A DNA stretch of 64,000 nt, taken from positions 248,001-312,000 of the forward strand of contig NZ_BMTW01000002.1 in assembly GCF_014649875.1 (NCBI RefSeq), in the 5' to 3' direction. This DNA is from Streptomyces rubiginosohelvolus (lineage in GTDB: Bacteria > Actinomycetota > Actinomycetes > Streptomycetales > Streptomycetaceae). The notes under the pieces were generated by a model. It saw nothing but the letters and a program-made list of their open reading frames with translations, was not told the origin of the DNA and searched no databases. Positions 1 through 64,000 of the stretch are shown here, piece by piece (the first letter of the stretch is position 1; each line of letters begins with the position of its first letter). The position numbers and the translations under genes are program-made.

Positions 1-921
1 GACGACCTGGCGCTGGAAGATGATGTACGCGGCCAGCACGGGCAGCATCGCGATCACCAGACCGGCGAAGAGGCCGGAGTAGTCGCCCTTGTAGCCCTGG
101 CTGGCGGCCAGCTCCACCAGGCCCTGCGCCAGCACCCGCTTCTCCGGGTCGGTGTTCAGCACCGTCGGCAGCATGTACTGGTTCCACTGCCCCAGGAAGT
201 TGAAGATCCCGACGCTGATCAGGCCGGGCTTGGCCATCGGCAGCATGACCTGGAAGAACGTGCGGGTGTGCGAGGCCCCGTCGATGATCGACGCCTCCGC
301 CACCGAGGTCGGCAGCGTACGGAAGAACGAGGTCAGGAAGAACACGGTGAACGGCAGCGAGTACGCGATGTACACGAGGATCAGGCCGTGGATCGTGTTC
401 AGCAGCCCCATGTTGTCCATGACGTAGAACAGCGGGACCAGCGCCAGCATGATCGGGAAGCTCATGCCGCCGACGAACAAGAAGTAAATGAAGCGGTTCC
501 CGGGGAACTCGAAGCGGGCCAGCACATAGGCGGCCATGGACCCGAGGACCAGGGTGCCGGTGAGCGAGCCGCCCACCACCAGGATGGTGTTCAGGAAGTA
601 CTCGCTCATGTGGGCCTGGCTCCAGGCCCGGCCCCAGGCGTCGAAGCTCAGCGAACTGGGCAGCGACCACGGAGTGTTGAAGATGTCCGAGTCCGTCTTG
701 AACGAGGACATCACCGCCCAGAACAGCGGCAGGACGACCATGATCGCCCACAGGATCAGCATCCCGTGCGAGAAGACGTTGAGGACGGTGCCCTCGCTGC
801 TCTTCGCGGGGGCGGAGGCGCCCTTGGAGACCGTGCCGGCCCGCTGGGCCGGGACCTTGGCCGCGTCGGCGTCGGACGGGGTTCCGGAGGGCCCGGACGG
901 AGGGGTGTCAGTGGTCTTCAT
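1..921 (-). CDS. ngcG: NgcG-type sugar ABC transporter permease, cut off at the window edge
   Basis: Inner-membrane permease of a carbohydrate ABC importer (MalG family), most likely for N-acetylglucosamine/chitobiose. 307 codons are visible and the frame runs off base 1, so the C-terminus is missing. The first ~45 residues are a hydrophilic Pro/Ala-rich tail, followed by several membrane segments. The EAA loop that contacts the ATPase is visible (EASIIDGASHTRTFFQVMLP). The ATG overlaps the stop of the upstream permease by one base (TGATG), so translation is probably coupled. No ATPase gene is in view; sugar importers of this kind in Streptomyces usually share the MsiK ATPase. The substrate is inferred from the adjacent NgcE-like binding protein. 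Confidence 0.85.
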   Translation of the reverse strand, partial: MKTTDTPPSGPSGTPSDADAAKVPAQRAGTVSKGASAPAKSSEGTVLNVFSHGMLILWAIMVVLPLFWAVMSSFKTDSDIFNTPWSLPSSLSFDAWGRAWSQAHMSEYFLNTILVVGGSLTGTLVLGSMAAYVLARFEFPGNRFIYFLFVGGMSFPIMLALVPLFYVMDNMGLLNTIHGLILVYIAYSLPFTVFFLTSFFRTLPTSVAEASIIDGASHTRTFFQVMLPMAKPGLISVGIFNFLGQWNQYMLPTVLNTDPEKRVLAQGLVELAASQGYKGDYSGLFAGLVIAMLPVLAAYIIFQRQVV

Positions 922-1841
922 CAGAACTCCAGCCGCTCGCGCCGGCCCACCCGCATGACGATGGCGGCGAACGCCAGCGTCACGATGAGCAGGGCGACAC
1001 CGATCGTGGTCGCGTAGCCCGCCTGTCCGTCACGGAACGCCGACTGGTACACGTACAGCGGCAGGACGGTGGTCGAGTAGTCGGGCCCGCCGGGACCGAC
1101 GCTCATGATGTGGACGATGGCGAAGCCCTCGGCGCCGAGCGCCAGGATGCCCATGTAGACCCAGCCGGACTGGACCGTGTCCCACAGCAGGGGCAGCGTG
1201 ATCCGGAAGAAGGTCGTGAAGCGGCTCGCCCCGTCCAGCAGGGCCGCCTCGTAGAAGTCCTTGGGGATGGAGGCCATGCCCGCGGAGAACAGCACCACGA
1301 AGAAGCCGGTGGTGCACCAGACGAGGACCGCCATGATGACCCACAGGGCCAGGTTCGGGTCGCCCAGCCAGTCCGGTACGTCCTTGAAACCGACGGCCTT
1401 CAGCGTGCCGTTGATCATGCCCTGGGCCGGGTCGAAGGCGAACTGGAACAGGATGGCCACGATCGCGATCGAGAGCACCTGCGGGAAGAAGTACGCGATC
1501 TTGTAGAACCCCGAGCCCCGTACGCCGGTGACGGCGGCGCCCTTGCGGCGCCGCCCGCCCACGTTGAGCATGAAGGCGAAGAAGAGCGCGAGGCCCAGCG
1601 TCACCAGCGGGAGCAGCACCGCCAGCAGCACACTGTGCTGCAGCGATTTCCAGAAGACGTCGTCGTCCAGCATCTTGGTGTAGTTGTCGAACCCGACCAT
1701 CTTGAAGTCGGGACTCAGACCCGTCCAGTCCGTGAACGAGTAGTAGATGGACTGGATGAAGGGCCAGATGACGAAGATGACGTACAACGTCATCGGGACC
1801 ACCAAGAACCCGACTATGAACCGGTATTTACCGTGTTGCAT
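921..1841 (-). CDS. ngcF: NgcF-type sugar ABC transporter permease
   Basis: MalF-family inner-membrane permease of 306 residues, partner of the downstream NgcG-like permease. Six or so hydrophobic segments are visible, and the EAA loop reads EAALLDGASRFTTFFRITLP. An ATG start at 1841 is preceded by a purine-rich stretch. It lies 49 bp after the binding-protein gene and ends in a one-base overlap with the next permease, giving an ngcE-ngcF-ngcG operon. The substrate (GlcNAc/chitobiose) rests on the binding protein and on remembered gene order in other Streptomyces. Other oligosaccharides cannot be excluded. Confidence 0.87.
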   Translation of the reverse strand: MQHGKYRFIVGFLVVPMTLYVIFVIWPFIQSIYYSFTDWTGLSPDFKMVGFDNYTKMLDDDVFWKSLQHSVLLAVLLPLVTLGLALFFAFMLNVGGRRRKGAAVTGVRGSGFYKIAYFFPQVLSIAIVAILFQFAFDPAQGMINGTLKAVGFKDVPDWLGDPNLALWVIMAVLVWCTTGFFVVLFSAGMASIPKDFYEAALLDGASRFTTFFRITLPLLWDTVQSGWVYMGILALGAEGFAIVHIMSVGPGGPDYSTTVLPLYVYQSAFRDGQAGYATTIGVALLIVTLAFAAIVMRVGRRERLEF

Positions 1842-1890
1842 CGTTACCGACTCCGACCTTCCCGTGCTGCCCGCCGCTGGTGACGCGTGG

Positions 1891-3336
1891 TCACTGGTGC
1901 TTGAAGTGCTTGATGGACTGGTCCTTGGCGGTCGCGTCGGCGAAGGCCTGGATCTTCTTGATGGTCTCGGCCGGCTTGGCGCGGCCGGCCATCATCTCGC
2001 CGAGCGCGGCGACACCGATCTGCTCCTTCTGGAGCTTCACGTACCAGTCCTGCAGGCGCGGGTTGACCACGTTGGTGCCGGCCTTCTCCAGCGCGGCGAC
2101 ACCGGACTTGAGGCCGTCGGACAGCTCGATGCCGTCCGTGCCCCCGTTGAAGGCGGACAGCGACTTCGTGCTGGCGGTGAAGGACTTGGAGGAGGCCTCG
2201 CTGAGCATGATGCGCAGCTGCTCCATACCGCCCTCGACGTTCTTCGCCTTGCTCGGGACGATGAACGGCTCGCCGCCGGACGCCCAGATGGTGCCGAAGG
2301 GCATCTTGTCGGAGGAGTCGAGGCTGGAGGGGGCGCCCACGGACAGCTTGAAGTCCTTGGGGATGATCGCCGCTTCCTCGTTCTCCACCCAGGAGCCGTT
2401 CGGGATGAACAGCGCCTTGCCGCGGGCCCAGGCGCCCTGCGAACCGCGGTGGTCCAGGCCCGGGGTGCCCTTGAGGATGTAGCCCTTGGCGACGAGCTCG
2501 TAGTACGCCTCGAAGGCCGCCTTGACCGCGGGGTGCTCCCAGGCCTTCGGCTCCAGGTTGTCGATCGCGTCGAGGACCTCGACACCGCCGATCTTGGCGA
2601 TGAAGGGGTACAGCGAGAAGGGGAGGTAGTAGGGGTGCTTGCCGGGGTAGGTCCAGCCGGCGATGTCCTGCTTCTTCGCCTTCGCGCAGAGCGCGAGCAT
2701 GTCGTCCCAGTTCTCCGGGTACGTGGCGTCGAGCTTCTCCAGCGCGGTCTGCGAGTACCAGACGCCGTAGACCGTGTACGCGTAGTACATGATCCAGACC
2801 GGGTCGCCGTCGAACTGGCCCATCTCGACGATGCCGGGCCGCAGGGTGTCGCGGACCTTCTTGGCGGGGTCGTCGATGGAGGGGGCGTCGAGGAGCGGGG
2901 TCAGGTCGGTGAGCTGCTTCTTGCCGACCAGGACGCCCATGTCCATCTGCTGCGCACCGGAGTTGTCGATCAGGTCCGGCGGGGTGCCACCGTTGAACCG
3001 CGGCTGAAGAACCGACTGGATCTTCTGCGTCGCCGAGAACTTGACCTTCGCCTCGGGGTAGGTCTTCTCGTAGACGGCCTTGGCGTCCTCGGCGTACTTG
3101 GTGCCGAAGCCGCCGTCGAAGATGACGATCTCCAGCGGGGCGCTGCCGTTGACGGCCAGCGGGTTCTTGTCGCTCTTTTCGCCCTTTTCGACCTTGTCGT
3201 CGCTGCTGCTGTCGCCGCTCGCGCAGGCGGACAGGAAGCTCATCGTCGGAACAGCGATCAGGCCGAGTGCGGCAGAACGCTTGATCAGATCGCGACGGCC
3301 AAGGCCCTCATTGTTGTGGGCGGAGGTGGATCCCAT
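1891..3336 (-). CDS. ngcE: NgcE-type extracellular sugar-binding lipoprotein
   Basis: Solute-binding lipoprotein (extracellular family 1) that captures amino sugars for the NgcFG permeases. The N-terminus carries a twin-arginine-like GRRDLIKRS followed by a hydrophobic core and lipobox LSAC, so Tat export and lipidation are likely. I choose the ATG at 3336 (481 residues) because GAGG lies 8 nt upstream; a TTG two codons earlier sits too close to it. The start sequence (MGSTSAHNNEGLGRRDLIKR) matches my memory of NgcE from Streptomyces. A DasR-like element lies about 250 bp upstream and suggests amino-sugar control. Confidence 0.88.
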   Translation of the reverse strand: MGSTSAHNNEGLGRRDLIKRSAALGLIAVPTMSFLSACASGDSSSDDKVEKGEKSDKNPLAVNGSAPLEIVIFDGGFGTKYAEDAKAVYEKTYPEAKVKFSATQKIQSVLQPRFNGGTPPDLIDNSGAQQMDMGVLVGKKQLTDLTPLLDAPSIDDPAKKVRDTLRPGIVEMGQFDGDPVWIMYYAYTVYGVWYSQTALEKLDATYPENWDDMLALCAKAKKQDIAGWTYPGKHPYYLPFSLYPFIAKIGGVEVLDAIDNLEPKAWEHPAVKAAFEAYYELVAKGYILKGTPGLDHRGSQGAWARGKALFIPNGSWVENEEAAIIPKDFKLSVGAPSSLDSSDKMPFGTIWASGGEPFIVPSKAKNVEGGMEQLRIMLSEASSKSFTASTKSLSAFNGGTDGIELSDGLKSGVAALEKAGTNVVNPRLQDWYVKLQKEQIGVAALGEMMAGRAKPAETIKKIQAFADATAKDQSIKHFKHQ

Positions 3337-3838
3337 GCTCAAGTCCTCGCCTTCTCCAGGACTCAGGCGGTGTGCCGGTCACCCGTCGAGAATTCGCCTC
3401 AGGCGAAGGGCCCCGCCACCGCGGTCAGTTGCGCTTGGGTCATGCGGATATGCAGATGCACCGGACAGGCCGGTGCCGTGGGGATGCCGGGAGACCGTAC
3501 AGCGAGGACGCCCTCGGCGTCCTCGCGACGTTCCTGTTTCCCCCGCGCACATCCGTGTGAAACGACTGTGCAGATGCCGACAGGTATAGTCCACTTGTCG
3601 CCAACTGAGCAAGATCGAAAGCAGGTTTGGGCGGCAGTCTTTCCCGAGTTGAGACCTCACGGATACCTCGGCGTCCCGCCCCCTCCTCCCGCGGCGGCTA
3701 TTTCACCATTCCGGCCGATTTGCCGACGGGCCGCGCAGCAACACCCTTGACACGTCCTGTCACTTGGCTCCCTACTGGACCTTGCATCCCGCTATGACAA
3801 CGTTGTCCATGCATTTTCCCGGGGAGGAACGGCTCGGC
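3337..3838. other. Divergent intergenic region ngcE / GH92
   Basis: About 500 bp with no convincing gene. It holds the DasR-like element at 3580-3595 overlapping a TATACC -10-like hexamer read toward ngcE. Toward GH92 there is a TTGACA -35-like hexamer at 3747-3752 inside a short dyad (TGACA-N5-TGTCA), and a strong GGGGAGGA ribosome site at 3821-3828. Local GC is lower than in the flanking genes, as expected for a promoter region. Confidence 0.6.
3580..3595 (-). promoter_or_regulatory. DasR-responsive-element-like operator
   Basis: ACAGGTATAGTCCACT matches 13 of 16 positions of the dre consensus A(C/G)TGGTCTAGACCA(C/G)T. It lies upstream of ngcE and overlaps a TATACC -10-like hexamer on the minus strand. 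DasR is the GntR-type regulator of GlcNAc and chitin metabolism in Streptomyces, which fits the predicted substrate. Control by DasR is an inference from this match and position. Confidence 0.55.
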
Positions 3839-6800
3839 ATGCAGCCACCACGCGGCCTCAACCACGGCTCCGACACAGCCCCTCACGCGGTCCCCCGCCC
3901 GGCCCCGCGCCGGAGACGGACCCCCACAGCAGCCGCCCTGGCGGCTTCCCTCGCCCTGGTGGTGATCGCCCCCGCGGTCGCCACCGCGCAGCCCTCCTCG
4001 CCGGACCGGAAGCCCTCCGGCGACCGGACGTTCACCACTTCCTTCGAGGCGGACGAGAAGCAGCCGGACTGGCGCAACACCGTCGAGGAGGGCCCCGACG
4101 GCAAGAAGCGGTCCTCCGGCGTCGACGGGGGCTTCTCCTCCGGCATACCGGGCAATGTCACCGACCGGGTGACGGAGGTGCGCGCGAGCGCCGAGAACAC
4201 CGCGGGCGGCGAGGTCAAGGAGAACCTCGTCGACGTCGAGCCGGGCTCCAAGTGGCTGACGTTCGCGAAGACCGGCTGGGTCGAGTTCGATCTGGACGAA
4301 CCCGTCAAGGTCGTGACGTACGCGCTCACTTCGGCCAACGACCACGCCGAACGCGACCCGAAGAGCTGGACGCTCAAGGGCTCGGCGGACGGCAAGGAGT
4401 GGACCGACCTCGACACCCGCAGCGGCGAGTCCTTCGCCAAGCGGCACGAGACGAAGAGGTACGACTTCGCGGGCGACACCGCCTACAAGCACTTCCGGCT
4501 GGACATCACGGCGAACGGCGGCGCGGACGCGCTCCAGCTCGCCGACGTTCAGTTCTCGAACGGTGACACCTCCGCCCCGGTGCCCGAGGAGATGCGCAGC
4601 CAGCCCGACCGCGGCCCCTCCGGCTCCCCCACCGCGAAGTCGGGTGCGGGATTCACCGGAAAGAAGGCACTGCGTTACGCGGGCACGCACACGCCCGACG
4701 GACGCGCGTACTCGTACAACAAGATCTTCGACGTGAACACGGCCGTCACCAAGGACACCGAGCTGTCCTACCTCGTCTACCCGCAGATGGGCGAGACGGA
4801 CCTGAACTATCCGGCCACGCACGTCGCGGTGGACCTCGCCTTCACCGACGGCACGTACCTGAGCGAGCTGAAGGCCACCGACAGCCACGGCGGGCTGCTG
4901 ACCCCGCAGGGCCAGGCGGACGCCAAGCGCCTCTACGTCAACCAGTGGAACAAGGTCGCCGCCCGGCTCGGCACGGTCGCCGCCGGCAAGACGGTCGACC
5001 GGATCCTGGTGGCGTACGACTCCCCCAAGGGGAAGGCGAAGTTCCAGGGCTGGATCGACGACATCTCGATCGCCCCGAAGAAGCCGGAGAAGCGCAAGGC
5101 GCATCTGTCGGACTACGCGCTGACGACCCGCGGCACCAACTCCAGCGGCGGCTTCTCGCGCGGCAACAACATTCCGGCCACGGCGGTCCCGCACGGCTTC
5201 AACTTCTGGACGCCGGTGACGAACGCCGGCTCGCTGAGCTGGCTGTACGACTACCACCGGGGCAACAACGCGGACAACCTCCCCACGCTCCAGGCCTTCG
5301 GCGCGAGCCATGAGCCGAGCCCGTGGATGGGCGACCGGCAGACCTTCCAGCTGATGCCCTCGGCCGCGAGCGGCACCCCGGATGCCTCCCGGACCGCCCG
5401 CGCGCTGCCCTTCCGGCACGAGAACGAGACGGCGAAGCCGCACTACTACGGCGTCACGTTCGAGAACGGCCTCAAGGCCGAGATGACGCCGACCGACCAC
5501 GCGGCCCGGATGCGGTTCACCTATCCGGGCAAGGACGCCAGCCTGATCTTCGACAACGTCTCGAACGCCGGCGGCATCACGTTGGACCCGAAGACCAGCT
5601 CGTTCTCCGGCTTCACGGACGTCAAGAGCGGCCTGTCCACCGGCGCGACCCGGATGTTCGTGTACGGCGTCTTCGACGCGCCGGTCACCGACAGCGGCAA
5701 GCTGAAGGGCGGCGGGGGCGACGACGTCACCGGGTTCTTCCGCTTCGACGCCGGCAAGGACCGCACGGTCAACCTGCGTCTGGCCACCTCTCTGATCGGC
5801 GTCGACCAGGCGAAGCAGAACCTGGCGATGGAGATCCCGGAGTCGACCTCCTTCGACCGGGTGCAGCGCAAGGCGCAGGGCGCCTGGGACGACGTCCTCG
5901 GGACGGTCGGGGTCGAGGGCGCGAACGCCGACCAGCTGACGACGCTCTACTCCAGCCTCTACCGGCTCTACCTCTACCCGAACTCCGGCCACGAGAAGGT
6001 GAAGGGCAAGAACAAGTACGCCAGCCCCTTCTCCAAGGCGACCGGCGAGAACACCCCGACGCGGACCGGCGCGAAGATCGTCGACGGCGAGGTGTACGTC
6101 AACAACGGCTTCTGGGACACCTACCGCACGACCTGGCCCGCGTACTCCTTCTTCTCCCCGAAGAAGGCCGGCGAGCTGGTGGACGGCTTCGTCCAGCACT
6201 ACAAGGACGGCGGCTGGACCTCACGCTGGTCCTCCCCCGGCTACGCGGACCTGATGACCGGCACCAGCTCGGACGTGGCCTTCGCCGACGCGTACGTCAA
6301 GGGCGTGAAGTTCGACGCCGAGGCGGCCTACGACGCGGCCCTCAAGAACGCCACCGTGGCCCCGCCGTCCTCGGGCGTCGGCCGCAAGGGCCTGGAGACC
6401 TCGGTCTTCAAGGGGTACGCCAACACCGCCACCCACGAGGGCCTGTCCTGGTCCCTGGAGGGTTACGTCAACGACTACGGCATCGCCCGCATGGGCCAGG
6501 AGCTGTACAAGAAGACGAAGAAGGCGCGGTACAAGGAAGAGTCCGAGTACTTCATGAACCGGGCGCAGAAGTACGTCAAGCTCTTCGACGACAAGGCCGG
6601 GTTCTTCCAGGGCAAGAAGCCGAACGGCGACTGGCGGCTGCCCTCGGACCAGTACGACCCGCGCGTCTGGGGTTACGACTACACCGAGACCAACGGCTGG
6701 GGCTACGCCTTCACCGCCCCGCAGGACAGCCGGGGCCTGGCCAACCTGTACGGCGGCCGCGCCGGTCTGGGCAAGAAGCTGGACACGTACTTCTCGACGC

Positions 6801-7720
6801 CGGAGACGGCGGGCCCGGAGTTCGTCGGCAGCTACGGCGGGGTCATCCACGAGATGACCGAGGCGCGGGACGTGCGGATGGGCCAGTACGGCCACAGCAA
6901 CCAGGTCGCCCACCACGCCACGTACATGTACAACGCGGCCTCGCAACCGTACAAGACGCAGGAGAAAGTCCGCGAGGTGCTGGGCCGGCTGTACGTCGGC
7001 AGCGAGATCGGGCAGGGCATCCACGGCGACGAGGACAACGGCGAGCAGTCGGCCTGGTTCCTCTTCTCCTCGCTCGGCTTCTACCCGCTGGTCATGGGCA
7101 GCGGGGAGTACGCGATCGGCTCGCCGCTCTTCAAGAAGGTCACCGTCCGCATGGACAACGGCCGCAAGCTGGTCGTGAAGGCCCCGAAGAACAGCGACAA
7201 GAACATCTACGTGCAGGGCGTGAAGGTCAACGGCAAGAAGTGGACCTCCACGGCGCTCCCCCACGACGTCCTGGCCAAGGGCGGCACGCTGGAGTTCGCC
7301 ATGGGCCCGAAGCCGTCGGCCTGGGGCACGGGCAAGGACGCGGCCCCGGTCTCGGTGCAGAAGGACGACAAGGTCCCGACGCCCAAGGGCGACGCGCTGA
7401 AGGGTGACGGCGCCCTGTTCGACGACACCTCGGCCACCTCGGCGACGGTGGAGTCGGTGGAGCTGCCGGTGTCCTCGGCCACGAAGGGCGTGCAGTACAC
7501 GCTGACCTCGGCGGCGGCGGACAAGGCCCCGAAGGGGTGGACGCTCCAGGGTTCGACGGACGGCAAGGAGTGGAAGGACGTCGACCGCCGCTCCGGCCAG
7601 TCGTTCGCCTGGGACAAGCAGACCCGGGTGTTCTCGGTGGCGAAGCCCGGCTCGTACACGAAGTACCGGCTGGTGCTGACGGGTTCGGCGACGCTCGCGG
7701 AGGTGGAGCTGCTGTCCTGA
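3839..7720 (+). CDS. Secreted GH92 alpha-mannosidase with carbohydrate-binding modules
   Basis: Large secreted glycosidase of family GH92 (exo-alpha-mannosidases), 1293 residues from the ATG at 3839, chosen for the GGGGAGGA 10 nt upstream. In order: Arg-rich signal peptide ending near ATAQ; an F5/8 type C/CBM32-like module (~110-240); a beta-sandwich (~265-415); the GH92 core (~420-1157) with LTTRGTNSSGGFSRGNN, NNGFWDTYRTTWP and the family motif GDEDNGEQSAW near 1062; and a C-terminal discoidin-like module (~1187-1292). The two discoidin-like modules share WTL(K/Q)GS(A/T)DGKEW. It is divergent from ngcEFG and is followed by a strong terminator. It probably trims mannosides from glycoproteins outside the cell. 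Confidence 0.9.
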   Translation: MQPPRGLNHGSDTAPHAVPRPAPRRRRTPTAAALAASLALVVIAPAVATAQPSSPDRKPSGDRTFTTSFEADEKQPDWRNTVEEGPDGKKRSSGVDGGFSSGIPGNVTDRVTEVRASAENTAGGEVKENLVDVEPGSKWLTFAKTGWVEFDLDEPVKVVTYALTSANDHAERDPKSWTLKGSADGKEWTDLDTRSGESFAKRHETKRYDFAGDTAYKHFRLDITANGGADALQLADVQFSNGDTSAPVPEEMRSQPDRGPSGSPTAKSGAGFTGKKALRYAGTHTPDGRAYSYNKIFDVNTAVTKDTELSYLVYPQMGETDLNYPATHVAVDLAFTDGTYLSELKATDSHGGLLTPQGQADAKRLYVNQWNKVAARLGTVAAGKTVDRILVAYDSPKGKAKFQGWIDDISIAPKKPEKRKAHLSDYALTTRGTNSSGGFSRGNNIPATAVPHGFNFWTPVTNAGSLSWLYDYHRGNNADNLPTLQAFGASHEPSPWMGDRQTFQLMPSAASGTPDASRTARALPFRHENETAKPHYYGVTFENGLKAEMTPTDHAARMRFTYPGKDASLIFDNVSNAGGITLDPKTSSFSGFTDVKSGLSTGATRMFVYGVFDAPVTDSGKLKGGGGDDVTGFFRFDAGKDRTVNLRLATSLIGVDQAKQNLAMEIPESTSFDRVQRKAQGAWDDVLGTVGVEGANADQLTTLYSSLYRLYLYPNSGHEKVKGKNKYASPFSKATGENTPTRTGAKIVDGEVYVNNGFWDTYRTTWPAYSFFSPKKAGELVDGFVQHYKDGGWTSRWSSPGYADLMTGTSSDVAFADAYVKGVKFDAEAAYDAALKNATVAPPSSGVGRKGLETSVFKGYANTATHEGLSWSLEGYVNDYGIARMGQELYKKTKKARYKEESEYFMNRAQKYVKLFDDKAGFFQGKKPNGDWRLPSDQYDPRVWGYDYTETNGWGYAFTAPQDSRGLANLYGGRAGLGKKLDTYFSTPETAGPEFVGSYGGVIHEMTEARDVRMGQYGHSNQVAHHATYMYNAASQPYKTQEKVREVLGRLYVGSEIGQGIHGDEDNGEQSAWFLFSSLGFYPLVMGSGEYAIGSPLFKKVTVRMDNGRKLVVKAPKNSDKNIYVQGVKVNGKKWTSTALPHDVLAKGGTLEFAMGPKPSAWGTGKDAAPVSVQKDDKVPTPKGDALKGDGALFDDTSATSATVESVELPVSSATKGVQYTLTSAAADKAPKGWTLQGSTDGKEWKDVDRRSGQSFAWDKQTRVFSVAKPGSYTKYRLVLTGSATLAEVELLS

Positions 7721-7741
7721 ACGTGACGCGGTGAGCGCGGG

Positions 7742-7775
7742 CGGCCGGAACCCCGGAAGGACGGGGTGCCGGCCG
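7742..7775 (+). terminator. Rho-independent-like terminator after GH92
   Basis: 14-bp stem with one mismatch (CGGCCGGAACCCCG against CGGGGTGCCGGCCG) and a 6-nt loop, starting 21 bp after the GH92 stop. There is no U tract, which is common in Streptomyces. Confidence 0.75.
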
Positions 7776-7842
7776 TCGGCGTGTCAGCGGTTCTCGCCGA
7801 GGCTCTCCAGAAGGCTCTCGGGCAGGCGACGTCGAGCGGGGC

Positions 7843-8463
7843 TCACTCCGGCTGAAGGCTTTCGGGCAGGGCGACGTTGAGCGCGGCGACGACCGGACGG
7901 CCGTGTTCCGTGCCGAGGCGGGAGACGGCGCCGGTTGCGAGCTGGAAGAGCCGCCCCTCGGCCGGGGTCAGGCCGAGGTAGCGGGCGGTGAGGACGCGCA
8001 GGAAGTGCGAGTGGGCGACGAGCGCGATGTCCTCCTCGTCCGGGACCTCCTCGGCGGCCGACCGGACGCCCGCGAGCACCTGGTCGGCCCGCTGGCCGAT
8101 CTGGGCGGGGCTCTCGCCGGGGTGCTCGTCGGAGCCGGGGTCGACGCCGTCGGTCCACAGGTTCCAGAAGGGACGGGTGCGGCGGATCTCCCGGGTGGTG
8201 ATGCCCTCGTACCCGCCGTAGTCCCACTCCCGCAGCTCGGGGGTGACCCGGGGTGCGGGGAGCCCGGCCAGTTCGGCGGTGCGGCGGGCCCGGACCGACG
8301 GGCTGACGAGGGTGAGGCCGATGGTGCGGTCGGCCAGCAGCGGGACGAGGGCGCGGGCCTGGCGCTCCCCGACGTCGGTGAGGGGGAGGTCGGTCCAGCT
8401 CGTGTGCTGCCCGGAACGGGACCATTCGGTCTCGCCGTGCCGGATGAGGATCAGCTCGCCCAT
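7843..8463 (-). CDS. Histidine phosphatase superfamily (phosphoglycerate-mutase-like) protein
   Basis: Cytoplasmic phosphatase of 206 residues. The catalytic LIRHGETEWS motif is at residues 5-14, with the second-half histidine in LVAHSHFLRVL and an acidic REWDYGGYEG segment. These are the conserved elements of the branch that includes GpmB/CobC-like phosphatases. The substrate is unknown. It is a single gene convergent with GH92, and no good Shine-Dalgarno sequence is seen before the ATG at 8463. Confidence 0.85.
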   Translation of the reverse strand: MGELILIRHGETEWSRSGQHTSWTDLPLTDVGERQARALVPLLADRTIGLTLVSPSVRARRTAELAGLPAPRVTPELREWDYGGYEGITTREIRRTRPFWNLWTDGVDPGSDEHPGESPAQIGQRADQVLAGVRSAAEEVPDEEDIALVAHSHFLRVLTARYLGLTPAEGRLFQLATGAVSRLGTEHGRPVVAALNVALPESLQPE

Positions 8464-8561
8464 GGTGGTCCGTTCGCTTTCTGTACAGGTGGTGCGGGTG
8501 GGGCTGACGGGGCCACGTACGGTAAGCCCCTCAGCTGATCACTTTCCCGTGGGGGGACCGC

Positions 8562-9170
8562 ATGTCCGACAACTTTCCGCCTCCGCCGCCCGAACAGCCG
8601 CAGCCGGAGTACCGGCCTCCGGCGCAGCCTTCGCCGTGGGCGGCGCCCCCGGGGCCGCCGCAGAAGCAGCGTACGGGGTTGATCGTGACGCTCGCCGTGG
8701 GCGGTGGGCTCATCGTGGCGGGAGCGGTGGTGGCGCTCGTCCACGCGGCGATGTCCTCGGTCCAGGATTCCATCGCGCTGCCGCCGCGGTCGGAGGCCCC
8801 CTACTCGGAGCCGTACGAGGAGGACCCGTACGAGGAGGAGCCCTACGAGGAGGACCCGTACGCCGAGGAGCCCAGCGCGACCGAACCGGACGCGAAGAAG
8901 GACGTCACGATCACCGCGTGCACGCGCGATCCGCAGATCGGCTGGCAGTCGGCGAAGGTGAAGGTCGTGAACGGCTCGTCCACGACGGCGAGCTACACCA
9001 TCATGATGGAGTTTCTCGACGAGGACGGCGTCAAGGTCGCGGAGGGCGGGGCGGGCGTGGTCGACCTGGAGCCCGGCGGGAGCGCTGTGAAAAAGGCGCA
9101 GGGCCTCGGTGAGGTGCCGCCCGGCACGACCTGCCGGATCAGCGACGTCTGGCGCACGCCGTCGGACTGA
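8562..9170 (+). CDS. Single-pass membrane protein with FxLYD-like extracellular domain
   Basis: 202 residues. A Pro/Gln-rich cytoplasmic tail (~1-37) precedes one membrane helix (~39-62). A very acidic repeat follows (PYEEDPYEEEPYEEDPYAEE, ~82-101), then a C-terminal beta domain (~110-200) resembling the FxLYD family (VKVVNGSSTTASYTIMMEF, LEPGGSA). Two cysteines in the C-terminal domain could form a disulfide. No enzymatic motif is visible and the function is unknown. It is a monocistronic gene ending in a very strong shared terminator. Confidence 0.8.
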   Translation: MSDNFPPPPPEQPQPEYRPPAQPSPWAAPPGPPQKQRTGLIVTLAVGGGLIVAGAVVALVHAAMSSVQDSIALPPRSEAPYSEPYEEDPYEEEPYEEDPYAEEPSATEPDAKKDVTITACTRDPQIGWQSAKVKVVNGSSTTASYTIMMEFLDEDGVKVAEGGAGVVDLEPGGSAVKKAQGLGEVPPGTTCRISDVWRTPSD

Positions 9171-9202
9171 CGCGAGGCTTGAGGCCACGGCAGCGGAAAC
9201 GG

Positions 9203-9245
9203 CGCGAGGGCCGCGCCCCGGGAATCCCGGGGCGCGGCCCTCGCG
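9203..9245. terminator. Bidirectional terminator between FxLYD gene and acnA
   Basis: Perfect 20-bp inverted repeat with a 3-nt loop (AAT), lying between two convergent genes 32 bp after one stop and 16 bp before the other. It can serve both strands. Confidence 0.9.
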
Positions 9246-9261
9246 TTGTGCCGCTCGCCGA

Positions 9262-12003
<2,742 letters not shown>

Positions 12004-12068
12004 CTACCGCGCCGCGCCTCATTGGCAGCCGGCGCCGCGTTTTGCCACCTACGGCTCCGGCCATCCGC

Positions 12069-12099
12069 TAAGGTAAGGCTTAGTTAGGTAACCCTTACC
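12069..12099. promoter_or_regulatory. Iron-box-like element upstream of acnA
   Basis: TAAGGTAAGGCTTAGTTAG (12069-12087) matches about 15 of 19 positions of the DmdR/IdeR iron-box consensus TWAGGTTAGSCTWACCTWA. A wider dyad GGTAAGG...CCTTACC spans 12072-12099. It sits about 95-120 bp upstream of the acnA start. Aconitase is an iron-sulfur enzyme, so iron-linked control is plausible but unproven. Confidence 0.45.
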
Positions 12100-12128
12100 G
12101 GGCGGCGGCTGTGGTGCGCCTCGGCAGA

Positions 12129-12146
12129 TATCTCGATGTCGAGATA
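12129..12146. promoter_or_regulatory. Perfect 8-bp palindrome upstream of acnA
   Basis: TATCTCGATGTCGAGATA: 8-bp arms with a 2-bp spacer, about 150 bp upstream of acnA and 25 bp beyond the 3' end of the acetyltransferase gene. It looks like a dimeric regulator site. The regulator is not identifiable from the sequence. Confidence 0.5.
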
Positions 12147-12171
12147 ACTCTAGTACATAGCCGCCGCTCGG

Positions 12172-12702
12172 TCATGCCCAGGTGCCCTTCCACACACCCA
12201 TCCACTGCTCGGCCCCCCACTCCTCGAACCGTTCGGCCTCGGTGAATCCGAGCTTCGCCGCGAGGCGCAGGGAGCGGACGTTGGCGGTCCGGGTGGCGAG
12301 GACCACCGGTTCGCCGGGCAGCACACCGGCGAACCAGCCGAGTGCCGCTTCACACGCCTCGGCGGCGTAGCCGTGGCCCCACACCCGCGGCAGGAACAGG
12401 TAGCCGAGCTCTGCCCGCCCGGCAGCCCGGGCAAGGTGCCCGGTGTCCTTGGTGAGCGTGACCTGGCCGATCATCGCTCCGCCGAGATCGACGACGAAGA
12501 GGCCGGAACGCCGGCGGGGCTCCTCCGGTATCGCGCGTTCGAGCTCGTCACGCGGTTGGGGACCGCCGATGAAGGCGCCCACCTCCGGAGAGGCCAGCAG
12601 CTCGATGAACGCCGCGCGGTCCCGGACCTCCGGCTCGCGCAGCACGAGCCGCGCGGTCGTGATCGGGGCGGGCGGCCAGGCGACGGATCCGAGTTCAGGC
12701 AT
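12172..12702 (-). CDS. GNAT family N-acetyltransferase
   Basis: 176-residue acetyltransferase of the RimJ/RimL-like type (TARLVLREPEVRDRAAFIELL at the N-terminus; ELGYLFLPRVWGHGYAAEAC as the acetyl-CoA loop; NVRSLRLAAKLGFTEAERFE near the end). The ATG at 12702 begins MPELGSVAWPP and fits family length; an open frame continues upstream but is low-complexity. The substrate is unknown. Its 3' end faces the acnA upstream region. Confidence 0.85.
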   Translation of the reverse strand: MPELGSVAWPPAPITTARLVLREPEVRDRAAFIELLASPEVGAFIGGPQPRDELERAIPEEPRRRSGLFVVDLGGAMIGQVTLTKDTGHLARAAGRAELGYLFLPRVWGHGYAAEACEAALGWFAGVLPGEPVVLATRTANVRSLRLAAKLGFTEAERFEEWGAEQWMGVWKGTWA

Positions 12703-12774
12703 GGCGGGCAACCTAGCGCAGACCCGTGAGGGGGCCGGGCCGAGGAGACCCACCCGGCGCCCGTCCTGCCGCAC

Positions 12775-12803
12775 GGCACCGGCACCGGCACCGGCACCGG
12801 CAC
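12775..12803. repeat. GGCACC hexanucleotide microsatellite
   Basis: Almost five tandem copies of GGCACC between the divergent acetyltransferase and MerR genes, ending 14 bp before the MerR promoter. Copy number may vary between strains. Confidence 0.8.
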
Positions 12804-12817
12804 GGAGCAACGACGCC

Positions 12818-12848
12818 TTGACCTTCCAGTCGGGTGGAAGGTTTACGG
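12818..12848 (+). promoter_or_regulatory. MerR-type promoter/operator
   Basis: TTGACC (12818-12823) and a TTTACG/TTACGG -10 (12842-12848) are separated by an overlong 18-19 bp spacer. A perfect dyad ACCTTCCA-N6-TGGAAGGT (12821-12842) fills it. This is the classic architecture recognised by MerR-family activators. The ATG of the MerR gene is only 9 bp further on, so autoregulation and a very short or absent leader are likely. Confidence 0.85.
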
Positions 12849-12856
12849 TCGGTGGC

Positions 12857-13744
12857 ATGACCTCCATGCGGATCTCCCAGCTCGCCGAGCGCAGCGGGGT
12901 GCCGGCCACGACCCTGCGGTTCTACGAGAGCGCGGGGCTGCTGTCCGCCGACCGGACCCCCGCCGGGTACCGGATGTACGGCGAGGACGCGGTCGACCGG
13001 CTGGCGTTCATCGGCGCGGCCAAGCATCTGGGGCTCGCGCTGGAGGAGATCGGCGAGCTGGTCGGGGTGTGGGAGGCCGGCGCCTGCCGCGATGTGAAGG
13101 CCGATCTGCGCCCCCGGATCTCCGCCCGGCTCACCGAGGCCGAGGTCCGCGCCGCCGAGCTGGCGGCTTTCACCGATTCCCTGCGCGGCGCCCTGGCCCA
13201 CCTGGACGCGCTGCTGGACCGGGCGGGGCGGTGCGACCCGGAGTGCGGGTTCCTGGCGCCGGGGGCGAGGTCGGTGTCTGCGCAGGCCGCGGGCCCGGTG
13301 TCCGCCTCGGCGGCGGGCCCGGACACGGGCCAGGGGCCGGGCTCGTCAACCTCGGGTTCGGCCCCCGTCTCCGGCGGAGCGCACGGCGGACAGCCGGTCG
13401 ATGTCGTCCTCTCGCCCGGGCGGCGGGCCGCCGGGAAGGAGACGGAGCGATGGCGTTCCGCGCCGGTGGCGTGCTCGCTGGGCGGCGACGGGCTGCACGA
13501 GCGCACCGCCCGGTGGCGCGAGGCCGTCGCCGGCGCGACCCGGGCCGCCGTACCCGAAGGGCTGCGGCTGACCCTGCCCGTCGAACGGGTCACCCGCGTC
13601 GCCGAGCTGGCGGCCGCGGAGCAGGAGTGCTGCCCGTTCTTCGACTTCCGCCTCCACCTCGACGGCCCGCGTCTGCACCTGGAGGTCCGCGCGCCCGCCG
13701 ACGGGGGCGCGCTGCTCACGGATCTCTTCGGCTCCGCCGACTGA
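12857..13744 (+). CDS. MerR-family regulator with C-terminal Cys-Cys domain
   Basis: Transcription regulator of 295 residues, twice the usual MerR length. The winged-helix HTH is at 4-70 ([20 protein letters not shown]), followed by a dimer helix and cysteines in GACRDVK and [10 protein letters not shown] that suggest metal or thiol sensing. A Gly/Ser/Ala-rich linker (~135-190) leads to a C-terminal domain (~200-290) with ACSLGGDGL and [15 protein letters not shown] recall similar CCPFF domains in actinobacterial heavy-metal-related proteins. It is preceded by its own MerR-type operator. The inducer is unknown. A YnfA membrane gene follows 62 bp later and may be a target. Confidence 0.85.
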
Positions 13745-13806
13745 CGTCCCCCGTCCTGTCCCGTCCTGCCCTGCTCCAGCCACCTCCCACCAGGAAGCCC
13801 TCCACC

Positions 13807-14142
13807 GTGCTCGTCGCCCGTTCCATCGCCCTGTTCGTCGTCGCCGCGCTGTTCGAGATCGGGGGAGCCTGGCTGGTCTGGCAGGGCCTGCGGGAGCACA
13901 AGGGCTGGGTGTGGGTCGGGGCCGGCGTCATCGCGCTCGGTCTGTACGGCGTGGTCGCCACCTTCCAGAGCGACGACAACTTCGGCCGGATCCTCGCCGC
14001 GTACGGGGGCATCTTCGTCGCCGGGTCGATCGCTTGGGGCATGGTCGCCGACGGCTACCGCCCGGACCGCTTCGACATCATCGGGGCCCTGGTCTGCCTG
14101 GCCGGCATGGCCGTGATCATGTACGCCCCGCGCGGCCACTGA
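13807..14142 (+). CDS. ynfA: YnfA/UPF0060 family small membrane protein
   Basis: 111-residue integral membrane protein with four predicted helices. The UPF0060 signatures are [17 protein letters not shown] and [29 protein letters not shown] (the latter at ~75-103). It starts at a GTG with CAGGAAG upstream. YnfA proteins have been linked to small-molecule efflux in enterobacteria; the role here is unknown. Its position right after a metal/thiol-type MerR regulator suggests co-expression. Confidence 0.88.
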
Positions 14143-14180
14143 TGCGGCCACTAATCTGGGGCCTCACTTGAGGGGGGCCG

Positions 14181-14912
14181 ATGACCACAGCCGACGCACC
14201 GCCCATCGTCTTCGTGCACGGGACGCGTTTCAGCGCGGGACAGTGGAGTACGCAACTCGCCGCGCTCCGGGAGGAGTTCCCGGTCACCGCCGTCGACCTT
14301 CCGGGCCACGGAGCGCGCTCGGCCCAGCCCTGGAGTCTGAGCGCCGCGACGGAGGTCGTCGCCGCCGCGGTGGACACGCTCGGCGGCGAACCGGCCGTGG
14401 TCGTCGGGCATTCGCTCGGCGGTTACGTGTCGCTGGAGTTCGCCCGGCGCTGCCCGGAGCGGTTGCGCGGGCTGGTTCTCGCGGGTGCCAGCGCGTCCAC
14501 CCGCGGCCCCTGGGCCGCGCCCTACCGGTGGGTCGCCGGCCTGGTCCCCCGCATCTCGGCGGACCGGCTGACCAGGTGGAACGACCGGCTGCTGCTGCGG
14601 CAGTATCCACGGGACGTGGTGGAGGCGACCATCCGCTCCGGCTACGCCTTCCACACCCTGTCCGCCGCCTGGGGTGAGGTACTGGGCCGGTTCGACACGG
14701 ATGCGCTGCGTCAGGTCGCGGCGCCGGTACTGATCCTGAACGGCGAGAAGGACACCGTCTTCCGGTCCGGCGAGGCCGACTTCGCCCGCGCGCATCCGGA
14801 TGCCCGTATCGAATTGATCCCACGGGCCGGACATCTCGCGAACTTCGACGCCCCGGACGCCTTCACCGACGCCGTCCGCCGCTTCGCCCGCGGGCTTCCT
14901 GCCGCCGGCTGA
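14181..14912 (+). CDS. Alpha/beta-fold hydrolase
   Basis: 243 residues with the canonical alpha/beta-hydrolase layout: oxyanion region FVHGTRFSAGQW, nucleophile elbow GHSLGG with Ser78, acid in LNGEKDTVF and the catalytic histidine in RAGHLANF. There is no signal peptide, so it is cytoplasmic. A strong GAGGGGGG ribosome site precedes the ATG. The substrate cannot be told; esterase or MhpC-like C-C hydrolase activity are the usual options. Confidence 0.85.
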   Translation: MTTADAPPIVFVHGTRFSAGQWSTQLAALREEFPVTAVDLPGHGARSAQPWSLSAATEVVAAAVDTLGGEPAVVVGHSLGGYVSLEFARRCPERLRGLVLAGASASTRGPWAAPYRWVAGLVPRISADRLTRWNDRLLLRQYPRDVVEATIRSGYAFHTLSAAWGEVLGRFDTDALRQVAAPVLILNGEKDTVFRSGEADFARAHPDARIELIPRAGHLANFDAPDAFTDAVRRFARGLPAAG

Positions 14913-14959
14913 GCACCCCCGCTCGCAGCACACCTGTGCGGAGTGCGCGCAGCGCGCGA

Positions 14960-15873
14960 TCACACCACGTCGGTGCTCAGGACGCGATCGAGCGCCGTCC
15001 TGCCCGCGGGCCCCCAGGCCGACTTGCCGCCGGGAAGCCCTCGGTCCCCGTTGTGGCCCATGAGCATGAGGAACAGGCTTTTCAGCGCGGCCAGTCCACG
15101 GGCGCGCCGGATCGTCGCCCCGTCCGCGAGCCCGTACGCGTCGAAGAACCGCGCGGCGCCGCCCCGGGGAAGGACGACCCAGGCGGCCGCGAGGTCCCAC
15201 GCCGGGTCCCCGGCGAACAGGTCGCCGAAGTCGATCACGCCGGAGAGCGTTCCGTCCGACACGACGACGTTCGCGGGGTGGAGGTCACCGTGCACCCAGA
15301 CCGGCGGGCCCTCCCACGCGGGGGCGGCGACCGCGTCGTCCCAGACGGCCCGGACCTCGCCGGCCCTGCCGTCGAGGGCGACGGACCGGAAGAAGTGGTC
15401 GAAGCCTTCGGTGTACGTGCCCGGGTGAGCGCCCCGGTCCACGAGGCCCGGCGCCTCGGCGGGCGCCGCCACGTGGAGCGCCCTCAGGAAGTCCGCCAGG
15501 GTGTCCGCCGCGTGGTCGCCACGGCTGATCGAGGTGCGGTCCAGCGGATCGCCGGGGACCCACGTCATGACCGTCCACCGCTTCGGGAAGCGTGCGGACG
15601 GCTCCCCCACCCGCACCGGGCGCGGGACGGGGAGCGGCAGACGCGGAGCGAGGTGGGGCAGCCACCGGCACTCTTGCGCTGGAGTTCCGGCGCGCGTTCC
15701 GTACGCGGCATGCGGACGGCCAACTCGTCCCCGAGGCGCCACTGCTGGTTGTCCCAGCCGCCCTCGACCTCGCGGACGGCCAGCTCCGCCAGATCGGGAT
15801 GTTGCTCCCGGAGCAGGTCACGGACCAGGTCCGCCGTGATCTCGATCTCGGCGGCGGTGTCGGAGTCGGTCAT
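14960..15873 (-). pseudogene. Aminoglycoside/choline-kinase-like phosphotransferase with a frameshift
   Basis: Two frames together make one APH-family kinase. The N-terminal part starts at 15873 (MTDSDTAAEIEITADLVRDL, then WDNQQWRLGDELAVRMPRTE). It is out of frame with the rest, which begins ECRWLPHLAPRLPL and contains the catalytic VHGDLHPANVV and the metal-binding VIDFGDLFAGDPAWD. The break is at about 15671-15676, where AAGAGTGC would restore the frame if it read AAGGAGTGC, a one-base deletion. Everything else is intact, so this is a recent mutation, a sequencing error, or a phase-variable site. The natural substrate is unknown. Confidence 0.8.
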
Positions 15874-15904
15874 GCCCAGCCACGGTACCGGGCGGCCCCG
15901 CCCG

Positions 15905-16339
15905 TCAGTCGAGGCAGAACTCGTTGCCCTCGATGTCCTGCATCACCAGGCAGGACTCGTTCTCCTCGTCGGCGAGGAGCAGCCGTACGCGCTTCGCGCC
16001 GAGCGGCAGAAGTCGTGCGCACTCGGCCTCCAGCGCGGCGAGGCGCTCGTCCCCCGCGAGCCCGGTGCCGACCCGCACGCAGAGGTGCACCCGGTTCTTG
16101 ACGACCTTCGCCTCGGGAACGCGCTGGAAGTACATCCGCGGGCCCACCCCCGTGGGGTCCTGGCAGGCGAACCCCGCGTCCCGCTTCTCCGGCGGCAGGG
16201 AGAGGGCGTAATCGTCCCAACTGGCGAACCCCTTCGGCGGTTGCGGTACGACGTACCCCAACACCTCGCACCAGAAGTGGGCGACGCGCGTGGGCGACGC
16301 GCAGTCGAAGGTGATCTGGACCTGCCTGATCGACGTCAT
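15905..16339 (-). CDS. VOC (glyoxalase-like) family protein
   Basis: 144-residue protein with two glyoxalase-type beta-alpha-beta-beta-beta modules. It begins ITFDCASPTRVAHFWCEVLG and ends MQDIEGNEFCLD, the usual layout of actinobacterial VOC superfamily proteins. There is no close functional match; members bind metal and small hydrophobic substrates or antibiotics. It lies downstream of, and on the same strand as, a 182-bp region that carries no gene. Confidence 0.85.
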   Translation of the reverse strand: MTSIRQVQITFDCASPTRVAHFWCEVLGYVVPQPPKGFASWDDYALSLPPEKRDAGFACQDPTGVGPRMYFQRVPEAKVVKNRVHLCVRVGTGLAGDERLAALEAECARLLPLGAKRVRLLLADEENESCLVMQDIEGNEFCLD

Positions 16340-16522
16340 CGGGCCACCGTAGAGGGGCGCCGTTCGACGAGCATCCGAATTTCCTCGCCGGACGGGTCAC
16401 TGCGCGACCCACCGTGCGAGTCGCCGCACAAAAAGGAGGGGCGGAGCCCCGGGGCGCGCTGAAAGGATCACCCCCGTACGCATCCGCACGCGACGCCCCA
16501 CCCCGCAGGAGACGCACCCACC

Positions 16523-16975
16523 GTGACCCGCACCAGCGCCGTTTCGCTGATCCGTTCCCGTACCCTCTCCGACGTTGCCGAGTACGCCTACGCCGCCACG
16601 GCACCCGCCGGGTCCCGGCTGATCTTCCTCGCCGGGTCGTGCCCGCTCGACGAGCACGGCGAGACCGTGGCCGTCGGGGACTACGCCGGCCAGGCGGCGC
16701 AGGCCGTCGCGAACCTGCGGACCGCGCTCGCCGACGCCGGCGCCTCGGTCGAGGACGTCATCAGCACCCGGGTCCTCGTGGCGTCGGCGCGGCAGGAGGA
16801 TCTCGTGGCCGCCTGGCAGGTTGTCCGGGACGCCTTCGGCGACCACGATGTGCCCAGCACCCTGATGGGCGTCACCGTGCTCGGCTACGCCGACCAGCTC
16901 GTCGAGATCGAAGCCGTGGCCGCCGTCCTCGACGAGCCGGAACCCGAAGGACCGGCTTGCCCGCCGTCGGCGTAA
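16523..16975 (+). CDS. RidA/YjgF-family protein
   Basis: 150-residue protein of the RidA family, members of which hydrolyse reactive enamine/imine intermediates. Family features are FLAGSCPLDEHGETVAVGDYAGQ, then NLRTALADAGAS and the closing VEIEAVAAV. It starts at a GTG with AGGAGA upstream. The arginine that RidA uses for substrate binding is not certain by eye, so it may belong to another subgroup with unknown activity. Confidence 0.82.
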   Translation: MTRTSAVSLIRSRTLSDVAEYAYAATAPAGSRLIFLAGSCPLDEHGETVAVGDYAGQAAQAVANLRTALADAGASVEDVISTRVLVASARQEDLVAAWQVVRDAFGDHDVPSTLMGVTVLGYADQLVEIEAVAAVLDEPEPEGPACPPSA

Positions 16976-17014
16976 TGACGGGGTGAGCCTCGTCGCCCCC
17001 TCACCCTGAGGCGG

Positions 17015-17662
17015 GTGAGCGATGCCCGAGCCGCCGACGAGAAGGCCGACGAGAAGAGCGCGGACCGTCTGACGACCCTGTCCGACGGGATCTTCGCCAT
17101 CGCGATGACCCTCCTTGTCCTGGACCTCCATGTCGAACCGGGCCTGGACAAGGACGCGTTCACCGACGCCGTACGCCAGGCGCTGCCGGACCTCGGCGCG
17201 TATGCCCTGAGTTTCACGATCCTGGCCGGGTTCTGGCGCGACCACCGGCTGATCGTGCGGCTTGTCCCGCGCTTCGAGGGGGTGGCGCTGCGCTTCGCGC
17301 TCATGTGGCTGGGCGCCATCGCTCTCGTCCCGTTCCCGACCGCCCTGCTGTCCGAGTACGCCGCGCGCCCGCTGGCCGTGGCCGTCTACGCGGGCATGGT
17401 CGCCGTCACGAACCTGCTGGAGCTGGCGATGTTCCTTGCGGGCCGACGGCAGACGGAGCATGCGACGGAGGCCTCCCGCAGCGAAGTGGGCCGGGCGGTC
17501 ACCGCCGATCTGGCCTCGACCGCCGCGCTCTTCGCCGCGACGGTGCCGGTGGCCTTTCTCGTCTCGCCTCCCGCGGCCATGTGGTGCTGGCTGGCCCTGG
17601 TCCCCATCAAGCTCATCCACCGCAAGCGCGCCACCGCCCGTCGGCACGGCCGGGCGAGCTGA
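17015..17662 (+). CDS. TMEM175-family (DUF1211) membrane protein
   Basis: 215-residue membrane protein with about six helices. The first carries the TMEM175 signature (RLTTLSDGIFAIAMTLLVLDL, RxxxhSDGhFAI type). Bacterial TMEM175 proteins form potassium-permeable channels, so an ion channel role is plausible. It starts at a GTG at 17015 with TGAGGCG just upstream. It is followed by about 170 bp of promoter region for the HTH-MurA gene. Confidence 0.82.
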   Translation: MSDARAADEKADEKSADRLTTLSDGIFAIAMTLLVLDLHVEPGLDKDAFTDAVRQALPDLGAYALSFTILAGFWRDHRLIVRLVPRFEGVALRFALMWLGAIALVPFPTALLSEYAARPLAVAVYAGMVAVTNLLELAMFLAGRRQTEHATEASRSEVGRAVTADLASTAALFAATVPVAFLVSPPAAMWCWLALVPIKLIHRKRATARRHGRAS

Positions 17663-17808
17663 GCACCGGCGGGGGCGGGCCCGGACCCGTCCCCGTACGG
17701 ACGCACCGACCGCGCCGTCTCCTCCCGCGCGGGCGACGATGGGGAGACCCGGCCGCGCGGAGCCGGTACACACCTGTCACTCGAACGGCACACCCCCACA
17801 GCATCCTC

Positions 17809-17824
17809 ATCTCATATCTGAGAT
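17809..17824. promoter_or_regulatory. Palindrome in front of the HTH-MurA gene
   Basis: ATCTCA-TATC-TGAGAT, 6-bp arms and 4-bp spacer, ending 11 bp before the ATG. An XRE-type domain opens the protein, so this is a candidate self-recognition operator. The site would also cover a -10 region (CATATCT) of a near-leaderless transcript. Confidence 0.5.
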
Positions 17825-17835
17825 AGCCTGCCGAC

Positions 17836-19365
17836 ATGTCAGACGACTACCTCGTACGTATCGGCAAGCTCATCCGTGACGCCCGTCAGCATCGGGGCTG
17901 GACACAGACACAGTTGGCCGAGGCTCTCGGCACCAGCCAGAGCGCCGTCAACCGCATCGAGCGCGGCAACCAGAACATCAGCCTTGAGATGATCGCCCGC
18001 ATCGGTGAAGCCCTCGACAGCGAGATCGTGTCGCTCGGGTACGCCGGACCCATGCATCTGCGGGTCGTCGGCGGCCGGCGGCTCTCCGGCGCCATCGACG
18101 TCAAGACCAGCAAGAACGCCTGCGTGGCACTGCTGTGCGCCTCGCTCCTCAACAAGGGGCGTACGGTACTGCGCCGGGTGGCCCGGATCGAGGAGGTGTT
18201 CCGGCTCCTGGAGGTGCTGAACTCCATCGGGGTGCGCACCCGCTGGGTCAACGACGGTGTGGACCTGGAGATCGTGCCGCCCGCGCAGCTGGACCTGGCG
18301 GCGATCGACGCCGACGCCGCGCGCCGGACCCGCTCGATCATCATGTTCCTGGGGCCGCTGCTGCACCGGACGGAGCAGTTCACCCTGCCGTACGCGGGCG
18401 GCTGCGACCTGGGCACCCGCACGATCGAGCCGCACATGATCGCACTGCGCCGCTTCGGCCTGGAGATCGCCGCGACGGAGGGCCTCTACCACGCGCAGGT
18501 CGACCGCACCGTCGCCCCGGACCGCCCCATCGTGCTGACCGAGCGCGGCGACACGGTGACCGAGAACGCCCTGCTGGCCGCCGCCCGCCACGACGGCACG
18601 ACGGTCATCCGCAACGCCTCGTCCAACTACATGGTCCAGGACCTGTGCTTCTTCCTGGAGGCCCTGGGCGTACGGGTCGACGGGGTCGGCACGACGACGC
18701 TCACCGTCCACGGGGTCCCGCAGATCGACGTGGACGTGGACTACTCCCCCTCCGAGGACCCGGTCGAGGCGATGAGCCTGCTGGCCGCCGCCGTGGTGAC
18801 CGAGTCCGAACTCACCATCCGCCGGGTCCCGATCGAGTTCCTGGAGATCGAGCTCGCCGTCCTGGAGGAGATGGGCGTCGACTGCGACCGCACCCCGGAG
18901 TACGCGGCCGACAACGCCCGCACCCGCCTGGTGGACCTCACCGTCCGGCCCTCCAAGCTGGAGGCCCCGATCGACAAGATCCACCCGATGCCGTTCCCCG
19001 GCCTCAACATCGACAACGTCCCGTTCTTCGCGGCGATCGCCGCCGCGGCGCACGGCCAGACCCTGATCCACGACTGGGTCTACGACAACCGCGCGATCTA
19101 CCTGACCGACCTCAACCGCCTCGGCGGCCGCCTCCAACTCCTCGACCCCCACCGGGTCCTGGTCGAGGGCCCCACCCGCTGGCGTGCCGCCGAAATGATG
19201 TGCCCGCCCGCCCTGCGGCCCGCCGTGGTGGTGCTGCTGGCGATGATGGCGGCCGAGGGAACCTCCGTACTCCGCAACGTCTATGTGATCAACCGCGGTT
19301 ACGAGGAACTGGCGGAGCGGCTCAACTCGGTGGGGGCGCAGATCGAGATCTTCCGGGACATCTGA
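17836..19365 (+). CDS. XRE-type HTH fused to a MurA-like enolpyruvyl transferase
   Basis: 509 residues. Residues ~8-62 form an XRE/Cro HTH (IRDARQHRGWTQTQLAEALG, SQSAVNRIERGNQNIS). Residues ~72-505 are a full EPSP-synthase fold of the UDP-GlcNAc 1-carboxyvinyltransferase (MurA) type, with the Lys-Asn pair in KTSKNACV and the catalytic-loop cysteine conserved as Cys190 in GGCDLGTRTIEPH. MurA adds enolpyruvate to UDP-GlcNAc in the first committed step of peptidoglycan synthesis. From memory, S. coelicolor has such a second MurA-like gene next to acnA. It may be an enzyme, or a regulator that senses UDP-sugars. A strong terminator follows. Confidence 0.9.
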   Translation: MSDDYLVRIGKLIRDARQHRGWTQTQLAEALGTSQSAVNRIERGNQNISLEMIARIGEALDSEIVSLGYAGPMHLRVVGGRRLSGAIDVKTSKNACVALLCASLLNKGRTVLRRVARIEEVFRLLEVLNSIGVRTRWVNDGVDLEIVPPAQLDLAAIDADAARRTRSIIMFLGPLLHRTEQFTLPYAGGCDLGTRTIEPHMIALRRFGLEIAATEGLYHAQVDRTVAPDRPIVLTERGDTVTENALLAAARHDGTTVIRNASSNYMVQDLCFFLEALGVRVDGVGTTTLTVHGVPQIDVDVDYSPSEDPVEAMSLLAAAVVTESELTIRRVPIEFLEIELAVLEEMGVDCDRTPEYAADNARTRLVDLTVRPSKLEAPIDKIHPMPFPGLNIDNVPFFAAIAAAAHGQTLIHDWVYDNRAIYLTDLNRLGGRLQLLDPHRVLVEGPTRWRAAEMMCPPALRPAVVVLLAMMAAEGTSVLRNVYVINRGYEELAERLNSVGAQIEIFRDI

Positions 19366-19367
19366 TT

Positions 19368-19412
19368 GGCCTGGTGTTGTGCCCCGTGGGGCACGGGGCA
19401 CAACACCAGGCC
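19368..19412 (+). terminator. Terminator after HTH-MurA
   Basis: Perfect 21-bp stem with a GGG loop beginning 2 bp after the stop codon; one of the strongest hairpins in the window. It may also end transcripts arriving from the opposite strand. Confidence 0.9.
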
Positions 19413-19428
19413 GCGGCGGGCGGTCTGG

Positions 19429-20170
19429 CTACGCCCCGGGGCGGGGCACGGTCACGCCCCGGAGCGCGGTGCGGCCGAGGGGAGTCCGGCCGGGGAAGTC
19501 CGAGGACGCCTCGTACGGCGCGCTCGGTGAGGGTGACGTCGTGCGGGGCGCGTCCGGCGACCGCGATGGGCACCGCCTCCAGGGCGGCGACCACCGCCGC
19601 GGCGGTGTCGCGGCCCGGTGGGCCCGGCGGGATCGAGCTCCGGCGGCCGCCGCGGACCAGGCGTTCGCAGGCGGTGAGCAGCGGGGCGACGGCCTCGTCG
19701 ATCGCCTGGCCCACCGGGTGGTCCCGCCCGGCGAGTTCGACCCGCAGACTGCGCAGCACCGCGGCCATGTCCCGCCGGCAGTAGACGGGGTGCGCGCGGC
19801 GAGCGCGAGAAGCACCTCGGCGGGGTCACCGGGATCGCCGGGGCCATTCGGGCCAGAGGAGGGCGAGTACCCGGCCGACCTCCTCCCAACAGGTCTGCCG
19901 CACCCAGCCCACGACCGCCGGCGCCACCTCCTCCTTGCCGGCGAACTGGTGGTAGAGCGCACCGCGGGTGTAGCCGGCCTCCGCGGCGACCCGGGTCAGG
20001 GAGAGTTCGGCGTACCCGTGGTGTGCCAGGCCGCGCGCCGCGGCCGCCAGCAGCGCGTCCCGGCTGCGCGCCCGGCGCTCGGCCTGCGTACGCCGTGCCG
20101 CAGCGGCGCCTGTCGCGGTGCCCGCCATCGCCGCTGCGCCGGCTGCTCCCGCCGGCGTTGCTGCCGTCAT
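19429..20170 (-). pseudogene. TetR-family regulator interrupted by compensating frame changes
   Basis: The start is clear: AGGAGGTG 8 nt before the ATG at 20170, then an Ala-rich leader and a TetR HTH (RDALLAAAARGLAHHGYAEL, VAAEAGYTRGALYHQFAGKEE). In frame, the protein stops at a TGA at 19826 after LALLWPEW. A short middle segment codes in a second frame (GDPGDPAEVLLALAAR), and the ligand domain returns to the first frame (HPVYCRRDMAAVLRSLRVEL). A +1/-1 pair of indels would explain this. The 3' end is uncertain because no frame has a natural stop before the MurA terminator. Confidence 0.65.
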
Positions 20171-20429
20171 CGGCTGTCACCTCCTGGTCCGCGGGTGCCC
20201 CGCCCCACCGGCCGGAATCGTTCAACATGCATCCACGGCTGTATGTCCCGTTGTGGGGTGTGCGTACGGCGGCGTTGCGGAAGTGGATCTTCCGGACATG
20301 GCCGAACCCGACGGAATGCGCTCGGCATGGACATGCTGGGGCAGAATACGTGGCGTCGTGGACACGTACCGGCGCCGCGGCCCCAGTCCCGTACCGGGCC
20401 GCGCGGCGCCACGGACAGGGAGGCGTGGC

Positions 20430-21620
20430 ATGGCTTTGTCGGCGGTGCCCTTATGGTTACGGCGACCCGGACTGCCGCGTGAACAGACCGCAGCGGGCTC
20501 GGGGTTGCAGCGCGCCAGGTCCTTCATGGTGCTGGCCACCCTGCTCTACCGGGTCAGCCATCTGGCGGTGGGCCTGGTCGCGGTCCTGCAGCACCAACGC
20601 GACGAGCCGGTGCCGTACGCGCTGCTCGCGCTCGCGCTGGGGCTGAGCGCGCTCGTCCACGGCACGGCGCTGCGGCGCGGCTGGTTCGAGCGGCGGCACA
20701 TCTGGGCGGACGTCCTGGTCAACGGGGTCGCGCTGCCGCTGACCCTGTACGCCTGGGGCGGCGCCGAGGACTCCGCCGCGCTCGGCTGGGCGATGCTGCT
20801 CGGCGGCTCGGCGTGCGCCACCGCCGCACTCGTCCTGGACCGGCTCCAGGTCGTCGGCGTGGTCGTCCTGCTCGCCGCCACCCATCTGCTGGGCTACCGG
20901 CTGGTGGACGCCAGCACCGCGGTCGTCCTCGGTCACACCAACTCGCTGCTCTCCTCCGCCGCGATGGCCTGGGTCTTCTGGTGGTACCTGCGCCGCCAGG
21001 GCCGCCTGCTGGACGACGCCAACGCCCGCACGCTGGCCGCCGAGGCGACCAGGGCCCGTTATGTCGAGCGCCTGGAACACCACCGGCTGCTGCACGACAC
21101 CGTCCTCGCCACCCTGACCACCCTCGCCGCCGGCGGGGTGGACGCCAACACTCCCCAGGTGCAGGAGCGTTGCGCCCGCGAGGCGGCGTATCTGCGCCGG
21201 CTGATCGAGCAGACCGCCGACGAGGTCCACCACCGGGGGATCGGCGAGGCCCTGGAGGATGTGGTCGGTGCCGCGGAGAGCCTGCGGCTGCGGGTCACCG
21301 TCCGCTATCACGCCCTGCCCGAGGTGCCGCCGGAGGTCTCCGTCGCCCTCGCGGACGCGGTCCGGGAGGCGTTGAACAACGTGCGCCGGCACGCGGGCAC
21401 CGACCACGCCTACCTCACCGCCACCGCCGACCCCGGACGGCCCGGGGCCGTCGTGGTCACCGTCGTCGACCGGGGATGCGGATTCGATCCGGAGCGGTGC
21501 GAACCCGGCCTCGGGCTGCGCCTCTCGGTCTGCAAGCGGATGACCGCGGTGGGCGGCCGGGCCGAGCTGGACACCGAACCCGGCGAGGGCGTACGGGTGG
21601 AGCTGAGATGGCCCGGGTGA
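20430..21620 (+). CDS. Sensor histidine kinase (NarL-partner type)
   Basis: 396-residue membrane kinase. The ATG at 20430 follows AGGGAGG. About five to six hydrophobic segments occupy ~25-185. A HisKA_3-like segment with the probable phospho-acceptor in LEHHRLLHDTVLATLTTLA precedes a HATPase domain with NNVRRHAG, DRGCGFD and GLGLR. Its last 13 bases overlap the response regulator gene. The sensed signal is unknown. It lies upstream of the LAL regulator and the lanthipeptide locus, so it may take part in their control. Confidence 0.87.
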   Translation: MALSAVPLWLRRPGLPREQTAAGSGLQRARSFMVLATLLYRVSHLAVGLVAVLQHQRDEPVPYALLALALGLSALVHGTALRRGWFERRHIWADVLVNGVALPLTLYAWGGAEDSAALGWAMLLGGSACATAALVLDRLQVVGVVVLLAATHLLGYRLVDASTAVVLGHTNSLLSSAAMAWVFWWYLRRQGRLLDDANARTLAAEATRARYVERLEHHRLLHDTVLATLTTLAAGGVDANTPQVQERCAREAAYLRRLIEQTADEVHHRGIGEALEDVVGAAESLRLRVTVRYHALPEVPPEVSVALADAVREALNNVRRHAGTDHAYLTATADPGRPGAVVVTVVDRGCGFDPERCEPGLGLRLSVCKRMTAVGGRAELDTEPGEGVRVELRWPG

Positions 21621-22261
21621 TCACCGTCGCGCTGGTGGACGACGACCGGATGCTCACCGACGGCATGCGGGCCTGGCTGGGCGGTGTGCCGGGACTGCGG
21701 CTGGTGGCCACCGCGACCACCCCCGCGGAGCTGCTACGCCCGCCGGACCAGGAGCTCCCGTACGCCGCGCCCGACGTGGTGCTGCTCGACCTCCGGTTGG
21801 GCGACGGGTCCGACCCGGTCGACAACATCCGGCTGCTGCTGAGCTCCGGGAGCCGGGTGCTGGTGATCAGCACCGTCCCGGACCGGGCCCGGATCATCGA
21901 GTCGGTACGGGCCGGCGCGGACGGCTATCTGACCAAGGACAACGACCTGCCGACTCTGGTCGCCGCGATCGAGGACGTCGCAGCCGGCCGCGGCGCCCAT
22001 TCCCCGGAACTCGCCTTCGCCTGCGCGCACGACGACAGCCCCGCCCGCCCCCGGCTCTCGCCCCGGGAGCGGCAGATCCTGCTCGACTACGCGTCCGGGA
22101 TGACGCTGAAGTCCGCCGCCCGGCGCGCCGGCATCACGGTGCACACGGCCAAGGACTACCTGGACCGGGTCAAGGCCAAGTACCGGCAGGCGGGCCGGCA
22201 GGCGTACACGAAGATCGACCTGGCCCGGCTGGTGCGGGAGGACAGCCTGGACGGGCAGTGA
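21608..22261 (+). CDS. NarL/FixJ-type response regulator
   Basis: 217 residues. The receiver domain (VALVDDDRMLTDGMR, phospho-Asp in VVLLDLRLGDG, Lys in YLTKDNDL) is followed by a LuxR-type HTH (LSPRERQILLDYASGMTLKSAARRAGITVHTAKDYL). Its ATG lies inside the kinase gene (overlap 13 bp), so the pair is translationally coupled. A hairpin 65 bp after the stop ends the transcript. The target is unknown. Confidence 0.88.
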   Translation: MARVITVALVDDDRMLTDGMRAWLGGVPGLRLVATATTPAELLRPPDQELPYAAPDVVLLDLRLGDGSDPVDNIRLLLSSGSRVLVISTVPDRARIIESVRAGADGYLTKDNDLPTLVAAIEDVAAGRGAHSPELAFACAHDDSPARPRLSPRERQILLDYASGMTLKSAARRAGITVHTAKDYLDRVKAKYRQAGRQAYTKIDLARLVREDSLDGQ

Positions 22262-22632
22262 GCCGGCGATAGTGCCGGTTTCGGCGTTGGCGTCGGTTCT
22301 GGTTCCAGTTCCGGGCTCCGTGTTCGGGGGGCGTGCAAGCCCCCCAAACGGATGGCTACAGAGGACCTGCCCATCGCTCCTATCCTCGGTCCCGGCTGTT
22401 CGGTGCACCGGGTCGACGGGAGGGCGAGGCGGTGTCCGGCCTCGCGCCGACGGTACAGGAGGCACCCGCCCGCGGCGCCCCTGCCGCCCTGACGTCCCGC
22501 TGCTCTGTTCCGTCCGTACCCGCCTGCTTCCTCGGCTTCGCTCCGCCCGGTGCCCGGCGCCGCGCCCGCGCGTCCGCGGACCCGCACGGTCGATCGGGCC
22601 GAGCCCTCTCTTCCCCACCCCAGGAGAGACAG
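22262..22632. other. Intergenic region before the LAL regulator
   Basis: About 370 bp without a supported gene. It begins with a GGTT/CCGG-rich low-complexity stretch, then the hairpin at 22326-22345. The remainder presumably holds the promoter of the LAL regulator; I see no clear -35/-10 pair. An AGGAGA ribosome site sits just before 22633. Confidence 0.5.
22326..22345 (+). terminator. Hairpin after the two-component pair
   Basis: GGGGGGC-GTGCAA-GCCCCCC: a perfect 7-bp stem with a 6-nt loop, 65 bp after the response regulator stop and followed by AAA. Confidence 0.55.
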
Positions 22633-25600
22633 ATGACGCAGCTCCACGTCCGCCCCGCCATCCCCGGTAGCACCTTCCCCGACGGCGCCCGGGCCGTCCC
22701 CGGCGGTGGTGAACCACCGTACAGACAGGCGGAGTTCGTCGGCAGGGAGGCCGAACAGAGGCACATCGCCGCCGCCCTGGTCGCCGCGCGGGCCGGCCGG
22801 GGCGGGGCGCTCTTCGTCACCGGCGAGCCCGGTGCGGGGCGGACCCGGCTCGCCGCCGTGGCGCTCGCCGCGGCCGGCCCCGACCTGGCCACCGCGAGCG
22901 GCCGGGCCAGCACGGTCGGCTCGGTCGTCCCGTACCGCCCGCTGGTCGAGGCGCTGCTGTCGCTGGCCCGCGCCGGACTCCTCCCGGAGCCGGCCGAACT
23001 CGGCATCTACGGCCGTGTGTTGACTCGACTGCTGACCGGCGCCCGGGGAGTCGGCGCCGGCTCCCCGTTGGCGGTCGCCGAGGCCGTACTCCGCTTGGTC
23101 GCCGTCGTCGGACGGCGGCACGGGGCGCTGCTGCTGGTCCTCGACGACCTGCATGACGCCGACCCCGGCACCCTGACGGTGGTCGAGTACCTGCTGGACC
23201 ACCTCGCGCAGCTGCCCGCCGTCCTGCTGCTCACCGCCCGACGCGAGCCCTGCGTGGCGACCGAACTCGCCGCCCGGGCGCGGCAGCGCGGCGCCGCGGT
23301 CGTCCTGGACCTGGCCCCGCTCGACCCCGGCGAGATGCGCCGACTGGTCGCCGCCGTACGCCGGATTCCCCTGGCCGAGGTCGACGCCGAAGTGGCCCAC
23401 CGGGTACAGGAGTACAGCGGCGGCATCCCGTTCGTCGCCGTCGAACTGCTCCAGCAGCCCGGTGGCGACGACGACCACCGACTCCGCCGGCCCCACCTCC
23501 ACCATCACCACCACGGGAGACCGGCGCCCACCGCGGTCGCCGATAGCATCCGATGTCGCACCGCCCGGCTCGCCCCGCTCGGTACGGAGCTCCTGAGCGC
23601 GGCGGCAGTCTGCGGCCCGCGCTTCCCGCTGCCGGTACTGCACCGCGCGCTCGGCTGTACCGACGCCGAACTCACCGCGGTGGTACGGGCGGCAACCGCC
23701 ACCCACCTGATCGTGCCGGACGCCGACGACCCACGGTGGTACGCCTTCCGGCACCCACTGGTGGGCCACGTGCTGCTGGCCGATCTCGCACCGGGCAGCC
23801 GCGCCGCCCACGCCCGCCGGGTCGCCGCCGCCCTGGTCGCACTCCACCCGGAACTCCCCGGCGGCTGGGGCGTGCTCGCGGCCGACCTCCACGCCCAGGC
23901 CGGCGACACCGCGCAGGCCGTACGGCTGTACTGCGCCGCAGCGGAGCGCAGCGCGGGGACGGGGGACGACACGAGGGCGGATCGCGGTGCGGCAGCGGAT
24001 CGCGGTGCGGCGGGTGAGGGTGCGGAGGCCGGGCGCGGTACGGCGGACGAGCGTACGACGGGGGTCGGGGGCGCGCTCGTCCTGCTGGACCGGGCGCACC
24101 GGCTGGCCGGTCCGGACACCCCGCCCGAGCTGCGGGCCACCGTACTGGCCCGGCTGCTGGACGCCGCCGCCTGCGCGGCCCGCTTCCAGCCGGTGGCAGC
24201 GCTGCTCACCGGTAAGGAGGTGCCGGCCGAGGACCTCCCCGCCGCGTCCCGGGCCGGGCTCCACGCCCGACTGGCCGAACTCTCCCTCCTCACCGGACGG
24301 TTAGCGGCCGCTGCCCGGCACCTCGACACCGCCCACTGGCTGCTCGGCGGTGAACCGGCCGACGCCGACACCGCCGTGGTCGACCTTGCCGCCGCACACG
24401 CGCAGCTCCACCGGCTGGCACCCGAGCGACTGTGTACCGCCGCCGAACTCGCCGAACGCGCCCGGGCCGCCGCCCGACGCGCCGAACAGCCCGCCCTCGC
24501 CTGCCGAGCGCTGCTCCTCCTCGCCCGACTCGCGGAGGAACAAGCCGAGTCGGCCGCCCGGGCGCGGCTGGAGGAGGCCCGTACGCTGGCCCGGGCCCAC
24601 CGCCTACCGGTGCTCCGGCTTGCCGCGGAGGCCGAGTTGGCCCGGCTCGCCGCGGACCGCGACGGCCTATTGCCCCCGCTCGTACACGCCCACCGGGAGG
24701 CGGTCCGCCGGGGCGTACCCGCGTTGGCGCAGCACCTCGGTCTGGCGCTGGCCCTGGAGCAGATCCGCCGCGGCGAGTTCGCGGCCGCCGGGAAATGGAT
24801 CCGCGCGGCGACCGTCGAGGCCGAACGGCTGTGCCTCAAGGGGGCGTTGGCCGAACTGCGGATGGCCGAGGCGGTGCGACTGGCCCACCAGGGCCGCCGT
24901 GTGGAGCTGGAACACATCCTGGAGCCGCTGGAGTTGGCCCCCGACGCCGCTCCCGGCCTGCGCCCGGTGGCATACGGGCTGGCGCGCGCCTTCTGCTCGC
25001 TGCTGGAGGAACGGCCGGGCGACGCCGAGCGGGAACTCGCCCAGGCTCTCGCCCTCGACGCGGAGAACCCCTCGACCGCCGACTTCGGCCGCTACGGACT
25101 GGCCGTGCTGCTGGGCGTGTTGGCCGGGCGGATGGGCCGGCAACACCTGCCTGGCACCGCAGGCGCCGGCGGCACCCGCTGGAACCGCCAGTTCGCCGGA
25201 CTGGCGCACGCCGTACTGCTGGGCCGCCAGGGACGCGCCGGAGAGGCGACCGCCGCGGCGGCGGCCGCGCTGGAGGTCGCCGCCACCCACCCCGTCGCCC
25301 GCCACCTGGCGGTGCGCCTGGTCGCCTCGGCCGCGCACCGGGACGGCTGGGGTGCCCCGGTGGAATGGCTGCGCGAGGCCGAGGAGTACTTCCACGGCGC
25401 CGGGCTGCGGGCCCCCGCCGGCGCCTGCCGCGCGCTGCTGCGCGGCATGGGCGCCACGGTCCGGCAGCGGCGCACCGGCACCGAGCAGGTGCCGCCGATG
25501 CTACGCCGGTTCGGGATCACCGCCCGGGAGTTCGAGGTCGCCCAGCTGCTCACCGAGCGGGTCGCCAACAAGGACATCGCCGTTCTGCTGCACATCTCCC

Positions 25601-25818
25601 CACGCACCGTGGAGAAGCACGTGGCGAGCCTGCTCCGGAAGACCGGCCACCCCGACCGCACTGCCTTCGCCACCGCCACCCGCACCACCCCGACTCTCCT
25701 CACGGGCACGGGTATGGGCATCGGTGCAGGGACCAGCAGCGGTACGGGTACGGGGACCGGTACGGCCCGGCTCACCCCGCCCGCCCTCCCGGCGGTCGGC
25801 ACCGGGGACGGCTGGTGA
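22633..25818 (+). CDS. LAL-family (large ATP-binding LuxR) regulator
   Basis: 1061-residue regulator from the ATG at 22633 (AGGAGA upstream). An AAA/STAND ATPase module occupies ~30-350 with Walker A-like GEPGAGRT, in which the usual lysine is arginine, and Walker B LLLVLDDLHDAD. A long Ala/Leu-rich TPR-like region follows. The LuxR HTH is at ~960-1020 (FGITAREFEVAQLLTERVANKDIAVLLHISPRTVEKHV). A His-rich patch (HLHHHHHG) interrupts the ATPase module and the C-terminus is Gly/Thr-rich. LAL proteins often act as pathway activators; its convergent position next to the lanthipeptide genes suggests that role. Confidence 0.88.
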   Translation: MTQLHVRPAIPGSTFPDGARAVPGGGEPPYRQAEFVGREAEQRHIAAALVAARAGRGGALFVTGEPGAGRTRLAAVALAAAGPDLATASGRASTVGSVVPYRPLVEALLSLARAGLLPEPAELGIYGRVLTRLLTGARGVGAGSPLAVAEAVLRLVAVVGRRHGALLLVLDDLHDADPGTLTVVEYLLDHLAQLPAVLLLTARREPCVATELAARARQRGAAVVLDLAPLDPGEMRRLVAAVRRIPLAEVDAEVAHRVQEYSGGIPFVAVELLQQPGGDDDHRLRRPHLHHHHHGRPAPTAVADSIRCRTARLAPLGTELLSAAAVCGPRFPLPVLHRALGCTDAELTAVVRAATATHLIVPDADDPRWYAFRHPLVGHVLLADLAPGSRAAHARRVAAALVALHPELPGGWGVLAADLHAQAGDTAQAVRLYCAAAERSAGTGDDTRADRGAAADRGAAGEGAEAGRGTADERTTGVGGALVLLDRAHRLAGPDTPPELRATVLARLLDAAACAARFQPVAALLTGKEVPAEDLPAASRAGLHARLAELSLLTGRLAAAARHLDTAHWLLGGEPADADTAVVDLAAAHAQLHRLAPERLCTAAELAERARAAARRAEQPALACRALLLLARLAEEQAESAARARLEEARTLARAHRLPVLRLAAEAELARLAADRDGLLPPLVHAHREAVRRGVPALAQHLGLALALEQIRRGEFAAAGKWIRAATVEAERLCLKGALAELRMAEAVRLAHQGRRVELEHILEPLELAPDAAPGLRPVAYGLARAFCSLLEERPGDAERELAQALALDAENPSTADFGRYGLAVLLGVLAGRMGRQHLPGTAGAGGTRWNRQFAGLAHAVLLGRQGRAGEATAAAAAALEVAATHPVARHLAVRLVASAAHRDGWGAPVEWLREAEEYFHGAGLRAPAGACRALLRGMGATVRQRRTGTEQVPPMLRRFGITAREFEVAQLLTERVANKDIAVLLHISPRTVEKHVASLLRKTGHPDRTAFATATRTTPTLLTGTGMGIGAGTSSGTGTGTGTARLTPPALPAVGTGDGW

Positions 25819-25930
25819 CAGCCCACGCCCGGCGCGGGGGCGCGCCGCGGCAGGGTGCCCTCGGCTCCGGCCCCGGGTCCGGAGGCGAGGGCCGGTCCCC
25901 CGGACACGGGGTGCTGTGGTGCCGGCCGGT

Positions 25931-27577
25931 TCACGGGGAGGAGACCGGTGGGTGGGCTGAGGTCAGCCTGCGCGGAGTGAGCTGCTTTGCCGCCCCCGGG
26001 CCCGGCGCCGGCCCTGATGTCGGGCCCGGCTTCGGCGGTGGAGTCAGGGTGACCACGCGGTCGAAGTGGCTGTCCAGGCCCCCGTCGCCGTGGTGCACCA
26101 CCAGCAGCGCCCGCCCCTCGGTCCGCCCGCTCAGCGCCCGGAACACCACGTCCCGGCCGAGCTCGTCGAGGTTGGCGAACGGCTCGTCGGCGAGATAGAC
26201 GTCCGCGTCCTCGCTCAACAGCGCGCCTACCCCGACCCGTTGCCGCTGCCCGGAGGAGAGGTGCGAGGGGAGCCGTCCGGTCAGCCCGTCAAGGCCGAGC
26301 ACGGCGCGCAGCTCCTCGTCCGGCACCAACTCATCAACCGGGAGGGGCGGGAGGTTCACCGGCGCGGTCAGGCTCGCCACGCGCGGCGGCAGGACGACCG
26401 TACCGGCGTCCGGGGCGAGGGTCCCGGCGACGACGTGCAGCAGGGTGGTCTTCCCGCAGCCGTTGGGACCGCGGAGCAGGACGCGCTCACCGGTGCCCAG
26501 ATCGAAGTCGGCGACCGGTACTTCCTTGGTGTCCGGCACTTCCTTGGTGTCCGGCGCCTCCGCGGTGCCGTCGTAGCGGACCCGCACCCCGCGCAGCCGT
26601 ACCGCGGGGCCCTCGTCGGCGTACCGGGACCGGGGGGAGTCGCGCAACGACCGTATCCGCCGCAGCACCGCGTTGCTCCGCCGGACCTGCGGAATCATGT
26701 TGATCAGGTCGAAGATCCCGGAGACCGCCCGCCACAGCGAGTTCACGAAGGCGAGGAAGCTGCCGAAGGACATCCGGCCGGTGAACACGAAGAACGCCCC
26801 GACCACCATGGACGCGGTGTCCGACAGGTTCATCACCAGGTCGCTGAGGGTCCGTTGCTTCAGCGACAGCCGGTAATTGACGTAGGTGAGGTCCAGGAAG
26901 CCGCCCAGCGCCCGCCGGTTGACCGCCCGGGTGCCCGGCAGCAACGCGGGCAGGCCGCGCAGCGCGTGGAAGGACTCCAGGGTGCGGGTGAGCCGGCTGA
27001 CGTAGCCGGCCTCGGCCTCCCGCTCGGGCTCGGTGTTGTCCTCGATCCGCTTGGCCAGCCGGTTGCTCACGACCACCAGCGGCGGCACGATCACCAGCAG
27101 GATCAGGCTGGCCTGCCAGGACAGGTAGAGCAGCACACCGACGAAGACCAGCGAGGAGACCAGTGTCCGGCCGATCCGGATGCAGACGTCCATCGCGGGC
27201 AGCACGCCCTCACTGACGTCGTTGTGGATCCGGCTGACGTACGAGGCGTTCCCGGGCCCGGTCAGCTTACGGCTGTCCAGACCGAGCGTACGGTCCAGCA
27301 GCTCGGTCTCCAGCGAAAGCATGAACGCGTTCTCGAAGCGCCTGCGCCACGCGGAGATCCAGAACGCCGCCAGGTTGAGGCTGATGCCGAGCACCAGGTA
27401 GCAGCCGCCGAGGAAGAGGAAGCGATGCAGGTCGGCGGTCATGATCGCCTGGTCGAACAGCGCCTTGAGCAACAGCGGGTGCAGCAGCGCCTCGATCCCG
27501 CCGGTGCTCGCCTCGGCGATGAGGATCGCCACGAACCGCGGGCGGTGCCCGCGCAGGGTCTCCCACAGCTCATTCAC
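25931..27577 (-). CDS. ABC exporter of the lanthipeptide locus (fused TMD-NBD)
   Basis: 548-residue half-transporter with N-terminal membrane domain (~1-300, six helices) and C-terminal ATPase: Walker A GPNGCGKTT, signature LSSGQRQRVGVGAL, Walker B VYLADEPFANLDE, switch VVHHG. There is no N-terminal C39 peptidase, so it would export an already processed or leader-bearing peptide. It starts at a GTG overlapping the lanKC stop (GTGA), a coupled arrangement. A PDTKEV tandem repeat sits in the linker before Walker A. It is likely the exporter and possibly self-protection protein of the lanthipeptide. Confidence 0.9.
   Translation of the reverse strand: MNELWETLRGHRPRFVAILIAEASTGGIEALLHPLLLKALFDQAIMTADLHRFLFLGGCYLVLGISLNLAAFWISAWRRRFENAFMLSLETELLDRTLGLDSRKLTGPGNASYVSRIHNDVSEGVLPAMDVCIRIGRTLVSSLVFVGVLLYLSWQASLILLVIVPPLVVVSNRLAKRIEDNTEPEREAEAGYVSRLTRTLESFHALRGLPALLPGTRAVNRRALGGFLDLTYVNYRLSLKQRTLSDLVMNLSDTASMVVGAFFVFTGRMSFGSFLAFVNSLWRAVSGIFDLINMIPQVRRSNAVLRRIRSLRDSPRSRYADEGPAVRLRGVRVRYDGTAEAPDTKEVPDTKEVPVADFDLGTGERVLLRGPNGCGKTTLLHVVAGTLAPDAGTVVLPPRVASLTAPVNLPPLPVDELVPDEELRAVLGLDGLTGRLPSHLSSGQRQRVGVGALLSEDADVYLADEPFANLDELGRDVVFRALSGRTEGRALLVVHHGDGGLDSHFDRVVTLTPPPKPGPTSGPAPGPGAAKQLTPRRLTSAHPPVSSP
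26520..26555 (-). repeat. 18-bp perfect tandem duplication inside the exporter gene
   Basis: ACTTCCTTGGTGTCCGGC occurs twice back to back. It keeps the frame and duplicates the residues PDTKEV in the linker before the ATPase domain. A third, partial unit adjoins it. Confidence 0.9.
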
Positions 27578-30270
27578 GGCGCCACCTCGTCCAGGAGGAA
27601 GTCGGGCAGGCCACCGTGGTTGACCCGGTGCAGCACCCGCAGCACCCCGGCCGAGCCGGTCAGGTAGTCGGTGGAGCAGCGCAGCAGACCCTCGCCGGGG
27701 ACGCCCAGCGGCACCGGCCCGTCGTCACCGCGCGGCACCCCGAAGCGCTCGGCCGGCTCGAAGAGGAAGACCGAGCGTACGTAGTCGAGTTGGCGCAGCG
27801 CGGTGTCCCGGTAGGCGCGGTCGCCGGTGAACTCGGCCGCATCCAGCAGCGCGTCGGCCACCCCGCTGAGCCCGAAGCAGTACGCCGGCAGCACCGAGAA
27901 GCGCACCTCCAGACCGCGCAGCACCTCCCGGGCGGCGTCCAGATCGCCGTAGCGCAGCAGCACTTGCGCCACGCCCGCCGAACCCACCTCCACGTACGGC
28001 TCCATCGTGCCCTCGTGCTCGAACATCTTCCGGCCCTCGTCGTCCAGCTCCTTGAGCCGGCTCATCTCCCAGGCCAGCGCCTCCCGTCCGAGCCGCAGCC
28101 ACTCCTCCTCGCCGGTCACCTGGTGCATCCGCAGCAGGAAGAGCGCCACCCCGGCCTGGCCGAAGCCCAGCCCGGTCAGCGGCTCCTCTCCGGTGAACTC
28201 GTTACGCCAGTGCGCCAATCCGTCCGAGCGCACCGCGCGCTCGCGCAGTGCCCGCGCGCACTCCCGGGCGGAGGCCAGGTCGCCCGGGTCCCGGCCGTGG
28301 TGGAAGAACCGGAGGTTGGTCACGCCCAGGCCACTGAGGCCGTAGTAGAAGGTGTGATCGCCGACCGCGAGCGCCCGCCGGTTGGCGTGGCCGAGCAACT
28401 CCCGTGCCCGTGAGCCCAGTCCGAGCTCGTCGGCCGCCCAGGCGATGCCCGCGAGACCAGCCATCAGCCCGTCCGGGTAGTCGCGCACGTCCAGGTCGGC
28501 GATCCGCTCGGCCAGCCAGTCGCGCCACCGCGGCCGTACAGGCACACCCGAGGCGTGCAGCGCCCGGAGCACCCCGCCCGCCCCGAAGCCCAGGCTCAGC
28601 GGGTTGGTGACGTGCGCGAACGGGTCCACCGGGAAGAGCGTGGCGCGCTCGGGGTCGGCCACCGCGGTGACGAACGCGGCCACCCCGGCCTCCGCCTCCA
28701 CCAGCCGCGCCGGCTCCGGCAGCGCCGGTGGTGGCGGCGCGACCGTCACCCGGTCGACCAGCTCCGAGCCGTCGCCCAGCTCCTCCAGCACGTCGGTGAG
28801 GGTGATCCGGTTCGCGGCCAGGTCCATGATCAGGGTGTGGATCCGCTCCGGCCAGCCAAGCGCGTCGACGAAGACCCGGTAGCTGTCCAGGATGTCCGTG
28901 CGCAGATAGGACATGGCGGCGATCGGGAAGACGAAGTACGCCATGGTGGTCGCCAGGCCGAACAGGTCGCCCTCCGGACCCGCCGCCCGGTAGTGGTGCC
29001 CGGAGAGGCTGAACCCCGGAGTGAACAGCTCGACCGGCTTCGCCAGCGCCGCGTCGTCGCCCGCCTCCGTGCCCGGCGCCTCGATCAGCCGGCACGCCTC
29101 CAGGTCGACGATGGTCACCTCGTGAGTGGCGGTGTCGATGAGCAGGTTCGCCGGGGTGAAGTCGCCCAGGATCACACCGTGTTCGTGGGCCGCTCTGATC
29201 GCCCGGGCCAGCGCGCGGAAGACGTCCACGAAGAGCCGCAGGAAGTCGCGCGACCGCTCGAGGTCGAAGCCGGGCCGGGCCAGCGGGTTGTCGGCGAGCA
29301 GCACCGTACGGATGTCGGCGCCCTCTACGAACTCCTCGGCGATGTAGTGGTGTTCCCAGTGCTCGAAATACGCGATCGGCCGCGGATAGGCCCCCACGTC
29401 GGCCAGCCGGTTCAGGAACATCCACTCCCGGGCCAGGATGTCCACCGCGTCGTGGCCCTGCCGCGGATTGGGGTTGGTGTGCGGGCGAGCCTCCTTCAGC
29501 ACCACCTTGCGGTCCCCGTCCGCGGTGTCCTCGGCGGTGTAGACCCCACCGCTGTTGGAGAACTGGATCGCCCCGGTCACCCGGAAGCGGCCGCCCAGCA
29601 GCCCGTCGTCCTCCGGCTCCTCGGCCGGCTTCCAGTCAGCGAACGGCCATTCCACCCACCAGGGTTGGGCATATCCGGGCTGCCGGTCGTCGGGCACCGG
29701 CCCGTCCGGCCCCTCGATGTGCGCCACCGGCCGCCCGAGCACGTCCACCGCCCGGGAGTGCAGGAACTGGCCGTAGCGGAAGTACAGCGCCCGGCTGTCC
29801 CGGTAGCGCATGTCGGACAGCACGTACGCGCCCTCGACGCCGTCCAGCAGCCGGGCCAGGTCGGCCAGACAGGACCGGAACTCCGCCTCGTCGCGGGGGT
29901 AGACGGTGACCAGCTTGCCGCCGCTGCCCCGGGACATGCCCTTGGAGTTGAGCATCTCGTACACGTTGAGGTCGAGCGCGATCTTGAAGTCGGCCTCCCG
30001 GTCGACCAGATGGCGGATCACCTCGTTCGCCACCCGGTACACGCTGCGGTGGTCCGCCGACACGTGGATCTTCCAGCCCTGCGCTGGCAGTTCGGGATTG
30101 TGCCGGTGGCTCCACCAGATCCCGCTGCGGACGAAGCGCGCCCGGGTGCGCTCGTCGAACCCGGCGAGGAAGTGGTCCTCCCGCGGGTGGTAGTAGACGT
30201 CCAGCGGGTCGAAGAACAGGGTGTCGTTCCAGGCGAAGAGGAAGCGGTTGATCCAACGTTCGTCACGCAT
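27574..30270 (-). CDS. lanKC: LanKC, class III lanthionine/labionin synthetase
   Basis: 898-residue trifunctional enzyme that phosphorylates Ser/Thr of the precursor, eliminates phosphate and cyclises with Cys. N-terminal pSer/pThr lyase (~1-200): GWKIHVSADHRSV and MSRGSGGKLVTVYP. Central kinase (~220-510): VVLKEARPH, catalytic loop HEHGVILGDFTPANLLID, and TIVDLEAC. C-terminal LanC-like barrel (~540-898) with repeated GxxG modules (GLAGIAWAADELG, YGLSGLG, CFGLSGVADAL). The zinc site looks incomplete: a Cys persists in AYCFGLSG, but the CHG motif reads YLTGSAG. This places it in class III rather than IV. It lies downstream of two precursor genes and is coupled to the exporter. Confidence 0.95.
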   Translation of the reverse strand: MRDERWINRFLFAWNDTLFFDPLDVYYHPREDHFLAGFDERTRARFVRSGIWWSHRHNPELPAQGWKIHVSADHRSVYRVANEVIRHLVDREADFKIALDLNVYEMLNSKGMSRGSGGKLVTVYPRDEAEFRSCLADLARLLDGVEGAYVLSDMRYRDSRALYFRYGQFLHSRAVDVLGRPVAHIEGPDGPVPDDRQPGYAQPWWVEWPFADWKPAEEPEDDGLLGGRFRVTGAIQFSNSGGVYTAEDTADGDRKVVLKEARPHTNPNPRQGHDAVDILAREWMFLNRLADVGAYPRPIAYFEHWEHHYIAEEFVEGADIRTVLLADNPLARPGFDLERSRDFLRLFVDVFRALARAIRAAHEHGVILGDFTPANLLIDTATHEVTIVDLEACRLIEAPGTEAGDDAALAKPVELFTPGFSLSGHHYRAAGPEGDLFGLATTMAYFVFPIAAMSYLRTDILDSYRVFVDALGWPERIHTLIMDLAANRITLTDVLEELGDGSELVDRVTVAPPPPALPEPARLVEAEAGVAAFVTAVADPERATLFPVDPFAHVTNPLSLGFGAGGVLRALHASGVPVRPRWRDWLAERIADLDVRDYPDGLMAGLAGIAWAADELGLGSRARELLGHANRRALAVGDHTFYYGLSGLGVTNLRFFHHGRDPGDLASARECARALRERAVRSDGLAHWRNEFTGEEPLTGLGFGQAGVALFLLRMHQVTGEEEWLRLGREALAWEMSRLKELDDEGRKMFEHEGTMEPYVEVGSAGVAQVLLRYGDLDAAREVLRGLEVRFSVLPAYCFGLSGVADALLDAAEFTGDRAYRDTALRQLDYVRSVFLFEPAERFGVPRGDDGPVPLGVPGEGLLRCSTDYLTGSAGVLRVLHRVNHGGLPDFLLDEVAP

Positions 30271-30336
30271 GTCAGCCTCTGTGGTCGTCGTCCGGGGGCC
30301 GCGGGTCGAAGCAGTGGCCGGCGGGGCACGGGCGAA

Positions 30337-30378
30337 GCGGTCCGGGCACGGGCAGTCGACGCCCGCGCCCGGACCGCC
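30337..30378 (-). terminator. Hairpin between second precursor and lanKC
   Basis: Stem GGTCCGGGC-A-CGGGC with its complement, one A/C mismatch and a 7-nt loop, starting 7 bp after the second precursor stop. It probably acts as a partial terminator or 3' stabiliser, giving more precursor than enzyme mRNA. Confidence 0.65.
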
Positions 30379-30384
30379 CGGGGA

Positions 30385-30495
30385 TTACTTCGGCTTCGTG
30401 GTGCAGCAGGTGCTGCTGCTGCTGGTGAGGCTGACCGGGCCACGGGCCGAGGCCGAGGTGGACGGCTGCAGGGTCTGGAGCTTCAGCACACTCAT
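30385..30495 (-). CDS. lanA2: Class III lanthipeptide precursor 2
   Basis: 36-residue precursor with GGAGGAA 7 nt before the ATG and a TAA stop. The leader begins MSVLKLQTLQ, carrying the class III leader motif (hydrophobic-x-L-Q). The core is rich in Ser/Thr with two adjacent Cys: VSLTSSSSTCCTTKPK, residues 21-36. Ser22-x2-Ser25-x4-Cys30 fits a labionin/lanthionine ring pattern. It differs from precursor 1 at five positions (16, 17, 29, 34, 36). It would be modified by the LanKC encoded just downstream and exported by the coupled ABC protein. Confidence 0.9.
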   Translation of the reverse strand: MSVLKLQTLQPSTSASARGPVSLTSSSSTCCTTKPK

Positions 30496-30563
30496 CTGGG
30501 TTCCTCCGGAGTACGGATGGGGGCGGGGGTGGGGGTGGTCACCCCCGGATCGCCGGTGGTGGC

Positions 30564-30601
30564 GGTCCGGGCGGACACGCCGGTGCGGCTCCGCCCGGAC
30601 C
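30564..30601 (-). terminator. Hairpin between the two precursor genes
   Basis: Perfect 12-bp stem GGTCCGGGCGGA/TCCGCCCGGACC with a GC-rich 14-nt loop, 8 bp after the first precursor stop. It shares GGTCCGGGC with the hairpin after precursor 2, so gene plus hairpin look duplicated as a unit. Confidence 0.7.
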
Positions 30602-30609
30602 ACGCGCGA

Positions 30610-30720
30610 TCAGTTCGGCTGCGTGGTGCAGCAGGAGCTGCTGCTGCTGGTGAGGCTCACGGGGCCGCGGTTCGCCGCCGAGGTGGACGGCTGCAGGGTC
30701 TGGAGCTTCAGCACACTCAT
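30610..30720 (-). CDS. lanA1: Class III lanthipeptide precursor 1
   Basis: 36-residue precursor with AAGGAGAA 6 nt before the ATG and a TGA stop. The first 15 residues are identical to precursor 2 (MSVLKLQTLQPSTSA), then ANRGP and the core VSLTSSSSSCCTTQPN (21-36). Ring-forming candidates are Ser22, Ser25 and Cys30/Cys31. It is the first gene of the presumed operon lanA1-lanA2-lanKC-exporter. The upstream region holds a repeat array that may be its operator. Confidence 0.9.
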   Translation of the reverse strand: MSVLKLQTLQPSTSAANRGPVSLTSSSSSCCTTQPN

Positions 30721-30866
30721 GGGACTTCTCCTTGGGGTACGCGTGCGGTGGGCTTGCTGCCCGGGCGGGCGGCGGTCCCGAGTCAACCCCCTTCGGGACC
30801 GGACCACATGGGAGCTCCGTCCCCGTAATCCGGTCCCTCCCACCCCCACCCGGCCGCCTCTTCCCC

Positions 30867-30895
30867 ACCCACGAATGTGGGTACCAACGACCCAC
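30867..30895. promoter_or_regulatory. Three-arm ACCCAC / GTGGGT array
   Basis: ACCCAC (30867-30872), GTGGGT (30877-30882) and ACCCAC (30890-30895) form two overlapping dyads with 4- and 7-bp spacers, about 150-175 bp upstream of lanA1. This suits a cooperative dimeric regulator such as one of the nearby LuxR/NarL-type proteins. The binding partner is unknown. Confidence 0.4.
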
Positions 30896-30946
30896 CCACC
30901 CGCCCGGCGGGCCGGTGCCCCACCCCGCCTTTCCACCCTCGGCGCC

Positions 30947-31072
30947 ATGGACACCCCCGACTACGCGGACGCGTTCACCCTCACCGGCCACCCCCGCACC
31001 GGGCACTCCCCCGAGGAGTGAGCGCGGACGATGTTCGAGGACGTCAGTCGTACGGATCCGCGTGTCTCGGCC
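30947..31072 (+). pseudogene. Truncated N-terminal remnant, possibly DUF2867-like
   Basis: An ATG opens MDTPDYADAFTLTGHPRTGH, then SPEE and TGA at 31019-31021; the same frame continues ARTMFEDV. Many Streptomyces proteins begin (M)xxPDYADAFxL...SPEEWAR, so the TGA looks like a Trp (TGG) codon mutated to stop. Family assignment is from memory of this pattern. The homology fades after about 40 residues, suggesting the rest was lost. Confidence 0.35.
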
Positions 31073-31151
31073 CCCCGGGCCGGAAGGGGCCCGTACGGAC
31101 GGCGCGCCCCCGTACAGACGTCAGGCCGTGCGGAAGTGACGCTCCATCCGG

Positions 31152-31829
31152 TCAGTGTCCGCCCGGCTGAAGTCCCCCCGGCTGGAGCCCGGCGTCACGG
31201 GCGAGGAGGGCGGCCTGGACGCGGTTGTCGCAGTCGAGCTTGGTGAGGATGCGGCTGACATACGTCTTCACCGTGGCCTCGCTCATATGCAGCCGCCGCC
31301 CCGCGTCCGCGTTGGAGAGCCCCTCCCCGAGCAGCGCCAGCACCTCGCGCTCCCGGGTGGTGAGCCCGTCGAGCCGGCGCCGCGCGGCCTCCCCGCGCGT
31401 GGTGGCCCCGGTGGCGGAGAGCACGTCCGCCACATGCCGGGTGGCCGCGGGTGAGAGATACGCGTTGCCCGCCGCCGCGGCCCGCACGGCCTGGATCAGC
31501 TCGTCGGGCGCGGAGTCCTTCAGCAGGAACCCCGCACCGCCGTGGCCGAGCGTCCGCAGTACGTTGTCCCGCTCGCCGAAGGTGGTGAGGATCAGGACCC
31601 GTACCTTCGGCGCGGCGCGGCCGAGCTCGACCAGCGCCGTCAGCCCGTCCATCACCGGCATCTGGATGTCCAGCAGCGCCACGTCGACCCCGCCGCCCCG
31701 GGCCTTCTCCACCGCCTCGCGGCCGTCCCCGGCCTCGGCGACCACGTCGATGTCGTCGGCCGAGGTGAGGATCATTCTGATGCCGGCCCTGATGAGCGGC
31801 TCGTCATCGGCGACGAGGACCCGGATCAC
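31152..31829 (-). CDS. NarL-type response regulator
   Basis: 225 residues: receiver domain (VLVADDEPLIRAGIR, phospho-Asp in VALLDIQMPVMDG, Lys in FLLKDSAP) and LuxR HTH (LTTREREVLALLGEGLSNADAGRRLHMSEATVKTYVSRIL). The C-terminus carries a short duplicated LQPGG. It lies 104 bp downstream of the kinase gene on the same strand and is its natural partner. Confidence 0.92.
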   Translation of the reverse strand: MIRVLVADDEPLIRAGIRMILTSADDIDVVAEAGDGREAVEKARGGGVDVALLDIQMPVMDGLTALVELGRAAPKVRVLILTTFGERDNVLRTLGHGGAGFLLKDSAPDELIQAVRAAAAGNAYLSPAATRHVADVLSATGATTRGEAARRRLDGLTTREREVLALLGEGLSNADAGRRLHMSEATVKTYVSRILTKLDCDNRVQAALLARDAGLQPGGLQPGGH

Positions 31830-31933
31830 ACAGCCTCCTGCGCGGTGTCGGTCATGACGTTGTCAAGGAGAATGGACGGAGTGGCCCCGCCATCATGCCC
31901 TGTACGGTCCGACCCGCCGCACGGAGCCCGGCA

Positions 31934-32302
31934 TCACGTCGCCTTGTACGTCTCCTTGGACACCAACTTCCCGTCCTGGAAGCAGAACCGGAAGACGGTG
32001 AGGAAGTCGACCCCCTGGTCGTCCTCGGAGGTGAAGTGTCGGCACGTCGCTCCGTCGGGCAGCTTGGGCCCCTGGTCCGCCAGGTCCGAGGTGAGCCACG
32101 AGTCCTCCTCGGGAAGCCTGGCCCGGATGTCCGCCTCGGCGTCCCCGACCTTCGCCTCCTCGTAGACACTCGGCGAGATCTCCGCCTTCTTCACCTCTTC
32201 CGTCATGACGCCGATCCCCCAGACGCCCAGGCCGATGACGCCCGCGACGAGGACGACGGCGGTGACGGCGCAGCCGATGGCGACGTTCTTCCTGGTACTC
32301 AT
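31934..32302 (-). CDS. Small membrane-anchored protein, alternative internal start
   Basis: From an internal ATG at 32302, preceded by GAGGGAG 12 nt away, the same frame gives a self-contained 122-residue protein. It has an N-terminal membrane helix (VAIGCAVTAVVLVAGVIGLG) and an extracellular domain with two Cys (ATCRHF, FRFCFQDGKLVSKET). This resembles stand-alone Streptomyces proteins with a single helix and a SmpA/OmlA-like repeat. I infer it was originally a separate gene. It may be translated both alone and as a kinase extension. Confidence 0.5.
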   Translation of the reverse strand: MSTRKNVAIGCAVTAVVLVAGVIGLGVWGIGVMTEEVKKAEISPSVYEEAKVGDAEADIRARLPEEDSWLTSDLADQGPKLPDGATCRHFTSEDDQGVDFLTVFRFCFQDGKLVSKETYKAT

Positions 32303-33913
32303 AATGGCGGTGAACTCCCTCTGTGGATCGGCCCCGTTGATGACCGTTCCACCGTCGTCCACCGCCCCCGGACGCAGCTGCCCCCGAACGTCGCGAGCCG
32401 GTACGACGGAGGTCGCGCCGTACGTCCCCGCGCCCCGGGCACCGTTCCCCGCCCCGTGTCCCCCGAGGTGCCCCGCCCGGCCCTCCGCCCCGCTTCCCGC
32501 CTTGCTCTCCTGCCCGTACGGCAGCATCCCCGCGATCCGGAAGCCGCCGTCCTCGGTGGGCCCGGTGTGCACCATGCCGCCGACCCGGCCGACCCGCTCG
32601 TGCAGCCCTTTCAGCCCTTGGCCGCCGCTGATCCCCGGCGGCACCTCGGGCGCTCCGCCCGGCACGGGCCCGTTGGTGACCTCCACGACCAGGCTGTCCG
32701 GTTCGTACCGCAGGGCAAGGCGTATGGGGGCGCCCGGCGCGTGCTTGTGGGCGTTGGTCAGGCCCTCCTGGACGATGCGATACGCCTCGTGGTCGGCGGC
32801 GGGTGCCAACGGCCGCCGGACACCGCTCCGGTCCAGCGACACCGCCGTGCCCGCGCCCCGGGACGACTCGACCAGGCCGTCGATGGCGGCGGTGGTACGG
32901 GGCGCGTACGGCACCGAGGCGCCGTCGCCCACCGGCTGCCGCCGGCGTCCCTGGTGTTCCCGGTGCTCCCCGTATTCCCGGTAGGGAACCTCCCCCTGGT
33001 TCCCCTGGTTCCCCTGGTGAGACTGATGCCCCTGGTACTGCTGCTCGTTCTGTTGCTCCCGATACTCCGCCTCGTCGTGGAGCACCCCCACCGCCGCCCG
33101 CAACTCCGCCATCGCGGTGACGGAGGCGCCCCGGAGGATCCGTACGGCCTCCCGCTGGCTCCCGGTCAGCTCCGGGTCGACCTGGAGGGCGCCCGCGTGC
33201 ACGGAGATCAGGGCGAGCTGATGGCCGAGGCTGTCGTGCATGTCATGGGCGATGCGGTTGCGCTCCAGCAACCGCGCCTCACGGGCCACCATCGCTTGCT
33301 CGCGCCTGAGTTGCTGATTGTTCTGCCACAACGCGCCGAGCAGCCGCCGCCGTTGGTCCCGGTAGCGGCCGACGAGGGCCGGCACCACGGCCAGGGTCAG
33401 GAATGCCACGACGTTCCACCCGAGGGTGACGGCCAGCACAGGCGCGGTCCCCGAGGCGATGTCGTGGTAGAGGCCCGGGACGGTGTGGAGCACACATGCG
33501 GCCCCGAACGCGGCGGCCACCCGCCAGGGTTCCGTGATCCGCCGCCCCGCCGACCAGGCGGCGCAGACCAGCAGCACGGAGGCCATGACGTTCCACCCCC
33601 CGGCCAGCGGGGCGGAGAGGATGAGGACGGTCGCGGGCAGCGCGTGGCGTGCGGGCGCCAGCAGGGCCGTCGCCCCGGCGAGGAGGACGGTCCGCGCGTC
33701 GAGCGTGTCCGTCCACGCGCCGAAGCCTGTGGCGAGACCGGCGAGGGCGACGGCGAGCACCGCCTCCCCGACGATACGGGCGGGGCTCCAGAGCACACCG
33801 CCGCTCAACCGCCGCCGGAGGCCCCGAACGGCGAGCCCGGCGGAACGCACCCGTCGATCTCCCACATCCGTACCCGCCCTCACATCCACGTCCACATCCC
33901 TGTCCGCATACAC
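31934..33913 (-). CDS. Sensor histidine kinase reading in frame into a small membrane protein
   Basis: About 659 residues if started at the GTG at 33913; the start is uncertain. Four to five membrane helices (~60-190), HisKA_3 H-box NRIAHDMHDSLGHQLALIS (~220), N-box TNAHKHAPG (~389) and GQGLKGLHERVG (~431). A Gln/Gly-rich insert (QQNEQQYQGHQSHQGNQGNQ, ~285-328) separates the DHp and ATPase parts. After the kinase should end (GGFRIAGMLPYG), the frame stays open through ~80 residues of linker-like sequence. It then enters a second protein beginning MSTRKNVAIG. Either this is a true fusion or the kinase stop has been lost. Confidence 0.75.
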   Translation of the reverse strand: MYADRDVDVDVRAGTDVGDRRVRSAGLAVRGLRRRLSGGVLWSPARIVGEAVLAVALAGLATGFGAWTDTLDARTVLLAGATALLAPARHALPATVLILSAPLAGGWNVMASVLLVCAAWSAGRRITEPWRVAAAFGAACVLHTVPGLYHDIASGTAPVLAVTLGWNVVAFLTLAVVPALVGRYRDQRRRLLGALWQNNQQLRREQAMVAREARLLERNRIAHDMHDSLGHQLALISVHAGALQVDPELTGSQREAVRILRGASVTAMAELRAAVGVLHDEAEYREQQNEQQYQGHQSHQGNQGNQGEVPYREYGEHREHQGRRRQPVGDGASVPYAPRTTAAIDGLVESSRGAGTAVSLDRSGVRRPLAPAADHEAYRIVQEGLTNAHKHAPGAPIRLALRYEPDSLVVEVTNGPVPGGAPEVPPGISGGQGLKGLHERVGRVGGMVHTGPTEDGGFRIAGMLPYGQESKAGSGAEGRAGHLGGHGAGNGARGAGTYGATSVVPARDVRGQLRPGAVDDGGTVINGADPQREFTAIMSTRKNVAIGCAVTAVVLVAGVIGLGVWGIGVMTEEVKKAEISPSVYEEAKVGDAEADIRARLPEEDSWLTSDLADQGPKLPDGATCRHFTSEDDQGVDFLTVFRFCFQDGKLVSKETYKAT

Positions 33914-33973
33914 CGGACCGACGGTAGGACCCCCGGAAGAACACGGGTATCGGCCGAGCGTCGTGCCACCGTA

Positions 33974-33998
33974 CGACGAAAGTTGACACCTTTCGTCG
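33974..33998. promoter_or_regulatory. 9-bp inverted repeat in the kinase/scramblase divergent promoter
   Basis: CGACGAAAG and CTTTCGTCG flank TTGACAC; the spacer itself contains a TTGACA -35 hexamer directed toward the scramblase-like gene. The site suits control of the divergent genes by the NarL-type regulator of this locus. Confidence 0.55.
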
Positions 33999-34094
33999 CC
34001 CGGGATCGCGACTTCCGGAGACTGCGCCGGGCCGGTCGTGCGGCTGACGATGGGCGGACCGAATCGGGGCCACGCGGACAACGGGAGATGCCAC

Positions 34095-34799
34095 ATGGAC
34101 AGCACGGGCACGGAGTCGAGTGCAGGAGCGGGTTCGGAGAAGGACAGGGCTGCCGTCAACCTCACCAAAGCCACCCCCGCCCCGGTCCCGGCCCCCACCA
34201 CTGTGGAAGCACCGGACATCCAGTCCCACGACACCTTCGTCATCAAGAAGACACTGAGCCTCACGGCCGGCGAGTACGTGGTGAGCGTGGCCCGGCCGGA
34301 CGGCTCCGAGGGCGAGCCCGTCGCCTACGCACGCGAGAAGCGGCTGTCGCTCAGGGGACAGGTGACCGTCTATACGGACGCGTCCAGGAAGTCCGTTCTC
34401 GCCGCCTTCAAGGGCCGCGACCACGAAGTGGGCTACATGTACGACGTGCGGGACGCTTCGGGCCAGTCCTTCGGGTCGTTCCACGAGGACGCGGGCGCGT
34501 CTTTCCTCCGCAGGACATGGCAGGTGCGGCAGCCGGGGACGATGAAGCTGACCGGCCGCGAGCACAGCCGGGTGGTGGCCTTCGTCCGGTTCGTCTGGGA
34601 GTTCGTGCCGTACCTCGAATACGTGCCGTTCATCTGGCCGTACCGCTTCAAGTACACCGAGAGCGGCAAGACGCTGATGACCGTCACCAAGAAGCTGGGG
34701 CTGCACACCCGGTACGTACTTGAGATCCTCGCGCCCGACATCGACCGCCGTCTCGCCATCGCCCACACGCTGGCTCTGGACGCCCTGGAAGTGGACTGA
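34095..34799 (+). CDS. Scramblase/LURP-one-like protein
   Basis: 234 residues from the ATG at 34095 (GGGAGA upstream). A disordered N-terminal tail (~1-45) precedes a tubby-like beta barrel: HDTFVIKKTLSLTAGEYVV, MYDVRDASGQSFGSF, SFLRRTWQV, PYRFKYTESGKTLMTV, then LEILAPDIDRRLAIAHTLALD as the C-terminal helix. This layout fits the phospholipid scramblase/LURP-one-related superfamily. The function in bacteria is unknown. It is divergent from a two-component system and shares a promoter region with a 25-bp inverted repeat. Confidence 0.7.
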   Translation: MDSTGTESSAGAGSEKDRAAVNLTKATPAPVPAPTTVEAPDIQSHDTFVIKKTLSLTAGEYVVSVARPDGSEGEPVAYAREKRLSLRGQVTVYTDASRKSVLAAFKGRDHEVGYMYDVRDASGQSFGSFHEDAGASFLRRTWQVRQPGTMKLTGREHSRVVAFVRFVWEFVPYLEYVPFIWPYRFKYTESGKTLMTVTKKLGLHTRYVLEILAPDIDRRLAIAHTLALDALEVD

Positions 34800-34914
34800 C
34801 ACGTACATCACGCCTGCTACGGCGATACAAGCCAGGTACGCCACGGATCGCCGTTGCGCGTCGCGTAGAGCAGCACGTGGGGTTCGGTGCAACGGCACGT
34901 CTACCGCGGTGCGC

Positions 34915-35497
34915 CCCCGTTCGTACCCGCAGCCGTTCGCCGACCCTCGTCACCACCGCCTCCCACGCGTCGTCGATGAAGAAGTGGCGGCCGCGAAGGC
35001 GGTCAGCTCGAACCGGCCCGTGGTGTGCCGTTGCCAGGCGGCGATCTCTCCCAGGGGCGCGTCCTCGTCCTGCTCGCCGCCCAGGGCGGTGATCGGGCAG
35101 GTCAACCGCGGGCCCGGCACGAAGGCGTAGGTCTCCGAGGCGGTGAAGTCGGCGCGCAGCATCGGCAGGAGGAGCTTGCGGAACTCGGGGTCGGTCAACG
35201 CGCGCAGCGTGCGCGACCGTTCGCCGAGCTTCGTGAGGAACTCCGCGTCCGGCAGGTGGTGGAGTGTCTCCTCGCGCAGGGGGAGGTGGGGCGCCCGGTG
35301 GCCCGAGACCAGCAGGCGGACCGGCTGGATGCCGTGCTCGGCCACCAGGATCCGGGCGCACTCGAAGGCGAGCAGCGCGCCCAGGCTGTGGCCGAACAGG
35401 GCGATCGGGCGGTCCGGCGGGCTCGTCAGGTCGGCCAGCCGGGTGCGGACGTCGGTCAGCAGGTCGTCCCAGCGGTGGCGGGGCGGCTCGCCGATCC
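34915..35497 (-). pseudogene. Type II thioesterase fragment (NRPS/PKS-associated)
   Basis: The remnant begins without a start at about 35497 (EPPRHRWDDLLTDVRTRLADL). It has the thioesterase nucleophile motif FGHSLGALLAFECAR, then SGHRAPHLP, CPITALGGEQDEDAPLGEIAAWQRHT. It shifts frame near 34995, where the C-terminal HFFIDDAWEAVV continues in another frame. About 55 N-terminal residues are missing, cut at the point where an oppositely oriented ABC transporter fragment begins. Such editing thioesterases belong to NRPS or PKS clusters; no synthetase remains here. Confidence 0.8.
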
Positions 35498-36523
35498 ATC
35501 GTGCCCTACATCGCCGTCGCCGAGATCGCGCGGCTCATGCTCGACAACCCCGCGGATTCCCACACCGCCATCTGGACCTGGGTCGGCATCGGGGCCGGTG
35601 GCGCCGGCGTCTGGCTCGTCCTGTTCGTCCAGTCCTCCCGTGTGGGGCACTACGCGGACGCGGCGATCCTGCACGACGTGCGCGTGCGGATCGTGACGCA
35701 CCTCGGCAAGCTGCCGCTCGGCTGGTTCCGGGCCGTGGGCTCGGGCAAGGTCAAGCGGGCGATGACGGGCGACCTGGAGGAGATGCACGAGGTCATCGCG
35801 CACGCCCTGGGGCAGTTGGTCGGGGCCACCACCGTCATGACCGTCGCGACGGGCTATCTGCTCTTCGTCGACGTCCGCATGGCGTTCGTGGTGCTGGGCG
35901 TCCTGCTCCTGATGGGGATCTTCTTCCGCGTCTCGATGCGCTCCATGACGACCCATATGAACCGGCTGGTCGTCGCCGACGCCCGGATCAGCGCCGCCAG
36001 TGTCGAGTACGCCGACGGCATCCAGGTGGTCAAGACCTTCGGCACCGGCGGCCGGGTCCTGCGCCGCTTCGACGACGCCGTGGACGAGCACACCCAGGCG
36101 TTCGCGGCCTGGGTCGCCGAGGTCCGCCACAGCTCCGCGGCCTCACGGCTGCTCGGCTCGGAGATGGCCGTCCTCACCGCCGTGGCGGCCGTCGGGCTGG
36201 TCCTCGTCGACCGCGGCTCGCTCGGCGTCGCCGACCTGGTGGCGTTCCTGGTCGTCGCCATCGGACTGCCCAACTCCATCCTCCCCGCCGTGACCGCCGC
36301 CCAGGGAGTGCGCAAGGGCCGGATGGGCGCGGCCAACATCGAGCAGCTGCTCGCCCGTACGCCGCTGCCCGAGCCCGAGCACCCGCAGACGCCCGCCGGC
36401 CACGGCGTCGAGTTCGACCGGGTCTCCTTCTCCTACGACGGGGTGACCAACGCGGTCGAGAACATCAGCGCCGTCTGTCCGCCGGGCCGGGTGACCGCCA
36501 TCGTCGGTCCGTCGGGCATGTGA
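35498..36523 (+). pseudogene. ABC half-transporter fragment 1 (siderophore-exporter type)
   Basis: The reading frame starts abruptly with VPYIAVAEIARLMLDN. It covers most of a membrane domain (LGKLPLGWFRAVGSGKVKRAM, VEYADGIQVVKTFG) and the start of the ATPase (VEFDRVSFSYDGVTNAVENI), then ends at Walker A as IVGPSGM-stop. Missing are about 40 N-terminal residues with the start codon and nearly all of the ATPase. The pairing with a second half-transporter recalls exporter/importer pairs in NRPS siderophore clusters. It cannot make a working transporter. Confidence 0.8.
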
Positions 36524-37977
36524 GCACGCTGACGCTGGGCTGGTTCACAGCCGAGCACAAGGCCCGGCTCGCGCGGGCGGTGACCGCGGACGTCGGCAGC
36601 GCCGCGCACCTGGCCGTGACGATCGGCGGGCCCGTGATCACCTCGACCCTGCTGCCCGCGACGGTCGTCGTCGTGACGTTCACGGTCGACTGGCGGATGG
36701 CGCTGCTGCTGTGCGCGATCGCCCTGGTCGCCTATCTGGCGCTGCGCCGTGCCGCGCGGATCTCCGAGATCGCCGAAATCGAGCTGGAGCGGGCGGCGGC
36801 CGGGGTCGCCGGCCGGGCGATCGAGCTGGGCCAGGCCCAGCCGGTCCTGCGGGCCGCCGGGCACGCCGAGGGCACTCCCCAGATGCGCGCCGCACTGGAG
36901 GACCACCGCGAGACGTACCGGGAGGGCATGCGGCGCGCGCGGCAGCCCTTCTTCGTCTACACCGGTGTGATCATGGCCGGTTTCGTCGCGGTGCTCGCCC
37001 TGACCGCCGAGCTGATGCTCAGCGGACGGATCGAGGCCGCCACGGCGATCGTGCTGCTCGTCCTGGCCGCCCGTTTCCTGGAGCCGCTGGGCAATCTCAT
37101 CGAGCTCATCGGCGCCCTGCGCGCGTTGGGGAACCAGATCGCGCGCATCGAGGAACTGCTCTCCACCCCGGCGCTGCCGGTTCCGGCCGAGCCGGTGCGG
37201 CGGATCGACGAGGCGGAGGTCGAGTTCGCGGACGTCACCTTCACCTATCCGGGCGGCGACACCCCCGCGCTGCGGAACGTCTCCCTGCGCTGTCCGGCGG
37301 GCAGCACCACCGCCCTCGTCGGCCCGTCGGGGTCCGGGAAGACGACGGCGACCCGGCTCATCGCCCGCTTCTTCGACATCGACTCGGGCGAGCTGCGCAT
37401 CGGTGGCGTCGATGTGCGCCGGCTCGACCCGACCAGCCTGCTCGACGAGATCGCCATCGTCTTCCAGGACGTCTATCTGTTCGACGACACCATCGAGGAC
37501 AACCTGCGGCTGGCCCGCCCGGAGGCCACCTGGGACGAGTTGCGGGAGGCGGCCACCGCGGCGCGGCTCGACGAGGTGATCGAGCGGCTGCCCGCCGGCT
37601 GGCAGACCCGGGTGGGCGAGGGCGGCGCGCAGCTGTCGGGCGGCGAACGCCAGCGCGTCGCGATCGCCCGGGCGATGCTCAAGCGGGCGCGGATCGTCCT
37701 CGTCGACGAGGCCAGTTCCGCTCTCGACCCGGAGAACGAGGCGGCGATCACCCGGGCCATCGCGAACCTGGGCGCCGACCCCGACCGTACGGTGATCGTG
37801 ATCGCCCACCGCCCCGCCACCCTGGAGGCCGCCGACCTGGTGGTCTCACTCGACGGAGGCCGGGTCGTGGAGTCCGGGACCCGGGAGGAACTGCTGGGCA
37901 CGGGGGGAACGTTCGCGCGGCTGAGTTCCCAGTACGAACGGGCACGGCACTGGCGCATCGCCGGTGGAAGTCACTGA
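36520..37977 (+). pseudogene. ABC half-transporter fragment 2, N-terminally truncated
   Basis: The frame picks up in the middle of the membrane domain (VGHVSTLTLGWFTAEHKARLARAV) and is intact to its stop: RIEELLSTPALPVPAEP linker, Walker A GPSGSGKTTATRLI, signature LSGGERQRVAIARAML, Walker B IVLVDEASSALDPE, switch IVIAHRPATLE. A GTG at 36520 overlapping the stop of fragment 1 could start a shortened 485-residue protein, but the first ~130 residues with two or three helices are gone. The ATPase half is well preserved, so the deletion looks recent. Confidence 0.75.
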
Positions 37978-38082
37978 CCGGTAGCCACTGACGGCGCCCG
38001 ACCGGGGTTGCGCCCCGGCGAGGCGCGTCCCCGAACCGTTCCGCTGCCGGCGGTCCACAGCCAGGAGCGTCGGCGGCGCGGT

Positions 38083-38709
38083 TCAGACGTCGGAGCGCAG
38101 ATAGCGATGGGCGAGGTCGGTGATGTCGGCGATGAGCTCGTCGGCCATCCGGTCGATGTCGTCGGCCTCGTGGTGCAGCAGGGCATGGGTGCCGCCGTAC
38201 CAGGCGCTGTAGATCAGCAGCGCCGCCATGGCGGGGTTCGGGGCGTCCGCCGGCGGATCGGGGCGCTCGGTGATGAGCCGCCGGAACGCCTCGACATGCG
38301 CGTTCTCGGGGCTGACCTGAATCTCCGTCGTGGCGTTGATCGGTGTGTGGCCGTACAGCACGTCGTGCAGTTCGGCATGCTCCACATAGGCGCGGACCGC
38401 GTCGCTGAGCCAGGCGTCCACGCGTCCGGTCCAGTCGTCGGCGGGCAGGTTCTGCACCGCCGCGTGCTGCCGCTCGACCAGCCGGTCGACGAACCGGGCC
38501 TGTACGGCGAGCATGATGTCGCGCTTGGAGCTGAAGTGCAGATAGAAGGTGCCGATCGCGACGCCGGCGCGCTCCGTGATCTCGTCGATCCGAGCAGCAT
38601 CGACTCCTCGCTCGGCGAAGACTCCCTCGGCCGCGTCCAGGAGGTCGGCACGCCGCTCCTCGGCGGGCTTGGTTCGCGGGCGGCCAGGGGTGATTCGGCG
38701 CACACTCAT
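38083..38709 (-). CDS. TetR-family transcriptional regulator
   Basis: 208 residues from the ATG at 38709 (MSVRRITPGRPRTKPAEERR). The HTH is at ~18-65 (RADLLDAAEGVFAERGVDAARIDEITERAGVAIGTFYLHFSSKRD). The C-terminal ligand domain is of the common TetR_C type (YSAWYGGTHALLHHEADDID). It is convergent with the ABC transporter relic and may be its former regulator; the effector is unknown. Confidence 0.9.
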   Translation of the reverse strand: MSVRRITPGRPRTKPAEERRADLLDAAEGVFAERGVDAARIDEITERAGVAIGTFYLHFSSKRDIMLAVQARFVDRLVERQHAAVQNLPADDWTGRVDAWLSDAVRAYVEHAELHDVLYGHTPINATTEIQVSPENAHVEAFRRLITERPDPPADAPNPAMAALLIYSAWYGGTHALLHHEADDIDRMADELIADITDLAHRYLRSDV

Positions 38710-39119
38710 GCCACGGAGTTTACGTGTGGGGCGGGGGCGCACCGGCGATGGGGTGGCCCTCCCGCACCGTCGGGCCCGCGCCGGATCGACGGCAGGTGTG
38801 CACGTCATCATGGGACACCTGACCGGCACCGAACCGGCCGCAGACCCTCAAAGCGCTTTGTTTTCTGCTCACTTGTGAGCGAAGAAGACTCACCGCTGTG
38901 CGATCGGTGTGCATCTTTTCGATGCTTTACCCATCCGAAAGCGCGCCTTACGGCATAGGATCATGCCGCGCGTGCCCCGGGGGCCCCTTCCGTACCACCA
39001 GCCTCACTCCCCCCAACGGCACGCCGTCGCCGACACCCCCACCGGACCCCCCACAACCCGTTAACAGGTATCCGCGTGTCACCGATACTCAAGCCCGGTT
39101 CCGGCCATGGAGCCGCGCA
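38710..39119. other. Divergent region between TetR gene and the sensor kinase
   Basis: About 410 bp with no supported gene. It contains two palindromes (38849-38860 and 38867-38880) and an AT-richer stretch at 38850-38960 that probably holds promoters for both directions. Confidence 0.5.
38849..38880. promoter_or_regulatory. Pair of adjacent palindromes
   Basis: CAAAGCGCTTTG (38849-38860, perfect, with the central CG typical of LacI-family operators) and GCTCAC-TT-GTGAGC (38867-38880). Both lie between the TetR gene and the kinase-led operon. The bound regulators are unknown. Confidence 0.4.
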
Positions 39120-41630
39120 GTGAAAATCAATCGTCGCCTCGTCCTCCTCGTCACCGCACCGCTCACCGTGGCCGTCGCCTTCTCCGTACTGGCCCTCGCC
39201 CCCGCGACCAATCAGGCGCTCCAGGCAGGACGGCTGACCTCGATGGTCGAAGTCGCCGACCGGGCCAGTGAGTTGACCTACCGGCTGCAGCGCGAGCGGG
39301 CTGCCGCCACCGCCCTGGTCTCCGAACAGGGAGACGCGGAGGAGTTCCGGTTACGGACGGAGGAGACCGACCGGAGCATCGCCGGATTCCGCGGCCGGGC
39401 CGAGGGGCTCTCCGCCGTACCGGGCAGCGCCAGGGGCGCTCTGGACCGTATCGAGCGTTTCGCGGAGGAGATGCCCGGGCTGCGCGCCCAGGTCCGCTCG
39501 GGAAGCAGCACCGTCTCCGCGCTCGCCTTCGGCTACCGGATCGTGATCGCCGACCTCAACAGCTACCGCGACGGCATCGCGCAGGCCGACGGCGTCGACG
39601 CCGACATCGCGGACCGGATCCGCGCCGCGGCCGCCCTGTCCGAGGCCGCCGAGCACACCGCCCAACAACAGGTCACGGTGGCGAGGGCGCAGGCCGCGGG
39701 CGGGTTCACGACCGCCTCCCAGCGAACCTTCGACGCCGGCCGGATGGGCTACACCGAGTCGATCGGCGCCATGTTCGACCTCGGCCCGGGCGCCTGGCGG
39801 ACCTGGCTGGAACGCACCCTCTCCGGAGCGCAGGCCCTGGAGGCCCGGCGTCTTGAGGACGAGATCGGGCGCACGGGCACCGGCAAGGACATCACGGTCA
39901 CCCCGAAGGAGTGGCAGAAGGCGGCCAACGACCGCCAGGAACTGCTGCGTTCGGTGGAGAAGCGGGTCGACGCGGCCGTGCGCGCCCAGGTCTCCGACGT
40001 CCGCACCACCCTCGTCTGGACGGCCGGGGCCGAGGTCGCCCTGGTGGTGCTGACCCTGGTCGGCGTCGTCGTGGTCGCGATCCGCCTGGGGCGCGTCATG
40101 ATCCGGCGGCTGCGCGATCTGCGCAACGCCGCGCACGAGGTCGCCCACTCCGGGCTGCCCACCGTGATGAGGGAACTGTCCCAGCCCGGCGCGCTGCGCG
40201 GCGCGACGCCCGAGGAAGTGGCCCGGCGCACCGGCGACCCGGTCAGGACCACGGGTCAGGACGAGATCGGCGAGGTCGGTGAGGCGTTCAACGCCGTCCA
40301 CCACGAAGCCGTCCGCCTCGCCGCACAACAGGCGCATGCACACGAGCAGTTGGCCGAGACACTGGTCGGTGTCGCGCGCCGGGGAGCCCGGCTCACCGCG
40401 GTCATGGTCTCCGAGCTGGACACCGTGCAGCGGGACGAGGCCGACCCCGTACGGATGAAGACCCTCTTCGCTCTCGACCACCTCGCGGTGCGCATGGAGC
40501 GGAACACCAACAACCTTCTGGTGCTGGGCGGTTACGGGAACGCCCGGGTCCGCTCGGCCGATGTGGGGTGCTCCACCGTCATCGTGGCCGCCGCCCAGCA
40601 GATCGAGCGGTTCGACCGCGTCTCGCTCGGCGTGATCGAGTCGGGCATCGGCATCACCGCCCGCGCCGTCCACGACGTGGCGCACATCCTGGCGGAGCTG
40701 CTCGACAACGCGACCCGGTACTCGCCCCCGGACAAGCAGGTCGGGGTCGCCGTCTGGCGGCTGTGGGACCGGGCGGTCGTGCAGATCGTCGACGAGGGGG
40801 TGGGCATGACGGCGGAGCGGCGCGCGGTCCACAACGCCGCGCTGCTCGAACCGCAGGCGGGCATCGGCGACGTACGGTCCATGGGCCTGCATGTGGTGGC
40901 GCGGCTCGCCGCGCGCCACGGCATCGTTGTCGAACTGCGCGACTCCTCGGGACCCGGCACCATCGCCGAGGTCACGCTGCCCGCGAAGGTGCTGGCCCTG
41001 GACTTCACGGAGGACCGGGGGCCGTCGCAGGGCACCCTCGGCAACGATGTCGGCTACGAGACGCCCCAGCCGATCACACCCCCGGGACCGCAGGGCCGCA
41101 GGCAGCCGGCCCGGGCGGGCGAACGGCCCGGCCACCACGGCACCCCGGTCGGCGCGGGGATCGGCGCGAGCGCCGGTACGGGCGTGGGCGCGGGGATCGG
41201 TACGGGTGTGGGTACGGGCGGCGGTGCCGCCGGGGCCGACGCACCGGCGGTCGGCGGCGACCGGGAAGCCCCGCCCGGCCACGAGCGGCCCCGCGACGGC
41301 GGGTCGCGCGACGGCGCGCGGGACCGGGGACACGGCACGACGCCCGCGTCGCGCCCCACGCGCGACGAGCCGGTGTCACGGGTAGCGGGTGTCAGTTCCT
41401 CGGGGCTGCCCCTGCGCCAGCGCCGAGCGCCCCAGCAGTGGCCCGCCGCAAACCGACGGGACGGCGCCGAACAGCGCCCCGGCGCCGGTTCCCCGCGGCC
41501 GTCGCCCCGCCGCCGGGACTCCCGTCAGGTCTCCGACGTCCTGGCGGCCTATGCCCAGGGGATCAACAGAAGCACGAACCACCGGGGGCGTTCCGCCCCG
41601 GACGACCACACCGAACGGACCGAGAAATGA
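39120..41630 (+). CDS. Nitrate/nitrite-sensing-domain histidine kinase, CvnA-like
   Basis: 836 residues from a GTG at 39120 (GGAG 7 nt upstream). Helix ~8-30 is followed by an extracellular all-helical NIT-type sensor (~35-300, with LTYRLQRERAAATALV) and a second helix (~300-322). Next come a HAMP-like segment and a cytoplasmic ATPase domain (~520-635: ELLDNATRYSPPDKQ, DEGVGM, MGLHVVARLAARHG). The ~200-residue tail is Gly/Pro/Arg-rich. No standard phospho-acceptor H-box is evident. This is the layout of CvnA proteins of Streptomyces conservons. It overlaps the roadblock gene by ATGA. Confidence 0.88.
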   Translation: MKINRRLVLLVTAPLTVAVAFSVLALAPATNQALQAGRLTSMVEVADRASELTYRLQRERAAATALVSEQGDAEEFRLRTEETDRSIAGFRGRAEGLSAVPGSARGALDRIERFAEEMPGLRAQVRSGSSTVSALAFGYRIVIADLNSYRDGIAQADGVDADIADRIRAAAALSEAAEHTAQQQVTVARAQAAGGFTTASQRTFDAGRMGYTESIGAMFDLGPGAWRTWLERTLSGAQALEARRLEDEIGRTGTGKDITVTPKEWQKAANDRQELLRSVEKRVDAAVRAQVSDVRTTLVWTAGAEVALVVLTLVGVVVVAIRLGRVMIRRLRDLRNAAHEVAHSGLPTVMRELSQPGALRGATPEEVARRTGDPVRTTGQDEIGEVGEAFNAVHHEAVRLAAQQAHAHEQLAETLVGVARRGARLTAVMVSELDTVQRDEADPVRMKTLFALDHLAVRMERNTNNLLVLGGYGNARVRSADVGCSTVIVAAAQQIERFDRVSLGVIESGIGITARAVHDVAHILAELLDNATRYSPPDKQVGVAVWRLWDRAVVQIVDEGVGMTAERRAVHNAALLEPQAGIGDVRSMGLHVVARLAARHGIVVELRDSSGPGTIAEVTLPAKVLALDFTEDRGPSQGTLGNDVGYETPQPITPPGPQGRRQPARAGERPGHHGTPVGAGIGASAGTGVGAGIGTGVGTGGGAAGADAPAVGGDREAPPGHERPRDGGSRDGARDRGHGTTPASRPTRDEPVSRVAGVSSSGLPLRQRRAPQQWPAANRRDGAEQRPGAGSPRPSPRRRDSRQVSDVLAAYAQGINRSTNHRGRSAPDDHTERTEK

Positions 41631-42031
41631 CCACCTCCTCCGACCTGAGCTGGATCCTGAGCGATTTCGCCGGGCGCCTCCCGGAAGTCACCCAGGCGAT
41701 AGCCGTGTCCGTGGACGGACTCGCGCTGGCGTACACCGGCGTGGAACGCGACGACGCGGAGCGGCTGGCCGCCATCGCGTCCGGCGTCGTCAACCTGCTT
41801 TCCGCGGCGGCCCAGTTGACCGCCACCGACCCGGTGGAGCACAGCCTCACCGCGATGGAGGGCGGCTACATGTTCTCGATGGCGGTCTCCAGCGGCGCCT
41901 CGCTGCTCGTCACCACCACCAGGGACGCGGACATCGGCGAGGTCAGCTACATGATGTCCGAACTGATCAACCAGGTCGGCGATTCGCTGTCGCCCGAGGT
42001 GCGCGACCCGAGCCTTCCGCCCGCGCGCTGA
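41627..42031 (+). CDS. Roadblock/LC7 domain protein, CvnB-like
   Basis: 134-residue roadblock/LC7 protein (LSWILSDFAGRLPEVTQAIA, LAYTGVERDDAERLAAIASG, MEGGYMFSMAVSSGASLLV). In conservons CvnB works with a sensor kinase (CvnA), CvnC and a small GTPase (CvnD). Here neither CvnC nor CvnD follows; an ABC importer does, 65 bp later. The ATG overlaps the kinase stop, so the two are made together. Confidence 0.92.
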   Translation: MTTSSDLSWILSDFAGRLPEVTQAIAVSVDGLALAYTGVERDDAERLAAIASGVVNLLSAAAQLTATDPVEHSLTAMEGGYMFSMAVSSGASLLVTTTRDADIGEVSYMMSELINQVGDSLSPEVRDPSLPPAR

Positions 42032-42096
42032 ACGCCCTCTCCCGACCGCCCCCTCCCTCACCGCCCCTTCGCCCCCTCCCCCCAGTGAGAGTCCTC

Positions 42097-43308
42097 ATGC
42101 TTCCCTTCGCCCCCTCCACCCCCCGCCGCAGAGTCCGCCTCCGCCCGGCCGGTGCCGCCGCCCTCGCCCTCGGTCTTGCCGCCGTCACCGGTTGCAGCGG
42201 CGGCGGCAGCGGCTCCGCCGACGACACCGTGAAGATCGGCCTGGTGGCCTCCCTGTCGGGCACCTACGAACCGGTCGGCACGGAGCTGCGGGACGGCTTC
42301 AAGCTGTATCTCGACACCCACGGCAACAAGCTGGGCGGCCGCAAGGTCGAGCTGATCGTGGCGGACGAGGGCGACGGCCCGCCGACCGCCGTGCCCGCGG
42401 CCACCAAGCTGGTCAAGAAGGACAAGGTCGACGTATTGACGGGCCTTGTCGGCGGTGGCTCGGTGAACGGCGTGCTGCCGCTGATCCAACAGGCCAAGAT
42501 CCCCTTCCTGGGGTCGAACGCCCGCCCGCCGGTCAAGGACATCGAGTACGTGTGGACCACGAGCTTCCTGTCCGACGAACCGGGCAAGGCCATCGCCCCG
42601 TACATCAAGGAGAAGGTCGACGGCCCGGTCTACGCGATCGGCCCCGACTACCAGGGCGGTCACGACGAACTCCGCGGCTTCACCGAGGAGTTCAAGCGGG
42701 TGAAGGGCAAGCTCGCCAATCCGGACGGCGAGACCACCTGGACGCCGTTCCCGAAGACGACCAACTTCATGCCGTACTTCGCGGAGATAGCCAAGACGGA
42801 CGCCAAGGCGGTGTACTGCTTCTACGCCGGCAAGGCCGCGATCGACTTCGCCAAGCAGTACGCCCAGTCGGACATCGCCGACCTGCCGCTGTACACGGCC
42901 TTCGTCACCGAGGGCAGCGTGCTCCAGGCGCAGGGCCCCGCCGCGAAGGACATCTACTCCGTCCTGAACTACGCGGCCGACCTGGACAACGAGGCCAACC
43001 GGACGTTCGCCGCCGACTGGACGGCCGAGCACGACACGCAGCCCACCACCTACGCGATGGCGTCGTACGACGCGGCGGCCGTGCTGGACAAGGCGATCGC
43101 CGACGCGGCGAAGGACGGCGACGTCACCCCGCAGACCATCAACAAGGCCATCGCGGGACTCGGCCAGATCGACAGCCCGCGCGGCGCCTGGGAGTTCGGC
43201 GACAAGGCCCACTCGCCGGTGCAGACCTGGTACCTGCGCCAAGTGCGGCCGGACGGATCCAAGTTGGCGAACGTCATGGTCCAGGACCTGGCGACGCTCG
43301 GCAGCTGA
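42097..43308 (+). CDS. Branched-chain amino-acid-type ABC substrate-binding lipoprotein
   Basis: 403-residue periplasmic-binding-protein fold type I receptor (LivK/UrtA type). The signal peptide ends in a lipobox (LAAVTGC). Then VKIGLVASLSGTYEPVGTELRDGFKLYLD, ELIVADEGDGPPTAVPAATKLV and VLTGLVGGGSVNGVLPL form the usual first half. The ATG at 42097 has GAGAG 5 nt upstream; a GTG four codons earlier is possible. Ligands in this family are amino acids, amides or urea; the exact one is unknown. It leads the transporter part of the operon. Confidence 0.9.
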   Translation: MLPFAPSTPRRRVRLRPAGAAALALGLAAVTGCSGGGSGSADDTVKIGLVASLSGTYEPVGTELRDGFKLYLDTHGNKLGGRKVELIVADEGDGPPTAVPAATKLVKKDKVDVLTGLVGGGSVNGVLPLIQQAKIPFLGSNARPPVKDIEYVWTTSFLSDEPGKAIAPYIKEKVDGPVYAIGPDYQGGHDELRGFTEEFKRVKGKLANPDGETTWTPFPKTTNFMPYFAEIAKTDAKAVYCFYAGKAAIDFAKQYAQSDIADLPLYTAFVTEGSVLQAQGPAAKDIYSVLNYAADLDNEANRTFAADWTAEHDTQPTTYAMASYDAAAVLDKAIADAAKDGDVTPQTINKAIAGLGQIDSPRGAWEFGDKAHSPVQTWYLRQVRPDGSKLANVMVQDLATLGS

Positions 43309-43309
43309 C

Positions 43310-45394
43310 ATGGAGCTCCTGGATGCCCACCTCGTACCGGCGGTGGACGGCGTGGCCTTCGGGCTGCTGCTGTTCGTGGTCGCCGCCGGTCTGAGTCTCG
43401 CCTTCGGCACGGCGGGTGTGCTGAATCTGTCGCACGGCACGCTGTACGCGATCGGCGCGTACACGGGGGCCGAGCTGAGCGACGGGACGTGGGGCGGACT
43501 CGCCCTCGGCCTGGCCGCCGGGACGGCGGCGGCGTGCGTGGCGGGGGCGGGGCTGTCCGCGGCGACGGCTCCGCTCGCCCGGCGTGGGCATCTCGCGCAG
43601 GCGCTGCTGACGTTCGGTCTTGCCCTGATCGGCGGTGATCTGCTCATCCAGTTCTTCGGTGCGGACGAACTCCCCGTCCGCGTACCGGAAGTGCTCGACT
43701 CCTCCGTGACGCTGCTGGGGCACCGCTATCCGGCGTACCGGCTCTGCTTCATCGTGATGGCCGTGCTGCTCGCGGCGTTCGGGACGTGGGTGCTGACCCG
43801 GACCCGGATGGGTGCGGCGGTACGGGCCGCCGCCGACGATCCGCAGATGCTCGCGGCCACCGGCCACAGCCCCCGGGCCGTGCACACCGGCGTCCTCGCG
43901 GCGGCGGGTGCGCTGGCCGGGGCGGCGGGTGTGCTCGGGGCGCCGATCATCGGTCCCGGGCCCGGTACGTCCGAGAACGTGCTGATGCTCTCCCTCGTGG
44001 TGGTCGTGCTCGGCGGGCTGCGCTCGCTGTGGGCGACGTTCGCGGCGGCGGTCGCCGTGGGCGAGGTGCAGACGCTGGGCGTCTCGGTGGCGCCGGAGTT
44101 GGCACCGTATCTGCTGTTCGCGGCGATGGCGGCGGTGCTGGTGCTGCGCTCCCGCTTCGCGGAGCCGGCGGGGGCGGGGCACGGCTCCGCGGCATCCGGG
44201 CCGGACCCGGTCGCCCGGCTCCGGGGCCGGCTGGCGGGCCTGAAGCGCTCCTCGGTGTGGCGGGACCGGCTCCCCAGGCGGAACCGCGCCCCGGCGTGGC
44301 TCGCCCGGCTGCCCGGCAGGGCCGCGTGGTGGCGGGCGGCCCCGCTGCTCGTCCTGCTCGGGGTGCTGATCGCCCTGCCCGCCCTGCTCGACGCGTACAG
44401 CATCTCGCTGGCCGGTTCCGCCCTGGCACTGGGGCTGCTCGCGGTCAGCGTCACCGTCCTCACCGGGTACGCCGGACTGCCCACCCTCGGGCAGACCGCG
44501 CCGTTCGCCGTGGGCGCGTACGCCACCGCGAACCTCGCGGACGCCGGGTGGACCATGGGCCCCGTCCAGATCGTCCTGTCCGCGCTCGCCGCAGCCGTCT
44601 TCGCGGCGGTGGTGGGGCCCGCGGTGATCCGGGCCCGCGGCACGACCGTACTGATGATCACGCTGGCGATCGGCGAGCTGACCGGCGCGGTCGTCAACCA
44701 GCTCAAGTCCGTCACCGGCGGCGCCGACGGCCTCGTCGGATTCCCGGCCACCCAGGCGCTGTGGGGCGGGGAGGGGATGCTGGAGGAGAGCGAGCTGTAC
44801 AACTACGTGCTCGTCGTGGCCGTCGTCGCCGTCGCTCTCACCCTGCTCGTCCTGCGCTCCCCGGCGGGAAAGCTGCTGACCGGCACCCGGGGCGCCGAGG
44901 CCCGGATGCGCGCCTCCGGGCACCCGGTGGGGCGGTACCTGCTGGTGGCCCACATCTGCGCGGGCGCGCTGGCCGGTGTGGGCGGTTCGCTGATGGTGAC
45001 GGTCCAGCAGTACCTCTCCCCCGCCGACGTCGGGTTCGAGATCGCCGCGTTCGCCCTGCTGGCGGTGGTCATCGGCGGGACGACGTCGGTGATCGGCGCG
45101 CTGCTGGGCGCCGGGCTCATCGTCGCCACCCGGGACTGGGTCGCCGGTTCCTGGCCGGGCCACGGGCCGCTGCTGCTGGGCGTGCTGTTCGTCGCGACGG
45201 TGTACGTGCTGCCGCGCGGGCTCGCGGGTCTGCGGGGCGGTGGATCCGGGGGCGGCGGGCAGGGCGGACCGCCCTCCGATCCGACAGGCTCTCCCGGAGC
45301 ACCGGGGGCGCCCGGGACCTCCGACACTCCCCGGGCCGAGGACCAGCCCCCGTCCGCGCCCGCCCCGACCCCCGCCGGGAAGGCCTCCCCATGA
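43310..45394 (+). CDS. Fused LivH-LivM permease
   Basis: 694-residue inner-membrane protein combining both permeases of a branched-chain amino-acid-type importer. The LivH part (~1-285) has AFGTAGVLNLSHGTLYAIGAYTG and GRT-type loop RMGAAVRAAADDPQMLAATG. A ~60-residue basic linker (RLRGRLAGLKRSSVWRDRLPR) follows, then the LivM part (~345-670) with GYAGLPTLGQTAPFAVGAYA and LRSPAGKLLTGTRGAEARMRASG. The C-terminus is Gly/Pro-rich. The start follows the binding-protein stop by one base, and its stop overlaps the next gene by ATGA. Confidence 0.92.
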   Translation: MELLDAHLVPAVDGVAFGLLLFVVAAGLSLAFGTAGVLNLSHGTLYAIGAYTGAELSDGTWGGLALGLAAGTAAACVAGAGLSAATAPLARRGHLAQALLTFGLALIGGDLLIQFFGADELPVRVPEVLDSSVTLLGHRYPAYRLCFIVMAVLLAAFGTWVLTRTRMGAAVRAAADDPQMLAATGHSPRAVHTGVLAAAGALAGAAGVLGAPIIGPGPGTSENVLMLSLVVVVLGGLRSLWATFAAAVAVGEVQTLGVSVAPELAPYLLFAAMAAVLVLRSRFAEPAGAGHGSAASGPDPVARLRGRLAGLKRSSVWRDRLPRRNRAPAWLARLPGRAAWWRAAPLLVLLGVLIALPALLDAYSISLAGSALALGLLAVSVTVLTGYAGLPTLGQTAPFAVGAYATANLADAGWTMGPVQIVLSALAAAVFAAVVGPAVIRARGTTVLMITLAIGELTGAVVNQLKSVTGGADGLVGFPATQALWGGEGMLEESELYNYVLVVAVVAVALTLLVLRSPAGKLLTGTRGAEARMRASGHPVGRYLLVAHICAGALAGVGGSLMVTVQQYLSPADVGFEIAAFALLAVVIGGTTSVIGALLGAGLIVATRDWVAGSWPGHGPLLLGVLFVATVYVLPRGLAGLRGGGSGGGGQGGPPSDPTGSPGAPGAPGTSDTPRAEDQPPSAPAPTPAGKASP

Positions 45395-46239
45395 CACCGA
45401 CACCCGCCCCGACCACCACGCCCCCTCCCGTCCTCGCCCTCGACCGGCTCACCCGCAGGTACGGCACGCTCACCGCCGTCGACGACGTGAGCCTGCGGCT
45501 GCCGGCGGGGGCCCGGCACGCCGTCATCGGCCCCAACGGGGCGGGCAAGACCACCCTGCTCAACCTCATCGCGGGCACCGACCGGCCCGACCACGGCACG
45601 ATCGCACTCGACGGCGCCGACATCACCCGCAAGCCCACGGCGAAGCGGAGCCGTCTCGGTATCGCCCGCAGCTTCCAACAGCCTTCGGTCATCGCGGAGT
45701 TGTCGGTGCTGGACAATGTGGTGCTGGCGGGCTGGCCGCACCATCCCCAGCGTCGCGGAGCATGGCGCAGGCCGTCCCGCCACCGGCTGCTCAAGGAGTC
45801 CGCGGGCCGCCATCTGGAGACGGTCGGCCTCGCGGACCTCGCCCAGCGGCCCGCCGCCACGCTCTCGCACGGGCAGCGCCGCATGCTCGACCTCGCCGCC
45901 GCGCTGGCGGGCGATCCCCGGCTGCTGCTCCTGGACGAGCCGGCGGCCGGGCTGACCGACGGCGACATCGGCCGGCTGCTCGGCATCATCGGCGCGCTGC
46001 CGTCGAGCGTCGCGGTCGTCCTGGTCGAGCACCATGTCGAAGTCGTCGCCGAACTCGCCACTTCTGTAACGGTGTTGGCGGCGGGGAAGGTGCTGGTCGA
46101 CGGACCGACCCAGGAGGTGCTGGCGCACCCGGAGGTCCGCGAGGCGTACCACGGCACCGCCCCGTCGACGGGCCCGGACGACGCGCGGGCCGAGGCGGTC
46201 CCGACCGCCTGCCCGTTTCCCACCGACGCGAGAGGATGA
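45391..46239 (+). CDS. LivG-type ABC transporter ATPase
   Basis: 282 residues: Walker A GPNGAGKTT, Q-loop RSFQQPSVIAELSVLDNV, signature LSHGQRRMLDLAAALAG, Walker B LLLLDEPAAGL, switch VLVEHHVEVV. It energises the fused LivHM permease together with the next gene. The typical LivG insertion after the Q-loop is present but short. The ATGA overlap with the permease gene implies coupled translation. Confidence 0.92.
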   Translation: MTPTPAPTTTPPPVLALDRLTRRYGTLTAVDDVSLRLPAGARHAVIGPNGAGKTTLLNLIAGTDRPDHGTIALDGADITRKPTAKRSRLGIARSFQQPSVIAELSVLDNVVLAGWPHHPQRRGAWRRPSRHRLLKESAGRHLETVGLADLAQRPAATLSHGQRRMLDLAAALAGDPRLLLLDEPAAGLTDGDIGRLLGIIGALPSSVAVVLVEHHVEVVAELATSVTVLAAGKVLVDGPTQEVLAHPEVREAYHGTAPSTGPDDARAEAVPTACPFPTDARG

Positions 46240-46249
46240 CCGACGCCCG

Positions 46250-46978
46250 ATGCTCGAACTCACCGGCCTGACCGCGGGCTACCACGGCGGCACCGTCCTG
46301 CACGGCCTCGACCTGTCGGTGCCCGCCGGCACGGTCCATGCCGTGGTCGGCCACAACGGCGCGGGCAAGACGACGCTCGTCCACACCGTCGCCGGGCTGA
46401 TGCGGCCGAGCGCCGGAACCGTACGCCTGGACGGCCGTGACGTGACCGGGCAGCCGGCCCACCGGACGGCCCGGGCGGGCATCGGTCTCGTACCGCAGGG
46501 CCGCCGGGTGTTCGCCGGGCTCACGGTCGACGAGCACCTGCGGCTGTCCTACCGTCCGCCGCGCCGGGGCGACACGACCCGCCCCAGCGTGTGGACCCCC
46601 GCGCGGGTCCTGGAGCTGTTGCCCCGGCTGGGCGAGCGCCGGGGCAACCGGGGTGCGGACCTGTCCGGCGGCGAACAGCAGATGCTGGCGCTGGCCCGCG
46701 CCCTGCTCGGCTCGCCACGGGTGCTGCTGCTCGACGAGCCGACGGAGGGGCTCGCCCCCGTACTGGTACGCCAGATCGACGCGTTGGTGACCACGCTGGC
46801 GGCCGAGGGCATCGCCGTCCTGCTGGTGTCCCCCAGCCCCGCCCAGGCCGTCGCGTGCGCCCGTACGCTCACGGTCCTCACCTCGGGGCGGATGACGCTG
46901 CGTCTGGCCGGGGATGACGCCCGCGCCGACGCGACGGAGCTGCACGCGGCGCTGGAACTGACGGCTACGGGAGCCTGA
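46250..46978 (+). CDS. LivF-type ABC transporter ATPase
   Basis: 242 residues, last gene of the importer operon, 10 bp after LivG. Walker A GHNGAGKTT, LivF-type LVPQGRRVFAGLTVDEHL, signature LSGGEQQMLALARALLG, Walker B VLLLDEPTEGLAP. The switch region, normally LLVEQN, reads LLVSPSPAQAVACA, so the usual Glu-Gln is missing. This may alter hydrolysis or make LivG the main active site. It is convergent with the monooxygenase gene, with only 15 bp between them. Confidence 0.9.
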   Translation: MLELTGLTAGYHGGTVLHGLDLSVPAGTVHAVVGHNGAGKTTLVHTVAGLMRPSAGTVRLDGRDVTGQPAHRTARAGIGLVPQGRRVFAGLTVDEHLRLSYRPPRRGDTTRPSVWTPARVLELLPRLGERRGNRGADLSGGEQQMLALARALLGSPRVLLLDEPTEGLAPVLVRQIDALVTTLAAEGIAVLLVSPSPAQAVACARTLTVLTSGRMTLRLAGDDARADATELHAALELTATGA

Positions 46979-46993
46979 GAGGCCCCTCCGGCC

Positions 46994-48211
46994 CTACCCG
47001 GCCTTCATGCTGTGCCCGCCGAAGCCGCTGCGCCGGTCGGAGCCGCTGTTCTGCGCCTGCCACCACGCGTCGAACCCGGCCTGGTCCATGGCGGTCCAGT
47101 CGGGGGTGTTCTCGACCTGCGCGTCGCCCATCCTGCGGGCGAGCGCGACCATGGCGGCCCCGACGGCCCCGCGCCGTTCGTCGTAACCCTCCAGGACCTC
47201 CTTCCAGCTCTCCCCCGCCACCCACGCGGCCTCCAGCGCCGTGGCGTCCTGGAGCGCCTTCACGCTGCCGCCGCCGATGTGCGGCCGGGCGACGCTGGCG
47301 GCGTCGCCGACGAGCACCAGGCGACCCGAGGTGTAGTGCGGCACCTCCAGGTCGTAGATGGGCTGGATGAAGGTGGTCTCGGCGGGGGTGCGGAGCACGC
47401 GGGCCGCCCAGTACGGCGGGAAGTGGTCGGCGACCAGGGCGCGCAGGTGCGCGGTGAGTTCGGAGTTGAGGCGGCCGGGCGGCAGGGAGGTGGGGGTCCG
47501 CAGGTCCGGGTGGAGGCCGTCGGTCTGCGGGGGCGCGGTGTAGAGCACCCAGTTGAGCCGGTGCCCGCCGAGGCCGTCCGGGATGCGGTAGATCATGCAA
47601 TGGCCGCCGGGGAAGACGATGTTGTGCGCGTCGTCGCCGTCCGACGGGAGGTCGGCGACGTCCGGCGACGTGCCGCGCCAGCCGATGTATCCGGCGTACG
47701 TGGCGTCCGCGCCGGGGAACATGGCCTCGCGGACGACGGAGCGGTATCCGTCGGCGCCGATCACGAGGTCGAAGTGCTCCTCGTACCCGTCCGCGAGCCG
47801 CAACGTCGCGCCGTCGGCGTCCGGTTCGAGGGCGGTGACGACGGCCCCGGACCGGTAGGACACCCCGTCGGGCACCCGGCGCCGCAGCTCGCTCCACAAC
47901 GAGCCCCAGCTGTAGGCCCGGAAGGGGAACGGCTGCTCGCCGACGACCCGCCCGTGGTCGGCCTCCCCGTCGCGCACGCTCCACACCCGCCGGGTCAGGG
48001 GCGCCCAGGGCATCTCCGGGGCCACGTACCCGGCTTCCCGCAGCTCGTCGTACCGGTCGCTGTGGAGGGCGATTCCGACGCCTCTGTCACGGAGCCGGTC
48101 GTCGGCGCGCTCCAGTACGGTGACCCGCTCGGCCCCGCCGCGCGACGCGGCGAGAGCCGCCGCACACCCCGCTATGCTGCCGCCGACCACGGCGACGCTG
48201 CCTCCACGCAT
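46994..48211 (-). CDS. FAD-dependent monooxygenase
   Basis: 405-residue flavoprotein hydroxylase (PHBH-like group A). FAD-binding VAVVGGSIAGCAAALAASRG at the N-terminus, the DG motif FDLVIGADGYRSVVRE, and the GD motif GRLVLVGDAASVARPHIGGG are all present. The ATG at 48211 has GGAG 8 nt upstream; a GTG six codons earlier is less likely. The substrate is an aromatic or other small molecule that cannot be specified. It is divergent from the betaine operon with no evident functional link. Confidence 0.9.
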   Translation of the reverse strand: MRGGSVAVVGGSIAGCAAALAASRGGAERVTVLERADDRLRDRGVGIALHSDRYDELREAGYVAPEMPWAPLTRRVWSVRDGEADHGRVVGEQPFPFRAYSWGSLWSELRRRVPDGVSYRSGAVVTALEPDADGATLRLADGYEEHFDLVIGADGYRSVVREAMFPGADATYAGYIGWRGTSPDVADLPSDGDDAHNIVFPGGHCMIYRIPDGLGGHRLNWVLYTAPPQTDGLHPDLRTPTSLPPGRLNSELTAHLRALVADHFPPYWAARVLRTPAETTFIQPIYDLEVPHYTSGRLVLVGDAASVARPHIGGGSVKALQDATALEAAWVAGESWKEVLEGYDERRGAVGAAMVALARRMGDAQVENTPDWTAMDQAGFDAWWQAQNSGSDRRSGFGGHSMKAG

Positions 48212-48677
48212 GACTGGCACTCCACTCACTCGGTGTTCCGGGCGTTGCGGCCGCCGGACGCGACACCGTTGTCGTGGCGGCGGCGCGACCGGCCGTAAAT
48301 CGCCCTGTATCAGCGACTGTTGACCCGAAACCTGCGGTCAGGACCCGGGCTGGATCCTATCGGGCGCGCGCCGGCCGACCCGAGCCCTCGGCAGCACCGG
48401 CCACCGTGGGGCACTCCCCTCAGCCGCCCAGGACCCACCGGGTCGCCGCGATCGCACCGAGGATCAGCGGCGGCGCCAGCCACCGGGGGCCCATCGCGCG
48501 CCGCACCGCGTGGGCGATGGCTCCCGTACACGTCCCTGCCCCGATCGGCCGCGCCCGCCGTGCGCGCCCGCCCCGCCGCTCCTACCGTCTGTGCTGACGT
48601 CGTCGCGCAGGGAGCCGGTCGGCGTCGGGACCCGCGCCCGGCGGGGCGCCCGTCCCGGCCCCGTACAGGAGGAGCCC
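48212..48677. other. Divergent intergenic region, monooxygenase / betaine operon
   Basis: About 465 bp without a supported gene. A TTGACC hexamer lies near 48318 and the AT-richer patch at 48290-48330 probably carries promoters. AGGAGGAG sits just before the aldehyde dehydrogenase ATG. I found no riboswitch-like structure. Confidence 0.5.
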
Positions 48678-50147
48678 ATGCCGGAGCTGTTCATCGATGG
48701 CCAGTGGACCGCTGCCGCCGAGGGGCGGACGCGGGAGATCCGCTGTCCGGCCGACGGCACGCTGGTGGCCACCGTCGACGAGGGCGGGGCCAGGGACGCC
48801 GACGCTGCCGTCGCCGCCGCCCGGGCCGCGTTCGACCGGGGGCCCTGGCCGGGGACGCCCGCCGCCGAGCGGGGGCGGCTCCTGCTGCGGGTGGCGGAGC
48901 TGCTGGAGCGGGACAAGGACGCCTTCGCGCGGGCCGAGTCGCTGGACACGGGCAAGCGGCTCGTCGAGAGCGCGTACGACATGGACGACATCGCGAACTG
49001 CTTCCGGTACTTCGGCAACCTCGTCGCGGCCGGGGACGCGGGGCGGGTCGTCGACACCGGGCTCGCGGACGTCGACAGCCGGATCGTGTACGAGCCCGTC
49101 GGGGTGTGCGCGCTCATCACCCCGTGGAACTATCCACTGCTCCAGACCGCCTGGAAGGTCGCCCCCGCGCTCGGGGCCGGCAACACGTTCGTCCTCAAGC
49201 CGAGCGAGCTGACCCCGCACACCGCCGTCCTGCTGATGCGGCTGCTGGCCGAGGCCGGACTGCCGGACGGGGTCGCCAATCTGGTGCTCGGGGCGGGGGG
49301 TGTGGTGGGGGCGCCGCTGACCGAGGATCCGCGGGTCGATCTGGTGTCGTTCACCGGAGGGCTGGCGACCGGGCGGCGCATCATGGCGGCCGCCGCGCCC
49401 ACCGTGAAGAAGGTCGCCCTGGAGCTGGGCGGCAAGAATCCCAACATCGTGTTCGCCGACGCCGACTTCGAGACCGCCGTCGACTACGCGCTGATGGCGG
49501 TGTTCCTGCACTCGGGGCAGGTCTGCTCCGCCGGGGCGCGGCTCCTCGTGCAGGACGAGCTGCACGACCGGTTCGTGGACGAGCTGGTGGCGCGGGCGGG
49601 CCGGATCAAGCTCGGCGGGCCGTTCGACGAGGACGCCCGCAGCGGGCCGCTGATCTCCGCCGCGCACCGCGACAAGGTCGAGGCGTACGTGGCGGAGGGC
49701 ATCGCCGAGGGCGCGGTGCTGCGCTGCGGCGGGGCGCGGCCCGACGATCCGGCGCTGGCGGACGGCTTCTACTATCCGCCCACCGTGCTGGACGAGTGCG
49801 CCACCTCGATGTCCGTGGTGCGGGACGAGTCGTTCGGTCCGGTGCTCACCGTGGAGCGGTTCCGGGGCGAGGACGACGCGGTCCGGCTGGCCAACGACAC
49901 CGTGTACGGGCTGGCGGGCGCGGTCTGGACGCAGGACGGCGGGCGGGCCCACCGGGTGGCGTCGCGGCTGCGGGCCGGCACCGTGTGGATCAACGACTTC
50001 CACCCCTACGTACCGCAGGCGGAGTGGGGCGGGATGAAGCAGTCCGGTTTCGGCCGTGAGCTGGGGCCCGCGGGACTCGCCGAGTACCAGGAGGCCAAGC
50101 ACATCTGGCGCAATGCCGCCGCGACCCCGCAGCGGTGGTTCGAGTGA
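48678..50147 (+). CDS. betB: Betaine-aldehyde-type dehydrogenase
   Basis: 489-residue NAD(P)-dependent aldehyde dehydrogenase from an ATG with AGGAGGAG upstream. The catalytic elements are ITPWNYPLLQTAWKVAPAL, FTGGLATGRRIM, LELGGKNPNIVFADAD (Glu general base) and the nucleophile in SGQVCSAGARLLV. The position beside a choline oxidase and a permease argues for betaine aldehyde to glycine betaine as the reaction. Its stop overlaps the permease start (GTGA). Specificity for betaine aldehyde is inferred from this context. Confidence 0.88.
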   Translation: MPELFIDGQWTAAAEGRTREIRCPADGTLVATVDEGGARDADAAVAAARAAFDRGPWPGTPAAERGRLLLRVAELLERDKDAFARAESLDTGKRLVESAYDMDDIANCFRYFGNLVAAGDAGRVVDTGLADVDSRIVYEPVGVCALITPWNYPLLQTAWKVAPALGAGNTFVLKPSELTPHTAVLLMRLLAEAGLPDGVANLVLGAGGVVGAPLTEDPRVDLVSFTGGLATGRRIMAAAAPTVKKVALELGGKNPNIVFADADFETAVDYALMAVFLHSGQVCSAGARLLVQDELHDRFVDELVARAGRIKLGGPFDEDARSGPLISAAHRDKVEAYVAEGIAEGAVLRCGGARPDDPALADGFYYPPTVLDECATSMSVVRDESFGPVLTVERFRGEDDAVRLANDTVYGLAGAVWTQDGGRAHRVASRLRAGTVWINDFHPYVPQAEWGGMKQSGFGRELGPAGLAEYQEAKHIWRNAAATPQRWFE

Positions 50148-51721
50148 ACCGCGCCAAGGGGCCCGAGGGGCAGGCGGCGGACAGCGGTCACGACGACGAC
50201 GCGCTCGGCGAGCTGGGCTACAAGCCCGAACTGAAGCGCACGCTCGGCAACTTCCACACCTTCGCCGCCGGGATCAGCTACATCTCGATCCTGACCGGCA
50301 CCTTCCAGCTGTTCTACTTCGGCGTCAGCTTCGGCGGTCCCGCCTACTGGTGGTCGTGGCCGATGGTCTTCTGCGGGCAGCTGATGGTGGCCCTGTGCTT
50401 CTGCGAGCTGGCCGCCCGCTATCCGGTGGCCGGTTCGGTCTACAACTGGGCCAAGAAGATGGGCGGTCCGCACGTCGGCTGGCTCGGCGGCTGGATGATG
50501 ATGACGGCCACCATGGTCACCCTGTCGGCCGTGGCGCTGGCCTACCAGATCACGCTGCCGCAGATCGACGACTGGTTCCAGTTCGTGGGCGACGGGAGCG
50601 GCAAGAACGACCAGGCGGCCAACGCCGTCCTGCTCGGCAGTGTGCTGATCCTGTTCTCCACACTGGTCAACGCGTTCGGCGTCAAGCTGATGGCCCGGAT
50701 CAACTCCGCGGGCGTCTTCATCGAGCTGATCGCCGCCGTCGCCCTGATCATCTTCCTGGCCGCGCACATCACCCGGGGCCCCAGCACCGCGCTGACGGAG
50801 ACGTACGGGCTGGGCAGCGGCCAGTCGCTCGGCTACTTCGGCGCGTTCCTCACCGCGTCGCTGGCCTCCGCCTATGTGATGTACGGCTTCGACACCGCGT
50901 CCTCACTCGGCGAGGAGTCGCACAACCCGGGCCGCAACGCACCCCGCGCCATCCTGCGGGCGCTCATCGCGTCCTTCCTGATCGGCGCGTTCATCCTGCT
51001 CTTCGCACTGCTCTCGGTGCCGGACCTCAAGGCCGAGGAGCTCTCCACCGGCGGCCTCCAGTACGTGGTGCTGGCGACGCTCGGCGACACCATCGGGGAG
51101 ATCTTCCTCTGGGCGGTGGTCGTCGCGATCACGGTCTGCGTGCTGGCTGTGCAGGCAGCCGGGATCCGGCTGATGTTCGCCATGGCGCGGGACAACAACC
51201 TGCCCGCCGGATCGATGCTGGCCCGGGTCAGTCCCCGGTTCAAAACGCCCGTGGTGCCCGCCGTGCTGATCGGGGTGGTGGGCGTCGTCATCCTGGTCGT
51301 CAACATCAACCAGCCGCAGATCTTCTCGGTGATCACCAGCATCGCGATCATCATGATCTACGTGGCGTATCTGCTGGTCACCGTGCCCATGCTGCTGCGC
51401 CGGCTGCGCGGCGACTGGCAGCCGCGCGAGGGCGCCTTCTCGCTGGGCCGCTGGGGGCTGCCCGTCAACATCGCCGCCGTGCTCTGGGGCACGGCCATGT
51501 CGCTCAACCTGGCCTGGCCGCGCGCCGAGGTGTACAACGCGACCGGCCCGCAGCACTGGTATCTGCGCTGGGGCGCGTTCCTGTTCATCGGCGTCGTCGC
51601 GCTCGGCGGCTTCGCCTACTACTGGTTCGTCCAGCGGCACCGGACCGGCGTACTCGCCGAGCACCGTGTCGAGTCCGCGGACCCCACCGCTCCCCCGCCC
51701 ACGGCTCCGCCGGCCGCCTGA
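50144..51721 (+). CDS. APC-family permease, probably for choline or an amine
   Basis: 525-residue transporter with about 12 helices of the amino acid-polyamine-organocation type (LGNFHTFAAGISYISILTG, GFDTASSLGEESHNPGRNAPRAI, RDNNLPAGSMLARVSPRFKTPVVPA). The GTG start at 50144 overlaps the dehydrogenase stop. Lying between the two enzymes of betaine synthesis, it most likely brings in choline or a related quaternary amine. APC members also carry amino acids or GABA. Confidence 0.88.
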   Translation: MNRAKGPEGQAADSGHDDDALGELGYKPELKRTLGNFHTFAAGISYISILTGTFQLFYFGVSFGGPAYWWSWPMVFCGQLMVALCFCELAARYPVAGSVYNWAKKMGGPHVGWLGGWMMMTATMVTLSAVALAYQITLPQIDDWFQFVGDGSGKNDQAANAVLLGSVLILFSTLVNAFGVKLMARINSAGVFIELIAAVALIIFLAAHITRGPSTALTETYGLGSGQSLGYFGAFLTASLASAYVMYGFDTASSLGEESHNPGRNAPRAILRALIASFLIGAFILLFALLSVPDLKAEELSTGGLQYVVLATLGDTIGEIFLWAVVVAITVCVLAVQAAGIRLMFAMARDNNLPAGSMLARVSPRFKTPVVPAVLIGVVGVVILVVNINQPQIFSVITSIAIIMIYVAYLLVTVPMLLRRLRGDWQPREGAFSLGRWGLPVNIAAVLWGTAMSLNLAWPRAEVYNATGPQHWYLRWGAFLFIGVVALGGFAYYWFVQRHRTGVLAEHRVESADPTAPPPTAPPAA

Positions 51722-51735
51722 ACCCTGGAGACCTG

Positions 51736-53313
51736 ATGCCCGAAGAGAGCTCCGTACCCACGTTCGACTACGTCGTGGTCGGCGGCGGTACGGCCGGTGC
51801 CGTCATCGCGGCCCGGCTCACCGAGGACCCCGACGTCACCGTCTGCGTACTGGAGGCGGGCCCCTCGGACGTCGGGGACGACAGCGTCCTGCGGCTGGAC
51901 CGGTGGATGGCGCTGCTGGAGTCCGGATACGACTGGGACTATCCGGTGGAACCGCAGGAGCGGGGCAACAGCTTCATGCGGCACGCCCGCGCCAAGGTGC
52001 TCGGCGGCTGCTCCTCCCACAACTCCTGCATCGCCTTCTGGGCCCCGGCCGAGGACCTCGACGAGTGGGCGGCGCTCGGCTGCACCGGGTGGAGCGCGGC
52101 GGACTGCTACCCGCTCTACCAGCGCCTGGAGACCAACGACGCGCCCGGCGACCACCACGGCCGCTCCGGCCCGGTCACCATCCGGACGGTGCCGCCCCGC
52201 GACCCGTGCGGTACGGCGCTGCTGGAGGCCTGCGCGACGGCGGGCATCCCCACCGTCCCGTTCAACACGGGTTCCACCGTGATCCGGGGCGCGCACTGGT
52301 TCCAGATCAACGCCCGCGAGGACGGCACCCGTTCCTCGGCCTCGGTGTCGTATCTGCACCCGGTGCTGGGGAAGCGGCCCAACCTGGAGGTACGGACCGG
52401 GCTCCAGGCGAAGCGGCTGCTGTTCGACGGCGAGCGGTGCACGGGGGTGGAGTACCTGGAGCCCGACACCGTGCACAGCGGGACGGTGCACGCGCGGCGC
52501 GAGGTGGTCGTCTCCTGCGGGGCGATCGACTCCCCGAAGCTGCTGATGCTGTCCGGGATCGGGCCGGCCGGGCATCTGCGGGAGACCGGGGTGGACGTGC
52601 GGGTGGACTCCCCCGGCGTCGGCTCGCACCTCCAGGACCACCCGGAGGGGGTGATCATGTGGGAGGCGAAACAGCCCATGGTCACCGCGTCCACCCAGTG
52701 GTGGGAGATCGGGATCTTCGCGGACACCGAGCCCGGGCTCGACCGGCCGGACCTGATGTTCCACTACGGCTCGGTGCCGTTCGACATGAACACCTACCGG
52801 CGCGGCTACCCGACCTCCGACAACGCGTTCTGCCTGACCCCGAACGTCACCCGCGCCCGCTCCCTGGGCACGGTGCGGCTGCGGACCCGGGACTTCCGGG
52901 ACAAGCCCCGGGTCGATCCGCGCTACTTCACCGACGAGCACGACGTACGGGTGATGACGTACGGGCTGCGGCTGGCGCGGGAGATCGTGGCGCAGCCGGA
53001 GATGGCCGCGTGGGCGGGGGCCGAGCTGGCTCCGGGACCCGGCGCGACCACGGACGCGGAGCTGTTCGACTACATCCGCGAGACGCACAACACCGTCTAC
53101 CACCCGGCCGGAACCGTACGGATGGGCCCGGCGGAGGACCCGGACTCGCCGCTCGACCCCCAGCTGCGGGTGAAGGGCGTCACCGGGCTGCGGGTGGCCG
53201 ACGCGTCGGTCATGCCGTTCCTTCCCGCGGTCAATCCGTGCATCACCACGATGATGATCGGCGAGAAGTGCGCCGATCTGATCAAGGAAGGCCCCACCCC
53301 TGTCACCCGATAG
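51736..53313 (+). CDS. codA: Choline oxidase-like GMC flavoenzyme
   Basis: 525-residue GMC oxidoreductase converting choline through betaine aldehyde toward glycine betaine. The FAD fold VVVGGGTAGAVIAARL opens the protein. The segment LGGCSSHNSCIAFWAP retains the histidine that in Arthrobacter choline oxidase (His99) binds FAD covalently, and the nearby Ser101. HYGSVPFDMNTYRRGYP keeps His351, YHPAGTVRMG His466, and AVNPCITTMMIGEKC the active-site Asn510. From memory much of the sequence matches CodA closely; a Cys replaces the Asn two residues after Asn510. Last gene of the betaine operon. Confidence 0.9.
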   Translation: MPEESSVPTFDYVVVGGGTAGAVIAARLTEDPDVTVCVLEAGPSDVGDDSVLRLDRWMALLESGYDWDYPVEPQERGNSFMRHARAKVLGGCSSHNSCIAFWAPAEDLDEWAALGCTGWSAADCYPLYQRLETNDAPGDHHGRSGPVTIRTVPPRDPCGTALLEACATAGIPTVPFNTGSTVIRGAHWFQINAREDGTRSSASVSYLHPVLGKRPNLEVRTGLQAKRLLFDGERCTGVEYLEPDTVHSGTVHARREVVVSCGAIDSPKLLMLSGIGPAGHLRETGVDVRVDSPGVGSHLQDHPEGVIMWEAKQPMVTASTQWWEIGIFADTEPGLDRPDLMFHYGSVPFDMNTYRRGYPTSDNAFCLTPNVTRARSLGTVRLRTRDFRDKPRVDPRYFTDEHDVRVMTYGLRLAREIVAQPEMAAWAGAELAPGPGATTDAELFDYIRETHNTVYHPAGTVRMGPAEDPDSPLDPQLRVKGVTGLRVADASVMPFLPAVNPCITTMMIGEKCADLIKEGPTPVTR

Positions 53314-53338
53314 CTATTCGCACACGTGCTCGAATAGC
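53313..53338. promoter_or_regulatory. 8-bp inverted repeat between codA and the AlkB-like gene
   Basis: GCTATTCG and CGAATAGC separated by 10 bp, beginning at the last base of the codA stop and ending 15 bp before the next ATG. A TACGCT -10-like hexamer follows at 53341. It is better placed as an operator for the downstream gene than as a terminator. Confidence 0.5.
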
Positions 53339-53352
53339 GTTACGCTCTCCTC

Positions 53353-53982
53353 ATGGCCGTACACCTGCAAAGCTCGCTTTTCGACCAGGAGGCCGAGGTC
53401 GGCACCCGCCCCCTGAGCGGACTGCGGCGCACCGATCTCGGCCATGGCGCCTGGATCGACGTCCTGCCGCAGTGGCTCCAGGGAGCGGACACGCTGTTCG
53501 AGACGCTGGTGCGCGACGTCGCCTGGCGGGCCGAGCAGCGTGTGATGTACGAGCGTGTGGTGGCGGTCCCCCGGCTGCTGGCGTTCTTCGGCCGCCACGC
53601 CCCCCTGCCCCATCCGGCCCTGGAGGCCGCCCGCATCGAGCTCGGCGAGCATTACGCCGCCGAGCTGGGCGAACCGTTCACCACGGCGGGGCTGTGCTTC
53701 TACCGCGACGGGCGGGACGGGGTCGCCTGGCACGGGGACACCGTCGGGCGGGGAAGCAGCGAGGACACGATGGTCGCGATCCTCTCGCTGGGAGCGCCCC
53801 GGCAGCTGGCACTGCGGCCGCGCCGCCCGGGCCCCGCCCCCGTCCGCAGGCCGCTCGGCCACGGCGACCTGATCGTCATGGGCGGCAGTTGCCAGCGCAC
53901 CTGGGAGCACGCGGTCCCCAAGACCGCGCGGGCCGTCGGGCCGCGCGTCAGCGTGCAGTTCCGGCCCGACGGGGTGCGCTGA
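53353..53982 (+). CDS. AlkB-like 2-oxoglutarate/Fe(II) dioxygenase
   Basis: 209 residues of the AlkB family, which repairs alkylated nucleic acids by oxidative demethylation. Iron ligands are visible as HxD in GVAWHGDTVG and His in RTWEHAVPK. The 2-oxoglutarate-binding arginines are in GPRVSVQFRPDG. Length is usual for actinobacterial AlkB-like proteins. It is preceded by an inverted repeat overlapping its promoter and followed by a short hairpin. The substrate (DNA, RNA or other) is unproven. Confidence 0.9.
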   Translation: MAVHLQSSLFDQEAEVGTRPLSGLRRTDLGHGAWIDVLPQWLQGADTLFETLVRDVAWRAEQRVMYERVVAVPRLLAFFGRHAPLPHPALEAARIELGEHYAAELGEPFTTAGLCFYRDGRDGVAWHGDTVGRGSSEDTMVAILSLGAPRQLALRPRRPGPAPVRRPLGHGDLIVMGGSCQRTWEHAVPKTARAVGPRVSVQFRPDGVR

Positions 53983-53998
53983 CCCCGGCTTTCCGGGG
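53983..53998 (+). terminator. Short hairpin after the AlkB-like gene
   Basis: CCCCGG-CTTT-CCGGGG immediately after the stop codon; 6-bp GC stem with a 4-nt loop. Confidence 0.55.
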
Positions 53999-54078
53999 CC
54001 GCACCCCGGGCCACCGCGGTTGTGCGGGTCCCGGGCAGGGCGGATTCTGAGAGTAATGAACCGGGCCGGGGTCGCGCC

Positions 54079-56811
54079 GTGAGCGCGGCGAACACGGCGG
54101 AGAGCGCCGATTTCCGTGGACCCCTGGACATCACCAGGGCGGCCACGGTGGTTCTGGACGCCGAGAGCACCGTCATCGGCTGGAGTCCCACGGCGGCCGA
54201 GCTCCTCGGCTACGAGCCCGCCGAGGCCCTGGGGCGGCCGCTGAGCGCGTTCCTCTCGGTGCACCCGGTCGGCGGCACTCCCCCGGCCGCAGCAGCCGAA
54301 GCGTCCGGAGTTCCCGAGGCCTCCGGCGTGTCCGGAGCGCCCGTCTCCACCGGCGTCGGCCCGCCCTCCCTCGTCGGCAACGAGATCCACGTGGCCCACG
54401 CCCGGGACGGCCGGGAGCTGCTGGTGGCGACGGCGACGTGCCCGCTGCCGGGCGGAGCGGCGGACCGTGGCCCCGGCGCGCCGGACCGGATCCTGGTGGC
54501 GGCCGAGGTGGGGGAACTGCGGCACTGGGAGTCGCGGCTCGCCCTGCTCCAGGGGCTGGCCACCCAGTCGCCCGTCGGGCTGGCGATCTACGACACGGAT
54601 CTGCGGCTGACCTGGTGCAACACCGCCTACGAACGGGAGATCGGGCAGCCACTGGCCGCGTTCCGGGGCATGCGGGCCGACGAACTGTACGGCGGCGGCT
54701 CGTTCGTGACCCCCGGATATCCGCAGACGCTCGACGGCGTCATGCACCAGGTGCTCGACACGGGCGAGCCGGTCCTCGACCTGAACTTCAGGGCGCAGCA
54801 GCCGAGCGACCCGGGGCGGGACCATCTGTGGTCCTGCGCCTACTACCGGCTGGAGGACGCCCACGGGCACGTGTTCGGCGTGTGCGAGGACGCGTTCGAC
54901 GTCACCGACCGCTACCGGGTCCAGGAGCGGCTGGCCCTCCTCGTCGAGGCCGGCCGCAGGATCGGCACCGTCCTGGACGTGGCCACCACCGCCGAGGAGA
55001 TCGCCGAGGTGGCCGTGCCGGACTTCGCCGCGACCGTACGGGTCGATGTCACGCGGGCCGCGATGACCGGGGAGACCGCGGCGGTCGGCAGCGCGGCGGA
55101 CATGTCGCTGCTCCGGGTCGCGGACCGCTCGGAGCCGGGGGCAGCCACCCCGGACCCGGGCCTCCCGGACCCGGCCCCGCGCGACGCCGACCGGCCGGAC
55201 GCGGAAGGGCCCGACCCCGGCCGGCCCGGCCCGGGCGTCCCCGGGCCCGGACTGCTGGACTCCGGAGGCCCGGAGACCGGCCCGCCCGGCCCGGTCGTCG
55301 CGGACCCCGGACCGCTGGATTCCGCAGACGCGGAGGGCGGCTCGCGCGGCGTGTCCGGGTCCGCGAACTCGGTCGGCGAGGACCGGCACCCGTATCCGCC
55401 GGTCGTCTATCCGCCCGGATCCCCCCAGCACCGCAGCCTCTCCTCCGGCGGGCTCGTCCTCGACGAGGGCACCCTCGTCGTCCCGCTGAGGGCCGGGGGC
55501 GGCATCCTCGGGCTCGTCACCTTCGACCGGTGCGCGGGACCCGACGCCTCGGGCCGGCCGCCCGCCCCCGACCGGGCGACCACGTTCGACAACGGCGAGG
55601 TCGCCCTCGCCGACGAACTGGCGGCCCGGGCCGCGGTCTGCATCGACAACGCGCGCCGCTACACGCGCGAACGGACCGCCTCCCTCGCCCTCCAGCGGCA
55701 GTTGCTGCCGCACCACCTGCCGCCGCAGTCCGCGGTCCGGACCGCCTACCGCTATCTGCCCGCCGACGATGTGACCGGCGTCGGCGGGGACTGGTTCGAC
55801 GTGATCCCGCTGTCCGGGACCCGGGTCGGCCTGGTGGTGGGGGACGTGGTCGGGCACGGCCTCCAGGCCGCCGCCACCATGGGACGGCTCCGCACCTCCG
55901 TACGGGCCTTCGCGCAGCTGGACATGCCTCCCGACGAGTTGCTGACCCGGCTGGACGACCTGGTGGGGCAGCCCGCGGAGGAGCCGCCGGACGCGTATGG
56001 CGGGGCCGTCGAGACGTACGACGTGACCACCGGGGCGACCTGCCTGTACGCGGTCTACGACCCGGTCTCCCGGCGGTGCGTCATGGCCCGGGCCGGGCAC
56101 CTGCCGCCGGCGGTCGTCGACCCCGACGGCGCGGTGTCGTTCCCGGACCTGCCCGCCGGGCCGCCGCTGGGCCTCGGCGGTCTGCCGTTCGAGTCGATGG
56201 AGTTCGAGCTGCCGGTGGGCAGCCTGCTGGCCCTGTTCACCGACGGCCTGGTCGAGGCCAGGGACCACGACATCAGCCACGGCCTCGACACGCTGGGCCG
56301 GGTGCTCGCCGACCGTTCCGCGTCGCTGGAGGAGCTGTGCGACCGGGCGGTGTCCGAGCTGGTGCCGGACGGTACGAGCGCCGACGACACGGCCCTGCTC
56401 CTGGTCCGCACCCGTGAGCTCGACGCGGAGCGGGTCGCCCACTGGGAGCTGAGCGCGGAGGCGGTGTCGGTGGGCCGCGCCCGCGAGCTGGCCACCGGGC
56501 AGCTGGAGGCCTGGGGCCTGGAGGAGCTGGTGTTCGCGACCCAGCTCGTCGTCAGCGAGCTGGTCACCAACGCGGTCCGGTACGCGGGCGGGCCGCTGGG
56601 GCTCCGCCTCATCCGGGACCGCACCCTGGTGTGCGAGGTCGCGGACACCGGGCACACCTCCCCCCACCTGCGGCACAGCGCGGAGGACGACGAGGGCGGG
56701 CGCGGCCTGTTCATCGTGGCGCAGCTCGTCCAGCGGTGGGGCACCCGGTACACCCCGACCGGAAAGACCATCTGGACCGAGCAGGCGCTGCCGCCGGCCG
56801 ACGGAGGCTGA
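54079..56811 (+). CDS. PAS-PAS-GAF-PP2C-HATPase signalling phosphatase (RsbU/SpoIIE type)
   Basis: 910 residues from a GTG at 54079; the start is uncertain because the ribosome site is weak. Domains: PAS (~18-130), PAS (~155-275), GAF (~283-520) interrupted by a Pro/Gly/Asp-rich insert (~355-430). The SpoIIE-type PP2C phosphatase (~535-775) has VTGVGGDWFDVIPLSG, VVGDVVGHGLQAA and FTDGLVEARD. The C-terminal HATPase (~790-905) has VVSELVTNAVRYAGG and GGRGLFIVAQL. Such proteins dephosphorylate anti-sigma-factor antagonists and may also act as anti-sigma kinases. No partner gene is adjacent. Confidence 0.9.
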   Translation: MSAANTAESADFRGPLDITRAATVVLDAESTVIGWSPTAAELLGYEPAEALGRPLSAFLSVHPVGGTPPAAAAEASGVPEASGVSGAPVSTGVGPPSLVGNEIHVAHARDGRELLVATATCPLPGGAADRGPGAPDRILVAAEVGELRHWESRLALLQGLATQSPVGLAIYDTDLRLTWCNTAYEREIGQPLAAFRGMRADELYGGGSFVTPGYPQTLDGVMHQVLDTGEPVLDLNFRAQQPSDPGRDHLWSCAYYRLEDAHGHVFGVCEDAFDVTDRYRVQERLALLVEAGRRIGTVLDVATTAEEIAEVAVPDFAATVRVDVTRAAMTGETAAVGSAADMSLLRVADRSEPGAATPDPGLPDPAPRDADRPDAEGPDPGRPGPGVPGPGLLDSGGPETGPPGPVVADPGPLDSADAEGGSRGVSGSANSVGEDRHPYPPVVYPPGSPQHRSLSSGGLVLDEGTLVVPLRAGGGILGLVTFDRCAGPDASGRPPAPDRATTFDNGEVALADELAARAAVCIDNARRYTRERTASLALQRQLLPHHLPPQSAVRTAYRYLPADDVTGVGGDWFDVIPLSGTRVGLVVGDVVGHGLQAAATMGRLRTSVRAFAQLDMPPDELLTRLDDLVGQPAEEPPDAYGGAVETYDVTTGATCLYAVYDPVSRRCVMARAGHLPPAVVDPDGAVSFPDLPAGPPLGLGGLPFESMEFELPVGSLLALFTDGLVEARDHDISHGLDTLGRVLADRSASLEELCDRAVSELVPDGTSADDTALLLVRTRELDAERVAHWELSAEAVSVGRARELATGQLEAWGLEELVFATQLVVSELVTNAVRYAGGPLGLRLIRDRTLVCEVADTGHTSPHLRHSAEDDEGGRGLFIVAQLVQRWGTRYTPTGKTIWTEQALPPADGG

Positions 56812-56880
56812 CCACTCTCCGTACGGGCCGAGTCTCCGTACGGGCCGCGTGAGCCACTTTGTTGACAACCCAACAGACTT

Positions 56881-56907
56881 CGACTTAGGTGTGCCTTACC
56901 TAAGTCG
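56881..56907 (+). promoter_or_regulatory. Iron box (DmdR/IdeR-type operator)
   Basis: The core TTAGGTGTGCCTTACCTAA (56885-56903) matches the iron-box consensus well. It is embedded in a perfect dyad with 10-bp arms CGACTTAGGT/ACCTAAGTCG and a 7-bp spacer. It lies 50 bp upstream of the first secreted-protein gene, ideal for iron-dependent repression. Confidence 0.9.
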
Positions 56908-56957
56908 ACTGGGTGTCCGTGGTTCTGGTTACCGACGCCGAGAAAGGTGCTCATCCC

Positions 56958-57494
56958 GTGAGTGCTGTTCCCTCCACCCGTACCGTCGCCCGTACGAGCC
57001 TCGCCGCGTTCGCCGCAGCCGCGCTGGCCGTGACCTTCGCCTCCCCCGCCGCCGCCGCGACCGGCACCCGTACCGTCACCGAAGGCGGTACCACCTACAA
57101 CCTGTCGCTGACGGCCCCCGACAGCGCGGCCGCCTCGGGCGCCAACATCACCGTCACCGGCAGCGGTTACAACACCGCCCAGGGCGTTTACGTGAGCCTG
57201 TGCGTGGTGGACGGCGCCCAGGGCGCCAACAAGCCGTCGCCGTGTCTCGGCGGCCAGGACGAGTCCGGCACGACCGGCGCCTCGCACTGGGTCTCCGGTC
57301 TGGGCGGCGGCCTCCCCAACACCTCGCCGTTCGGCGCGGGCGGCACCTTCAGCGTCCGGATACACGTCAAGGCCGACCTCGGCGGCGGCAACGTCTGCGG
57401 CGACACCGTCGAGTGCGCCGTCGTGACCCGCGCCGACCACACCGACACCAACGACCGCAAGTACGACATCCACGCTCCGATCAACTTCGTGTAG
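56958..57494 (+). CDS. Secreted iron-regulated beta-domain protein
   Basis: 178 residues from the GTG at 56958 (AAAGGTG 9 nt upstream). Signal peptide (RTVARTSLAAFAAAALAVTF, cleaved near AAAA), then one domain (~45-178) with four cysteines in two likely pairs (SLCVV/SPCLGG and NVCGD/VECAVV). It ends TRADHTDTNDRKYDIHAPINF. The same domain opens the next protein. I recall it near HtaA-type heme-binding proteins of actinobacteria, which would fit the iron box. Ligand binding is inferred. Confidence 0.82.
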   Translation: MSAVPSTRTVARTSLAAFAAAALAVTFASPAAAATGTRTVTEGGTTYNLSLTAPDSAAASGANITVTGSGYNTAQGVYVSLCVVDGAQGANKPSPCLGGQDESGTTGASHWVSGLGGGLPNTSPFGAGGTFSVRIHVKADLGGGNVCGDTVECAVVTRADHTDTNDRKYDIHAPINFV

Positions 57495-57579
57495 CACCGG
57501 ACGAGTTCTCCATCCCCTCTGCCCGGTCCCGGCCGTACGTGCCGGGGCCGGGCTCCCACGCGTCCTGACGAGGAATGAC

Positions 57580-59832
57580 ATGACATCCACTCCGGGCACC
57601 GCTCCCGGCACCCCGCCCGGCGGCCGGAGCAGGCTGAGACGCCGCGCGGGCACGGCCGCCGTCGCCGCCCTGCTGCTCGCGGGGATCCCCGTCGGCGCGG
57701 CGGTCAGCGCCGACGCCGGCACCCCGAAGACCGCCACCGGCCCCCAGGGACAGAAGCTCACCGTCTCTGCCACCACCGGCCTGGACGCGGCCCAGCAGAA
57801 GGTCCGGGTCCAGGGCGAGGGGTACGGCCTCACCACCGGCATCTACGTCGCCCTGTGCAAGGACAACGGGGACAACCGCGTGCCCTCCCCCTGCCTCGGC
57901 GGCGCGGACATGAGCGGCGGTTCGAAGACCTCGCAGTGGATCGTGCCCCCGGGCGACCCGTACGAGGGCGATCTCGCGCAGGCCTTCGGGCCCGGCGGGA
58001 CCTTCGACGTGGAGATCGAGATCGCGCAGAAGGGCGACGGCCTCGACTGCGCCGAGGTGGCCTGCTCCGTCGTCACCCGCGCCGACCACCGCGCCGCCGG
58101 CGACCGTACGCAGGACGTGCGCATACCCGTCGCCTTCGCAGGCCAGGATCCCGGCGACGGGGGCGGCGAGGGTGTCGACGTCCCCGCGGGGACCGTCTCG
58201 TACAAGTCCGCCGCCGACTTCACCACGGCCGGCAAGCCGCTGGACCTGCTGCTGCACCCCGACTCGAAGAAGCTGTACGTCGGTGCGGACAACCTCCCCG
58301 ACACGGCCGACGTCGACGAGCGCGGACTCCATGTGCTGAACCCCGAGAACGGGACGTCCGAGAGCTGGATCAGCCAGGCCCCCGGCTCCACCGGTGCGCT
58401 GCGGGCCTCGGCCGCGGCGCGCATCGCGGGACCGCTGCCGGGCGACGGCGTCGTCTACAACTACCCGCTGCGGGGCGTCGGCAGCGCCAAGTCGGGCGAC
58501 GAGGCCGCCACGGGCGTCTGGCTCGCCGGGTCCACGATCACCGACATCGCCCCCGGTACGACCCCGGACACGGTCCTGGTCGCCCAGGGCGCGACGCTCT
58601 CCGAGATCGAGCGGGCCACCGGCACGGCGACCCGGACCCTCACCCTGCCGGGCGGCACCCAGTTCGCCGCCGACCCCGAGCGGGGCGCGCTCTGGTACAC
58701 CGACTTCACGGCCGGGAAACTGCACCGCGTGGACCTCGCGTCGTTCACCGTCAGCGGCTCCTTCGACCTGCCCGGCGGGTCGGGGGGCATGGCCGGATTC
58801 ACCGAGACGGATCCGGCCACCGGCGCGGTGTGGGTCGGGGTCGGCCGGTCGGTACTGGTCTTCGACGCCGCGGGCACCCTGGTCAAGACGCTCGTCGGCA
58901 AGGACCTGGCCCGTGACGCCGCCTTCGACACGGCGTCGGGCCGGGCCTATGTCGTCTGGCAGGACGGCGGGGACCCCTCCGACCCGGCCAACGACAACAA
59001 CGGCACGCTGACCGTGTACAGCAGCGAGGACTTCGCCGTGGCCGCCCAGGACCTGTCGCTGCCCGGCAACCACTCCCAGGCCGGTGCGGCCTCACTCGCC
59101 GTCGAAGCGGGCGGGGCCACCGTCTTCGTGACCAGCCCCGCCGAGGGGAAGATCACCAAGCTGGTCCGGCAGGTCTCGCCCCTGGTGACCCGCGCGCCCG
59201 CCGACCTCACGGCGAAGGAGGGCGAGGAGGTCACCCTCGGCGCCGAGGCGGAGGGCACCCCGGAGCCCACGGCCCGCTGGCAGGTCAGCACCGACGGCGC
59301 GCAGACCTGGAAGGACGTCGAGGGCGCGACGGAGTCCGCCCTCACGTTCACCGCGCGCACCGCGCAGGACGGCTACCGCTACCGCGCCGAGTTCCGCAAC
59401 GACGTCGGCACCACCCGCACCGCCGCCGTGAAGCTCACCGTCACCCCGGCAACCGGCGGGGACACGGGCGGCGACGTCGGCGGCAACGGCGATGCCTCGA
59501 ATGGCAGTGGCAGTCAGGGAAGTGACGGCTCGACAGGTGGCGACGGCGGCACGCAGTCCAGCGGCGGCTCCACCACGGGCGACTCCGACTCCACCGGAGG
59601 CTCCGGATCCACGGGTACGTCCGGAGGCTCCACCGGTACGTCCGACGGCTCCGGTGCCACGGTCGGCGGGGGTGTCGCGGGCGGCACCGGGACCGCCGCC
59701 ACGTCCGGTGGCGGCGGCCTGGCGGCCACCGGGGTCACTGTGATGTCGGTAACTCTCGCGGCAGCGGGGCTTGTTGGCGCAGGGGTACTGGTCCACCGGC
59801 GCGCCAGGAGGCGCACGGAGGGCGCACTCTGA
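57580..59832 (+). CDS. Sortase-anchored surface protein: shared beta-domain, propeller and Ig-like domain
   Basis: 750 residues, GAGGAA before the ATG. Signal peptide (~25-48), the same Cys-containing domain as the upstream protein (~55-185: SPCLGG, CAEVACSVVTRADHRA), a YncE-like beta-propeller (~205-530: LDLLLHPDSKKLYVGADN), an Ig-like domain (~535-625), and a Ser/Gly/Thr-rich stalk. It ends in LAATG, a hydrophobic helix and RRARRR, a LAXTG signal for class E sortase. It is thus covalently attached to the wall. It is probably co-transcribed with the upstream gene from the iron-box promoter, suggesting heme or iron capture. Confidence 0.85.
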   Translation: MTSTPGTAPGTPPGGRSRLRRRAGTAAVAALLLAGIPVGAAVSADAGTPKTATGPQGQKLTVSATTGLDAAQQKVRVQGEGYGLTTGIYVALCKDNGDNRVPSPCLGGADMSGGSKTSQWIVPPGDPYEGDLAQAFGPGGTFDVEIEIAQKGDGLDCAEVACSVVTRADHRAAGDRTQDVRIPVAFAGQDPGDGGGEGVDVPAGTVSYKSAADFTTAGKPLDLLLHPDSKKLYVGADNLPDTADVDERGLHVLNPENGTSESWISQAPGSTGALRASAAARIAGPLPGDGVVYNYPLRGVGSAKSGDEAATGVWLAGSTITDIAPGTTPDTVLVAQGATLSEIERATGTATRTLTLPGGTQFAADPERGALWYTDFTAGKLHRVDLASFTVSGSFDLPGGSGGMAGFTETDPATGAVWVGVGRSVLVFDAAGTLVKTLVGKDLARDAAFDTASGRAYVVWQDGGDPSDPANDNNGTLTVYSSEDFAVAAQDLSLPGNHSQAGAASLAVEAGGATVFVTSPAEGKITKLVRQVSPLVTRAPADLTAKEGEEVTLGAEAEGTPEPTARWQVSTDGAQTWKDVEGATESALTFTARTAQDGYRYRAEFRNDVGTTRTAAVKLTVTPATGGDTGGDVGGNGDASNGSGSQGSDGSTGGDGGTQSSGGSTTGDSDSTGGSGSTGTSGGSTGTSDGSGATVGGGVAGGTGTAATSGGGGLAATGVTVMSVTLAAAGLVGAGVLVHRRARRRTEGAL

Positions 59833-60211
59833 CGTCGTAGCAGCCCCCGCACCCCTCGGGGCCCTGAGGGGGAGATGCGTGAACCCCCTGGCCGGGCACA
59901 CCGCCCGCCAGGGGGTTCACGCATCTCCCACCCGTGCGCGGCCGGGCCGGCCCCTCCGCGAACCGCCCCTCGGCACCACCGGACACAAGCGCTTACACAG
60001 CTGGCACTCCATCAATATCCTTGCTCACCAGCCCACATCGGACGGTTCCGGCCGATCGGAGATGTCTGGACCGAGCCGTCTGAACTTCACGAGAACTCCA
60101 GCGAAATGGCACGTGTGTGGATATCGTGCACCGAGCGAGGGCGCATCCGTCAGTCCATGGGATCGGCGGATGCGTCCCGTTTGTGGGGGTGCAACTGTGG
60201 CTGGGGGGCTC
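59833..60211. other. Intergenic region before the glycosylphosphotransferase
   Basis: About 380 bp. It holds the large inverted repeat at 59871-59928, an AT-richer stretch at 59985-60130 that may contain the promoter, and a dyad CGCATCCG-N17-CGGATGCG at 60142-60174, about 40 bp before the start codon. No gene is supported. Confidence 0.5.
59871..59928 (+). terminator. 22-bp perfect inverted repeat
   Basis: Perfect 22-bp arms with a 14-nt loop that can itself pair GGGC/GCCC, 38 bp after the surface-protein stop. The largest hairpin in the window and a very strong terminator. Confidence 0.9.
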
Positions 60212-61771
60212 ATGGGGCATGTCGAAATACCTGATACCGACCTATCCGGACCGGTGGGGCTCCGGGGCGCACCGCGCCCTCGCACCGCCGCCTCCCGGAA
60301 TCGCACGGCGGCCCTGGAGCAACTCTGGAGGGCCCCGACGGCTCAGCGCGACCCGGTCGGCCCGGCGCCGGCCCGGCGGCTGCCCGCGCGCGGCCCGGTC
60401 CTCGCCGCACTGACCGACCTGCTGGGTCTGGCCGGTCCGGCCTGGCTGCTGCTGCGCGCGGGGGACCAGCCCCGCCCGTTGGCGGCCGCCGCGGTCGCGG
60501 GGCTGCTGTGGGCCGGACTGCGCGGCACGCGGGGGCGGTACACCGACCGGCTGCGGACCGAATCCGGCGGTGCGGCCCGCGCGGTCGGGGCGGTCGGCGA
60601 CTGGCTCGTGCTCATCGGCCTGCTGGCCGTGCTGCACACGGCGGCGGGGAGTCCGGTGGACCCGGCCACGGCCGTCGTGGCCGTCGCGCCGGGGCTGCTG
60701 ATCGCCGCCGCGGTGGCGGGGCTGCGGCGGTGGCCGCGCTCCGCCCGGCGGGCCGGCCGGGTCCGCAGGGTGCTGCTGGTCGGCGAGGCGCCGGGGGTGG
60801 ACCGGGCGGCCGGGCTGCTCAACTCCCGTACGGATCACGACTACACGCTGGTCGCCGCCGTTCCCGTGGGCGCCGCACGGCTGGAGTTGGAGGGCGTACA
60901 GGTGGCGGGGCACCTCGCGGCCTGCCCGGCCGACGACGATGTGTCGACGGTGCTCGGCGGGGTCTACGCCCATGAGGCCGACCTGGTGCTGGTGGCTCCC
61001 GGGCCCCAGCTGACCGGCGACCGGCTGCGGCGTCTCGGCTGGGGGCTGCACGACCGGGGCGTCGCCCTGTCCGTGCTCTCCGAGCTGTCCGGCGTGGCGG
61101 CCGAGCGGGTGCGTCCCGTCACCGCGGCCGGGCTCACCCTGCTGCACATCGCGCCGCCGCTGCGCGGGGGGCCGCAGGCGATGGTCAAGAACGTGCTGGA
61201 CCGTACGGGCGCCCTGTTCGGACTGCTGGCCCTGGCACCGCTGCTGCTGGCGGTCGCGTTGAGCGTCCGGCTGTCCTCGCGGGGTCCTGTCTTCCACCGG
61301 CAGGTGCGGCAGGGGCAGCACAACCGGCCGTTCACCATGTGGAAGTTCCGCACGATGGTGGCGGACGCGGAGCAGCTCAAGGCGCAGCTCGCCGTGGTCA
61401 ACGAGGTCGACGGGCCGCTCTTCAAGATGCGCAGCGACCCCCGGGTGACTCCGGTCGGCCGGATGCTGCGGCGTACGTCGATCGACGAACTCCCGCAACT
61501 GGTCAATGTGTTGCTGGGCCACATGTCGCTGGTGGGGCCGAGGCCGCCGTTGCCGGAGGAGGCGTCCCGCTACGACGAGCAGGAGCATCGCCGGCTCACT
61601 GTGAAGCCGGGGCTCACGGGCCTGTGGCAGGTGAGCGGGCGCTCCGACCTGAGCTGGCAGGAGACCGTCTCGCTCGACCTCTGGTACGTGGACAACTGGT
61701 CGGTCGCCGCCGACATGGGACTCCTCGCCCGCACCGTGCGCGCCGTCACCGACGGCCGCGGGGCGTACTGA
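60212..61771 (+). CDS. Exopolysaccharide polyprenyl glycosylphosphotransferase
   Basis: 519 residues from the ATG at 60212. Four N-terminal helices (~70-175), a Rossmann-like CoA-binding-type region (RRVLLVGEAPGVDRAAGLLN), a further helix (~325-345), and the catalytic bacterial sugar transferase domain. Signatures: GPVFHRQVRQGQHNRPFTMWKFRTM, MRSDPRVTPVGRMLRRTSIDELPQ, LVGPRPPLPEEASRYD and KPGLTGLWQVSGRSDLSWQE. It moves a sugar-1-phosphate from UDP- or GDP-sugar to undecaprenyl phosphate, the first step of exopolysaccharide repeat assembly. The GDP-fucose genes next door belong to the same pathway. Confidence 0.92.
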   Translation: MGHVEIPDTDLSGPVGLRGAPRPRTAASRNRTAALEQLWRAPTAQRDPVGPAPARRLPARGPVLAALTDLLGLAGPAWLLLRAGDQPRPLAAAAVAGLLWAGLRGTRGRYTDRLRTESGGAARAVGAVGDWLVLIGLLAVLHTAAGSPVDPATAVVAVAPGLLIAAAVAGLRRWPRSARRAGRVRRVLLVGEAPGVDRAAGLLNSRTDHDYTLVAAVPVGAARLELEGVQVAGHLAACPADDDVSTVLGGVYAHEADLVLVAPGPQLTGDRLRRLGWGLHDRGVALSVLSELSGVAAERVRPVTAAGLTLLHIAPPLRGGPQAMVKNVLDRTGALFGLLALAPLLLAVALSVRLSSRGPVFHRQVRQGQHNRPFTMWKFRTMVADAEQLKAQLAVVNEVDGPLFKMRSDPRVTPVGRMLRRTSIDELPQLVNVLLGHMSLVGPRPPLPEEASRYDEQEHRRLTVKPGLTGLWQVSGRSDLSWQETVSLDLWYVDNWSVAADMGLLARTVRAVTDGRGAY

Positions 61772-61843
61772 ATGGCGGCGGGCGGACGGATGCGAGGAGC
61801 ACCACCGGTGCGCCGCCGGGAGGCTTCTCCCGGCGGCGGGCGG

Positions 61844-62827
61844 TCACTGTCCGGGCGGGAGCTGCCCGAGCCACCAGGCGTAGGTGCGGGCGATGCCGTC
61901 GCGCAGCGGGATCTTCGGCGTGAAGCCGAGGGCGTTCAGGCGGGTGACGTCGAGCAGCTTGCGGGGGGTCCCGTCGGGCTTCGAGGTGTCCCAGGCGATG
62001 CGCCCCTCGTAGCCCGTCACATCCCGTACGGTTTCCGCCAGTTCGCGGATGGTGAGGTCCTCGCCGCAGCCGATGTTGACGGGTTCGTCGCCGTCGTAGG
62101 CCTCCAGCAGGCTCACGCAGGCGGCGGCGAGGTCGTCGACGTGGAGGAACTCCCGGCGCGGCGAGCCGGAGCCCCACAGGGTGACCTCGGGGGCCCCGTC
62201 CCTGCGCGCTTCGTGGAAGCGGCGGATCAGCGCGGGCAGGACGTGCGAGGTCTCCAGGTCGAAGTTGTCGCCGGGCCCGTAGAGATTGGTCGGCATGGCG
62301 CTGATGTAGGAGGCGTCGTACTGCCGCCGGTAGGACTGGGTCTGGACGATGCCGGCGATCTTGGCGAGGGCGTACGCCTCGTTGGTGGGCTCCAGCTCCC
62401 CGGTGAGCAGCGACTCCTCGCGGATCGGCTGGGGCGCGAGGCGGGGGTAGATGCACGACGAGCCGAGGAAGAGCAGCCGCTGCGTCCCGGCCGCGTGAGC
62501 CCCCGCGATCACGCTGAGCTGGATGCGCAGGTTGTCCTCCAGGAACTGCACCGGGTACGTGCTGTTGGCCATGATCCCGCCCACCTTGGCGGCGGCCAGC
62601 ACCACGGCGTCCGGGCGGACCTCCTTCAGATACGTCTCGGTCCGCGCGGCGTCGCGCAGGTCGAGGAGGTCACGGCCGCGGGTGAGCACCTCGTGGCCGT
62701 CGTCGGAGAGGCGGCGGGCCACCGCCGAGCCGACCAGGCCGCGGTGTCCCGCGACGAATATGCGGGAGCCGGGCCGCAGTAGGGAACGGGCGGATTCCTG
62801 GGACGGGACGGGGAGTTCGGTCGTCAT
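61844..62827 (-). CDS. fcl: GDP-L-fucose synthase
   Basis: 327-residue extended SDR (WcaG/Fcl) converting GDP-4-keto-6-deoxymannose to GDP-L-fucose by epimerisation and NADPH reduction. Cofactor motif FVAGHRGLVGSAVARRL, catalytic serine region LLFLGSSCIYP and YxxxK as YALAK, then NLYGPGDNFDLETSHVLPALIRRFHEA. It is divergent from gmd with a 114-bp shared promoter region. Confidence 0.95.
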   Translation of the reverse strand: MTTELPVPSQESARSLLRPGSRIFVAGHRGLVGSAVARRLSDDGHEVLTRGRDLLDLRDAARTETYLKEVRPDAVVLAAAKVGGIMANSTYPVQFLEDNLRIQLSVIAGAHAAGTQRLLFLGSSCIYPRLAPQPIREESLLTGELEPTNEAYALAKIAGIVQTQSYRRQYDASYISAMPTNLYGPGDNFDLETSHVLPALIRRFHEARRDGAPEVTLWGSGSPRREFLHVDDLAAACVSLLEAYDGDEPVNIGCGEDLTIRELAETVRDVTGYEGRIAWDTSKPDGTPRKLLDVTRLNALGFTPKIPLRDGIARTYAWWLGQLPPGQ

Positions 62828-62941
62828 GGCTCGGATTGTGCCAGCAGAAAGGGACTGCGGTGACGCTTCGCCGCAGAACGCTCCAATTCCGGAATATCGG
62901 TGAACATCGCCGCCGAGGCGATCAGCAGAGAAGGGGGAATC

Positions 62942-63955
62942 GTGGCGAAGACCGCGCTCATCACCGGGGTGACAGGCCAGGACGGTTCATATCTGGCCGA
63001 GTTGTTGCTCGACAAGGGATACACGGTGCACGGGCTCATACGCCGTTCCTCAAGCTTCAACACCGAGCGGATAGACCACATCTACCAGGGTCCCGAGGAG
63101 CCGGAGCGCTCCTTCGTCCTGCATCACGCGGACCTGTCCGACGGTGTGGCGCTGGTGAACCTGCTGCGCGACATCCAGCCCGACGAGGTCTACAACCTGG
63201 GCGCGCAGTCGCATGTGCGGGTGTCCTTCGACGCCCCGCTGTACACCGGTGACGTCACCGGGCTCGGCACCATCCGGCTCCTGGAGGCGGTCCGGGCCAG
63301 CGGTATCCAGACCCGGATCTACCAGGCCTCGTCCTCCGAGATGTTCGGCGCCAGCCCGCCCCCGCAGAACGAGAAGACCCCGTTCCACCCGCGCAGCCCG
63401 TACAGCGTGGCGAAGGTCTACTCCTACTGGGCCACGGTCAACTACCGCGAGGCGTACGACATGTTCGCGGTGAACGGGATCCTCTTCAACCATGAGTCGC
63501 CGCGCCGGGGGGAGACCTTCGTGACCCGGAAGATCACCCGGGGCGTCGCCCGGATCAAGGCAGGGCTCCAGGACCGGCTGCACCTGGGCAACCTGGACGC
63601 CGTCCGGGACTGGGGGTACGCGCCGGAGTACGTGGACGCCATGTGGCGCATGCTCCAGTGCGACACCCCCGACGACTTCGTGATCGCCACGGGCGAGGGC
63701 GTCAGCGTCCGGGACTTCCTTGAGTACGCCTTCGAGCACGCGGGCCTCGACTGGCGCGAGCACGTGCGTTACGACCCGAAGTACGAACGCCCCAGCGAGG
63801 TCGACGCGTTGATCGGCGACGCCTCGAAGGCCGAGGAGCTGCTGGGGTGGAAGCCCGAGGTGAAGTCCCGGGAGCTGGCCCGGATCATGGTCGACGCCGA
63901 TATCCGCAAGCTGGCCGACCAGTTGTCCGGGGCCGCCGTCCGGGTGGACCGGTGA
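62942..63955 (+). CDS. gmd: GDP-mannose 4,6-dehydratase
   Basis: 337-residue SDR that converts GDP-D-mannose to GDP-4-keto-6-deoxy-D-mannose. NAD(P) motif [44 protein letters not shown], catalytic YSVAK and [18 protein letters not shown], all typical of Gmd. I choose the GTG at 62942 (AAGGGGG 5 nt upstream) over an ATG-like start 14 codons earlier. It supplies the substrate of the divergent fcl product. Length is normal for the family. Confidence 0.95.
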
Positions 63956-64000
63956 CGGGGCAGGACCGCCGTGCCCGTGGGCCGGTGAACGGGTCCGCCG

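Follow-up and report, generated by a model that had tools for sequence, protein, structure and literature searches.

A class III lanthipeptide locus of the NF038160 family in Streptomyces rubiginosohelvolus, with a neighbouring LAL-type regulator and an operator-like site

The stretch of DNA analysed here (the window, 64,000 nucleotides of Streptomyces rubiginosohelvolus) holds a real class III lanthipeptide locus, which looks intact and is an ordinary representative of a family already catalogued. A ring-containing peptide is the likely product of the cluster, which probably also exports it; judging from the sequence, the cluster appears to be activated by the regulator next to it, acting at a DNA site found before other lanthipeptide genes as well. 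Gene content, family membership, the loss of two zinc ligands, the invariance of the core, and the conservation of the LAL gene and its site were observed directly. It is highly probable that the explanation holds as a whole, namely an operon that makes a class III lanthipeptide of the NF038160 kind and works as proposed below.

The operon comprises two precursor genes, a lanthionine synthetase gene and a single-gene ABC exporter (Table 1). A sequence-only reading of this DNA had described two 36-codon precursors with five differences, a VLKLQ leader and a SLTSSSS(T/S)CC core; all of these are present. LanA1 and LanA2 differ at positions 16, 17, 29, 34 and 36, and share the LxLQ-type leader VLKLQ and the Ser/Thr/Cys core SLTSSSS(S/T)CC; one of the differences lies within the S-to-CC block. 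The two genes are identical at 100 of 111 nt, with synonymous differences in five further codons (including the stop codon), and the gaps lanA1-lanA2 and lanA2-lanKC are 114 bp each. The twins may have arisen by gene duplication. When a duplicated flank was sought around them, the similarity of the upstream flanks (20.0, shuffle mean 19.7) and of the downstream flanks (25.0, shuffle mean 20.1, shuffle maximum 31) was not beyond chance; consequently, it is the coding sequences alone that point to duplication. The ABC gene begins with a GTG inside the lanKC stop (a 4-bp GTGA overlap). This makes coupling of the two genes plausible, in agreement with the coupled exporter of the sequence-only reading. 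That reading had set the span of the locus at 27574-30720, which takes in the lanA genes and lanKC but stops short of the conserved regulators, the promoter/operator region and the larger part of the exporter gene; it missed the LAL-type regulator next door and the operator-like site before lanA1.

Table 1. Features of the lanthipeptide locus and its surroundings (positions in the window)
Feature	Position	Strand	Remarks
Probable histidine kinase, partner of the response regulator at 21608..22261	20118..21620	(+)	HATPase_c 45.8 bits (cut-off 26.4)
Response regulator beside LAL gene	21608..22261	(+)	Response_reg 44 bits (cut-off 30.2); GerE 22.1, just under 23.5
LAL-type LuxR regulator, proposed cluster activator	22633..25818	(+)	Convergent with exporter; AAA_16 ATPase and GerE HTH
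Single-gene ABC exporter (TM domain and NBD)	25931..27577	(-)	GTG start overlaps lanKC stop; ABC_membrane and ABC_tran
lanKC, class III lanthionine synthetase	27574..30270	(-)	898 aa; lyase-type N domain, kinase, cyclase with incomplete zinc site
Stem-loop between lanA2 and lanKC	30334..30378	(-)	-43.4 kcal/mol, z -5.3 against mononucleotide shuffles
lanA2, precursor MSVLKLQTLQPSTSASARGPVSLTSSSSTCCTTKPK	30385..30495	(-)	36 codons; NF038160 52 bits (cut-off 27)
Stem-loop after lanA1	30559..30603	(-)	-37.9 kcal/mol, z -4.3 against mononucleotide shuffles
lanA1, precursor MSVLKLQTLQPSTSAANRGPVSLTSSSSSCCTTQPN	30610..30720	(-)	36 codons; NF038160 48.8 bits (cut-off 27)
TTGACT, putative -35 hexamer	30781..30786	(-)	16 nt after the operator-like site
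Operator-like dyad ATTACGGGG-N8-CCCATGTGGT (ATGGG...CCCAT type)	30803..30829	(-)	82 bp before lanA1; 16/19 consensus positions
NarL-type response regulator	31152..31829	(-)	Upstream of lanA1
Histidine kinase	31934..34264	(-)	Upstream of lanA1
tRNA-Pro (cgg)	44051..44138	(+)	Sole tRNA gene detected in the 64-kb window

NF038160 ("class III lanthipeptide", lanthi_III_c) covers both window precursors over the whole model. Since this precursor family is already curated in NCBIfam, its kind is not new. The sequence-only reading had proposed that the product may be new; this may hold for the product itself and fails for its kind. No described product for the NF038160 or CC-core family was found among the matches listed for product names and core strings, in a search that covered few subscription journals.

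NF038160 matches at E<=0.001 occur in 31 of 394 genomes sampled from the window's taxonomic family, and 25 of these genomes are above the cut-off. The precursors of five of the 25 (G207, G171, G067, G199 and G147) have no CC core; a CC core together with NF038160 is found in 20 of the 394 genomes. Across 396 genomes sampled from the phylum there are two matches at E<=0.001, and only the window's own genome exceeds the cut-off. A different precursor type, with a core like SSGSCDSNSCNTT or SCSSCDSQSCNG, also passes the cut-off at L018, L026 and L027; these sequences suggest that the model is not limited to a single core type. Named genomes were also scanned with six exact peptide patterns, a method bound to overlook some members, and 19 loci were obtained. 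These include S. avidinii, S. griseoluteus, S. roseicoloratus, Streptacidiphilus melanogenes and Actinacidiphila alni; one record is labelled Streptosporangium nondiastaticum. The organism names suggest that the CC-core family belongs to the Streptomycetaceae.

The core is strictly conserved. Each of the 48 precursors at 27 loci with a related LanKC contains S-x-[ST]-S-S-x3-C-C. For this count, all small ORFs were taken that began like a leader and lay <=2.5 kb upstream of such a LanKC, and the motif played no part in the choice; identical peptides from sister genomes occupy some of the rows, L071 and L072 yielded none, and L041 and L048 are without LanKC. An earlier count (44/44) was set aside as circular, the precursors having been picked by that very motif. 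Among 44 distinct, motif-picked peptides, the three positions before CC vary (SSS, GSN, QLL, AMH etc.). The number of precursors also varies: 16 of the 27 related loci have one, six have two, two have three, one has four and two have five. Twins are therefore not essential, and a pair such as that of the window is nothing unusual among these loci. LanKC and an ABC homologue follow the precursor(s) in 20/20 related loci of the family set and in 17/19 pattern-scan loci; the two exceptions, L071 and L072, look decayed.

The lyase, kinase and cyclase parts which the sequence-only reading had assigned to LanKC are all found: RamC_N at residues 46-218, a kinase region at 240-400 and LANC_like at 601-829. 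RamC_N and LANC_like score above their cut-offs; the kinase region reaches 24.3 bits with Pfam Pkinase, under the 31.7 cut-off, and has the catalytic motifs. GDFTPAN and DLE are retained in an alignment with the RamC-like enzyme of the same genome and the LanL enzymes of relatives. LanKC scores 602.7 bits against NF038151 (cut-off 575, a narrow margin) and 445 bits against NF038150, under its 650 cut-off; class IV and class II models are all below theirs. With the precursors above the NF038160 cut-off and LanKC above that of NF038151, the class III assignment of the earlier reading is borne out.

Class III enzymes have an incomplete zinc site, while the complete set of ligands is found in class IV LanL. 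LanL of L094/L095 has WCSG and CHG at the aligned zinc positions; the window LanKC has VEVG and YCFG. Two of three ligands are thus replaced (Cys by Glu, His by Phe) and one Cys is kept. This incomplete set, combined with the lyase, kinase and LanC-like cyclase, places the window enzyme in class III, apart from class IV LanL. Four aligned LanKC relatives have VEVG and YAFG at these positions (Ala where the window keeps Cys), and the cyclase is predicted to be metal-independent. In a PDB sequence search, solved LanKCs rank first for the whole protein (8sao, E 7.9e-49), and the cyclase part gives only a weak match (8car, E 1.3e-8). Identity to the two other (RamC-like) class III enzymes compared is ~31-34%; together with the narrow NF038151 margin, this means that ring chemistry is not transferable from other class III enzymes. 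The labionin motif S-x2-S-x(2-5)-C, which is no proof of labionin, can be drawn as S22-x2-S25-x4-C30 or x5-C31. The invariant residues would allow one labionin (S22, S25, and C30 or C31), while T24 and S26 would be dehydrated. For a core that begins at S22, the calculated unmodified mass is 1501.602 Da for LanA1 and 1529.707 Da for LanA2; loss of four waters would lower these to 1429.560 and 1457.664 Da.

The earlier reading had noted that no leader peptidase gene lies in the locus. This agrees with our results: no such gene was seen in the operon, and a Pfam domain search at E<=0.01 gave no peptidase domain in the ABC exporter protein. The genome has six M1 matches. Three are full-length with HExxH and lie outside the locus, on contig 3 at 465546 and 474953 and on contig 10 at 33036; with these three M1 enzymes as the only queries, neither the window nor any of 23 fetched loci gave a relative. 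In the PDB, two of the three match 7v9n best (957 and 901 bits) and the third 8t41 (595 bits); 7v9n is presumably an AplP-type enzyme. AplP-type enzymes process class III leaders, according to the accessible part of PMC8960859.

The site before lanA1 has the pattern ATTAYGGGG-N8-CCCATGTG. In the family, the region upstream of the first precursor has the pattern ATTATGGGG-N8-CCCATGTGCG, followed by a TTGACT-like hexamer; TTGACT or a close variant is similarly placed in many related upstream regions. The dyad is a candidate LAL binding site, and the hexamer may have promoter activity. The strict pattern has a single match in the window and a single match in the genome. The best site match is above all 20 shuffles of its own sequence in 19/29 upstream regions and not in the other 10, the consensus having been derived from the same upstream regions on which it was scored. 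In 451,584 bases of 23 loci there are 14 matches at >=15/19 positions, each just upstream of a precursor gene. In 42 genomes, 11 matches have <=2 mismatches, nine before family precursors and two before LanM. At <=3 mismatches the count rises to 28, compared with 17 when the pattern is reversed (a control not split by mismatch number). Of the 17 three-mismatch matches, the six that were inspected are at lanthipeptide operons or an orphan precursor, the window included.

LAL-type regulators have an N-terminal AAA ATPase and a C-terminal LuxR HTH in about 1000 residues, which is what the neighbouring regulator shows; in the longer ORF from 22333, AAA_16 (81.2 bits) and GerE (37.6 bits) are both above the Pfam cut-offs. 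Its next-best match in the genome is at 40 bits. A LAL homologue is near LanKC in 18/20 family-set loci and 18/19 pattern-scan loci (two overlapping sets). Convergent, divergent and co-directional arrangements all occur; consequently, this conservation is not mere synteny. Across 42 genomes, a LAL match at E<=1e-50 is present in 19/20 genomes with the CC core and in 1/22 without it, where 18 candidates were scored per genome and the 22 controls, all of the window's genus, are NF038160 negatives plus two SapB-like weak matches. The pairing is not universal in the family, as three exceptions indicate. L042 and L049 have the operon and neither a LAL gene in the fetched stretch nor a recognisable site; L035 has the LAL gene and no recognisable site. 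The operator-like site, the hairpins and the LAL regulator probably belong to the locus.

Two pairs of two-component genes flank the locus. The parent ORF of the response regulator beside the LAL gene is matched in 9/20 loci, so this gene is conserved in part of the family. ORF 20813-22261 was rejected as a full response regulator because its first 265 residues overlap the histidine kinase gene in another frame; the regulator probably starts at 21608, and the true start of the kinase is probably further in. The NarL-type pair upstream of lanA1 was rejected as part of the system. It has no match >80 bits in 23 loci, and the 19 pattern-scan loci gave a single response regulator match (145 bits, L066); the pair is thus not conserved.

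A strong stem-loop (z < -1.5) follows the last precursor in 24/28 loci without N and is missed in L038, L041, L058 and L061. Counted by stem-loop row, z < -1.5 is reached in 31/44, excluding L033, which contains N and for which z is meaningless. A consensus of 19 hairpins has 14 pairs, 11 with double-sided change; the covariation term is small (-1.38), and the hairpin windows were selected as the most stable, which favours pairing. The 19 hairpins come from 19/29 loci; L033, L038, L039, L041, L048, L056, L058, L061, L063 and L066 were excluded, among them the weakest two (L058 and L061). The stem-loop between lanA2 and lanKC is proposed to be a partial terminator or mRNA stabiliser. From the general design of RiPP operons, the hairpins may balance precursor and enzyme mRNA.

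The regulator and site are also found together at class II genes. In L108, L109, L110 and L116, a LAL gene (37-41% identity) lies beside a class II synthetase, and a site of 15-17/19 is just upstream of the synthetase gene. Three of the four synthetases are assigned to class II by DUF4135 at >390 bits and the fourth by LanM at 692.5 bits. These four came from ten fetched loci chosen for their LAL match, so they show an association, not a frequency. L112 and L116 also have a distant LanKC with ~30% identity. In L111, a site of 15/19 precedes, from 12194, a 25-aa ORF (MKKIAVRKTGSIKLTSPASYVLVVC) which looks like a small RiPP precursor; it has no NCBIfam match.

Some precursors stand alone. L041 (9930-10049) and L048 (9920-10030) are orphan family precursors with an operator-like site upstream (16/19 and 17/19 respectively), and no LanKC, ABC or LAL match was found within ~20 kb of them. 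Complete clusters are present at other positions in both genomes.

From these data, we infer how regulation, ring pattern, export, leader removal and activity may come about. The LAL regulator, perhaps under the adjacent two-component system, would bind the ATGGG-N-CCCAT dyad that immediately precedes the TTGACT promoter, and would in this way activate lanA1-lanA2-lanKC-abc. Owing to the stem-loops after each precursor, transcripts of the precursors would outnumber those of the enzyme. The VLKLQ leader would dock on LanKC; the kinase would phosphorylate core Ser/Thr and the lyase domain would eliminate the phosphate to give Dha/Dhb. The metal-independent cyclase would join Cys to Dha, forming lanthionine, or labionin from the invariant S22-x2-S25-x4-C30 spacing. 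The second invariant Cys, Cys31, may enter another ring, form a disulfide or remain free. The ABC protein would export the peptide, and a housekeeping peptidase encoded elsewhere would remove the leader.

A SapB/AmfS-type morphogen locus, triggering aerial growth, would also have a class III enzyme with a RamC_N domain, and the NarL-type response regulator and histidine kinase upstream presumably recall ramR. This role, raised by the sequence-only reading, is very unlikely here: contig 17 of the same genome (L083) encodes another LanKC, which scores higher (1052.8 bits), and a RamS-like precursor adjoins it (MALLDLQAMDT...SLLVCEYSSLSVVLCTP, L083 4312-4443), whereas the window precursors match NF038160 instead. 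Moreover, the upstream pair is not conserved with the cluster and the window core is short and polar; durhapeptin activity was abolished by replacing hydrophobic residues, as the available part of PMC13380574 describes. The peptide may alternatively be a signal for the adjacent two-component system, or act inside the cell, and not be an antibiotic. This is unlikely, even though the response regulator and LAL genes accompany part of the family, a probable kinase gene lies beside them in the window, and two genomes have orphan precursors with the same site elsewhere; an exporter homologue in 20/20 LanKC loci fits secretion, and no link between kinase and peptide was seen.

The earlier reading had also proposed that the product is made as a pair. 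The twin precursors are real, and at least two precursors occur in 11/27 related loci; some of these pair a polar loop with a more hydrophobic one (SSSD against QLL, WVN or AMH). A two-component lanthipeptide, in which both twins are required together, is nevertheless improbable: such a system is not conserved, as 16/27 loci have a single precursor, and the window twins, which share one apparent operon, differ at only one residue of the S-to-CC block. Decay can be observed among the relatives. In L071 (S. virginiae, LanKC 8001-10529) and L072 (S. amritsarensis, LanKC 8001-10520), the precursor is broken, the exporter homologue is absent, and Gly replaces both the kinase catalytic Asp and the Asp of DLE; a LAL gene is kept, as is a promoter motif, TTGA(C/G)T. 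The dN/dS between the two is 0.55, compared with 0.23-0.32 for four other pairs. This relaxed value suggests that both loci are probably decaying. In contrast, the ORFs and catalytic residues of the window copy are intact and its operator-like site and hairpins are present, and it is extremely unlikely that the window holds a decaying or silent locus without functional product.

Taken jointly, the data allow a broader reading, which is tentative and rather doubtful. A dedicated LAL lineage and its ATGGG-N-CCCAT operator might form a lanthipeptide-specific switch of the Streptomycetaceae that drives the class III operons of the family, class II LanM genes and distant orphan precursors; one LanKC could then modify a dispersed, expandable precursor set. 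The CC-ended core, with its invariant S-x-T/S-S-S frame and variable three-residue loop, might represent a ring topology new to class III.

Three points go beyond the earlier reading: the pairing of regulator and site, the dispersal of precursors and the strictness of the CC core. The conserved pair offers a practical way to activate a cryptic cluster and can guide the search for more lanthipeptide operons and orphan precursors. The core is small and very regular and differs naturally in three loop residues, a good basis for work on ring topology and on the substrate tolerance of a divergent LanKC. Sequence catalogues already include the family, and its product is undescribed as far as the literature could be searched; most precursor families lack a characterised member, according to the accessible part of Walker et al. 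(PMC7268733).

The window locus resembles SapB/AmfS (RamC/RamS) in its class of LanKC, its LxLQ leader and an operon without visible peptidase gene. The precursors of RamC-like enzymes are longer-cored, with two S/C-rich halves, whereas the window core is a single polar block ending in CC. The ram cluster has two ABC genes; the window locus has one.

The likeness to labionin peptides of the labyrinthopeptin/noursin type is that S-x2-S-x(2-5)-C can be drawn through S22, S25 and C30 (motif as given in the accessible part of PMC8960859). Unlike these peptides, the window core has two vicinal Cys and four near-invariant Ser/Thr within ten residues. Compared with noursin, as presented in the available text of PMC10206099, the window precursor is without His and the operon shows no S9 peptidase gene.

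ThurKC (PDB 8sam) shares with the window enzyme the order lyase-kinase-cyclase, an incomplete zinc site and docking of an LxLQ-type leader (PMC10604976, accessible part). Good alignment is limited to the lyase-kinase part (169.5 bits, residues 42-453). The zinc sites also differ: the accessible part of PMC10604976 gives Ser726/Phe770/Asp771 for ThurKC, while the window LanKC has Glu and Cys-Phe.
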